A stretch of DNA of 36,746 nucleotides from a virus, in the IMG/VR virus record IMGVR_UViG_3300031576_000190, positions 1 through 36,746 of that record. The stretch is one strand, 5' to 3'. This document shows positions 1 to 36,746 of the stretch, piece after piece. A program made the position numbers and the translations under genes. Below the pieces are notes generated by a model. The model made no database searches, was not told the DNA's origin, and saw nothing but the letters and a program-made list of their open reading frames with translations. Position 1 is the stretch's first letter. Each line of letters begins with the position of its first letter.

Positions 1-451
1 CACAAATATTAATGAAGTGCATAGAGCCTTGAATTTGTAAAAGAGTTTTGTTGATTTCACCGCCCCAGATTACACCGCCCCTGATTTCACCGCCCCAGAT
101 TACACCGCCCCTGATTACACCGCCCCAGATTACACCGCCCCTGATTACACCGCCCCTGATTACACCGCCCCTGATTTCACCGCCCCAGATTACACCGCCC
201 CAGATTACACCGCCCCTGATTTCACCGCCCCAGATTTCACCGCCCCTGATTACACCGCCCCAGATTTCGGCTTCGGGAGAAATCCATCCCATATTTTCAA
301 AGAAAGAATCTTTAAGGGATTTTTCGTCTTCAACCCATCCGGCCTTATCGCCGACCTTACCCCATTTGCATTCAATAGCGATTTCTAATTGGAATAGGGT
401 TCTCCCGTATTTGACTTTGGAAACGGAAGTTAATTTAAGGTGCTTTGTCAT
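1..451 (-). CDS. Pentapeptide-repeat beta-helix protein, N-terminal part (gene continues across the circular join)
   Basis: The minus frame opens at the ATG at 451 and runs open to base 1. Joined to the matching frame at the right end (36600 down to 36419) it gives 633 nt, 210 residues. Residues 1-65 form a non-repeat head starting MTKHLKLTSVSKVKYG and containing a CKWGKVGDKAGWVE stretch. Then come 14 full repeats of GG[V/E]I[W/R] encoded by 15-bp units, each unit variable only at two A/T positions. Such heads followed by short glycine repeats are, from memory, found in Bacteroidetes phage proteins that probably fold as right-handed beta-helices; the function is unknown. Start choice is supported by the promoter and leader shared with the gene at 784. 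The long plus-strand frame over the same repeats is a shadow. Confidence 0.85.
   Translation of the reverse strand, partial: MTKHLKLTSVSKVKYGRTLFQLEIAIECKWGKVGDKAGWVEDEKSLKDSFFENMGWISPEAEIWGGVIRGGEIWGGEIRGGVIWGGVIWGGEIRGGVIRGGVIRGGVIWGGVIRGGVIWGGEIRGGVIWGGEINKTLLQIQGSMHFINIC
54..269 (-). repeat. 15-bp tandem repeat array coding for pentapeptides
   Basis: Fourteen full units plus a partial one. On the plus strand each unit is [A/T]GATT[A/T]CACCGCCCC. The first variable base selects Trp or Arg and the second selects Val or Glu in the encoded GG[V/E]I[W/R] pentapeptide. All other bases are invariant, including third codon positions, which indicates recent expansion or continuing homogenisation rather than old divergence. 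Confidence 0.97.
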
Positions 452-512
452 TTTGCTCGTTTTTAATCCCCGCTTTCGGCGGCTCGGTTGTGCTTCTGCA
501 CACCAAAATATA
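452..512 (-). promoter_or_regulatory. Promoter and two-hairpin leader of the pentapeptide gene (copy A)
   Basis: Reading on the minus strand: a -7-like box TATATTTTGG (512-503), then GTGC-AGAA-GCAC (hairpin), then CCGC-CGAAA-GCGG (hairpin), then TTAAAAACGAGCAAA directly before the ATG at 451. Seven-eighths of the layout and much of the sequence recurs before the ATG at 784. A TTG at 536-534 (minus) lies about 21 bases upstream of the box, a fair -33 element. There is no Shine-Dalgarno sequence. Confidence 0.7.
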
Positions 513-528
513 TATTCGCAACTTCCTG

Positions 529-552
529 ACGTACAATTCTACGTTTGTACGT
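529..552. promoter_or_regulatory. Palindromic operator candidate, perfect 8-bp arms
   Basis: ACGTACAA, an 8-base spacer, then TTGTACGT. It covers the probable -33 element of the promoter for the pentapeptide gene, a normal place for a repressor. No repressor gene is recognised in the window, so the binder is unknown. Confidence 0.45.
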
Positions 553-556
553 ACGA

Positions 557-784
557 TTAAAAAGAGATTTCATCTTCGCATTCAACAACCTCTAACCGGC
601 CATCCAAGCCAGCGTCATTTTCAACTAAAGAGACCATCTTGGATTCGGCATCTTCTTTGTTCTCGAATAATGTGTTCTCAGGATTAACAGGATTTGCCTC
701 GAATTTGCGGGAGTCGAAATTATAAATCAACTGTCCGTTGTAGCCATCCAGAATTATCTGGTAAGATCTTTCAACTGTTTTCAT
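557..784 (-). CDS. Hypothetical 75-residue acidic protein
   Basis: I choose the ATG at 784, giving a protein that begins MKTVERSYQIILDGYNGQ and ends in an acidic tail (VVECEDEISF). A longer frame from 898 exists but it would run through the -7 box at 837-844 and through the leader hairpins shared with the gene at 451, so it is not credible. The protein has no Cys motif, membrane segment or family I recognise. Its leader, about 60 bases with two hairpins, is a duplicate of the leader of the next gene downstream, so the two are probably expressed under the same conditions. It may be an accessory protein acting with the pentapeptide protein, but only the shared leader suggests this. Confidence 0.75.
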   Translation of the reverse strand: MKTVERSYQIILDGYNGQLIYNFDSRKFEANPVNPENTLFENKEDAESKMVSLVENDAGLDGRLEVVECEDEISF

Positions 785-836
785 TTTGCTCGTTTTTAAA
801 CTCGGCTTCCCGCCGTCGGGTCGTGCTTCTGCACAC
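785..836 (-). promoter_or_regulatory. Two-hairpin leader (copy B) of the 75-residue gene
   Basis: Minus strand order: GTGC-AGAA-GCAC hairpin, CCCG-ACGG-CGGG hairpin, then TTTAAAAACGAGCAAA before the ATG. The first hairpin and the last 18 bases before the ATG are nearly identical to copy A at 452-512; the second hairpin keeps its shape but not its sequence, as a selected RNA structure would. Confidence 0.7.
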
Positions 837-844
837 ACAAATAT
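837..844 (-). promoter_or_regulatory. -7 promoter box TATATTTG for the 75-residue gene
   Basis: Exact match to the Bacteroidetes TAnnTTTG consensus, 53 bases upstream of the ATG at 784. No clear TTG is found at the -33 position; that region is taken up by the inverted repeat at 851-872. Confidence 0.65.
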
Positions 845-850
845 ACGCAC

Positions 851-872
851 ATTTATCACATTTGTTATAAAT
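851..872. promoter_or_regulatory. Palindromic operator candidate at the -33 region
   Basis: ATTTATCACA, spacer TT, then TGTTATAAAT: ten-base arms with one mismatch. It sits directly upstream of the TATATTTG box, in the same place relative to the promoter as the palindrome at 529-552, although the sequence differs. Confidence 0.4.
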
Positions 873-898
873 AATATGTAATATAATACCATATTCAC

Positions 899-1049
899 AT
901 AACTGCCTGATACTGGGGCTAATAAAATGATGGGCTAAAAGGGGGCTATTTGGGCATCGAGGACAGATTTGGCCCCTTACCCCTGCCTCCGGGTGATCAG
1001 CAAATCTAAACGGTTTAGCTGTGGTTTGACGGGGCCTTATTTCGGGGTC
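899..1049. other. Non-coding stretch after the lysis cassette
   Basis: No plausible gene on either strand. It holds three direct GGGCTA words (916, 932 and 943 on the plus strand) and a perfect 13-bp palindrome CTAAACGGTTTAG at 1006-1018. No intrinsic terminator with a T-run on the minus strand is visible, although the late transcripts must pass or end here. Confidence 0.5.
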
Positions 1050-1346
1050 CTATGGGCAGCCGCATAGGCGCGCCCGCGTATGCTGGGCGATGTTCTTTAG
1101 CCGGATGTTTCCTTCCAGCCTGATTAGCGTGGTGTCCCGTTCAAAGTCGGTAATGGCGCGACGGTAGACCTGCACCTCCAGTTCGGCGCTGATCGTCTCA
1201 TAATGACTGTGATTGTATTTGTCCCGCCTTTCGATTGTGTGCATCTGTATCCCGTCAATAGTAATGGCCTGTATCCGCTCGCAATCCCGGGCGCTTGGTC
1301 CGCAGGCGGCGATCAGGAATAAAACAACGATTGTGATAGTTCTCAT
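1050..1346 (-). CDS. Small lipoprotein in the lysis cassette (possible spanin-like)
   Basis: The 98-residue product from the ATG at 1346 begins MRTITIVVLFLIAACGPSA, a textbook lipoprotein signal with lipobox IAAC, so Cys15 would be lipidated and the protein anchored in a membrane. The rest is hydrophilic and charged, ending RLCGCP. The ATG overlaps the stop of the holin gene as ATGA, which fixes the start; a longer frame from 1421 runs inside the holin gene. A lipoprotein directly after holin is where outer-membrane spanin subunits (Rz1 type) are found in phages of Gram-negative bacteria, but it is longer than most Rz1 proteins and not proline-rich, so the spanin role is inference. Confidence 0.8.
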   Translation of the reverse strand: MRTITIVVLFLIAACGPSARDCERIQAITIDGIQMHTIERRDKYNHSHYETISAELEVQVYRRAITDFERDTTLIRLEGNIRLKNIAQHTRARLCGCP

Positions 1347-1831
1347 TTCTTGGAGGCCTTCATCATCTTGCTGGCTTCGCGCCCTATGAAATAAAAGGAC
1401 AGCGTGGCCATCCATGCCCACTGGAACACTTCTTTCCAGTCCGCATCCACGTTGAACTGAAGCGAGGCCGAATCGATGATGGCGACGGTGGTGACCGCGA
1501 GAGTTAAAAAGATCAGCGTCAGGGGCCGGATGTTCTTACTGAGCCATGAGTCGCTCAGCATATCTGCCTGATGTCGTTTGGTTGCTTCCTCTGATGCCTT
1601 CAGTTCGAGGCGCTGTTGTTCCAGCTCGAAGTCATTCATCAGCTTTGTGAATTCCAGCTTGTCTTCCGGCCTGATGTCCGGATCTTTGTCGACGAGATTC
1701 TTGATGATTCCCAACACGCCTTTGTCAGGAAGAATTCCCGCGATCAGGTCCTTGACCTTTGGCAGCTTCTCATCGATGAAGGTTGCGAGCTTCGGATGCT
1801 TCTCCTTCCACGTTTTTTTTCCCTCGGCCAT
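1343..1831 (-). CDS. Holin, 3TM/GTA type
   Basis: 162 residues. A charged N-terminal half (residues 1-95, helical, rich in Lys and Glu) is followed by SKNIRPLTLIFLTLAVTTVA and a second hydrophobic stretch around WAWMATLSFYFIGREASKMM. This order, with the RP before the first hydrophobic segment and the GR..SKM ending, matches the holin family named for gene transfer agent release (PF11351). Such proteins form lesions in the inner membrane that let the endolysin out. Only two clear membrane segments are visible; a third weak one may lie around residues 28-40. It lies between the coiled-coil membrane protein and the lipoprotein and overlaps the latter by ATGA. Confidence 0.85.
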   Translation of the reverse strand: MAEGKKTWKEKHPKLATFIDEKLPKVKDLIAGILPDKGVLGIIKNLVDKDPDIRPEDKLEFTKLMNDFELEQQRLELKASEEATKRHQADMLSDSWLSKNIRPLTLIFLTLAVTTVAIIDSASLQFNVDADWKEVFQWAWMATLSFYFIGREASKMMKASKK

Positions 1832-2103
1832 TATTGAAGGTTTAAAAATTCATTGATCCGCTTGATCTTCCGGTAATCGTCATCCAGGTATTGCCGGTAG
1901 ACTTTATTCGTTGAGTCCTGTTGATGCTTCCAGCTCAATACGCGGAGGCTGTCGTTGTAACGGAGCTGCCTGATGGTCTGCTCCATATCGTCCATGCGCT
2001 CCGGCAGCTCCCAGATATCCTGTGCGTTATTCCAGAACCATCCCACCATTCCCATCACGATGGTCGTGCCGATGGCGATCAGGATCTTCTGCGCCTGCTT
2101 CAA
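1831..2103 (-). CDS. Small membrane-anchored coiled-coil protein of the lysis cassette
   Basis: About 90 residues: a short basic N-terminus (KQAQK), one membrane helix ([18 protein letters not shown]) and a long charged helix ([21 protein letters not shown] and on). One membrane anchor plus a coiled coil is typical of i-spanin or antiholin proteins. The start is uncertain. I take the TTG at 2103, since translation upstream of it in this frame (from an ATG at 2157) is a shadow of the endolysin; the next in-frame ATGs lie inside the membrane helix. Its 5' end overlaps the endolysin gene by about 77 bases. Stop abuts the holin start. With the lipoprotein at 1346 it could form a spanin pair, which is inference. 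Confidence 0.65.
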
Positions 2104-2599
2104 AATGCATCCAGTCGAAGTCCTTCTCGCGCCCGTAGCTGAGAAAGTCATGCGCATAGAAGATATCGATCATTTGTTTGTATTCCATCCGGGCGAAGCG
2201 CGCGGTCTTCGCTGTCTCGCGCAATTTGTTACGATCCGCATCCAGATCGATGGCAATTGCCCAGCTGTGCGTGGAAAGATAGGCAGTCGCTCCATCCGTG
2301 TCTCCGCGTTCAATGGCTGCGGCATACTGTGTTTCATATCCGCGCTTTGGACGGTGATTGAAGCATCCCGCGTATTGATCGATGCCTAAGTCACGGATTT
2401 TCTCCGGTCCGTAAGCAGAAAGAATGTCATGGAAAATATCGCCGAGCTGCGCAGCTACGAGTTTATGGCAGGTAAGTTTGGAGACGGATTTCGTGATGTC
2501 CCAATCCAATGCCATCGGGTAGGATAGCTGGATGGTGGTTAGGTTCTTTGCGTCGCCCGGCTGTCCGTATTTGGCGATGATCTGTTGTAGCGTCAGCAT
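2027..2599 (-). CDS. Endolysin, M15-family peptidase
   Basis: 190 residues. The zinc-binding layout of M15 D-Ala-D-Ala carboxypeptidase-type endolysins is visible: [12 protein letters not shown] gives His111 and Asp118, and DWMHFE near the end gives His165. FNHRPKRG before it is the usual upstream conserved block, here separated from the STHSW motif by an unusual insert of roughly 20 residues. The enzyme should cut peptide cross-links in host peptidoglycan. No signal peptide is seen, so it needs the holin. Residues 168-190 (rich in Asp, Arg, His) extend beyond the normal end of the fold and overlap the start of the next membrane gene. The ATG at 2599 overlaps the previous stop (TGATG). Confidence 0.88.
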
Positions 2600-2826
2600 C
2601 AGGCTTTTTTTGGTTTGAGAACGATATCCTCCATGCGCTCGATGCGCCGGTTGTGATCTTCGTGTTTTTCCGAATGCGTTGCGAGTTGCTGTTTGATCTC
2701 ACCGATGTCGCTGGCCATGCGCATCAGTGCGTTGACGGCGAGTGCGCCGATGAAGCCAAGTACGGCTAAAAGAACGGGTAGCGCCCATAGTAAAAGTTTA
2801 TAAATGGTCTGATCCATAGGACTCAT
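2599..2826 (-). CDS. Small membrane protein with coiled coil, upstream of endolysin
   Basis: 75 residues: a membrane helix at about 11-34 ([20 protein letters not shown]) followed by a charged amphipathic helix (residues 38-75) containing several His and Glu residues. This layout (N-terminal anchor, then a XhlA/holin-accessory type helix) is common in the lysis genes of many phages. A second Met four codons in (2817) is an equally possible start. It begins ten bases after the previous stop and its stop overlaps the endolysin ATG. Possible roles are holin partner or antiholin; the sequence alone does not decide. Confidence 0.75.
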
Positions 2827-2836
2827 CGTTTCAAAT

Positions 2837-3079
2837 TTACGGATTGTTATAATTCTGATTCACAAATGCGAGCGCATCTGCGGCAATGATCGCATCAATC
2901 GCCGCCTGGTCCGTCCCTGCTTTCATCCATTCGCAGCGGATAAAGCGCGGCTGAAGGAATCCTCTCGTGTCGCCCTGGATACCGACATTCACGGTAATGT
3001 CCTGCTGTATTTTTGTGGCATCCGTCGGCTTCACATAGGCCGGTCCTTCCTTGATGGTGCTGGTTACAATGTAGATCAT
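2837..3079 (-). CDS. Hypothetical 80-residue protein between receptor-binding protein and lysis genes
   Basis: Begins MIYIVTSTIKEGPAYVKPTD and ends with an Ala-rich helix and YNNP. No membrane segment, Cys motif or family recognised. It starts about ten bases after the stop of the receptor-binding protein gene and is followed closely by the lysis cassette, so it is co-transcribed with both. Small proteins in this place are often tail-fibre chaperones or capping proteins; I see no direct evidence for that here. Confidence 0.7.
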   Translation of the reverse strand: MIYIVTSTIKEGPAYVKPTDATKIQQDITVNVGIQGDTRGFLQPRFIRCEWMKAGTDQAAIDAIIAADALAFVNQNYNNP

Positions 3080-3089
3080 ACTGCTGGTT

Positions 3090-4169
3090 TTAAATTATGA
3101 AGGTCCATCCTGTACTCTTGTTTATATATAATCCCTCAGTCACATCCGTGCAATAAACGATCAGGCCGATGGCCGGTGCGGCAATCGCTACGCGCTGCGC
3201 GTTGGTCATGCGCGGCGGAAGCAGTCCGGTGGTCGTGCTGGTCAGATCAAGGATCGCGCTGGCATCCGGCGTGATGGTTCTTATTCCGATATTGCCTGTG
3301 GCTTCATCGATGTGAATGATGGTCGTGGTACTTGAATCTGAAGCGAGGATGCCCCTGACCTGGTAATGGTTCCCGGCGGCGCGCCCGTGCTTCCAGTATT
3401 TACTCCCGCCAATGTTGCCCATTTGGATGAAAGTGGAAGCGCCCGTGCTGAGCATCTCATATCCAGGATCGTCTAATGCGCCTGAATGCCGTATCTGATC
3501 GCCGTTGTGTCCGAAGGTGATATTTCCTCCCGCCCACATCGCTATGCCGAGTCCATTGGCGGATGATGCCTTTTGAATATGATTGGCTCCGAAGATCGCA
3601 CGCTGCGCTGTTCCATAGTCGGTATGTCCGAGAAATGTGATTATAGTTCCGTCATCTGTGAAGGTGGCATTGCCGAGCACGGTGGCTGCAAGCCACCTGG
3701 TTCCCCTGTTTGGCGTACCTGATCCTGTCGGGCCTCCTCCGCCTGCTGCGCTGATAGTGGTCGCCTGGAAGTTGATCCCGTCATAGATCAGCAGATGCGC
3801 GTGTCCTGCCACGATATCACCGGCCACAAGCGCAGCCGTTCCGCTTTTTTTGATGGCTTTGGCCCCGAAGCCGTTGAAGTTGATGGTAGAGGCTCCGATA
3901 TTGGTGGTGAGAAACAATACGCGTAGCGGCATGCCCTTGAAATATCCCAGGATCTGCGGCGCCGTGAATTCAGCGATGTATGTGTTGGCAACAGCTGCGG
4001 CAGCCTCGGTGAACTGATTGAGCAGATCGTAATATGCGAGATCGTTCCACGGCAGCTCTCCATTGCCGATCTTCACCAGCGCGGTATCGGTCTCGATACC
4101 GATGCGTCCTGCCTCCAGCACGATATTCTGGGCGGCCCAGTAGGCTGCCGGATGTTTCAGCGGTATCAT
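3090..4169 (-). CDS. Receptor-binding / tail fibre protein with Mtd-like N-terminus
   Basis: 359 residues. Residues 1-47 (AAQNIVLEAGRIGIETDT, then KIGNGELPWNDLAYYD) match the short N-terminal domain found on the major tropism determinant of Bordetella phage BPP-1 and on many tail fibres. The middle is rich in Gly, Thr, Ser and aromatic residues as in beta-structured fibres. The C-terminus holds NIGIRTITPDASAILDLTS followed by a GLLPPRMTNAQR block and a YCTD..GLY segment, a fibre ending common in Bacteroidetes phages and prophages. It should bind the cell surface at the tail tip. No reverse transcriptase or variable repeat pair is near, so diversity generation as in BPP-1 is not supported. The ATG overlaps the previous stop by ATGA. 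Confidence 0.85.
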   Translation of the reverse strand: MIPLKHPAAYWAAQNIVLEAGRIGIETDTALVKIGNGELPWNDLAYYDLLNQFTEAAAAVANTYIAEFTAPQILGYFKGMPLRVLFLTTNIGASTINFNGFGAKAIKKSGTAALVAGDIVAGHAHLLIYDGINFQATTISAAGGGGPTGSGTPNRGTRWLAATVLGNATFTDDGTIITFLGHTDYGTAQRAIFGANHIQKASSANGLGIAMWAGGNITFGHNGDQIRHSGALDDPGYEMLSTGASTFIQMGNIGGSKYWKHGRAAGNHYQVRGILASDSSTTTIIHIDEATGNIGIRTITPDASAILDLTSTTTGLLPPRMTNAQRVAIAAPAIGLIVYCTDVTEGLYINKSTGWTFII

Positions 4170-5278
4170 CCCCTGGCGCTCTGGCTTTCGCAGCAGTTGC
4201 TCTTGATCACGCTCTGGACGGCCTCCTTGAAGTTGACCTCTACGCGTGCCAGCCTGCGCCAGTTTTTGTCCTTGTAGTCCGGCTCATATCCGCCATCTTT
4301 GATCACGGACTTCTGAATGATGGCATAGTCGGAGTTATTGATATTGTAATCGCTCACCAGCAGCTTGTTCGCCATAAGCGCATATGTCTTAAACCGGTCA
4401 TGCAGCCATTTGGGAAGCAGGTGCGTGATCAGCTTAAACTTCTGAATAGCCTCATCGCGCACGCGATTCATCTTCCCGTTCTGGAATTCGTGCAGCACCT
4501 CCAGGTATTCCGGCGTGGTCTCATATCCGAAGAAGCCGCGGAAGCGGATGGAGTCGTACCAGGCAATATCGCAGAGGTCGAATATTTTACCGTCCGCATT
4601 TATGTCCCCGATCTTTCCGCTGATAGTGGATTCAAATTTCACGGTCTGATGCGCCAGCTTGCAATCGAATGCGTAAAGGCGGAACAGTTCAGATACCTGG
4701 CAGCTCTGCAGGACCGGCGGCAGCTCCACGCCCACGTCATCCTGGGACAGCTCGCTGATTATCTTGAACCGGTAGCATCCTGTTCCGTGCAGGTTCAAAA
4801 CCTTTCCCCAGTTGATCGCATACCCGGTGTAGCTCTTATGGCTGGAAAATCCGTTCAGCGGATAATGTCTTCCGTATGTACTCCCCGTCAATGTGGCGAG
4901 ATCTGTCCAGACCGATGCGATGAGTTTCTGCAGGATCATGGTGACGCTGACAAGCGGATTCACTGTGGCCAGCGGAAAGTTGATCAAAAAAGTATTGAAG
5001 TCCTGCTCATAGGTCGGCGCGTTGGGACCGCCTACCACTCCGAAGACAATATTCTCATAACAGCAGGCCTGTTGCCTTATCTCGCGGCATTCCACTGCCG
5101 AGCAATTCGTAAGCGGCGCCATGCCGACGATCTGTCCGGGAAGCAGTTTTGATTTTGGCGTTCCATGCCCCGGCGTGATCACGCTGAGGCCTCCGCCCAA
5201 GGATGGTCCTATGCCGGGATTAACAGCTCCGCCGGTGACGGGCTTTGGATTGGGCGAATATGATATTCCGATCGGCAT
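4166..5278 (-). CDS. Structural protein of unknown role, tail tip region
   Basis: 370 residues. The first 45 residues are rich in Gly and Pro (TGGAVNPGIGPSLGGGLSVI), then follow several Cys residues (NCSAVECREIRQQACCYE) and a globular region with FRLYAFDCKLAHQTV and NADGKIFDLCDIAWYD. The C-terminal half is helical and charged. Seven or more Cys residues is high for a phage structural protein; a disulfide or metal role is possible. I do not recognise a family. Its place between the baseplate-like proteins and the fibre protein, with four-base overlap to the latter, argues for a distal tail or fibre-connecting protein. Confidence 0.78.
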   Translation of the reverse strand: MPIGISYSPNPKPVTGGAVNPGIGPSLGGGLSVITPGHGTPKSKLLPGQIVGMAPLTNCSAVECREIRQQACCYENIVFGVVGGPNAPTYEQDFNTFLINFPLATVNPLVSVTMILQKLIASVWTDLATLTGSTYGRHYPLNGFSSHKSYTGYAINWGKVLNLHGTGCYRFKIISELSQDDVGVELPPVLQSCQVSELFRLYAFDCKLAHQTVKFESTISGKIGDINADGKIFDLCDIAWYDSIRFRGFFGYETTPEYLEVLHEFQNGKMNRVRDEAIQKFKLITHLLPKWLHDRFKTYALMANKLLVSDYNINNSDYAIIQKSVIKDGGYEPDYKDKNWRRLARVEVNFKEAVQSVIKSNCCESQSARG

Positions 5279-5279
5279 C

Positions 5280-5825
5280 TTAAAGCGGCAGCGTGTCTGT
5301 CTTCACCCATACGTCCAACGCTCCGGCGGTCAGATCGTTGATGACGTGCGCGCCATCTACGGTAAGCCTCAGATAGAACTTACTGGCTGCCGCCTGGCTC
5401 GGAATATCCGAGAAGGACGGCGTAGCATATCCGGTGAATTGCTTGCCAAAATCGGCGGCAGGAGCGCCGAAGACGCTTAAGGGGCCGGTGTAAAACGATC
5501 CGGGACCGGTATCATCGGAATAAACTTCCACATCTGCAGAGGTTATGCCGCCTCCGCCGAAGGCGATGCTGTGCTTGATCTTCACACCGGTTATCAGTCC
5601 TCCCTGTGGAATGATATTCGCGCCTACCTCTATTTGGCTGCTGATTCCTGCGGCAGGCTGGAAGCTGGCGAAGGTGAAGCTGTATTTGATCCAGCCGTTG
5701 GCGAATTTCTTCACATTGGAGGCTTTCACCTTCTTGTTGCCCGGCGCGGCGCTATCGGCAATGACGAATAAATCGTCGGCTACAATGGTTGTCTTCTCTG
5801 TCAGGGCTGTGATCTTCTGGCTCAT
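5280..5825 (-). CDS. Probable tail fibre or tip-attached beta-rich protein
   Basis: 181 residues from the ATG at 5825, beginning MSQKITALTEKTTIVADDLF. The opening [KI]..LTE.T...DDLFVI.D pattern is typical of short N-terminal segments of phage tail-fibre and tip proteins. The rest is Gly- and Ser-rich with predicted beta strands (FGGGGITSADVEVYSDDTGPG). A start at 5873 is possible but would overlap the previous gene by 35 bases and add a basic tail that is a shadow of that gene. Spacing from the previous stop with the chosen start is 13 bases. Probably part of the host-recognition tip. Confidence 0.75.
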   Translation of the reverse strand: MSQKITALTEKTTIVADDLFVIADSAAPGNKKVKASNVKKFANGWIKYSFTFASFQPAAGISSQIEVGANIIPQGGLITGVKIKHSIAFGGGGITSADVEVYSDDTGPGSFYTGPLSVFGAPAADFGKQFTGYATPSFSDIPSQAAASKFYLRLTVDGAHVINDLTAGALDVWVKTDTLPL

Positions 5826-5838
5826 GTGATTGGTTGTT

Positions 5839-8361
5839 TTACGCGCATACTTCCATTTTCGTTCCCTCGCCATCTTCCAGCAGGAGTGGCGTACCGTCCT
5901 CCAGCAGGATCAGGCAGTCGGAATATAAGAATCCGATGCGCGGGTAGATTAATATTGTTCCTGAATCGCGGCCCTTGAACTTGCTGATATCGAATAGTCC
6001 CTCGGCCACGATCCTATTCGAATCGTATCTGTTGAAGCGCAGGTTGCCCAGCGCCCTTGTCTCAGTGGCTGTCGGGTCTCCGGCAGGTGCGCTCCAGGGG
6101 CTGTCCGTCTCTGATGGGATTTCCGTTGATGCGAACTGCCGGCTGAATATTCCACTGCTCCCTTCCACGTCGGCAAATATCCAGACGTACAGATCATTGG
6201 CGATCTCGCCTCCGAAAGTCGGCATGGTGGAAAAATCGCCCTCGAAGGTCGCACGCACCAGTGTGATGCCATCCTCGACGATTGTCCTGAGCTGGGCCGA
6301 TCCATCCTCGGTATAAAATTGCAGTTTCATGTCGAAGACCGGTCCGGTCTGAGGATCTTCATCGCCGGTCAGCGAGCGGGTATCCGTCTCGATATTGAAT
6401 TCGGTGTCATGTCCGTCGTATCCGGTGATCAGGAAGGTCCAGCGCATCTTGAGATTCCATCCTCCCTGATTATTATAATCGCTCCATCGGTTCGCGACAT
6501 TCTCTATGTCGCCGAAGATATCCACTGATGCGCCCTCGGCCTGCGGCAGCGCGGCCTGCCAGTATTCATACCGGAGCGCCAGCCCGTACTGCAGCTCATA
6601 GGCCGCCTTCGTTCCTGTGTCATTTGCCGGTACGCGGAACAGGTTCACGCGGTTACGCGGATCGTCGGCATAGGTGGTGAAACCCCGCTTCTCCAGTATC
6701 TGTATGGTTTGCGCGTTGTCCAATTTGCGGTCCTGCCCGGTATTCATGATCTTCTGCTCCAGTACGAAGTCGGTCTTCGTGGCATGCGTAGCGATCACCT
6801 GGAGGGTTATCGTCTTGAGTGTTGGTGTCACACCGGCAGCGTCGGGGCTGGTCTTCAGTCGAAACTTCAGGCGCGTATATACCGGATCGCCTTCATATCC
6901 TGCGAGGTCCGTTGCGTTGTGCTCTACCTCATTTGGGAATTCGTATGTCTTTGGCGTTTCAATCAGTTCAAAAAGGGCATTATTGTCCTGGTCGTATCCG
7001 GGCAGTGGCGCCTCCACCAGCAGCGCGATCTTCTGCGCATCGGCGGTGACGGCAATACCTATGGGATCCTTGATGGCGATCCAGTAGGCATCCCGGCGGT
7101 TATCCTCTGTCTTTGCCTTCAGATAGTCCTTTAAGAAGGTGCTGAAATCCAGCGAGAACTTGATGGTCGCCGTGCCTGCGGCGAAGGTGGTCAGGTTGAT
7201 TGATTTGAGCTGTTGATAATTCGTCGCCTCAAACTCCCCACCCGTAGCGCTATCGCTGAGAGTGAGCAGGCTGCGGTCGAAGAACAGGTTCTTGCGCAGC
7301 GGCGTAATGGTATTGATGAAATCCGCCCGGTCCATCGGCAGCTGCAACGCTCCGATGACGATTTGCGTATTTGTTGTGAACAGGTTGCTGCGGCTCTTGA
7401 TCACGACCGTGACATTGGTCTTGCGATTGAGATCCGGCACCGTAACAGGAAATCCCGTGATGTCATCCGTGTAGACGATGGAATCGATATAATATTCCGG
7501 GCGGCTGCCGACGGCATTCTGATTGAACCATGCTACCATTCCATCCCTGTTGAAGATGGATCCGGTGTGCGGTATCTCAGGATCTGTAGATGCGAACTTC
7601 GCATCCATGCGCGCGATATGCTTTACACTTCGGCGATCCTCGAAGAGCGCAGGGATGGTCCGGCCGGCAAAGTTATTGACCTGCTCTGTGAGCCAGACGG
7701 GTGTGATGAAGAAGGTCTGGCTGATGATGAATTTCTGGCGATGATCCGCCGTGATGCCCTGTCCCTTGATCGTTACCTGGGCCGTCTCGCCGGTGGTCTC
7801 ATCCACGAAGGTATGCGTCACCCATGCGAAGCTGTCCGATCCGATGAACATATTCTTTACCGTTATAATATCACCGGCATTAATTCCATTGACAGTATAT
7901 CGCTGCAGCGCACCCGGATCCTGCAGGCTGAGATAATCTTCCCGGGAAGTATTGGGAATGATATTGTAATAAAAATCCAGCGCCGTAACGGGTGTCGTTC
8001 CGAACAGACCGGCATCCTCTGCTGATTCATTCGCCAGTCCTGCTGTCACGGTGATGACGCGCTCCTCTACGGTGAGGATGGTAAAGGTTGCGTTATTGAA
8101 TGTCGTTCCCTCCACGACCAGCGTATCGCCTGTCCGGAAGCCGGTATCGATGAAGGACGAAGGATCAAGATCATTGGCATTGGTGATGGTGTCATCAGCT
8201 GCCAGGAAGTCCAGCTTCTTGTTCTCTGCGCTCCACTTGACATAAAATTCAATGTCGCAGCGCATCTTGTCGCCCACCGATCCCTGAAGGTAATCCGTGC
8301 CTCCTCCGCCTATGCCGAGATATTCGCAATAGAACTTCCGGCTTGTGATGATGACGGCCAT
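5839..8361 (-). CDS. Large tail / baseplate protein, 840 residues
   Basis: One of the largest proteins of the phage. It opens MAVIITSRKFYCEYLGIGGGGTDYLQG and is composed of beta-rich segments with many Thr and Asp residues; no enzymatic motif, coiled coil or membrane segment is evident. The final residues (LILLEDGTPLLLEDGEGTKME) hold a small internal repeat LLEDG. It follows the membrane-segment tail protein and the 92-residue protein and precedes fibre genes, so it most likely builds the tail tip hub or the central fibre. I do not recognise the family beyond general likeness to tail proteins of Bacteroidetes phages. It starts immediately after the previous stop. Confidence 0.8.
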   Translation of the reverse strand: MAVIITSRKFYCEYLGIGGGGTDYLQGSVGDKMRCDIEFYVKWSAENKKLDFLAADDTITNANDLDPSSFIDTGFRTGDTLVVEGTTFNNATFTILTVEERVITVTAGLANESAEDAGLFGTTPVTALDFYYNIIPNTSREDYLSLQDPGALQRYTVNGINAGDIITVKNMFIGSDSFAWVTHTFVDETTGETAQVTIKGQGITADHRQKFIISQTFFITPVWLTEQVNNFAGRTIPALFEDRRSVKHIARMDAKFASTDPEIPHTGSIFNRDGMVAWFNQNAVGSRPEYYIDSIVYTDDITGFPVTVPDLNRKTNVTVVIKSRSNLFTTNTQIVIGALQLPMDRADFINTITPLRKNLFFDRSLLTLSDSATGGEFEATNYQQLKSINLTTFAAGTATIKFSLDFSTFLKDYLKAKTEDNRRDAYWIAIKDPIGIAVTADAQKIALLVEAPLPGYDQDNNALFELIETPKTYEFPNEVEHNATDLAGYEGDPVYTRLKFRLKTSPDAAGVTPTLKTITLQVIATHATKTDFVLEQKIMNTGQDRKLDNAQTIQILEKRGFTTYADDPRNRVNLFRVPANDTGTKAAYELQYGLALRYEYWQAALPQAEGASVDIFGDIENVANRWSDYNNQGGWNLKMRWTFLITGYDGHDTEFNIETDTRSLTGDEDPQTGPVFDMKLQFYTEDGSAQLRTIVEDGITLVRATFEGDFSTMPTFGGEIANDLYVWIFADVEGSSGIFSRQFASTEIPSETDSPWSAPAGDPTATETRALGNLRFNRYDSNRIVAEGLFDISKFKGRDSGTILIYPRIGFLYSDCLILLEDGTPLLLEDGEGTKMEVCA

Positions 8362-8640
8362 CTATTTCAATGATTTGAAGAAGGCCTCGCCTTCCGCTAT
8401 ACTTTTAAATTCCAGGATCACCATGCCCTTCTCCGTAATCGATGCTGTGAGAGGCACATCCATGTGATTGCGGCCGAAGCTCATGCTGGTGCGTCTCACT
8501 TCCACAGGTTTAAAATTGGGTATGCGTCCCATGAGATCCGTTGCCTGTTCCATCATCGGACGCATCATCTTCAGTTTGCTTTCCAGCATCTTCGTGATGC
8601 CATCCAGACCGTCCGGTCCCTGCTTTGTTTTATCCGCCAT
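8362..8640 (-). CDS. Hypothetical 92-residue protein between two large tail genes
   Basis: Starts MADKTKQGPDGLDGITKMLE at the ATG at 8640. The first half is an amphipathic helix rich in Met (MLESKLKMMRPMMEQATDLM); the second half looks like a small beta domain (MDVPLTASITEKGMVILEF). A longer frame from 8766 runs deep inside the previous gene and is a shadow. The gene overlaps the preceding stop by eleven bases, implying translational coupling. No family recognised; a tail assembly or tip adaptor role is suggested only by position. Confidence 0.75.
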   Translation of the reverse strand: MADKTKQGPDGLDGITKMLESKLKMMRPMMEQATDLMGRIPNFKPVEVRRTSMSFGRNHMDVPLTASITEKGMVILEFKSIAEGEAFFKSLK

Positions 8641-10549
8641 CGATTGTGATTTTTTCAGTGAGGTTGTTTGTAAAATTACTATAAATCCTATATTCCACAT
8701 TGAGTGCCTGATCATTGTGCAGGTCCCAGAGCATGCGTATGAATTTTCCGTTACGCCCCAGCGCATCCTTCAGGATATTATTGTTCAGCACCTTTAGATA
8801 TTCCGCGCAGCAGAATGGCAGGCGCTTCTCGCGAAAGGTCAGCTGTTGATTGCCCCGCGTGGCCAGCTCCCTGCCATGAAAATTCGTGAGCAGGGTATTG
8901 GCTGCCAGCCGTGTTTCGCTCTGCGCATGCAGCTCCCAGTCGTTGCCGACCGGCGTTCCGATCATGATCTTCGGTACGGAGAAGGTATCATTGCTCAGCA
9001 GCAGCCATCCTATGCGTCCGACAAAGACATTGGTTGGTAGCGGCGGGATAGTGTCCAGCGTTGCAGGATTTCCTCCGAAGAACTGGATTGCTGCGTTGAT
9101 TGCGTTGATCAGGGTGTTGATGGTGTTGATGATGAAATTCACAAAATTGGCCAGTGCGTTGAGTACATCGTTCAGCAGGTTCTCCACCCGCGTGAGATAT
9201 TCCTTGCGCTTGGCCAGCGCAAAGTTCAGGCGCACCTCATGATTCTTTGCCAGCAGCAAATACTTCTTGTTATTCACGATGTTCGGCTGCATGGTTACCT
9301 GTACGGATGTGCCTCTGTACCGGTGTATGGTGTTCAGCTCGGATGGATCGATCTGCCAGATCAGGAAGAAGTTGCTGGGCAGTTCCGAGGCATTGGTTCC
9401 TTGCGGATCCGGATAATTGAAAGTAAAGCCGGGAGCGCCGGAGTTGGGCAGCTGGAAGGGGTTCGCATTTTGCCAGAAATTCTTTTCTTCAAAATGAAGC
9501 ACGCCGCCAATGATCTTCACCTCTGCGTGGAAGAGATCCATCATGTCCTGGATGAACTCCTTGAAGGTACCGGCGCCGCTATTGTAATAGCCGTATGCTC
9601 CGTTGTTAGGAAATCCTGCGCCCTCATCGAAGGGGCGATCGAAGACGTTGAGCGGATTGTTGACCGATGGGATGATATCCTTGCGCGGGATGATCGTTGC
9701 GTCCTTGTAGTTGCCAGCCTGCAGGATCGTACTGGAAAATCCGAGGCCGAGATATTGACAGGCGCGCCGGAACAGCGTCTCGATGCGCATGCCGAGCTTG
9801 TGCTTCTTGAGCTGGACGATATTGCTGATCAGAGCCTTGATCAGATCGATCAAAATAATAATTATCAAAAAGAGATATACGACGTAAAGCACGACGATGA
9901 CAATAGTGGCTATCAGCGTACCGGCTGCCAGGCCGAGCGTTGCGACGGCTGTCGTGCTGTCTCCGCTGAGCTGGGCGATGAGCTGGCTGATCTTCGTAGT
10001 GACGTCGAACAGCTCCTTCAGCGTCACGAAGAGGCTGATGCTGATGATCATCGCCTGCGTATAGTCCGGTATCGCGCTGATCGCATAAGGGATGCGCTTG
10101 TAATCGTTTGCCGGGATGATGCGCCCCGGTGTCGTCCCCGTGAGGCTGGCCAGGTAAGCGAAGCTGAAACTGCCGGCCACATCATTGAGCCAGTCTATTC
10201 TGCCCGCCTCTTTGATCGGCGAGCGTACCATATCGCATTCGAACATCGTGCGGTCGCTGGCAAGATCCAGCATCCCATCGAAGATGACCGTGTTGAGGGT
10301 CCCGCAGGCGGTGATCTTCAGGGGTAGCCCTTCATAAATTCCGGGTCCGCCTCCGGTGAGTCCTGCCATACGGTAGGCATTGATCTTCACGGCCTCATCT
10401 GCTACCCATTCGAATTCGGTGCTTTGCAGGGATGCGCTGGGATGATCATTAGTAAAGATTAGCTCCACCTGCATGGATTTCCAGTTGATCGGCGGATTGA
10501 CGGCTGTGAAGCCGGTGCCATAGTTCAGCTCAAATCTCAGGTCGACCAT
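8630..10549 (-). CDS. Tail protein with a long central membrane-like segment, 639 residues
   Basis: Residues 1-200 are soluble, beta-rich (opening MVDLRFELNYGTGFTAVNPP with INWKS..VELIF). Residues about 205-245 are intensely hydrophobic (GTLIATIVIVVLYVVYLFLI and on), enough for one or two membrane helices. Another hydrophobic helix follows near residues 450-480 (FVNFIINTINTLINAINAAI). The C-terminal part is soluble again. It starts directly after the tape measure gene (TAATG overlap), the position of distal tail or tail-hub proteins. A buried or ejected membrane-active segment could help open the host inner membrane during DNA entry; that is inference. Confidence 0.8.
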   Translation of the reverse strand: MVDLRFELNYGTGFTAVNPPINWKSMQVELIFTNDHPSASLQSTEFEWVADEAVKINAYRMAGLTGGGPGIYEGLPLKITACGTLNTVIFDGMLDLASDRTMFECDMVRSPIKEAGRIDWLNDVAGSFSFAYLASLTGTTPGRIIPANDYKRIPYAISAIPDYTQAMIISISLFVTLKELFDVTTKISQLIAQLSGDSTTAVATLGLAAGTLIATIVIVVLYVVYLFLIIIILIDLIKALISNIVQLKKHKLGMRIETLFRRACQYLGLGFSSTILQAGNYKDATIIPRKDIIPSVNNPLNVFDRPFDEGAGFPNNGAYGYYNSGAGTFKEFIQDMMDLFHAEVKIIGGVLHFEEKNFWQNANPFQLPNSGAPGFTFNYPDPQGTNASELPSNFFLIWQIDPSELNTIHRYRGTSVQVTMQPNIVNNKKYLLLAKNHEVRLNFALAKRKEYLTRVENLLNDVLNALANFVNFIINTINTLINAINAAIQFFGGNPATLDTIPPLPTNVFVGRIGWLLLSNDTFSVPKIMIGTPVGNDWELHAQSETRLAANTLLTNFHGRELATRGNQQLTFREKRLPFCCAEYLKVLNNNILKDALGRNGKFIRMLWDLHNDQALNVEYRIYSNFTNNLTEKITIDGG

Positions 10550-13269
10550 TAAAATGCCCTCCTTTTGCCGGTAATATGACGGCGCAGACCTGCCTCCACT
10601 TCCTGCCGCACCATGTTTCCGTGCTCATCCCAATTGATCGATATCTCTTTTTTGTGCTTAACCGTTTTCTCCAGGCTGCGCAGGCGGTCATCCAGCAATC
10701 CGAGCATGGCGCCTGCCAGTTGTGATCTTTTACTGGCATCCGCCATGAGCTGGGTATTGAGCTGCGGCATATAGGTATCCTTGAAGTATTCCATGACCCC
10801 TCCCTCGTTCATTGCGGTGGCCAGTCCGGGATTTTCTCTGGTCCCGGCTGCCGTGACTACTGATTCGCCTTTGGAGAGCAGGGCGAGGTTGCTATCGCTT
10901 GTAGCGGTGCCTCTGCCGGGCAGATCCTCCACTCCTTCGGCGAATGTACCGGCGATCAGCTCGCTGATGCCTTTGGCGATGAGCGTCTGAGCGAGGGCTT
11001 TGGCAGGCGCTCCGATGGCTCCTTCCTTCGCATAGGACTTAAGAAATTCCAGGAAGACATTGGCCAGCTGCTGTGCCTGTTCCTGTCTGCGTGCTCGTTT
11101 CTCCAGCTCCGCCTTTTTAGCTATGGCTTCCGCCCGGCGTTTCTCCTCGAAGGCCAGCGTGTTGTCCAGTCCCCTGTTGGCCAGATCCTGCTGCTTTTTT
11201 ATCGCATCATCGATCTGCTTGAGTTCCTTATCCAGCATCTGCTGTCGGCGCTGATCGCGCTTCTCCAGCCCGTCGAAGACGGCATCGTTGAGGCTGTCCA
11301 CCAGCTTGATTTCTTCATCCAGCCGCTTTTTGTTCAGGCCCTTGATCTGCTCCTGATAATTCTGCTCCAGCTTAATACTCGCCGCCCGATACTCCTCTTC
11401 AGTGATAATGCCCTTTTTGCGCGCCTCGACGAGAAGGTGTCCCTCCCGGCTATACTGCGCTTTGATCTCCTCCAACCTCAATTCGTCTTCCGTCTTCCCG
11501 ATATCTGCATTCTCAGCCTCAATTTTCATCAGGTTTCCCAGCAGTTTCTCTCTTTCCTCTATCTCTTTGCCGATCTTCTCGACGCGGAGCTTCTCTTCTT
11601 CGGCGTATCGCTTCTCCATGGCCTTCAGCCGCGCCTTGCTCATATCGTCCATAGCTTTGCGTTCCATCTCATCGAGCTTACGCAGGTGCTCCCATTCCTC
11701 CATCTCCAGCTTGCGTTTCTTCTCAGCCAGATCTTCATTGATCTCCTGCAGGTCCGTTGTCAGCTTATTGTTGATGGCTAAAATGAAATTGTACTTAGTA
11801 TTCTCGCTCAGTTTCGTTTTTTCGACATCTTCTATATCGAATCGTGCCTGCAACTTCAGATTTTCTATCTTTCTCTTTGTGTCATCCTTTATAGCATCAA
11901 CACGAAGTTTTTCAATCTCCCTCCATTTTTCTCTCTCAAGCTCTTCTATTTCCTGTTTGTCCTTCTTATCATCAATAAGAGTCTTCAGTTTCAGTTCCTT
12001 CAGCTTACTGAAGGTAAGAGCTGCTTCGTCTTTAATAATCTGTTGTTGTTCCTCGAATACTTTTCCGGATAGTCCGATAACAGTAACAAGGGCATTCCAA
12101 AAAGTTTTAGTTTCTTCAAGTTTTGTTTTCGTATCTTCTTTAAATCCCTGAAGTAATTGAGAATATTCTATGCCTAATAAAGCTGATGCTGCCTGTGTAT
12201 CATTCAAAGTTCCTGTGAGTTTTTTGTATTCAACATTCAATTTTTGAATAGAGAATACGCTTTCATTGTATTGTTTACGAAGTTCATCATTCTTGATGAT
12301 AGTTCCGTCGATAGCCTTCTGACGCTCTTTCTCTTCCTTAGTATTGTCAATGATCGCATTAATGATTCCTATTGTCGCGGTTGCGAGTACTGCAAGCCCG
12401 GCAACAATTAATCCTATTGTTCCTACTCCGGCAGCGCGTACGGCGTTAAGTATTCTCTGAGCGATTGTAAGTTTTGTAGTTGCTCCCGTTTCTGCCGTCT
12501 TTGCCACTGCCCCTTTTAAGACTGCGGCTGTTTCCATTACAGTTTCTTCAGATACCGCCCTTTTTACAAGTTTGAATCCTTGAAGTATTTTAACAGAATT
12601 TTTGTAAGCCTGTTCAATAGAATGAATCGCATCTTCATTTATTCCGAAAAGTTTTGCTGTATTGATCAAAATTCCGCCGAGTCCTTTCATGGCTCCGGTA
12701 TAATTTCCCACATTGCGCTGATGCTGGCCTACGGTGGCATCCAATGTCTTGAGTTTGGTATCCTGTTCCTGCACGGCCTGCAGCAATCCACGTCCTACCA
12801 CGCCCTGCTCCCGGCCTGCGATGGTCAGGTTCTTGTAGGCGTTACGCAGATCGTTCAGCTCCTTGCTCGCCTTCTGATAGGCGCTCACCAGTCCGAGCTG
12901 CTCCCGGGCCAGATCCTTATTTGCTTTGGTCTGTTCCTTGATTTGTTCCTTCAGTTTGGCCTGCCCGATGGCCTCCTCCGATGTCAGGGCAGCGAGCTGC
13001 TTCTCCAGCGCGAGACGTTTGCGCTGCGTCTCGGTCATCCCTTTGACTGTATCGTCTGTCTTCTTGAATGCGTCATTGAGCTTTTCTACATCATCGACAT
13101 TCTTTGGATCGACGATGGTGATCTTCTTTCCTGTGGCAATAAGGATGCCTTTGAAGCCTGCCTCCAGGTCCTTGAGCACCTGCAGAAGCTCCTTGCCTTC
13201 CGCGATGGTCGGCTGGAAGACCTGATCCTCTATAATATCGCTATGCTTTACTTTGTCGCTTTCGGCCAT
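10549..13269 (-). CDS. Tape measure protein
   Basis: 906 residues, the longest gene, directly upstream of the large tail genes. Long coiled-coil regions rich in Lys, Glu and Ala cover about residues 50-190 and 310-760, a hydrophobic segment lies at 279-306 (GTIGLIVAGLAVLATATIGI), and the end is a soluble domain after AEGVEDLPGRGTATSDS and GGVMEYF, the usual Bacteroidetes tape-measure tail. It sets tail length inside the tube and is ejected with DNA. At about 0.15 nm per residue it predicts a tail of roughly 136 nm, fitting a siphovirus. Residues about 196-503 are encoded by clearly AT-richer DNA than the ends, a sign of mosaic exchange. Confidence 0.93.
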   Translation of the reverse strand: MAESDKVKHSDIIEDQVFQPTIAEGKELLQVLKDLEAGFKGILIATGKKITIVDPKNVDDVEKLNDAFKKTDDTVKGMTETQRKRLALEKQLAALTSEEAIGQAKLKEQIKEQTKANKDLAREQLGLVSAYQKASKELNDLRNAYKNLTIAGREQGVVGRGLLQAVQEQDTKLKTLDATVGQHQRNVGNYTGAMKGLGGILINTAKLFGINEDAIHSIEQAYKNSVKILQGFKLVKRAVSEETVMETAAVLKGAVAKTAETGATTKLTIAQRILNAVRAAGVGTIGLIVAGLAVLATATIGIINAIIDNTKEEKERQKAIDGTIIKNDELRKQYNESVFSIQKLNVEYKKLTGTLNDTQAASALLGIEYSQLLQGFKEDTKTKLEETKTFWNALVTVIGLSGKVFEEQQQIIKDEAALTFSKLKELKLKTLIDDKKDKQEIEELEREKWREIEKLRVDAIKDDTKRKIENLKLQARFDIEDVEKTKLSENTKYNFILAINNKLTTDLQEINEDLAEKKRKLEMEEWEHLRKLDEMERKAMDDMSKARLKAMEKRYAEEEKLRVEKIGKEIEEREKLLGNLMKIEAENADIGKTEDELRLEEIKAQYSREGHLLVEARKKGIITEEEYRAASIKLEQNYQEQIKGLNKKRLDEEIKLVDSLNDAVFDGLEKRDQRRQQMLDKELKQIDDAIKKQQDLANRGLDNTLAFEEKRRAEAIAKKAELEKRARRQEQAQQLANVFLEFLKSYAKEGAIGAPAKALAQTLIAKGISELIAGTFAEGVEDLPGRGTATSDSNLALLSKGESVVTAAGTRENPGLATAMNEGGVMEYFKDTYMPQLNTQLMADASKRSQLAGAMLGLLDDRLRSLEKTVKHKKEISINWDEHGNMVRQEVEAGLRRHITGKRRAF

Positions 13270-13777
13270 GTTTGTCGATCAATTTGAAATATGAATAAAA
13301 CTCTGCCACGCTGGTGCGTCTGGGATCGATGGCGAAGCCGAGCTGCTGCTCCAGCGATCCCTTCATCTCATAAAACCCGGCCTCCGAAGTTTGCCTGCTC
13401 ATCGCCTTCAGCTCCTGTTCTGCGATGTTGATCAGCGTCCGGATGCTTTTGTCGCCACTCACCATCCGATCTATCTTCAGCAGCGCGATCTGCTTGCGCT
13501 TGTTGATCTGATCCAGGAAGGCCTCGCTGAAACCGAAGCGCGTGATGAATTGATCGTATATCGCTTTGAAAACTGCGCCCAACCTTATGAGCTGGTATCG
13601 GTTCACCGGGCATCGGCCAACAAGGAGCCATCCGTAGCCCTCTCCTTCGTGTATCCTCCACCAGTTGAAGACCGGCAGGTCATCGATGGTCCGGTAGTAA
13701 TCAGGTAAGGATCGCGCGGCGAACAAGCGGAAGAAGGCGCTCGATAATCTCCGGGCGAAGTTCTGCAATCGAATCAT
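13241..13777 (-). CDS. Tail assembly chaperone candidate
   Basis: 178 residues placed between the probable major tail and completion genes and the tape measure gene, where tail assembly chaperones sit in siphophages. The core PDYYRTIDDLPVFNWWRIHE with later EQELKAMSRQTSEAGFYEMK is a block I associate with this position in Bacteroidetes phages, but I cannot name a family. The first 24 codons overlap the previous gene and look like a shadow; a TTG at 13726 would start closer to the conserved core. No slippery heptamer and second frame, as in lambda G/GT, are evident. The stop overlaps the tape measure start by 29 bases. Confidence 0.72.
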   Translation of the reverse strand: MIRLQNFARRLSSAFFRLFAARSLPDYYRTIDDLPVFNWWRIHEGEGYGWLLVGRCPVNRYQLIRLGAVFKAIYDQFITRFGFSEAFLDQINKRKQIALLKIDRMVSGDKSIRTLINIAEQELKAMSRQTSEAGFYEMKGSLEQQLGFAIDPRRTSVAEFYSYFKLIDKHGRKRQSKA

Positions 13778-14168
13778 TTGTCAGTCCGAGTATTTTGTCT
13801 CCATAAACGAATTCCAGGTCATCCGTGCCGTCCTTCAGTGTGTCTGCGCTGATGATAAAGCCATTAGCCTGATTCTTTACTTTAAAGCTCCGGTAAAAGT
13901 CGCCGGTATCCTTCAGCGTAACGTGATCTGTGCGGGTGTCGCGTCCTATGTGCGCAGCCATGGTTGTCTTGTATCTGATGGTGCTGGGCGCGTAGGATCC
14001 CAATCTTATACCGTCCGCTCCGACTCCCTTATTGTACAGTTGATTCTGCGTGTTGAGTTTAATGATTTGCGTCTGGATGGTTTCCTCATCGAGGATCCGG
14101 CGCGCCAGAGGCTTTACTTTCAAATTGACGGCATTCAGCGCCACGTATCTGAGTCGTCCGAGTCCCAT
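13701..14168 (-). CDS. Tail completion / neck protein candidate
   Basis: 155 residues. N-terminal basic helix, then NKGVGADGIRLGSYAPSTIR and GRDTRTDHVTLKDTGDFYRS. The 'speak of structure, a substrate-free DG....YAP.T...K' and 'LKDTGDF..SF' pattern recalls the HK97 gp10-like and related tail-completion proteins, in which similar 'L.DTG.L..S' motifs are common. The start lies just after an intrinsic terminator and a TACCTTTG promoter box (14173-14180), only five bases from the ATG, so the transcript may be nearly leaderless. This gene begins the transcript for the tape measure and everything downstream. Confidence 0.7.
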   Translation of the reverse strand: MGLGRLRYVALNAVNLKVKPLARRILDEETIQTQIIKLNTQNQLYNKGVGADGIRLGSYAPSTIRYKTTMAAHIGRDTRTDHVTLKDTGDFYRSFKVKNQANGFIISADTLKDGTDDLEFVYGDKILGLTNDSIAELRPEIIERLLPLVRRAILT

Positions 14169-14172
14169 CTTT

Positions 14173-14180
14173 CAAAGGTA
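14173..14180 (-). promoter_or_regulatory. -7 promoter box TACCTTTG restarting transcription after the tail-protein terminator
   Basis: Exact TAnnTTTG match between the terminator at 14182-14212 and the ATG at 14168. A start site about six bases downstream would fall at the ATG itself, implying a leaderless message. Confidence 0.65.
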
Positions 14181-14181
14181 T

Positions 14182-14212
14182 AAAAAACCCCGCAGAGGAC
14201 GATTCTGCGGGG
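14182..14212 (-). terminator. Intrinsic terminator after the probable major tail gene
   Basis: Perfect 8-bp stem CCCCGCAG/CTGCGGGG with a 9-base loop, followed on the minus strand by TTTTTT. Textbook intrinsic terminator. Confidence 0.92.
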
Positions 14213-14254
14213 CCGGCTTAATGACAGGCACACCCAGCACCTGCAGAAGAAACC

Positions 14255-15169
14255 CTATGGTATGGTGATCAGGCTCTCGATGACATTGGTGTAATCGCGC
14301 CCCGCTTTTGAAGGCGTGAGGCGCAAAACATTAGTAGATGCCTGTGCTGCGAAGTTGATGTCATATACTCCGTCCGGGCTTTCCACGACAGAGGTGATCA
14401 CCACTGCCAGCGCTGTCGTTACATTGAACAACGAGAAGTTGGCCGTAAGCAATCCCTCATCCAGCACCGGATTGATCGGTGTTCCGTAATCTGTCCTCAG
14501 CTCGACGGTGAAATCGGTAGTGCTGATGGAGCTGTATTCCGGGCTGATATCGAGCAATCCGCGCAGCGAGGCTACGCTGACCAGCATTTCTGTTGATGCG
14601 ATCATCCTGAGATCCTCGTCATTTTCATTGACGTGGAAGTTGAAGGAAAGGGTGAGCTTCTGGACTGTGGTGTCGGTCGTCTTCATCAGGCGAGCCGATA
14701 CGCTTTCTTTGTCCAGCCTGACCGGTGCGAGGAAACCATCGCGGAGCTGGCTGCCGATGAGGTTGCCATCGCGGTCCACCACGAAGATGCCGACCTCTAC
14801 GCAGCGCGCGCTCTTGATCTTTCCGAGCAGCTGCGGCGTATGTCCGATGAGCAGGCCCGTGAAGGTCCTCGCTCCCTGCTGGATGAAGGCGCGGGATGTG
14901 TCCTCGAATTCCTCGAAGATATCCTCGCCTCTCTCATCCGCGATGTTTTTCATCTCCGGCAGCGGGAACCATCTCTTGGTGCGGTCCGCCTGATTCACCA
15001 GCGCATCAAAGAAAGCCTGGTTGAATGTCGATGTGAGATCGACCTCGTTGATGTTTCCGTCACCGTCGAAATACGGGACGAGAATGATTTTCTTCTGCAC
15101 TGCCATCAGAGGCGTGCATTCAGTGCCGGTATTGGAGAGGCCTACGTTACATCTACAGGTGATTGCCAT
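14255..15169 (-). CDS. Probable major tail protein
   Basis: 304 residues starting MAITCRCNVGLSNTGTECTP. The protein is globular with a beta-rich C-terminal half (TTALAVVITSVVESPDGVYD). Evidence for its role is mainly arrangement: it has its own promoter (TATATTTG at 15195-15202) and a strong terminator right after it, which fits a protein made in hundreds of copies, and it lies between head-tail joining genes and the tape measure. The CRC..GLSNTG..C opening with several Cys residues is seen in other Bacteroidetes phage proteins at this place, as I recall it. An alternative would be a tail sheath, but it is short for one and no tube gene follows. Confidence 0.75.
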   Translation of the reverse strand: MAITCRCNVGLSNTGTECTPLMAVQKKIILVPYFDGDGNINEVDLTSTFNQAFFDALVNQADRTKRWFPLPEMKNIADERGEDIFEEFEDTSRAFIQQGARTFTGLLIGHTPQLLGKIKSARCVEVGIFVVDRDGNLIGSQLRDGFLAPVRLDKESVSARLMKTTDTTVQKLTLSFNFHVNENDEDLRMIASTEMLVSVASLRGLLDISPEYSSISTTDFTVELRTDYGTPINPVLDEGLLTANFSLFNVTTALAVVITSVVESPDGVYDINFAAQASTNVLRLTPSKAGRDYTNVIESLITIP

Positions 15170-15194
15170 CGGTTGAGTTTTTTAGTTGGTTCGA

Positions 15195-15202
15195 CAAATA
15201 TA
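15195..15202 (-). promoter_or_regulatory. -7 promoter box TATATTTG of the probable major tail gene
   Basis: Exact consensus match 26 bases upstream of the ATG at 15169, just past the stop of the preceding gene at 15211. No good TTG at the -33 position. Confidence 0.7.
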
Positions 15203-15210
15203 CAAAGTTC

Positions 15211-15924
15211 TTAACAAGGCGGGCATGCGCGATCCTTCAGGATGGTCAGATCGATGATCATCTCCACTCCGGAGAGGTTATCGACGAACAGGCTTTTTTC
15301 CACTCCCCGGCTGCTGATATAGATTCCGAAGCGTGCATGATTGGTGATGCTGAATTCCTGCTCCTTTGTATAGAAGCGTCGGCTGGTCCGCATCGCTTCA
15401 TAAAAGTTTTCCATGAGGCGGCGCATCGGTTCGATGGCATTGTTATAAAAATCCGCCGTCAACCACTTGGAGAAGTTGGCCTGGGTGAGAAAAAACAGGC
15501 GCAGTGAACTGACGCGTTCTACTGTATTCTCCTGGTCTTCATTGAACTCCTCGGTGAGGGTTTCCAGCAGATATACCATCGGAGTCTTGGCAAAGGCATC
15601 CCTCTCATCTGCCAGCTCTGTATTGGTCTCCGGCGGCGTGCCATGAAAAAAGAAAGGCGCGTAAAGGCTGAAGGTGGAGGGCGCAGCGATCAGGGGCGCG
15701 GCAGGCGACAGCGTAATGGTATTGGCCTGTGCGTTGATCGCGGTGATGGTATAGATATCCGGTCCGATGGTGATAATAAAGCCGGGCTGTGCATGGAAAA
15801 TATCACATACAGCGATGGTCTGTGTTCCATTGAGATTGTTTACACTGGCCTGTACCTGCACGGTGAAGCTCAGCGAGGCGATCAGCTCCTCAATGATATC
15901 GATTATGCTCTGCTTGTATATCAC
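15211..15924 (-). CDS. Probable head-tail joining or tail terminator protein
   Basis: 237 residues, GTG start at 15924 overlapping the preceding stop (GTGA). The first half is beta-rich and resembles a small barrel (NTITLSPAAPLIAAPSTFSL); the second half is helical, containing ETLTEEFNEDQENTVERVSS. It ends with two Cys residues (ACPPC). Position between head genes and the major tail gene suggests a tail terminator or connector. I do not recognise a named family. Confidence 0.72.
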   Translation of the reverse strand: MIYKQSIIDIIEELIASLSFTVQVQASVNNLNGTQTIAVCDIFHAQPGFIITIGPDIYTITAINAQANTITLSPAAPLIAAPSTFSLYAPFFFHGTPPETNTELADERDAFAKTPMVYLLETLTEEFNEDQENTVERVSSLRLFFLTQANFSKWLTADFYNNAIEPMRRLMENFYEAMRTSRRFYTKEQEFSITNHARFGIYISSRGVEKSLFVDNLSGVEMIIDLTILKDRACPPC

Positions 15925-16292
15925 GATTTCTTGAACCTGATCCAGACGATCGCCTTCCTGCCGTTTACATCTACGGCATTGTAAGTGACCTTGATTTTCA
16001 GGCCTCTCAACAATTCAGCCGCATCGTCTTTGCTTTCAACCATGATTTCTAACTGCGTTATATTAGAAGTCAGGTATGCCGTCTCAGCATACTGATAGAC
16101 TTCAGCATCAGGCTGTCCCGGGACAGGCACCATGATTTTCATGTCCAGCTTGTCTCCGAAGATCGGATTTTCAGGCATTATGATCATGCCATGCATTTCA
16201 TAGTCTGCAGGCAGTTGATATTCAGTATCCGTTGTGCTTTGGCCGGCCGGCATCTCTATCTTGATGCCCTTTAGGAAGATTTTTTTGCTCAT
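15921..16292 (-). CDS. Hypothetical 123-residue head-tail region protein
   Basis: Begins MSKKIFLKGIKIEMPAGQST and contains a probable beta domain (GDKLDMKIMVPVPGQPDAEV) and ends in a basic tail (VWIRFKKS). The DNA is visibly AT-richer than its neighbours, as is the gene at 16303-17010, so both may have been exchanged together. It follows that gene by about ten bases. A head-decoration, connector or stopper role is possible from position alone. Confidence 0.72.
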   Translation of the reverse strand: MSKKIFLKGIKIEMPAGQSTTDTEYQLPADYEMHGMIIMPENPIFGDKLDMKIMVPVPGQPDAEVYQYAETAYLTSNITQLEIMVESKDDAAELLRGLKIKVTYNAVDVNGRKAIVWIRFKKS

Positions 16293-16302
16293 TGTTTTGT
16301 TT

Positions 16303-17010
16303 TTATATTTCAGTCCAGTGTATATTCAATCTCATGGCGTTACCTGCGCCTACATTCAGCCTCCTCAGCAAGATGCTGTGGTTTGGAGCCAAAGAATACA
16401 GGGGCTTATCCACATTGAATTGTTGGTTGAGGCTCATTGAAAAAACTCTGATCCTTGTCCCTAAGGTTAAGATCGCCGGAGTGTCTCGCATCACAGCCGT
16501 CGCCAGCGTGGGGCTGTCGCTTTTGGCATTCACAGAAGGTATAACAGCGCCGGGACTTGAATAAGTGGGATTGACATAAGCCTCCCATGTATTGAACACG
16601 CTTGAATTCAAAAATAAATCGAAGAGGCTGAATTTGACTCTTTTCAACGGACCTGCCCGAAACAGCATGACATTTTCCGGAGCCGCCGCTGTATTGCGGC
16701 TGATCATTGACCGGAATACATTCCCCGCATCAAGCGCTATCTGATCATTGAGGGCATTGATATTCTCTGCCAAAGATCCTGTATCCAGCATCGCTTCGAT
16801 TTGATCTGTGAGATTGTCGATGTCTGTAGATACCGGCGATGTTATGTCCGTGTAGCTGAACGTATATTTCTTACCGTCAGCGCTCTGGATGAAAATCGTA
16901 GTCAGGTTGTTAGAGATAGAGCATCCTGCTTTGGGAACATAAATCTGTTCTACTGTGCCTATCTTATCAATGAGGAGGCTGCTGCCTGAATCTGAGATTG
17001 CGAATGCCAT
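16303..17010 (-). CDS. Hypothetical 235-residue structural protein
   Basis: Begins MAFAISDSGSSLLIDKIGTV. Residues 1-60 look like a small beta domain (GKKYTFSYTDITSP), followed by a helical linker (IDNLTDQIEAMLDTGSLAEN) and a beta-rich second half. No catalytic motif is visible. It starts shortly after the connector gene stop at 17023 and lies in an AT-richer patch shared with the next gene. A virion protein such as a head fibre or decoration protein would fit; this is inference from position. Confidence 0.72.
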   Translation of the reverse strand: MAFAISDSGSSLLIDKIGTVEQIYVPKAGCSISNNLTTIFIQSADGKKYTFSYTDITSPVSTDIDNLTDQIEAMLDTGSLAENINALNDQIALDAGNVFRSMISRNTAAAPENVMLFRAGPLKRVKFSLFDLFLNSSVFNTWEAYVNPTYSSPGAVIPSVNAKSDSPTLATAVMRDTPAILTLGTRIRVFSMSLNQQFNVDKPLYSLAPNHSILLRRLNVGAGNAMRLNIHWTEI

Positions 17011-17022
17011 GATATCTGAAGT

Positions 17023-17535
17023 TTATAGGATCGGGGACCAGGTGGGGCGCATTAATTCGCCTTTGAAGTCCGGATAATCCGTTGGGTTAAATGTTTTACA
17101 ATACCACTGTATGTTCTCCCAGGTCTCGATTGTGTCGTTCCATTTCCGTTCTCCAAAGCGCGCGGCAGACTCAGGGCTGTTGACCAGCGCCGTCTCCACA
17201 TCCATGCGGCCTACGCCACTCTGGGTATGCTGATTTTGCTGATCGAAGATGTAATAATAAAAGATGATGCTCAGCAGCAGGTCCTTCACTCCCCTGCTTT
17301 CCCGGATCAGGGTATTGTCCTGCTCCGTGAAGGGGCTGTTGATGACGGCCAGCCTCGGTGTTATGAAGGTCGGGATCTCAGCGATGAAAAGATTACCGAG
17401 GACCTTGCCCAGCAGCTTGCGGATCTGTGTATCGTGATGGCGGTCGATGTAGGACTGGAGAACAGGATTATTGGCCACTGATTTGGCCAGGGCGAAGTAA
17501 TTATCGAAATCTGTCAGCGCGACAAGCTGTGCCAT
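17023..17535 (-). CDS. Head-tail connector (gp6-like adaptor) candidate
   Basis: 170 residues from the ATG at 17535, opening MAQLVALTDFDNYFALAKSV. It is largely helical with NNPVLQSYIDRHHDTQIRKL and a later LLSIIFYYYIFDQQNQHTQS, and ends with tryptophans (FKGELMRPTWSP). This resembles the all-helical head completion proteins (gp6 class, DUF6712-type in Bacteroidetes phages). The longer frame from 17571 would have to be read through the terminator hairpin at 17551-17589, so it is rejected. A TACATTTG box lies six bases before the ATG, suggesting an almost leaderless transcript that restarts expression after the capsid terminator. Confidence 0.78.
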   Translation of the reverse strand: MAQLVALTDFDNYFALAKSVANNPVLQSYIDRHHDTQIRKLLGKVLGNLFIAEIPTFITPRLAVINSPFTEQDNTLIRESRGVKDLLLSIIFYYYIFDQQNQHTQSGVGRMDVETALVNSPESAARFGERKWNDTIETWENIQWYCKTFNPTDYPDFKGELMRPTWSPIL

Positions 17536-17540
17536 GTGTA

Positions 17541-17548
17541 CAAATGTA
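17541..17548 (-). promoter_or_regulatory. -7 promoter box TACATTTG restarting transcription after the capsid terminator
   Basis: Exact TAnnTTTG match directly after the terminator T-run and six bases before the ATG at 17535. Confidence 0.65.
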
Positions 17549-17550
17549 TT

Positions 17551-17589
17551 AAAAAAGTAAACCCTCGCCATCCTGCGAGGGTTTACTTT
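17551..17589 (-). terminator. Strong intrinsic terminator after the major capsid gene
   Basis: A 14-bp perfect stem (AAAGTAAACCCTCG with CGAGGGTTTACTTT) extended by one more C-G pair and closed by a six-base loop, with a run of six T on the minus strand. The A-rich foot would also make it function weakly on the plus strand. Confidence 0.93.
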
Positions 17590-17623
17590 GTCTCCGTGCT
17601 GACTCTACTCAGCTCGGATTAGA

Positions 17624-19096
17624 CTATGGTGCGAGAAGCGCTGCGCGGTCATTCGTGAAGTCTCCCTTCACGAATGCCTTCAGGTGATTGCTCTTGATGT
17701 AATGCACGGCACGTATCTCTCCGAGGATGGTCACTAAGTTCTTAGTGAAGTCATCGTTCTCATGTCCCATTGTCATCGTTGCATCTTCTCTCATGCGCAG
17801 GTTCGACTTGGTGAAGTCGCCTACTACGTATGTGTCAATCGGCACGCCGATATTTGCTACCACGCGGACTCCGCTGATCAAACGCCCACCGGGCATGATG
17901 AAGGGAGGCAGCACGTATGCTCCTGTGCTGTCCTTTGCGAGGTCCAGCGCGGCCACATCCTGGGGATGCATGATAACCATATTCGGCATGAACGGTCCGT
18001 TAGGATCGGCGCTCTCGATGATTGAGATCGCTACCCGGATCACATCGAAATTGTTAGCATTAGGGATAAGCAGCGCGAACTGTGCAGGTGCCACGAATAC
18101 GGGAATGCCTGAGTTCAGGATACCCTTGAGTTGCGGCGTGACAGCTGATCCTTCGAGGATCTGCTGGTCGAGGCGCAGGCGCAGGAGTTCCATGATCTCG
18201 TTCTCGATCTCTGCCTGGATGAAGCTCACGTCTTCCAGCATCTCTTTGGAGACCTTGACGAAGTAGGTGATCTTCTCTACCGGGCAGGTGCGCTCGATGA
18301 GGTCGAAGTCGCCTTGCTGCTTGGCAGCCCCCTCAGCGGTGTTGGCTGCGGCTCCGGGATCTGCATTGGCCTGCTCTACCCAGACCACGTGCTTTGAATT
18401 GGTACGGCCTACGTTGATCAGCTCAGCGAGGTACGGCACCCTGCGGACCAGCCTGGTCAGGCTTGCCTCGAAATCGGCGAGCGTGAAAGGGATAGCACCC
18501 GGTGTGGTGGGCGTTACATTGGCCGTTGTCATCGTTGCCGGCGCCTTCACATTGAGGATGATCTTCGTCTTCTCTCCGGCTATAAGTTTGCGCAATTCAT
18601 CCAGCGGTTTATCGTCGGCTCCGTACAGACCTTTTATTCCATCGATGAATGCCTGTGCGTAATTCTTGCGAACTGGCGCTTGTGCCGGCGTTTCTTTCAT
18701 GGCGGCTACCTTCATTCCGATTTCCTCGATCTGCGTTTTGAGCTTCGTCAGGTCCTCCTCGGTCTTGGCTGCTTTGGCCTTCTCTATCAATCCCTTCATC
18801 TCCACATAGGAGACATCGGTATCGAGTAATGCTTTGAATTTGGTGGCGATCTTTCCGTCGATCTCTGTCTTGATCTTCTCGATCAGGGCAGTTTCTTTTG
18901 GGTCGGCTACACCTCCGCCTCCGGTTCCCTGGTCGCGGTGAATGCTTATGGCGAATAAGCCGGCCAGCGAACTGCCGGCAACGATCCCGGCGGGATCATC
19001 CATGCAGGCGCTGAATATAAAAATGGTGAATAGGAAAGCGATCGCGGCAAAGCCTGCGCGCATCCTGGTATTGAATTTGATTTTATGCCGTCTCAT
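17624..19096 (-). CDS. HK97-fold major capsid protein with hydrophobic N-terminal leader
   Basis: 490 residues from the ATG at 19096. The C-terminal 300 residues have the HK97 capsid pattern (PFTLADFEASLTRLVRRVPY, VSKEMLEDVSFIQAEIENEI, later NMVIMHPQDVAALDLAKDS and GVRVVANIGVPIDTYVVGDF). Residues 65-145 form a coiled-coil delta (scaffold) domain. Upstream of it is an odd N-terminus: basic MRRHKIKFNTRMR, hydrophobic 14-30, then FSAC (Cys31), which looks like a lipoprotein signal, and a second hydrophobic stretch at 38-51. The listed longer frame would cross the promoter at 19216-19223 and is rejected. Alone on its transcript: promoter before, strong terminator after. Confidence 0.92.
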   Translation of the reverse strand: MRRHKIKFNTRMRAGFAAIAFLFTIFIFSACMDDPAGIVAGSSLAGLFAISIHRDQGTGGGGVADPKETALIEKIKTEIDGKIATKFKALLDTDVSYVEMKGLIEKAKAAKTEEDLTKLKTQIEEIGMKVAAMKETPAQAPVRKNYAQAFIDGIKGLYGADDKPLDELRKLIAGEKTKIILNVKAPATMTTANVTPTTPGAIPFTLADFEASLTRLVRRVPYLAELINVGRTNSKHVVWVEQANADPGAAANTAEGAAKQQGDFDLIERTCPVEKITYFVKVSKEMLEDVSFIQAEIENEIMELLRLRLDQQILEGSAVTPQLKGILNSGIPVFVAPAQFALLIPNANNFDVIRVAISIIESADPNGPFMPNMVIMHPQDVAALDLAKDSTGAYVLPPFIMPGGRLISGVRVVANIGVPIDTYVVGDFTKSNLRMREDATMTMGHENDDFTKNLVTILGEIRAVHYIKSNHLKAFVKGDFTNDRAALLAP

Positions 19097-19215
19097 GGCG
19101 GTTGGTTTTTTTGGTTGACAATAAAAATTGACTGTTATCAATCGGCTGATGTCATTCACCGGGATGGCGGCCCTTTCAGGTGCGATGTAAGGCGAGGTGC
19201 TCAGTGATTCGGTGA

Positions 19216-19223
19216 CAAAGATA
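19216..19223 (-). promoter_or_regulatory. Major capsid promoter, -7 box TATCTTTG (with -33 TTTG at 19248-19245)
   Basis: Best promoter in the window: TTTG, 21-base spacer, TATCTTTG, matching the Bacteroidetes consensus in both elements. It overlaps the end of the protease gene. The leader to the ATG at 19096 is about 115 bases. Confidence 0.8.
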
Positions 19224-19241
19224 TAGAATTCTTTTTTTATC

Positions 19242-20210
19242 CTACAAACTGAAGCCGCTGATGAGCGAATCACTGATGACGGATCTGTCCTTTTTGTCCG
19301 GATTCGGCTTACCCGGTGTCTTGAATTCAAAGCCTTCAGTCAGCTCCTCGATTATTTGTTTGAGCTGAAGGATCTGCAACTCGAATGTCTGCATCATATC
19401 TTCGCTTTGGCTGCCTGTGCGCAGCGTCTTATTCAATTTATCCATGCGGTCGAACAACGCGATCTTTAGCGCTTCCTTGTTGGCGCTCTTTATGCCAAAG
19501 AAAGGCGTGAGCTGATTGGATCCGAAGGCCACCGTGCTGCCTTCATATAATGCTATCTCCTTCACGACCCACATGTCATTTATCTTATCGGCCTCCTCCG
19601 GGTTGATGAGCTGGCCGTATAATTTATCCCATCCGTTTTCATCGCGTTCCACCTTCTCCATCTGCAAATAATGGAAGCCGATGCTGTGATTGTCGTATAT
19701 CCTCTCCAGATAATTCTTGAGCACATCATTGCCAAGCGTAGTATCGGCCATGCGTGTCTCGAAGTAGATGCCTGTCATCCCATCGACCTCTCTTTCCTCC
19801 AGCAGGGTGATCTTGCCTGGCAGCTGTGTGAGATCATGGTTCATCGCGTGCTTGATCTTCGCTACGGCGCTGCTCTTTGGTCCGCGTTCACGGATGCTTT
19901 TTTTCGCGGCGCCGGGCATGAGCACATCGCGATCCGAATCGAGGAAGTTGTATGTATTGTAGAAGCCGGTCACCGTGCGGGTGCTGCTGTCTACGTCCTT
20001 GATGGCTGCTGCGAGCTGGCCGTTGGCCTTTACGCTGTAATGCGAGTGTTTGATAGCTTTCATGGTCTGGCTTTTATTGCGGTCCTCCCATTGCGCCTGG
20101 CAGAATGCGAAGCGCTGATCTTGGTCCGGGAAGGACGCATTGGCTTCGTCATCCGACATGCAACGTGATATGAATTCTTGCTCCGTTTCACTTGAATAGG
20201 GGCTTGGCAT
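19242..20210 (-). CDS. HK97-family prohead protease (peptidase S78)
   Basis: 322 residues. Residues 1-50 form a small conserved block (EQEFISRCMSD then ASFPDQDQRFAFCQAQW) often found before phage proheads proteases. The protease core follows: RTVTGFYNTYNFLDSDRDVL, then KHAMNHDLTQLPGKI with likely catalytic His125, then KEIALYEGSTVAFGSN with Ser225. The C-terminal 70 residues are a coiled coil. It should mature the capsid by removing the delta domain. An ATG at 20063 could give a form without the N-terminal block. It starts 12 bases after the portal gene. Confidence 0.9.
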   Translation of the reverse strand: MPSPYSSETEQEFISRCMSDDEANASFPDQDQRFAFCQAQWEDRNKSQTMKAIKHSHYSVKANGQLAAAIKDVDSSTRTVTGFYNTYNFLDSDRDVLMPGAAKKSIRERGPKSSAVAKIKHAMNHDLTQLPGKITLLEEREVDGMTGIYFETRMADTTLGNDVLKNYLERIYDNHSIGFHYLQMEKVERDENGWDKLYGQLINPEEADKINDMWVVKEIALYEGSTVAFGSNQLTPFFGIKSANKEALKIALFDRMDKLNKTLRTGSQSEDMMQTFELQILQLKQIIEELTEGFEFKTPGKPNPDKKDRSVISDSLISGFSL

Positions 20211-20222
20211 GTGGCAAATTTA

Positions 20223-21545
20223 TCATTTATATCTGGGCGAGCAGTTCTTCGATCTTATCGCCGAGCTGTTTGGCGAGCGCCGCATCTCCAACGGTATTGG
20301 CTCGTTCCCTTGCGAGGGTGTGCCGGTGAAGTCGACCTCCATCTGCTCCGCATAGGCCTCCGGGCTGATGATACCGTCGCGCAGCATGACGCTGAGCCGG
20401 TCCGCCTTTGTTTTGTTGGCCGACTCCTCCTTGTTCTTGTCCTCCTGCATGATCGGCAGCCAGCTGTAATCGGCATACAATTCCTTGCTCTCCTGCTCCA
20501 GGGAGAAGGCTTTGCTGAGCAGGCGCATGGTCCAGTCGGCATCCGGCTGGATGGTATTCTGATACGTCTGCACGAAAGCCTGTTGCTGATTCTCAAATGT
20601 CGCGCCTTTGGTGGATGGAAAGATATCGCGCGCCATTCCATAGGCGCCGAGGATTGCCTGGAAATCGTCCTCGACTTCCTCAAATAACATGAGATCCTTC
20701 GTCGGGAATGTCATCGGGTTCCATTTCAGATCCGCCGTGCTCATGATAATCTTCATCTGGTCATCGCCGAGGCCGTACTTGCTGCGATATTCGCGCTCGA
20801 TGCGCTCGCGCTCCTTCGGGTTGAGAGGCAGTCCACCATCGCTGTCCTTGCTCGATGAGCTGAGGATACCGATGGCTCCTTTCTCATTGATGATCACGTT
20901 GCGCGTACGCAATGCGCCATCGATGTTGCTTATGTTCAGGCGCAGGGAGAGGATCTTGCTCTCGCCGACGATGTATTTATAGGAAACGCCCTGGCTCATC
21001 TGAATGATACTGTCCACGTCGTAGGATTGCTTGATCCCTCCGTCGGCATTGATCAGGTTGTACTTCTCGATGATCGCGGTCTTCTCGCTTTGCTGAAATA
21101 TCTTGCCTGTCGGGATCACCTCGATGTCGCCTGCCGGGAGGTTCCACAGGACCTTCGGATCTGCGGTGCTGCTGGGCTTGAGCTGATAGATGAATGCGTT
21201 GGCATATATGTCGCGGTATATGCTGAGCTGTGCGAGGAACTCCTCCTGTATCTGCAGAGGATTTGGCGTCCTGAGAAGCGTCAGTATCGGATGTGTCTGC
21301 ACGTCCTCCCCTGTGCGCGTGTCGCGCATGCGTATGTCCATGTTCTTGAACATCTCCGCCTTTTTGTCGATGACGATGCGCAGATGCGGACAGCTGAGAT
21401 AAACGGCGAGCAGGTCGTTGATGTCGACCAGGATCGGCGTCTTCCGGTTCAGCATGTAATTGGCGAAAAGCGGATAAAAGGGTGGGGTATCGTTGAGGAA
21501 GCGCTTGAAAAAATTAGTAAAGAAGCTACCTAAGGGAAGCGCCAT
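20223..21545 (-). CDS. Portal protein, HK97 type (apparent frameshift near C-terminus)
   Basis: 440 residues from the ATG at 21545 (MALPLGSFFTNFFKRFLND). Portal features: HLRIVIDKKAEMFKNMDIRM, HPILTLLRTPNP, IYANAFIYQLKPS, and IFPSTKGATFENQQQAFVQT. It forms the dodecameric DNA channel at the head vertex. A start at 21563 lies inside the TACATTTG box and is rejected. From about 20301 the listed frame ends in an unlikely tail (MRRSPNSSAIRSKNCSPRYK), whereas the +1 frame reads ANTVGDAALAKQLGDKIEEL and stops at 20227, a natural amphipathic portal ending. One base is probably missing here. Confidence 0.9.
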   Translation of the reverse strand: MALPLGSFFTNFFKRFLNDTPPFYPLFANYMLNRKTPILVDINDLLAVYLSCPHLRIVIDKKAEMFKNMDIRMRDTRTGEDVQTHPILTLLRTPNPLQIQEEFLAQLSIYRDIYANAFIYQLKPSSTADPKVLWNLPAGDIEVIPTGKIFQQSEKTAIIEKYNLINADGGIKQSYDVDSIIQMSQGVSYKYIVGESKILSLRLNISNIDGALRTRNVIINEKGAIGILSSSSKDSDGGLPLNPKERERIEREYRSKYGLGDDQMKIIMSTADLKWNPMTFPTKDLMLFEEVEDDFQAILGAYGMARDIFPSTKGATFENQQQAFVQTYQNTIQPDADWTMRLLSKAFSLEQESKELYADYSWLPIMQEDKNKEESANKTKADRLSVMLRDGIISPEAYAEQMEVDFTGTPSQGNEPIPLEMRRSPNSSAIRSKNCSPRYK

Positions 21546-21560
21546 GTGATTGCTTTGCTG

Positions 21561-21568
21561 CAAATGTA
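21561..21568 (-). promoter_or_regulatory. -7 promoter box TACATTTG of the portal gene
   Basis: Exact TAnnTTTG match 16 bases upstream of the ATG at 21545; decides between two possible portal starts. No clear -33 element. Confidence 0.6.
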
Positions 21569-21569
21569 T

Positions 21570-21770
21570 TTATTTTTTGCCGAAGCGCACCTTCAGCATC
21601 GCTATGGTTCTGTCGATCAGGCTACTGTCGCAGCTATCACAAATATAAGCGTTGCACATGCGGCAGTAATGCGTGCGCTTGACGGCTCTGTCATTGCGTA
21701 ACAGATCACAGACAGTGCAGGGGCGATCCATGTATTGCACGGTTTCCTTCCTGCATTCCTTGCATCCCAT
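21570..21770 (-). CDS. Small zinc-ribbon protein between terminase and portal
   Basis: 66 residues with eight paired cysteines: CKEC near the start, CTVC, CRMC and CDSC, plus His residues, which should bind two zinc ions as a double ribbon. The C-terminus is a short basic helix (MLKVRFGKK). It starts a few bases after the TerL stop. Small Cys-pair proteins next to terminase are sometimes HNH nucleases needed for packaging, but no HNH residues are seen here, so a DNA- or protein-binding role is more likely. Confidence 0.78.
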   Translation of the reverse strand: MGCKECRKETVQYMDRPCTVCDLLRNDRAVKRTHYCRMCNAYICDSCDSSLIDRTIAMLKVRFGKK

Positions 21771-21773
21771 CGC

Positions 21774-23243
21774 TTATGCTTCTTGTGATTCCGCGTGGAA
21801 CAGATGCGGAAGGAAGGAGCCGATGAATTTGGCCAGACCTGCGGCGCTGTCCGGTGCATCGTCTCGTTTGCTGGTTCCGGCCTTGGTGTATTCGAATAGC
21901 TCATGCAGGAACAGTTCATATTCGCTGCCTCGCTGTATCTCGCTGTCCCGGATGAAATAGAAGTGTTCCTTGATGAATCCATACTGCATGAGGATCCGGC
22001 TGTGCTTGTTGGCCGTGTTGGTCACCTTAAGGATCTTCTCCGGCGATACCTGGCCACGCAGCATCTTGATCATCGCGCTGCCCTGATTGTTTCCTTCTAC
22101 GCGTATGTAATCGCAGCGCGTGCGACGGATCTGTTCGATGCAAAGCGGCAGGGTGATGTCGATATTCTCAGCGCTGAGAATGATATCAGTGATGTAGACG
22201 CGGTCGCCAATGATCACGCCCAACGGAAATGCGAGACGATCCGTTCCTTCATCAGCCACATCGATATATCCGAGGATCTGATCCGGCGTTACCTCCGCCC
22301 CGGGTTCCTTGCTTCCATTAAGCTGAACGGGCGTGATCTTGCGCCTGAGCTCGGCCAGGGAGAAGCGCTTGATCTCGTCCCGGGAGAATAATGCGCCTGC
22401 GCTCTCGATCGGCTCCTGCATGTATTCTGCCATCCAGATTTCCTTTGACGTGTATTTGCGCACATCCTGGTATTCGGATGTTGTCTTGACGGCTTCGCAG
22501 AAGCTATTGCCGTGTTCGTCGATAGCCGGTACACTGATGATGTGATCGTAGTATCCCTGATCTATATTCTGCCCGATGATATCGCGCTTGCTCCACCTGG
22601 TTCCGATATCAATTGAGGCGCATCCCTTCTCGGTCCGGCTGACATGCGTTCCCTGATACCAGCTGTGGGTACGGTCTCGGATCGTCTCGCTGATGGCATC
22701 CTCAAAGGATCTGAACAGATCATCGGTGATGGCCATTAGGCTGGCTCCGAAGCCAATGATGGTGCCTCCCACTCCGGCGCCGAAATAACTTACCTGCATG
22801 GCTTCAATCGTGTTCCATCCTACTACACTCTGCTTGTCATCGGAGAGCTTTAGGTTAGGGAAGGTCTGTTGATAGCGCTCGCTGCGGCAGATGTCACGTG
22901 TGTCGTAGCTGAATTTATTGTAAAGGGTTGCCGTACAGCAGTTGCGCATGACGGATCCGGATGGGTTGCGTCCGAGCAGCCATGCGCTGAACAGGCTGGC
23001 CAGATAGCTCTTGCCTGCTCTGGGTGGTAACGAGACGGCGAGGCGCTTGATCTTGCCATCGGCAACCATCTGGAAGGAGTTGGCTATATGCTGCAGGAAT
23101 GGCCGATTGGCGCAGAAAGTGCCGTCATATTGATTACAGAATTCCCAGAAGTCGCGGCGCGCCAGCTCAGCTCTTGCTTCCCTGCGGATCGTCTGTCGGA
23201 TCTGGATCCGGGTCTCCTTTGGCAAGTTGCTTAAGCTGGTCAT
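21774..23243 (-). CDS. terL: Terminase large subunit
   Basis: 489 residues. ATPase domain: PPRAGKS at 73-79 (Walker A) and LMAITDDL with Asp174/175 (Walker B). Nuclease domain (RNase H fold): GYIDVADEG with Asp328, VEGNNQG around 383-388, and KRDDAPDSAAGLA with Asp461 and Asp465. It pumps DNA into the prohead through the portal and cuts it. The first 25 codons overlap the small subunit gene by 77 bases; both reading frames look natural, so this appears to be a true overlap. Confidence 0.95.
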   Translation of the reverse strand: MTSLSNLPKETRIQIRQTIRREARAELARRDFWEFCNQYDGTFCANRPFLQHIANSFQMVADGKIKRLAVSLPPRAGKSYLASLFSAWLLGRNPSGSVMRNCCTATLYNKFSYDTRDICRSERYQQTFPNLKLSDDKQSVVGWNTIEAMQVSYFGAGVGGTIIGFGASLMAITDDLFRSFEDAISETIRDRTHSWYQGTHVSRTEKGCASIDIGTRWSKRDIIGQNIDQGYYDHIISVPAIDEHGNSFCEAVKTTSEYQDVRKYTSKEIWMAEYMQEPIESAGALFSRDEIKRFSLAELRRKITPVQLNGSKEPGAEVTPDQILGYIDVADEGTDRLAFPLGVIIGDRVYITDIILSAENIDITLPLCIEQIRRTRCDYIRVEGNNQGSAMIKMLRGQVSPEKILKVTNTANKHSRILMQYGFIKEHFYFIRDSEIQRGSEYELFLHELFEYTKAGTSKRDDAPDSAAGLAKFIGSFLPHLFHAESQEA

Positions 23244-23619
23244 AGGTGTAGATTGAAAGGTCTAAGGCCGGGACGATCTTCTCGCCCAGCGTGCTGTGAT
23301 CGATGGACTGCTTCGCTTTGCCATGCGCCCGGTCCAGTATCTTCTCTATCATTTCGTGGCCGTCCTTCTTATCCATGATGCGGCGCGCTACGATGCGCAT
23401 TAACATGGGAGCTTCCTTATTGGCGACCAGATCGACGATCTTCTCCTCGCTGAGGTTCATGATCAGCTCGTATGCATCGCGGATATGGCTGGGTCCTACG
23501 TTCTCATATCCCTGCTTCTTCAGCTCGGCGATGATATGACTGACGAGCTTGGGCTTGCGGCCATCTGGATTTCCGCTCATGCCTGGTTTAAACTGTGTTG
23601 ATTCATTCGGAAAGGGCAT
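23167..23619 (-). CDS. terS: Terminase small subunit
   Basis: 150 residues. Opens MPFPNESTQFKPGMSGNPDG, the FKPGxSGNPxG start common in small terminase-like proteins of the DUF5681 type, followed by a helical domain (HIIAELKKQGYENVGPSHIR and on) and a Pro/Asp-rich tail. It should recognise the packaging site and regulate TerL. It is the first gene after a non-coding stretch with a TAGCTTTG box at 23644-23651 and starts the packaging and head transcript. Confidence 0.85.
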   Translation of the reverse strand: MPFPNESTQFKPGMSGNPDGRKPKLVSHIIAELKKQGYENVGPSHIRDAYELIMNLSEEKIVDLVANKEAPMLMRIVARRIMDKKDGHEMIEKILDRAHGKAKQSIDHSTLGEKIVPALDLSIYTYDQLKQLAKGDPDPDPTDDPQGSKS

Positions 23620-23777
23620 CTACCTGCTGATCACCTGTTGTCACAAAGCTAATGAATTCTATTATTCATATCGTTTTTTTCTGATATTCAGGCTATTATA
23701 AATCCATACTTGTCTAATCTCATTTTCAATCAGACGGATATTCAGAAAAAGCGGGTAGGGGTGCCCAATAGAGTACC
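23620..23777. promoter_or_regulatory. Non-coding stretch before terS: promoter box and packaging-site candidate
   Basis: Contains TAGCTTTG (minus, 23651-23644), an exact -7 box 25 bases before terS; an inverted repeat ATGAAT-tctatt-ATTCAT at 23652-23669; two copies of GATATTCAG about 54 bases apart; and GGGTA...TACCC arms at 23754-23779 followed on the minus strand by GCTTTTT, a weak terminator for the ParB-like gene. Phage cos or pac sites usually lie next to terS, so this is the place to look. Confidence 0.5.
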
Positions 23778-24086
23778 CTATATTTTATTTGAGTTGATAT
23801 TGTCGCGGATGATGATCTCGCGCTCCCTGTCTTCCGTGAGGCCGCTAATGCGGAAGGTAGGTACCTCCGTCAGTCCAATTGCTTTGGCCGCTTCATAGCG
23901 TTGGTTCCCTGCGATGATCACCAGCTGCCCGGTGCGGTCGCTCAGGATGAGGGGCCGCGCCTCGAAATAATCCGGATTATCGCACAGGCTTTGACATAAC
24001 TTTTTGAAGGCGTCATCACGAATGACGCGCGGATTGTTGGGCAGTTTATGCAGCTCGTCGAGGCGCCGGTGTCGGATCTTGCTCAT
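23778..24086 (-). CDS. ParB-like nuclease domain protein, short
   Basis: 102 residues: MSKIRHRRLDELHKLPNNPR, then EARPLILSDRTGQLVIIAGN, QRYEAAKAIGLTEVPTF, and EREIIIRDNINSN. This is the ParB/sulfiredoxin N-terminal fold, with GNQRYEAAK in place of the GERR box, as in phage ParB-like nuclease proteins. Relatives normally continue after 'RDN.N' with a WD-rich segment; here a stop follows at once, so the C-terminus looks truncated. It overlaps the previous 58-residue gene by ATGA. Function may be nuclease, CTPase-like switch or methyltransferase partner; unknown. Confidence 0.82.
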   Translation of the reverse strand: MSKIRHRRLDELHKLPNNPRVIRDDAFKKLCQSLCDNPDYFEARPLILSDRTGQLVIIAGNQRYEAAKAIGLTEVPTFRISGLTEDREREIIIRDNINSNKI

Positions 24087-24259
24087 GCTTTTTTCTGCAG
24101 TTTCTCCCTGATATGTTCCTCCAGTATCTCGATCTTGTCTTCCGGGTATTCATCGGTGCAGTTTATGGCATCGATATAACCGGCTCTTTCCGAATGCCGG
24201 TAGACGATGATCACGGTATCGGTTGCTTTGATGCGCGCTTTGTAGATGGGTTTGCTCAT
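24083..24259 (-). CDS. Hypothetical 58-residue protein
   Basis: Begins MSKPIYKARIKATDTVIIVY and continues RHSERAGYIDAINCTDEYPE, ending with an acidic-basic helix (EEHIREKLQKKA). The start ATG at 24259 follows the non-coding stretch with a palindrome; the stop overlaps the next gene by ATGA, which supports expression. Small beta-hairpin-plus-helix layout; no family recognised. Confidence 0.72.
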   Translation of the reverse strand: MSKPIYKARIKATDTVIIVYRHSERAGYIDAINCTDEYPEDKIEILEEHIREKLQKKA

Positions 24260-24425
24260 AGATTATGGTTTTATGTCAGTCAAAAAAAAATAATCGGAGG
24301 GATGCTATACCTGATATTAGGTCAATAGTCATGGTATTGACTTAATATTAAGTATATAACCAGCCATTAATCTTCGATTGTATATCCTTCCCTTGCGTCT
24401 GTCCGGGAGCTGTATGCATTTATCC
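24260..24425. other. Non-coding stretch with operator-like palindrome
   Basis: AT-rich spacer between the 72-residue gene and the 58-residue gene. The main feature is the inverted repeat at 24314-24348 listed separately. Downstream of it on the minus strand is a long T run (TATTTTTTTTTG), which may be part of a degenerate -7 box. Confidence 0.4.
24314..24348. promoter_or_regulatory. Palindromic operator candidate, 14-bp arms
   Basis: ATATTAGGTCAATA, 7-base spacer GTCATGG, then TATTGACTTAATAT: 13 of 14 positions pair. The size suits a dimeric helix-turn-helix repressor. It lies 55-90 bases upstream of the 58-residue gene and its ParB-like neighbour. One of the ParB-fold proteins is a possible binder. 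Confidence 0.55.
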
Positions 24426-24644
24426 TTACGGCTGTTCATGCGGTTTGTTCTCTTTGTAAAGCATACTTAAGCTCTTACCGTTTTTCGTATCACGCTCGGT
24501 GATGCGCTTGATGACGGATGTATTGCAGATGTTCAGGATGCGGTTCTCTATGACGCCCATATTGATTTTCTCTTCCTCCTCCCAATAATGGATGGCGATT
24601 CTGTCGTATGCGCAGAATTCCGCCTTGTAAATATAGCGTTTCAT
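24426..24644 (-). CDS. Hypothetical 72-residue protein
   Basis: Begins MKRYIYKAEFCAYDRIAIHY, then an acidic patch (WEEEEKINMG) and a helix with NRILNICNTSVIKRITERD. No family recognised. The ATG overlaps the preceding ParB-like gene stop by ATGA. It is the last gene before the palindrome-containing spacer. Confidence 0.7.
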   Translation of the reverse strand: MKRYIYKAEFCAYDRIAIHYWEEEEKINMGVIENRILNICNTSVIKRITERDTKNGKSLSMLYKENKPHEQP

Positions 24645-25354
24645 CCCTTCAGGATTTCTTTGAGTAACGGTGAGCCGCTCTCTGTGCGCTCCAGCATATG
24701 CGGCAACAGATGCTTCTTCTTTAAGATTTTATAGCAGCTGGTTGAACAGGAAAGATGCGGAGCGCTGAGGATGGCGCGTTTGATGCCCAGCATGAATTCC
24801 GGCTGCCATGCGTAAGGCAAACGGTCACTGAGCTTGCTGCTGACATCAGCGATCTTATGCGCCATGTCGTAGTTGGTCGCGTCCACTTTGCCGGCGCGCA
24901 TGTCAGAGCAGATATTTCCTCCCTGGTAATAACTCATCCCTCCCTTCTCCATGAGGCGCAGGGCACAGGTGACGCTGATCTTCGGGAAGTCAATGATGAG
25001 CTTCTTGAGTTTGCCGAACCCTTCTACGCCTTCCTCAGCAAAAAATCCGATGTAATCCTTTCCTGCCCAGCTCTTGCGGTTAGAGTTCATCAGAGCGATA
25101 TCGGATTTGCTTACCTGGTCGCAAGTGAAATAAAACACAGGCAGCTTCAGCTCCTGCGCTGCCTTCAGCCGGTGCTGTCCGTCAATGATCTCCCCGGCTT
25201 TATTAATGATAAGCGGATAAAGATGAAGGAGGTTTTTCTGCGAGATGGCCATAACGAGCCTAGTGAGGTGTCGTCTGCAGATCTCGCGATTGGAATTGAT
25301 TCGCTTGAAGCGCGAATAGTCGGTTGTTGTTTTGATTATGGGTGGATTCATCAT
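24641..25354 (-). CDS. ParB-like nuclease domain protein, 237 residues
   Basis: Residues 45-80 contain YPLIINKAGEIIDGQHRLKA, the ParB N-terminal fold with the DGQHR box seen in phage and plasmid ParB-like proteins. The rest (NSNRKSWAGKDYIGFFAEEG and GMSYYQGGNICSDMRAGKVD) is helical and lacks an obvious ParB helix-turn-helix. Starts at one of two adjacent ATGs (25354 or 25351), about 20 bases after a tiny membrane peptide gene. Such proteins often regulate or nick DNA; in phages their role is not settled. Overlaps the next gene by ATGA. Confidence 0.82.
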   Translation of the reverse strand: MMNPPIIKTTTDYSRFKRINSNREICRRHLTRLVMAISQKNLLHLYPLIINKAGEIIDGQHRLKAAQELKLPVFYFTCDQVSKSDIALMNSNRKSWAGKDYIGFFAEEGVEGFGKLKKLIIDFPKISVTCALRLMEKGGMSYYQGGNICSDMRAGKVDATNYDMAHKIADVSSKLSDRLPYAWQPEFMLGIKRAILSAPHLSCSTSCYKILKKKHLLPHMLERTESGSPLLKEILKG

Positions 25355-25373
25355 TCTAATTCTTCGTCCAGTT

Positions 25374-25436
25374 TTATGTATAATAGATGATCATTCCTAA
25401 TAAGAGCAGTCCGATAATTTTGATTAATTTTTTCAT
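25374..25436 (-). CDS. Tiny 20-residue membrane peptide
   Basis: MKKLIKIIGLLLLGMIIYYT: two or three Lys then one hydrophobic helix. Too short for normal gene callers. Support for translation comes from an ATGA overlap with the preceding 68-residue gene and the close spacing to the next gene. Could be a holin-like or membrane-tether microprotein, or only a re-initiation step. Confidence 0.5.
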   Translation of the reverse strand: MKKLIKIIGLLLLGMIIYYT

Positions 25437-25639
25437 GTTCCGTTTGGGTTAAATGCTTTTGGATAATTCCGTCGTGCCGATCGAATGATAATCAACGCCT
25501 GCAATTCACGGATATGCCGGCCCGCGTCATGTCTCTCGCTGTTTTTAAGATCCGGCAATTCATTCATACGATCACATACTGCTCGTAACATGGCCCAGAT
25601 CTCTGCCTCTTGATCGGTAAAGGGATGTAGTTTGCTCAT
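25433..25639 (-). CDS. Hypothetical 68-residue helical protein
   Basis: Begins MSKLHPFTDQEAEIWAMLRA. Almost wholly helical, with charged residues spread evenly (DRMNELPDLKNSERHDAGRH). No family recognised. Overlaps its neighbours by ATGA on both sides, so it is an integral part of the ParB gene chain. Confidence 0.72.
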   Translation of the reverse strand: MSKLHPFTDQEAEIWAMLRAVCDRMNELPDLKNSERHDAGRHIRELQALIIIRSARRNYPKAFNPNGT

Positions 25640-25857
25640 CGGTTCAGAAATTTAAGCCAGTCCTGCCGCGTGGCTCTTGCCGGTCTTCCCGGTTTGATGC
25701 CATGCTTGCGGAAAAATTCGGCGCGTTGTTTTGCCGGGGCGCAGGCGCTGCAGAGATCCTTCTCGATCCAGAAGCAGGCGCCTGTGTCTTTATCCTTGCA
25801 GGGCGTGTGGTCCATGCATCCGCAGGTGCGGCATTTTTTCTGGCAGGTGCGTGTCAT
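25636..25857 (-). CDS. Small Cys-rich zinc-binding protein
   Basis: 73 residues. MTRTCQKKCRTCGCMDHTPC followed by CFWIEKDLCSACAP gives nine Cys and a His within 40 residues, as in small zinc-finger proteins of phage replication regions. The C-terminal half (RKHGIKPGRPARATRQDWLK) is basic and could contact DNA. ATGA overlaps with the large ParB gene before it and the 68-residue gene after it. Confidence 0.75.
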   Translation of the reverse strand: MTRTCQKKCRTCGCMDHTPCKDKDTGACFWIEKDLCSACAPAKQRAEFFRKHGIKPGRPARATRQDWLKFLNR

Positions 25858-27581
25858 TTTTTCACCGATTTGAGTTTCTTCTGCAGCACTTCGATGCGCT
25901 GCTTTGATCTCTCCTCCCGCGCCTTGCGCTCCTCCATCATTGCTTTGTGCAGGCTGTCGTGTTTATCCCCGCAGTAAAATTCCGTGAGCATATCAAGGCA
26001 TGCGGATATTCCATCGTGATCCGGTCGCGCGCCTTCGTTCTGGCTGTTGCTGCGTACGCCGATCAGCATTGCGGCGCGGACAGCCTGGTTGTACCAAAGG
26101 CGCACCTTCACGCGATTTTTATCAAGATGGAAGAACAGGCGCACGCAGCTGTAATCGGATTCGCTCAGGCCGATGATCTTATGGATCTTCGACTGCGTCT
26201 CGCTATGCTTTGCCAGCAGGACGATCAGCGCGATCTTCTCCTCCTCCAGTATCTCTGCTTTTGATTCCGTGAAATCGGCATGCTTGCTGAGCGCCTTGTA
26301 ATATTCCGGCTGCAGTTTCTCCTCATCCAGCTCCTTCATGCGCTTCTCTCTTTCATGGATGCGCCTGATGGTTTCCTTCATGTCTTCCTTTTGCTCTGAG
26401 ACGGGATCCTCCTGTGCTGTTTTGCCTGCCGGTATCCCTTTCTTATCCTTCTTGATCTTGATATGAATGTATTTGCCCTTATCATCTCCCTCCACCACGA
26501 AGGCGCGCGCGTATTTGCCACTCAGCACGGCTTTATTGTAATCATTCATCGCCTTATTATAGTCCATTGTGTCGCCTTCCAGCGCTTCCTCGGCTTCCTT
26601 CTTTGTCTCGAAGTTATCGACGGTATATTCTTCCGGCTCCGGGCGATCGGGCGCTTCGATGGTTTCAAAGTGATCATATTTGTTGAGCACCCTGACTCCT
26701 TTTTTCTGCAGCTCCCTGATCTCCTTCCCGGGATTATGAGAGGTGGTCACCAGCTCAATAGTCGCATCCGCGCTTGCCTTCTTGAATTCGCGATCATAGC
26801 TGATATTGCATTTTTGCTTAAAACACTGGCTGAAGGTGCAGATGGCGCTATGCGCTGATTCCGGGAAGAGCACGGTATTGGCAGCGCTATTATACTGGCA
26901 GGTCGTGCAGGCGCCGATATCCTTCTTCAGCGTAGCGTCGGCGATATCAAATGGCGCATTGTTTAATTTGTTGAGATATTTCTTCAATTCCCATTCACTG
27001 AATGTGATATCGGTATCTTGTGCGTAATCTCTCTCATCCCACAATGCATTCTGGTCGGGCTTGCTGATCCTGGCAACCTTAAAGGCCTCCTGCAGCTTCA
27101 TGCGTCCCTGGCAGAAGGTCTTTTGAAAAAGCGGGATCATCTCGTTGAGCTTCATCCTCCAGCCGACATACTGTGGCGTTTTGCCGATGCGCCTGGCGAT
27201 ATCCTGCAGGCTGAGTTTATTCTTGCTCGTGAGCGTCAGAAAGGCGCCGGCCTCCTCCATCGGATGTATGTCCTTGCGCTGCAGATTCTCGATGATCTGC
27301 ACCTCCAGCGCCTCTTCATCAGTCAGGATGCGCACGATGGCCGGGATTTCCCGCAGGCCCGCGATCTTGGCGGCGCGCAGGCGGCGCTCTCCGCAGACCA
27401 GTTCATGCTTGCCCGCCTTGCCGATGGCTCTGACGAGGATCGGCTGCAGCACGCCTTTCTCCTTGATAGAGGCGGCAAGTTCTTTGATCGATTCCTCATC
27501 GAAATTGCGGCGCGGATTGGTTTCGGTGATGATGATATCCTTCAGCTTGAGGTTCATCAGTTGCGTTGGATTGGGTGTCAT
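25854..27581 (-). CDS. ParB/RepB/Spo0J-family protein, 575 residues
   Basis: Residues 10-100 are the ParB N-terminal domain: ETNPRRNF (22-27), the CTP-binding CGERRLRAAK box (63-72) and IIENLQRKDIHPMEEA (96-111). A helix-turn-helix follows (LSLQDIARRIGKTPQYVGWR, 123-142). Near residues 225-265 is a Cys cluster (ACTTCQYNSAANT, then ICTFSQCFKQKC) that should bind zinc, and the last 200 residues are charged and helical. Both GERR box and HTH are intact, so DNA binding and CTP switching are possible. There is no ParA next to it. Phage ParB-like proteins may regulate transcription or help replication. First gene of a chain of overlapping genes down to 24426. Confidence 0.9.
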   Translation of the reverse strand: MTPNPTQLMNLKLKDIIITETNPRRNFDEESIKELAASIKEKGVLQPILVRAIGKAGKHELVCGERRLRAAKIAGLREIPAIVRILTDEEALEVQIIENLQRKDIHPMEEAGAFLTLTSKNKLSLQDIARRIGKTPQYVGWRMKLNEMIPLFQKTFCQGRMKLQEAFKVARISKPDQNALWDERDYAQDTDITFSEWELKKYLNKLNNAPFDIADATLKKDIGACTTCQYNSAANTVLFPESAHSAICTFSQCFKQKCNISYDREFKKASADATIELVTTSHNPGKEIRELQKKGVRVLNKYDHFETIEAPDRPEPEEYTVDNFETKKEAEEALEGDTMDYNKAMNDYNKAVLSGKYARAFVVEGDDKGKYIHIKIKKDKKGIPAGKTAQEDPVSEQKEDMKETIRRIHEREKRMKELDEEKLQPEYYKALSKHADFTESKAEILEEEKIALIVLLAKHSETQSKIHKIIGLSESDYSCVRLFFHLDKNRVKVRLWYNQAVRAAMLIGVRSNSQNEGARPDHDGISACLDMLTEFYCGDKHDSLHKAMMEERKAREERSKQRIEVLQKKLKSVKK

Positions 27582-27639
27582 GGTTTAGGTGTTTATGGTT
27601 TGCAATTATAATACTTTATAACGATTCTTATACGATATG
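27582..27639 (-). promoter_or_regulatory. Spacer before the large ParB gene with a degenerate promoter
   Basis: AT-rich. TATAATTG on the minus strand about 12 bases before the ATG at 27581 is one base off TAnnTTTG. Confidence 0.35.
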
Positions 27640-28155
27640 TTAATACATTTTTGAGCGCCCGGTCAGATCATCGATCCAGAACCGGCTGATGAAACGGGCG
27701 GCATCGCGCACATGCTCTGCGGTTTTCGCTGTATCGATGCCGGTCAGATGCTTGAAATACGGTGCCGGCCATTTGTGATCCTTCGGTCCGGGAGTAAACT
27801 CTTCCACCGGGATCTTGTTCAGCTTGAGGAATTCCACCAGCAGGGAGGCGTCGCGCTGGTTCATCCCTACGTTGCGAGCGATCCTAAGCGTAGCGGCCAG
27901 CCTGTTGGGATCTATGCGCTCCCGATAAATGAATGTATTATGCTGCGGCGTCTCAATGATCACCAGGAATTCCGCCTCTTTGCCTATGTGCGGCAGGACA
28001 TGCTCGCGGAGGTAATCGATGGTCTTCCAGAATGTGAGCGTCTGCAGCTTCAGGCCGTCGGCCTTTGAGTAGACAGCTAATCCTGTATGGCTGCCCGGAT
28101 CGATTCCGATGTATATCTTAGGCAGTCCGCCGGATGGGTTGAAGCGATCGCTCAT
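27640..28155 (-). CDS. RuvC-like Holliday junction resolvase
   Basis: 171 residues. KIYIGIDPGSHTGLAVY gives the first catalytic Asp19; FLVIIETP gives Glu68; and EHVRDAARFISRF gives Asp151, the usual C-terminal acidic residue of the RNase H-fold resolvases. It should cut four-way junctions or branched DNA before packaging. It overlaps the 70-residue gene by ATGA and lies in the replication block after DnaB. Phage members of this family are common in Bacteroidetes phages. Confidence 0.88.
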   Translation of the reverse strand: MSDRFNPSGGLPKIYIGIDPGSHTGLAVYSKADGLKLQTLTFWKTIDYLREHVLPHIGKEAEFLVIIETPQHNTFIYRERIDPNRLAATLRIARNVGMNQRDASLLVEFLKLNKIPVEEFTPGPKDHKWPAPYFKHLTGIDTAKTAEHVRDAARFISRFWIDDLTGRSKMY

Positions 28156-28364
28156 GGGTTGCTCTTTTTTAATTTTGTGTAATCGTTATTGAATTCCAGC
28201 CGGAAGCCGTTGTCCCGGTCCTGTCTCCAGTCGATGATGATCTTGATGGCCTCGGTGAATTCCGCGTATTTCGGATGTTCCTTTTTGAGATCGATGATCT
28301 GTCCGTCGGCCATGCGGTTGCAGGTTTCCAGGACATGATTCTTGTAGTCAAGCGCTATGTTCAT
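28152..28364 (-). CDS. Hypothetical 70-residue protein
   Basis: Begins MNIALDYKNHVLETCNRMAD. Contains EFTEAIKIIIDWRQDRDNGF. No Cys motif or membrane segment; no family recognised. Its start overlaps the DnaB stop (TGATG) and its stop overlaps the resolvase start (ATGA), so it is co-translated with both and may assist replication or recombination. Confidence 0.75.
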   Translation of the reverse strand: MNIALDYKNHVLETCNRMADGQIIDLKKEHPKYAEFTEAIKIIIDWRQDRDNGFRLEFNNDYTKLKKSNP

Positions 28365-29785
28365 CAGAATGGCATTTGTGTTGATCCGTTCATCCCTGTC
28401 TTTCCGGCGAGACCTTCTGCCGGGTTATAAAACTGCGCAAAATCAGGACTATGTCTGAAGGGAATATTTCCCAGCCCTCCGTTGCGATTCTTGGCGATGA
28501 TGATCTCTCCCTTTCCCTCGGCGCTTTCTCCATCCGTCGGTTCGATCTGATAATAAGCGGGCCGGTAGACGAACAAGACCATATCGGCATCCTGCTCGAT
28601 GGCTCCGCTCTCGCGCAGGTCGCTCAGGCGCGGCCTGTGATCGCCGGCCCTGATTTCGAGCTGCCGGCTGAGCTGGGAGAGCAGGATCACCGGTACGCCG
28701 AGGTCCATTGCTAAGGCCTTAGCGCTGCGGCTGATCTTGCTAACTTCATTCTCGCGGTTGTAATTGCGGTTGCCTCCCTGATCCGGGTTGATGAGCTGGA
28801 GGTAATCAATGACCACCATGCCGAGGTCCTCTTTGCGTTTAAGCACTTTGCACAGGCTGCGTATGTATCCAATGCTTCCCAGTGCGAAGTCATTGATTCC
28901 CAGCGGCCATGCGGCAATCTCTTTGCGCGCCGAGTCCACCTGCTTCCAGTAATCATCCGTCATGTATCCTTGCGCAAAGCTGCGGCTGTCGATGGAGCAA
29001 CAGCTCATCAGGAGTTTATCGGCGATTCGCTCTGCGCTCATCTCCAGGCTGAAGATCTCGGTACGGGTTCCGGCAATCACGGCTTGCTTAGCGAAATGCA
29101 GCGCCAGCGATGTCTTGCCCATGCTCGGCCTGGCGGCCAGCACGACAAGCTCGCCCCTGCGCCATCCTCCGGTGATTGCGTCCAGATCTCGCAGGCCGGA
29201 GGATGTCCCGCTTATTTTTCCGTCCCGTGTTGCCCTCTCCCGTGCCCGCCCTTCGCCGATCGAGGCGTCGAGGATGTCCGGGAGGTTTCTGCGTTGATCG
29301 TGCGTTAAAACGGCTGTAATGTCGTCGAGGCTTTTACGGTGCCGGCGGAGCAGGTCCAGCGGATCCACATGCTCTTTGGATGCCTCCTGGATCACGGCCT
29401 GGCATATCCGCTCTTGTTCCCTGGCGATGAATAACTGCTTGAGTATGAGCAGATGCTCTTTGATATTCGCTGCACTCGCTATGCGGTTGGTCAGTGTGCT
29501 GATCCGGTAATTGCCTCCCGCCATCTCCAGTTTGCCCTTACCTCTGAGTTCCTGGGTAAGTGTGATCAGGTCGATCTCCGTGTTACGGGCTGTCATCTCG
29601 CGGTAGGCCGTCCAGATGAGTTGATTGTGAGAAAAATAGAAGATCTCCGGCGGCGTGGCATTGATAATGGTTCCGGTATCGCCAGGGCTCATAAGCACGG
29701 CTCCGAGCACTACGTCCTCGATGGCTGCGTTGTGGCGCAGGCTCAGGGGTTTGGGTTCAGGTTCCGGGTTTTGCATATTTAGCAT
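28364..29785 (-). CDS. dnaB: Replicative DNA helicase, DnaB family
   Basis: 473 residues. N-terminal DnaB domain (AIEDVVLGAVLMSP at about 21-34), linker, then RecA-type ATPase: LVVLAARPSMGKTSLALHFA with Walker A at 218-226, EIFSLEMS, and GMVVIDYLQLI with Asp327. Later SQLSRQLEIR and DLRESGAIEQDADMV are the usual helicase motifs. It should unwind the phage replication fork after loading by the initiator next door. Two nearby starts (29785, 29776) both overlap the initiator gene by 20-29 bases. Confidence 0.94.
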   Translation of the reverse strand: MLNMQNPEPEPKPLSLRHNAAIEDVVLGAVLMSPGDTGTIINATPPEIFYFSHNQLIWTAYREMTARNTEIDLITLTQELRGKGKLEMAGGNYRISTLTNRIASAANIKEHLLILKQLFIAREQERICQAVIQEASKEHVDPLDLLRRHRKSLDDITAVLTHDQRRNLPDILDASIGEGRARERATRDGKISGTSSGLRDLDAITGGWRRGELVVLAARPSMGKTSLALHFAKQAVIAGTRTEIFSLEMSAERIADKLLMSCCSIDSRSFAQGYMTDDYWKQVDSARKEIAAWPLGINDFALGSIGYIRSLCKVLKRKEDLGMVVIDYLQLINPDQGGNRNYNRENEVSKISRSAKALAMDLGVPVILLSQLSRQLEIRAGDHRPRLSDLRESGAIEQDADMVLFVYRPAYYQIEPTDGESAEGKGEIIIAKNRNGGLGNIPFRHSPDFAQFYNPAEGLAGKTGMNGSTQMPF

Positions 29786-30506
29786 ATTCGCCTACGCGGT
29801 TTCTAATCCATTGATGTACAAGCTCTTTGCCTTTGGTCGGAATCCAATAGACGAAATTACGCCGCAGCTGAAAATCCGGCGCAGCGATTTCGCCGGTGGA
29901 ATTTTTAAGATTCAAAAAATAGTCTATCAATCCGCTCAGCCATTCCGGTTTTAGGTTGTTGTTCGCACAAAGGCTCCCCATGATCCCTGTCTCACCGAGC
30001 CACTGAGTTTTTAACCTATTCATTTTTTCTTCGGCTGCCTCGACTGTTGTTGTAGTCTTCTCTTCTCTTATATTCTCTTCTCTTACTTGCTTCGCGTTTG
30101 CTTCGCGTTTGCTTGGGGTTTTGCTTCGCGTTTGCTTCGCTCTTGCTTCGCCTGATCTTTTACCTCCTTGACTGCCAGCGCGTTTCTTGGCATCCCATTT
30201 TCTCATCCGATCAATTAAAGATTGACTAAAAAACTGTCCATCGGCGCGCGTGAACAGTTCGAAGCGTATAGTGTCTGCTATAAAGAGCATGAATTTTGCT
30301 TCGTCCAGGCAATTCACGGTCTCGCATAAAAACCCCATATCTGTGGGGCTGTCCGGCCATTGGTATTCTGTAGTCGCCCGGAGACGTTCCACGATACACC
30401 AATAAAGGCCGATACCCCAGAAGCTGTAGATGCGCCGGATCTTCATCAGCTTGATATCATCCTGAGCGTTGCTATCGTGCGCAAACCAGAAACTGTCCTT
30501 TGCCAT
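29757..30506 (-). CDS. Replication initiator-like protein, DUF4373 / Lin1244-type N-terminus
   Basis: 249 residues. Residues 1-100 (SFWFAHDSNAQDDIKLMKIR, then YSFWGIGLYWCIVERLR and DEAKFMLFIADTIRFELFTR) match the DUF4373 (Lin1244/Lin1753) domain, a winged-helix domain common in phage and plasmid replication initiators of Bacteroidetes and Firmicutes. Residues 105-160 are a low-complexity charged linker. The gene is directly before dnaB, as phage O/DnaD-like initiators are. Within the linker-coding DNA lie six 11-bp iterons and a purine-rich tract, so the gene probably contains the origin it binds. Confidence 0.82.
   Translation of the reverse strand: MAKDSFWFAHDSNAQDDIKLMKIRRIYSFWGIGLYWCIVERLRATTEYQWPDSPTDMGFLCETVNCLDEAKFMLFIADTIRFELFTRADGQFFSQSLIDRMRKWDAKKRAGSQGGKRSGEARAKQTRSKTPSKREANAKQVREENIREEKTTTTVEAAEEKMNRLKTQWLGETGIMGSLCANNNLKPEWLSGLIDYFLNLKNSTGEIAAPDFQLRRNFVYWIPTKGKELVHQWIRNRVGEYAKYAKPGT
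30058..30151 (-). other. Candidate replication origin: six 11-bp iterons plus AT/purine-rich tract
   Basis: On the plus strand, six near-identical units of GTTTGCTTCGC at 30085-30095, 30096-30106, 30107-30117, 30119-30129, 30130-30140 and 30141-30151. Next to them (30058-30084) is a tract of two TCTTCTCTT repeats around TATAT, easily melted. Eleven bases is not a multiple of three, so the repeat cannot be explained by a peptide repeat, and it is one helical turn. The layout (iterons plus AT-rich tract inside an initiator gene) is that of lambda ori in O. Confidence 0.7.
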
Positions 30507-30670
30507 TTTTTAGGGGCGTCCCTTTGTGCCGCCGGGCCACCGGCAAAGGAGGTAACCGGCGGCACGCCAGGACGCTTTATCTTTAAATTGTTGTTTCGGA
30601 ATTCATATGCCGGTGGTCTTATTTTTACAACGTTAAAGCATTCTTTCGCTCATTCCGCGATTGTTAAAAA
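30507..30670 (-). promoter_or_regulatory. Structured leader of the initiator gene
   Basis: No gene. Perfect 10-bp inverted repeat GTGCCGCCGG (30526-30535) and CCGGCGGCAC (30556-30565), enlarged by outer arms GCGTCC (30516-30521) and GGACGC (30570-30575). The loop carries ACCTCCTTT on the minus strand, the sequence of the 3' end of 16S rRNA. It ends nine bases before the ATG, so folding could control initiator translation. No T-run follows, so it is not a terminator. Confidence 0.6.
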
Positions 30671-31105
30671 CTATTTCAGATAAGGCAGGCACAAATCGAT
30701 CACCCGCCGGCAGTCCTCCGGGCCGAACATCCCGATATGGCATTCATCCGGATGGATATTCATGGCCGTGCTGAGCCATCTGTAGGCCGCGCTGCGCGCC
30801 TCGCTCCATAAGGCTCCCCGATCCACCTTCCGCCTCCAGAGGCTGTCCAGGCAGGCGTGAGCCTCGATCTTCAGCTTGCGGAGCTGCTCATTGGCCAGCC
30901 GTCCCAATGCCTTATTCGTCCCTTTGTGACAGCCCACCCATGCCTGGCAGGGAGCACAGAGATAAAACTTCCGCCCGTAATCGCGCCCGGCTCCGTAGAT
31001 GGTCTCGCTATTCACCAGTTGCGTCGGATTCTCACAATAGGGGCAGCGCAAGCCGGAGCGGATCAGCATCTTCATATCAGCGATGGTTGGTTCCTGGTCG
31101 GTCAT
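30671..31105 (-). CDS. DUF3268-type zinc-finger protein
   Basis: 144 residues from the ATG at 31105 (MTDQEPTIADMKMLIRSGLR). CPYCENPTQLV and FYLCAPCQAWVGCHKGTNKA give the two Cys pairs plus CxH of the PF11672 (DUF3268) zinc-binding domain, followed by GRLANEQLRKLKIEAHACLD and SLWR. Found next to phage replication genes; probably binds DNA or RNA, exact role unknown. Longer starts at 31159 (MYQHRDDIEG) or 31261 exist, but the latter adds an unlikely hydrophobic leader in AT-rich DNA. Confidence 0.82.
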   Translation of the reverse strand: MTDQEPTIADMKMLIRSGLRCPYCENPTQLVNSETIYGAGRDYGRKFYLCAPCQAWVGCHKGTNKALGRLANEQLRKLKIEAHACLDSLWRRKVDRGALWSEARSAAYRWLSTAMNIHPDECHIGMFGPEDCRRVIDLCLPYLK

Positions 31106-31159
31106 GCCATCAGGCTTAAGGGAGATCGGACCTTCGATATCATCCCGGTGCTGATACAT

Positions 31160-31362
31160 GCATATCATATTTCCAAATAAATCCATAACAAGTAGAATAA
31201 TGGCTATGTCCATTAAGTTGAGACAAAATAAAGGTTTTCCCATCCTTTTATTGATTTCCAAATTTCTTCCATTTGTATAAATGTGGTCGCCCCTACGGTA
31301 GAAGGTTCATCACTCACCCCGTTAAGGGAAGGTGCGTCTACTTTCAGGGCGTTGTTATTTTC
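31160..31362. other. Non-coding spacer (A) at the edge of the AT-rich small-gene stretch
   Basis: No convincing gene. Holds CCGTTAAGGG, the same CGTTA word found in the other spacers of this stretch. GC content rises again below about 31140. Confidence 0.4.
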
Positions 31363-31554
31363 TTATGATACCACGAAGTGAGTAATGAACAGAACAAAGA
31401 TAATCAATTTAAGGACAAATTCATGATAACGATGTAATGTTCCGACCATCTGCTTGTGATAGCTGGCGTTCTTGATCGTAATCAGAAAATCCTTAATCTG
31501 GTCAAGCGTTGGCCTCTCTCCGATCCGGGAGATGATCAAGGTTAGACAACTCAC
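31363..31554 (-). CDS. Small protein with C-terminal membrane helix
   Basis: 63 residues, GTG start at 31554. Reading from TLDQIKDFLITIKNASYHKQ to a strongly hydrophobic ending (LKLIIFVLFITHFVV). The first 18 codons overlap the 54-residue gene in another frame, so the true start may be further in (ATG in QMVGTLHRYH). Membrane-tethered microprotein; no family recognised. Confidence 0.45.
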   Translation of the reverse strand: MSCLTLIISRIGERPTLDQIKDFLITIKNASYHKQMVGTLHRYHEFVLKLIIFVLFITHFVVS

Positions 31555-31666
31555 ATACGTATGCCTCGTTGAAATGGCATAATTCCTTAGTGTTAATTCT
31601 CTCTTGAATGATTCTGATTTCGTTGCTCCTTTCTTTTAACCATACGTTAGTGGCAAGTTTGCTCAA
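31502..31666 (-). CDS. Hypothetical 54-residue protein, TTG start
   Basis: Starts with TTG at 31666, overlapping the stop of the 71-residue gene as TTGA. Product (m)SKLATNVWLKERSNEIRIIQ, then ERINTKELCHFNEAYVCELS and a short acidic/basic tail. The composition is protein-like: an amphipathic helix followed by a Cys/His-containing turn. Too short and with the wrong start codon for most callers. Its first seven codons are identical at DNA level to those of the 19-residue frame at 31954, through a 24-bp repeat. Confidence 0.6.
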   Translation of the reverse strand: MSKLATNVWLKERSNEIRIIQERINTKELCHFNEAYVCELSNLDHLPDRREANA

Positions 31667-31670
31667 TGTT
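31647..31670. repeat. 24-bp direct repeat, copy 1
   Basis: Plus-strand core GTTAGTGGCAAGTTTGCTCA, identical to copy 2 at 31934-31957. Copy 1 covers the stop of the 71-residue gene and the start of the 54-residue gene. Confidence 0.9.
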
Positions 31671-31878
31671 CCCATTGATTTTTACCACAGTTATTACATT
31701 TGCCGCTTGTGTCCATTCCTGCCATATAGGAAGAGCAAACCTGACTACTAACAATGTGTTTACGCAAGGCTTCATTCAGTATTTCAATTAACTTTCCTTG
31801 TCGTTCAAGTTCTTGTCGCATCTTAGGTATTAAATCTTCTAAATACTCTAATCTGCTTTCATGTGTTGGTACTGGCAT
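31663..31878 (-). CDS. Coiled-coil protein with C-terminal zinc-knuckle-like motif
   Basis: 71 residues. Begins MPVPTHESRLEYLEDLIPKM followed by a helix (ELERQGKLIEILNEALRKHI) suited to a coiled coil, and ends with CNNCGKNQWEH, a C-x2-C...H ending that with the earlier Cys residues could hold zinc. No family recognised. It lies in the AT-rich small-gene stretch. Confidence 0.65.
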   Translation of the reverse strand: MPVPTHESRLEYLEDLIPKMRQELERQGKLIEILNEALRKHIVSSQVCSSYMAGMDTSGKCNNCGKNQWEH

Positions 31879-31894
31879 ATAATTTCAATTTTAG

Positions 31895-31954
31895 TTATTC
31901 GTTAATAAATCGCCCTGCGTAAACACAGTAACCGTTAGTGGCAAGTTTGCTCAA
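31895..31954 (-). CDS. Possible 19-residue peptide, TTG start
   Basis: MSKLATNGYCVYAGRFINE from a TTG five bases after the YopX stop. It shares its first seven codons with the 54-residue gene through the 24-bp repeat. It could be a coding remnant or part of a non-coding recombination-type repeat. Confidence 0.3.
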   Translation of the reverse strand: MSKLATNGYCVYAGRFINE

Positions 31955-31957
31955 TGG
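31934..31957. repeat. 24-bp direct repeat, copy 2
   Basis: Exact copy of 31647-31670, here in the spacer just after the YopX gene stop. Confidence 0.9.
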
Positions 31958-31958
31958 T

Positions 31959-32348
31959 TTAATTTTTTCCATCGCACACATCAGAGTTCTCAAATATGTT
32001 TCCTTTAATTTCATCGCTTCCTTCGCACGTTTCAATACCTGAATCAAACATTACATATCCCGCTCCTCCTTTCCACCTCACATAAAATTTGCCTTTTCTA
32101 AATCTTACATCGCCAGTTGTTGAAGTATCTTTTCTGTAAACAATATCACCCTCGTAAATCTCTTTACCGTTTTTGTCCTTTATGCCTGTATATTGCATCA
32201 ATTCCCATTGTCCAGTTGGGTAGTGGCTAAATCCTACTGGAATACAAAACGGATAAAACTCCCTTTTCTCCCATAATGTTTCATCAGAACTATACACCAT
32301 CTCAGCAAACTCTGAATGCCACGCTCTAAATTTTATTTCTCTATTCAT
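31959..32348 (-). CDS. YopX family protein
   Basis: 129 residues from the ATG at 32348. Opens [20 protein letters not shown], then [20 protein letters not shown] and ends with EIKGNIFEN, the three signature blocks of the YopX domain (PF09643). YopX proteins are common in phages and prophages; their function is unknown. A longer start at 32393 would include an unlikely hydrophobic leader. The gene lies in AT-richer DNA with unusual codon choice against the phage core, suggesting recent acquisition. Confidence 0.88.
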
Positions 32349-32407
32349 ATTTTTGTTTTTTAAATCCACGCTAAAAATTAAACCACTAAGCAAATACTCG
32401 GAACGTT

Positions 32408-32433
32408 ATAAGCAAAATTTAAACCCCTCCAAC
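32408..32433. repeat. Left inverted repeat flanking the 109-residue gene
   Basis: TTATAAGCAAAATTTAAACC(CC) on the plus strand; pairs with the right copy at 32786-32809 at 20 of 22 positions. It includes the stop codon of the gene. Confidence 0.6.
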
Positions 32434-32748
32434 GCTCGGATTAGATTTCAAAAATGCCTCTAAATATTTGTGCAAGTAAGCTGCCTCTTTTCTATCCATT
32501 GTAAAGTTTAATGATATTGCTTGGGTATTTCCATCTTCATCTTTTGCTGGGTCATCCCACATTTTATTATTAATTGAAAAATCAATTTCGGGATTATACT
32601 GTTCGTCTTGGCTTTCCGATATAAAGATGTCAGCTGTCATTTGCACAAATGGAAAATCTCGTCCTGTCGTTTCACGCTTCCTTTCAAAGTGATTGTAAAA
32701 TGTTGGTGAAGCAATGTAAACTTTTTGAGTAAAGAATTTTAATGTCAT
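32419..32748 (-). CDS. Hypothetical 109-residue protein
   Basis: Begins MTLKFFTQKVYIASPTFYNH, with PFVQMTADIFISES and a helical C-terminus (MDRKEAAYLHKYLEAFLKSN). No family recognised. It is alone between two AT-rich spacers and is flanked by a 22-bp imperfect inverted repeat, unlike its tightly packed neighbours elsewhere in the genome. Confidence 0.7.
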   Translation of the reverse strand: MTLKFFTQKVYIASPTFYNHFERKRETTGRDFPFVQMTADIFISESQDEQYNPEIDFSINNKMWDDPAKDEDGNTQAISLNFTMDRKEAAYLHKYLEAFLKSNPSVGGV

Positions 32749-32785
32749 CTTTTTTTATATTTATAGTTAATAATGCCCTCGCAAA

Positions 32786-32809
32786 AGGGGTTTAAATTCA
32801 GCTTATAAT
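32786..32809. repeat. Right inverted repeat flanking the 109-residue gene
   Basis: GGGGTTTAAATTCAGCTTAT(AA) on the plus strand, the inverted partner of 32408-32433. Confidence 0.6.
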
Positions 32810-32869
32810 ACTGTATTGTATGCCATTGTGAAAAACAACGGCATACAATACTTTTTCGTTATGCGTCAT
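32798..32869 (-). CDS. Possible 23-residue peptide
   Basis: MTHNEKVLYAVVFHNGIQYS and three more residues. The ATG overlaps the stop of the 96-residue gene as ATGA. The same DNA forms a strong hairpin (GTATTGTATGCC with GGCATACAATAC), so it may instead be an RNA structure or a recombination site. Confidence 0.4.
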   Translation of the reverse strand: MTHNEKVLYAVVFHNGIQYSIIS

Positions 32870-33156
32870 TGCCCTCCTGTCCGCATTACATCGTCTAACT
32901 TTTCAGCCAATCTATCACGCTCTTTTTCTGCTTGTGTGTATCTCTGCTTTCCATAAAGCCCCTGCATATATTCTACCTCGTCCATAAATTCCTGCAAGAG
33001 CAACGAACGCATAACATCGGGTTGGACAAGATTATTTTTTACTACTTCTAACGCTTTATTAATTCCGTCTATGAAGCCAATACACTCATCGGATGTATGT
33101 TTCTCTTTTACATAGGCATCTACCAACGCTTCTTGTTGTTCTTTTGTAATTAGCAT
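32866..33156 (-). CDS. Hypothetical 96-residue helical protein
   Basis: Begins MLITKEQQEALVDAYVKEKH, then CIGFIDGINKALEVVKN and a charged coiled-coil ending (QAEKERDRLAEKLDDVMRTG). First gene of the AT-rich stretch. A similar 'KEQQEALV.AYV.E.H..DEC.GFIDG' opening occurs in small phage proteins, as I recall, without known function. Confidence 0.72.
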   Translation of the reverse strand: MLITKEQQEALVDAYVKEKHTSDECIGFIDGINKALEVVKNNLVQPDVMRSLLLQEFMDEVEYMQGLYGKQRYTQAEKERDRLAEKLDDVMRTGGQ

Positions 33157-33177
33157 TTTATTTAATTTTAATTGTTT

Positions 33178-33354
33178 CTATCCGTAAAAAATAACCTCGC
33201 CAACCCGTAGCCGTTCCTCCGCAATCCTCCACCCATCACAAGCCATAAGAGCCGTTTCCTGGATCTTCACCCGGATCACCCTTTCCCCTTTCTCAGGGAT
33301 ACAAAGCTGCTGAGCGTGTTTACGCCGGAAGAAGACAGGGAGCTGGTTCTCCAT
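33178..33354 (-). CDS. Hypothetical 58-residue protein
   Basis: Begins MENQLPVFFRRKHAQQLCIP, then EKGERVIRVKIQETALMACD and GWRIAEERLRVGEVIFYG. Looks like a small beta-barrel or regulator-type fold. It starts twelve bases after the ATPase stop and has the GC content of the phage core, marking the last core gene before the AT-rich stretch. Below the length limit of common callers. Confidence 0.72.
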   Translation of the reverse strand: MENQLPVFFRRKHAQQLCIPEKGERVIRVKIQETALMACDGWRIAEERLRVGEVIFYG

Positions 33355-33365
33355 CGTTTTTTTTG

Positions 33366-34730
33366 TCAGGCATTGGCTGTAGTTTTAGTTTGTAAATAAT
33401 CCGGCATCAGCTCCACGCGCAGCTCCTCCGTTCCACGCTCCACCTGCTCCATGATCACCTGATATCCGCAGGCGGTGGCGGCCTTCTGCAGCTCGATCAG
33501 CTTACCCATCCCGAAGCTCTCGCCTCGTTCCACGAACAGCACGTCGGCCAGTGATTTGTCTGCGCCTGCTTTGGTCGCCTGCCGCTTGGCAATGAGCAGC
33601 CGGATATCGAATTCCATGATCTCACTGGTAGAAAGCTGATCCGGATGGATGAGTTTGCCGTTGTAGTAGGCATTGTTCTCATCGAAGCTCAGGCCTTCGA
33701 TCGGACTGTGCATGTCGCGGATGGCATCAGCGATGGCCTGCTTGCTGCTATCATGCAATGCTGTTAGTTCACCTGATCGGTCCTTATGCTGGCTCAGCTC
33801 CGTGAGTGATCCCTGCAATCCCTTCGCCCTGTCGATTATCTTGTTGGTTTCGATAGCCTGGCTCAGCTCCTGCTCCAGCGCTGCGGAGGTGATCTCCTTG
33901 TTCGATCCCAGCCATTCACTGGCTTGTATATTGAGTTTGTCCAGCTCGGCGTTTTCCCTTCTAATTGATTCGATCTTCAGCTCCAAGTTGCGGATCTCGG
34001 TCTGGTTCTTTTGGATCTGATGTCCCCGGTCTCCCAGCCTGCGATCCACATCAGCGCGTTTGGAGTTATGCTCATGCGCTTTGGCGATCTGCGTCTGCAG
34101 GCCGCCAATATCGATATTCTCCTGCGCTCCATACTTTTCCACCAGCTCGCGGTCCATGCCCTGGGTGGCGATCCATCCTTCGAGCCGCTTGATTTCCCTG
34201 TTCACTTCGGTGCGCTCCGCATAAGCCTGCGCTGCCTTATTCTCAAAAAGCTCCAGCGCCGTGCGCGTCTCATCATCCAATAATCCACGCAGGATCTCCA
34301 GTTGCTGCTTACGTCCTTTATCCGTGCGGCTCAATTCAACGAAATCGTATTCCAATTCTACCTCCCCGGCAATGGTTCCGATCACCGTCTTCTTGGTTTC
34401 CTTAAAACCGTTGGGTGCTTTTACTTCCACTCCGGCGCGCTCCGATCCGTCCTTGTCTTTTTTTACGATGAGCTTGAAGGTATATTCGCTGCCTTCGATT
34501 GGCTGCGCATTCTCATATTCGGCCAGCGCGATCTCTACCTCGGCCTTGTCCTGCCCCTGGCGGATGGCTCCGGGTCCGAGTTCTCCGCAGAGCGCGGCCT
34601 TGAGGCCTTTGATGAAGTTGCTCTTGCCTTTGGTATTCTCGGCCAGCAGCAGGATATTGCTGCCGGCGATCTGCTTCTCCATATCCGGCACATTGCGGAA
34701 GTTGAAGAAGCGTACTTTTTGGATTTTCAT
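33366..34730 (-). CDS. SMC/RecF-like ATPase
   Basis: 454 residues. MKIQKVRFFNFRNVPDMEKQ is the usual RecF/SMC opening; LLLAENTKGKSNFIKGL is the Walker A (residue 30 is Ala where Gly is usual). Residues 165-320 are a coiled coil with a hinge-like middle. The C-terminal lobe has LSTSEIMEFDIRLLIAKR (signature-like) and ADVLFVERGESF in the Walker B place, with Glu-Arg-Gly-Glu rather than Asp-Glu. No SbcD-type nuclease is next to it. It follows the ssDNA-binding protein gene, so a role in recombination or DNA-end handling is likely. Confidence 0.82.
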   Translation of the reverse strand: MKIQKVRFFNFRNVPDMEKQIAGSNILLLAENTKGKSNFIKGLKAALCGELGPGAIRQGQDKAEVEIALAEYENAQPIEGSEYTFKLIVKKDKDGSERAGVEVKAPNGFKETKKTVIGTIAGEVELEYDFVELSRTDKGRKQQLEILRGLLDDETRTALELFENKAAQAYAERTEVNREIKRLEGWIATQGMDRELVEKYGAQENIDIGGLQTQIAKAHEHNSKRADVDRRLGDRGHQIQKNQTEIRNLELKIESIRRENAELDKLNIQASEWLGSNKEITSAALEQELSQAIETNKIIDRAKGLQGSLTELSQHKDRSGELTALHDSSKQAIADAIRDMHSPIEGLSFDENNAYYNGKLIHPDQLSTSEIMEFDIRLLIAKRQATKAGADKSLADVLFVERGESFGMGKLIELQKAATACGYQVIMEQVERGTEELRVELMPDYLQTKTTANA

Positions 34731-34755
34731 TTGGGTGATTTTTTAAAGATGAAGA

Positions 34756-34782
34756 TCCGGCGCCCGTACTTATCGCGCCGGA
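34756..34782 (-). promoter_or_regulatory. Hairpin between ssDNA-binding protein and ATPase genes
   Basis: Perfect 8-bp arms TCCGGCGC and GCGCCGGA with an 11-base loop. No T-run on the minus strand, so it is more likely an attenuator, RNA-processing site or 3'-end stabiliser than a terminator. Confidence 0.55.
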
Positions 34783-34795
34783 CCATTGATGGTAT

Positions 34796-35401
34796 TCAGA
34801 ACGGCATGTCATCCGTCGGCGGGATGGCCGGGGTGTAAGTCACCTGCGCTACCGGCGGCGGTGGAGGAGGTGGCGCCTGCTTCACCGGCTGCGCTGCTCC
34901 CGGGACGGCGAAGGGATCGCCTCCAATGTAAAGCGCCTCCAGATGGATGGGCGTCTTTACGAAGGCTGCCCTTGCTTCCGCACCCAGCTCTCTGGGCGGC
35001 ATGCCCAGCACCTGGTATTCGGTGTCCATCTTCACTCCTTTACGGATGATCTTGAAGTCATACTTAAAAGGATTGCCCCATTGCGGATCGCGGCTGTAGG
35101 CGGTGATAGCCTCCTGGATCGTAGCCTGTGTGATCTCCAGCACCTGCATGGTTTTCGTGGCGTAGTTGTAAACTTTCATCGCCCAGAAGTGCCTGACCGG
35201 TTTGGCGGGATCGATCGGCGCCGCAGGTTTCTCACCAATGGCGAAGCGCAGAGGTTTCTTGTCTTTCCAGTCCATCCATCCGAGGATGGGCTTGCTTAGG
35301 ATGCGGAATTGATTCTCGCCATCGGCGAATTTCATGTAATTGCCTCCGGTGGTGGGCGGCTCATAGTTAGCCGGCACGAAGCTGTCGTTGTTGGTTGTCA
35401 T
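34796..35401 (-). CDS. Single-stranded DNA-binding protein
   Basis: 201 residues. N-terminal region with NYMKFADGENQFRILSKPIL and GWMDWKDKKPLRFA, middle beta-barrel-like region, Pro-rich linker (KQAPPPPPPP at about 174-184) and an acidic tip PPTDDMPF. A disordered linker ending in an acidic tail with a terminal Phe is the hallmark of phage and bacterial SSBs that recruit partners by the tip. It should coat ssDNA in replication and recombination. The start overlaps the 54-residue gene by 35 bases. Confidence 0.88.
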   Translation of the reverse strand: MTTNNDSFVPANYEPPTTGGNYMKFADGENQFRILSKPILGWMDWKDKKPLRFAIGEKPAAPIDPAKPVRHFWAMKVYNYATKTMQVLEITQATIQEAITAYSRDPQWGNPFKYDFKIIRKGVKMDTEYQVLGMPPRELGAEARAAFVKTPIHLEALYIGGDPFAVPGAAQPVKQAPPPPPPPVAQVTYTPAIPPTDDMPF

Positions 35402-35531
35402 TGTTTTGGGTGTTTAGGTTTGATTGATTAGGATTTTCTTCGTCCATGTGAAGCAGCAGCGGATCGTTGTCGTCCGGGTGGTTCGTCACCCACTCCCGCA
35501 TCTGCTCAAATATTTCTTTTGCTCCGCTCAT
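35367..35531 (-). CDS. Hypothetical 54-residue protein upstream of ssb
   Basis: MSGAKEIFEQMREWVTNHPD, then DNDPLLLHMDEENPNQSN and a Gln/Asn-rich tail. The ATG overlaps the preceding 18-residue frame by ATGA. The last eleven codons overlap the ssb start in another frame. No family recognised. Confidence 0.6.
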   Translation of the reverse strand: MSGAKEIFEQMREWVTNHPDDNDPLLLHMDEENPNQSNLNTQNNDNQQRQLRAG

Positions 35532-35584
35532 GCCTTGTCATCTTCGGCATAGGCGCCGTCGTCCTGGTATTCATCCTCGTCCAT
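35528..35584 (-). CDS. Possible 18-residue acidic peptide
   Basis: MDEDEYQDDGAYAEDDKA. Starts three bases after the preceding stop and overlaps the next ATG as ATGA. Ten of 18 residues are acidic, as in DNA-mimic tails. It may be a true microprotein or only a coupling ORF. Confidence 0.4.
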   Translation of the reverse strand: MDEDEYQDDGAYAEDDKA

Positions 35585-35587
35585 TGT

Positions 35588-35815
35588 CTATGCTTTGAAG
35601 ATTTCGCGCACTCCTTTGGCCAGCGCCATGTCCGCCTTGCCCTGCCTGATCAGCTCGTTCACCTTGAGCGCCTTCTGCGCCAATGCAGAGATGATCTGCG
35701 GCTTGGTAATGCGCTTGCCCTGCCGGCGCTCGTATATCTTGACATCCTCCACCTGGCAGTCGGCCTCGATCGGCAGCTCGATGTTGTAGGAGATATTCCT
35801 GGGTAGGTTGCTCAT
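35588..35815 (-). CDS. Hypothetical 75-residue protein
   Basis: MSNLPRNISYNIELPIEADC then a helical part (KPQIISALAQKALKVNELIR). The ATG at 35815 is used because the -7 box at 35831-35838 overlaps a more upstream start at 35833. Ribbon-helix-helix or similar small regulator layout is conceivable (short strand then helices), but not clear. First gene of the ssb transcript. Confidence 0.72.
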   Translation of the reverse strand: MSNLPRNISYNIELPIEADCQVEDVKIYERRQGKRITKPQIISALAQKALKVNELIRQGKADMALAKGVREIFKA

Positions 35816-35830
35816 GCGGTTTGGTTTTGG

Positions 35831-35838
35831 CAAATATA
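35831..35838 (-). promoter_or_regulatory. -7 promoter box TATATTTG before the ssb gene cluster
   Basis: Exact consensus match 16 bases upstream of the ATG at 35815, in a very AT-rich stretch after the zinc-finger gene. Confidence 0.7.
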
Positions 35839-35855
35839 ATGAATTATGATAAATG

Positions 35856-36149
35856 TTATTTTTTATTTTTTTCGTTGTTAATAACTTTCTCCACCTGCTC
35901 CGGCCACAGTTCCCGGATGAGCTGCATCAGCGCCCGGGTCTCTGCATAGATCTCCTGTCCCTTGATATATTCAATGGCCTCCTTCATGGTCATTGCCTCC
36001 CGGCAGTCGTCGCAGATATGGTCCATTGTCAAGCGCAGCTGACGGATCATCGTCTCAATCTTCGGCTCTTTGCAAAAGTCGCACATGATGCGCGGCTGAT
36101 GGCGGTCATTGTGCTTATCGTACTGACTGAATTCCATGTTCTCGTTCAT
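35856..36149 (-). CDS. Zinc-finger protein, 97 residues
   Basis: CDFC at about 23-26 and CDDC at about 46-49 form a four-Cys zinc ribbon with a 19-residue spacing; a helical C-terminal half follows (MKEAIEYIKGQEIYAETRAL) and a Lys/Asn-rich tail. The start follows the previous stop by one base; a Met at 36137 is a second choice. Small four-Cys proteins early in phage genomes are often host or phage transcription regulators; no closer assignment is possible. Confidence 0.75.
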   Translation of the reverse strand: MNENMEFSQYDKHNDRHQPRIMCDFCKEPKIETMIRQLRLTMDHICDDCREAMTMKEAIEYIKGQEIYAETRALMQLIRELWPEQVEKVINNEKNKK

Positions 36150-36150
36150 C

Positions 36151-36345
36151 TCAGTTCTCGTTAAATATCATATGCCGCTGCTCCTGGCCGTGGATATGCT
36201 GCTTAAAGCGCAGCAGACCGGCTCTCAGGCGTGGCCGACAATACAGGTTCTTAAAGACCGGAGAGGGCATCTGCTCATGGACATTTGCAATGAGCAGCGC
36301 ATGGGCGATGAGCCGGTAGATTGATTTATCGAAGGTGATTTTCAT
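36151..36345 (-). CDS. Hypothetical 64-residue protein
   Basis: Begins MKITFDKSIYRLIAHALLIA; basic and helical, with several His and Arg residues near the end (GLLRFKQHIHGQEQRHMIFN). No family recognised. It begins the early gene cluster downstream of the pentapeptide gene, after a 73-base spacer with C/G-rich hairpins. Confidence 0.68.
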   Translation of the reverse strand: MKITFDKSIYRLIAHALLIANVHEQMPSPVFKNLYCRPRLRAGLLRFKQHIHGQEQRHMIFNEN

Positions 36346-36418
36346 GATTGAGTTTTTTAGCCCTTTCGGGGAGAGGGAGGAAAACCCTCCCCCCGACCCG
36401 GAACGAGCAGAACCGGGT
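36346..36418. other. Spacer between pentapeptide gene and early genes with two hairpins
   Basis: Plus-strand ACCCGG...CCGGGT (36396-36418) and GGGAGG-AAAAC-CCTCCC (36375-36391). Neither is followed by a T-run on the minus strand, so termination after the pentapeptide gene is not proven. Confidence 0.4.
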
Positions 36419-36746
36419 TTATTTTTGTTTTTTAATCGCGTCTTTATTCGCCTTGCTCCAAGAGATCATGAGCTTGATATATCCTCCATATTCTTTGATT
36501 TGAGCCGAACTATATGCTCGTTCTTTCCCAATACCTTTGAATTGGGAAGTCCATTCTTTAAAGGTTTTGCAGATGCAGCCTATTTGAATTTTGCCAACAT
36601 CACAAATATTAATGAAGTGCATAGAGCCTTGAATTTGTAAAAGAGTTTTGTTGATTTCACCGCCCCAGATTACACCGCCCCTGATTTCACCGCCCCAGAT
36701 TACACCGCCCCTGATTACACCGCCCCTGATTACACCGCCCCAGATT
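36419..36746 (-). CDS. Pentapeptide-repeat beta-helix protein, C-terminal part
   Basis: This is the second piece of the gene that begins at 451. Bases 36601-36746 duplicate the first 146 bases of the window, and the frame stays in phase across the join (total length divisible by three). After the GG[V/E]I[W/R] repeats the protein continues with a C-terminal domain of about 75 residues (QGSMHFINICDVGKIQIG, then a region with TFKEW and KEYGGYIKL) ending in a lysine-rich tail and a stop at 36419. This C-terminal block resembles a conserved tail seen in other phage repeat proteins of this type, which I recognise only from memory. An internal ATG at 36622 would give a 67-residue product, but the upstream frame is fully open, so this is more likely the end of the longer protein. 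Confidence 0.8.
   Translation of the reverse strand, partial: IWGGVIRGGVIRGGVIWGGEIRGGVIWGGEINKTLLQIQGSMHFINICDVGKIQIGCICKTFKEWTSQFKGIGKERAYSSAQIKEYGGYIKLMISWSKANKDAIKKQK
36601..36746. repeat. Terminal duplication of bases 1-146 (circular closure)
   Basis: Bases 36601-36726 are identical to 1-126. The remaining 20 bases match except at the positions equal to 127 (A at left, T at right) and 142 (T at left, A at right). This is the overlap expected when a circular or circularly permuted molecule is assembled as a linear contig. The differences fall in the 15-bp repeat array and can be read either as two substitutions or as one extra repeat unit inserted after unit five. Confidence 0.95.

Follow-up and report, generated by a model that had tools for sequence, protein, structure and literature searches.

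Both ends of a viral contig carry halves of a single gene for a probable capped beta-solenoid phage protein

The viral record IMGVR_UViG_3300031576_000190, analyzed here over its whole length of 36,746 nucleotides (the window), carries the same 15-nt tandem repeat at both of its ends. This raises the questions of whether the two ends belong to one gene and, if so, what kind of protein that gene encodes and why a contig should stop there. Comparison of the ends answers the first question. Positions 36601–36746 match positions 1–146 at 144 of 146 bases, with mismatches at 127 and 142, and the same pair of ends was recovered by a second comparison. Since the overlap begins with 59 bases of unique, nonrepeat sequence, the match is more than the array aligning with itself, and the overlap closes the genome at about 36.6 kb. 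The preliminary description of this DNA had proposed that a minus-strand frame starting at 451 runs off position 1 and continues from 36600 to 36419. Joined in this way, the frame spans 633 nt and encodes 210 residues plus a stop, and it is open across the junction with either copy of the overlap. Two units stand in opposite order in the two copies, R,W as against W,R, a disagreement that had previously escaped notice. A single additional 15-nt IRGGV unit in the right copy would account for both mismatches, and we take the cause to be either molecules that differ in length by one unit or an assembly error, rather than two point changes; the array thus comprises 14 or 15 units. The IMG/VR record appears to be classed as lacking end repeats, which fits the failure of an exact-match test given two mismatches in the overlap.

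The consequence for gene calling is milder than had been supposed. A list of frames with open ends contains both pieces, at 2–451 (150 aa, 3' open) and 36419–36745 (108 aa, 5' open), so that a gene caller allowing partial genes would report two fragments. The earlier warning that the gene would be missed was therefore overstated, as the gene is fragmented rather than lost, although the competing plus-strand frame mentioned with it does exist: 170 aa long and located at 48–560, it overlaps the antisense of the array and is probably spurious.

The array itself occupies positions 56–265 on the minus strand and consists of 14 units of 15 nt, each encoding I[W/R]GG[V/E]. All 14 units read ATC[T/A]GGGGCGGTG[T/A]A, with 13 of the 15 columns invariant and both variable A/T positions nonsynonymous, as originally described. 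Trp and Arg occur seven times each, Val nine times, and Glu five times; the two positions vary independently, and all four combinations are present. Tandem Repeats Finder scored the repeat at 344 over 53–266, far above chance, and a second, partial copy lies at 36656–36746, also on the minus strand, with two units in the other order than in the left copy. The idea of a string of two-bit letters holds insofar as two A/T choices are present in each unit, but a binary alphabet is a property of the family described below and is not peculiar to this gene. An exact DNA search with the repeat returned no match in viral contigs, and no close relative of the phage was found when 1–20000 and 20001–36746 were compared by megablast with phage records, which yielded at most one 49-base match; for this genome, the overlap mismatch is thus the one sign of array turnover.

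The two domains flanking the array connect the gene to other phages. The N-terminal head domain (residues 1–62; 266–451, minus strand) is a homologue of the YdcK-like N-cap found in phage xYGNAx repeat proteins and represented by phrog_5070 (E 0.0044). The C-terminal tail domain begins at 1–55 on the minus strand, where its translation crosses the join to continue at 36600, and a contiguous copy with its stop (LQIQGS...IQIGC...W...IKEY) lies on the same strand at 36419–36655; it matches phrog_32789 (E 3.9e-5) and a protein of Vibrio phage 1.081.O (E 8e-9). Direct searches with the genome's own head or tail did not find viral relatives, and profiles were needed: a head profile of two sequences (this genome and EBPR siphovirus 5 gp26) reached 32 viral loci, and a tail profile of four (this genome, Vibrio phage 1.081.O, and two fecal phage contigs) reached 16. 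Both domains therefore match phage proteins. Two of these loci, L023 and L056, have a single open reading frame that encodes homologous head and tail domains together with a GG[VE]I[SWR] array. The left fragment is 52% identical to L023 over 148 residues of head and array, and the right fragment is 53% identical to L023 and, over 98 residues, 54% identical to L056, values that take in the array and so overstate the identity of the caps. Because the fragments at opposite contig ends correspond to the two parts of a protein of known type, the join is independently supported at the level of sequence homology. Together with the overlap and the frame open through the join, this confirms that one gene is split by the contig ends.

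Structure prediction is consistent with a beta-solenoid, although the models are weak. The AF2 model of the 2–451 fragment places a strand every five residues at a mean pLDDT of only 57, and the two models overall reached mean values of 57 and 60. Foldseek searches with both gave no match below E 0.01, the best (E 0.078) being to a protein other than a pentapeptide protein. Examination of unit order at lags of three or four revealed no strong periodicity that would mark stacked faces (for hexapeptide arrays, Stouffer z 1.8 at lag 3 and 2.6 at lag 4). The beta-helix that had been suggested from the repeat is thus best described as a probable beta-solenoid.

What family, then, does this protein belong to? 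Most relatives that share its head or tail carry 6-residue units of the form V[YSF]G[ND]A[WRQEK], and these hexapeptide members match known YdcK models: L007 matches the YdcK solenoid of Pfam (PF18836) at E 5e-35, and hexapeptide relatives match PDB 2F9C at E 2e-16. The head of L056 matches NF040481 (YdcK_fam) at E 7.5e-9 and 34.9 bits, far below the 350-bit equivalog cut-off of that model, to which the protein studied here, head included, gave no match. Neither did it directly match any Pfam, NCBIfam, or PDB sequence entry, and the hexapeptide repeat of PF18836 was not matched by its 5-residue array, so it is a variant rather than a typical family member. It nevertheless shares a homologous N-cap with the family and a C-cap with hexapeptide-array relatives. 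Having been introduced as a pentapeptide-repeat gene, it matched no Pfam pentapeptide model at E ≤1, and its caps belong to the YdcK-like phage family; it is not a standard pentapeptide-repeat protein. The best reading of these sequence comparisons is that the gene encodes a 5-residue variant of a widespread, largely unnamed family of YdcK-like capped phage solenoids with hypervariable arrays. The parts of these proteins are modular: a YdcK-like or other head is joined to an array of 6- or 5-residue units and to one of several tails. At about 420–470 of L023, both unit types stand next to each other (ISGNAEISGDAVIWGGEISGG), the 6-residue ISGNAE beside the 5-residue ISGGE, which suggests a route by which 5-residue units could take the place of 6-residue ones in an array and makes this mixed protein a possible intermediate between the two solenoid types. 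Family members in Streptococcus phages Javan249, Javan68, Javan174, and Javan318 are annotated as glycerol kinase, apparently in error.

We favor, at a probability of roughly 60%, the explanation that the gene encodes an accessory, probably intracellular, early-region phage protein of three parts (a YdcK-like N-cap, a beta-solenoid of near-identical units, and a C-cap) that gains diversity on its exposed face as its units recombine. In closely related phages, turnover of the array is seen directly, with caps and flanks unchanged. Among the Streptococcus thermophilus phages Sfi19, SFi18, and CHPC919, 10 to 14 of 324 array bases differ, compared with 0 to 3 of 966 bases outside; gene length is equal, and the array codon changes comprise 7 to 11 nonsynonymous and 0 to 1 synonymous changes, mostly to letters already present. 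Vibrio phages 1.034.O and 1.034.X are identical at all 4,288 positions flanking the array but differ within it by 15 mismatches and a 15-nt gap, and 1.139.A and 1.139.B have no mismatches outside and a length change of about 200 nt inside. Unit order and number differ among Edwardsiella phages KF-1, IW-1, ZHX, and ETP-1, and all 3 differences between L017 and L018 in 3,373 positions fall within the array. Some of the array differences in short-read records may be assembly errors. The GenBank records of Vibrio phages 1.034.O, 1.034.X, 1.139.A, 1.139.B, and 1.209.O (L073–L077) label the arrays CRISPR spacers, even though each sits within a protein-coding solenoid gene; the reading frame is interrupted inside the array of 1.139.B and of 1.209.O. 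Edwardsiella phages IW-1, ZHX, and ETP-1 (L058–L060, at about 2760–3340) carry a second, truncated head copy just upstream, and KF-1 resembles a deletion fusion of both head copies.

Neutral turnover of a tandem repeat, in which the array serves as a spacer or scaffold in the structure and the shuffling of units has no function, is a possible alternative, if hardly a probable one. Gain, loss, and exchange of units are expected in any low-diversity tandem repeat, and the broken frames of the two Vibrio phages may mean that loss is tolerated, unless they are assembly errors. However, neutral turnover should homogenize letters and silent sites alike, and this was not what we observed. Minor codon variants in 39 arrays, counted when present in at least two units of an array, comprised 148 nonsynonymous and 20 synonymous variants, where 25% would be expected to be synonymous (p 2e-5, a value that is only a guide because unit histories within an array are not independent), and 24 of the 39 arrays were without any synonymous variant. 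The variants sit at fixed positions (after V, after G, and after A), and much the same alphabets (Y/S/F, N/D, and W/R/Q/E/K) recur across phages that differ in their codons for Gly, Ala, and Val, which again argues against neutrality. The retention of mixed letters alongside homogenized silent sites instead suggests selection for a changing exposed surface.

A distinctly unlikely alternative is that the array differences, the mismatch between the contig ends included, arose during assembly because the repeat exceeds the read length. Contigs do break at these arrays: 8 of the 32 contigs with a head domain end within 300 nt downstream of it, compared with 0.55 expected, and the ends of the present contig lie inside its array. 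Public contigs that end in this way are L027, L030, L034, L039, L044, L047, L048, L050, and L003, the last of which (EBPR siphovirus 5) ends 8 bases past its match. Artefact, however, accounts poorly for Sfi19 and SFi18, which are equal in gene length and whose 10 array differences mostly recombine existing letters; both are AF-series GenBank records, which date from the Sanger era. Furthermore, misassembly leaves the nonsynonymous bias within single arrays unexplained. Reshuffling of arrays between near-identical phages would itself explain why assemblies tend to break there, and given the excess of contig ends, arrays of this kind are probably where many published phage contigs break off. 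The practical implication is that a gene with a repetitive array leads assemblers to break a phage genome inside a coding region, while differing copies at the two ends hide its circularity.

The genomic position of the gene bears on where its product acts. A lysis module lies upstream at 1343–2599 on the minus strand (endolysin at 2027–2599 and holin at 1343–1831; phrog_17001, E 2e-39, and phrog_3427, E 2e-18), and the first recognizable gene downstream, leading into the replication module, encodes a single-strand-binding-like protein (34796–35401, minus strand; phrog_8542, E 2e-16, and phrog_1607 SSB, E 3e-5). A search with the 454-aa protein at 33366–34730 found no kin. Elsewhere in the genome are two ParB-like proteins (24641–25354 and 25854–27581) and an 11-bp tandem repeat, TTGCTTCGCGT, at 30087–30151 within a putative replication initiation gene (29757–30506). 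The Sfi19 gene, orf229, is similarly placed between lysin and helicase, and in phiRM10, Mannheimia 587AP2, and MissD the solenoid gene lies near Gam/Rad52, RecT/exonuclease, or ERF genes. The records do not support a general association with single-strand annealing proteins, as ERF occurred in 3 and RecT in 3 of 43 related records (6 of 43 together). The gene is evidently accessory, as several records match both sides of the Sfi19 region with the gene missing, and of the 158 phage records that hold parts of this region, only 5 (3 phages, counting duplicates) cover most of it.

These positions also bear on the possibility that the protein is a virion adhesin or part of a tail fiber. Solenoids are common in fibers, and some hexapeptide relatives match fiber and baseplate profiles in their repeats, yet the gene's neighbors are early and recombination genes, or lysis genes on one side and replication genes on the other, and it lies outside the tail module, which makes a fiber role very unlikely. 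A DNA-mimicking gyrase inhibitor of the MfpA/Qnr type would have the same five-residue period, MfpA and Qnr were among very weak structural matches, and L015 weakly matched Qnr models (E 0.005). Such mimics are acidic, whereas this array is not (7 Arg and 5 Glu by direct count), no pentapeptide Pfam model matched, and mimicry would leave the letter diversity unexplained; we regard it as highly improbable. The chance that the array acts as a noncoding guide read at the nucleic acid level, like the vrRNAs of VIPR (PMC13142463), is next to negligible despite that precedent for hypervariable positions in a fixed phage motif and the CRISPR annotation in Vibrio records, because the units recur every 15 or 18 nt, not every 5 nt as in YNNGG, caps and array are homologous as protein, the frame is open in most members (two Vibrio records have it broken), residues persist while silent codons differ between phages, and no Vipr gene was recognized in the course of the general searches.

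Diversification of a capped solenoid through its units remains our preferred explanation, and general solenoid geometry suggests how it might work. Ile and the preceding Gly, along with Val and Ala in the 6-residue version, would point inward and be held fixed by packing, while the variable residues, V/E and W/R in this array, would lie on the outer face. Variation would arise mainly by recombination, slippage, or conversion between nearly identical units, a process that is safe for both frame and fold since each unit comprises complete codons and closely matches the next. Less certainly, selection for new surface patterns may maintain letter diversity while silent sites homogenize, and the product may be a dispensable intracellular protein of the early region that binds a putative variable component of the host or of a rival. 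An intracellular binding role of this kind is favored by the early-region position, the accessory status, and the location outside the tail module, and an outer surface that appears to change quickly under selection would suit proteins engaged in a conflict with factors of the host or of a rival. A bolder and, in our estimate, unlikely version is that the solenoid forms a combinatorial recognition surface, in which a two-letter choice per unit makes up a string that recombination rewrites within a lineage and that sets which repetitive or fast-evolving host partner is bound, so that the gene would generate intracellular diversity without a reverse transcriptase. If so, homologous caps would be able to carry two types of solenoid, with 6- and 5-residue units. 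The S. thermophilus phages offer a laboratory system for finding the binding partner. A search of the open-access literature found no description of such behavior by a hypervariable capped-solenoid array, although this does not prove its absence.

Comparison with known systems places the protein more precisely. VIPR vrRNA arrays (PMC13142463) are likewise phage-borne repeats, in which hypervariable dinucleotides lie between fixed motifs, but they are noncoding 5-nt repeats read by base pairing, whereas the solenoid family has coding units of 15 or 18 nt. The pentapeptide-repeat proteins MfpA and Qnr share a strict 5-residue period and an aliphatic center; they differ in having A(D/N)LXX where this array has Gly-Gly, and the present protein, which is not acidic and falls outside the Pfam models, has folded caps at both ends and near-identical DNA units. 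Also comparable are orf229 of phage Sfi19 and its homologues in SFi18 and CHPC919, which have a YdcK-like N-cap, a low-diversity in-frame array with letter choices, and, in Sfi19, a position between lysis and replication genes, although their units are hexapeptides (18 nt) and their C-terminal part is other or strongly diverged. The YdcK family itself (PF18836 B_solenoid_ydck, NF040481, and PDB 2F9C/2PIG) shares a homologous N-cap through the relatives and its repeat with the hexapeptide members. In contrast to that bacterial chromosomal protein, the one described here is a phage protein with a 5-residue period and a C-cap that lies outside the YdcK match.
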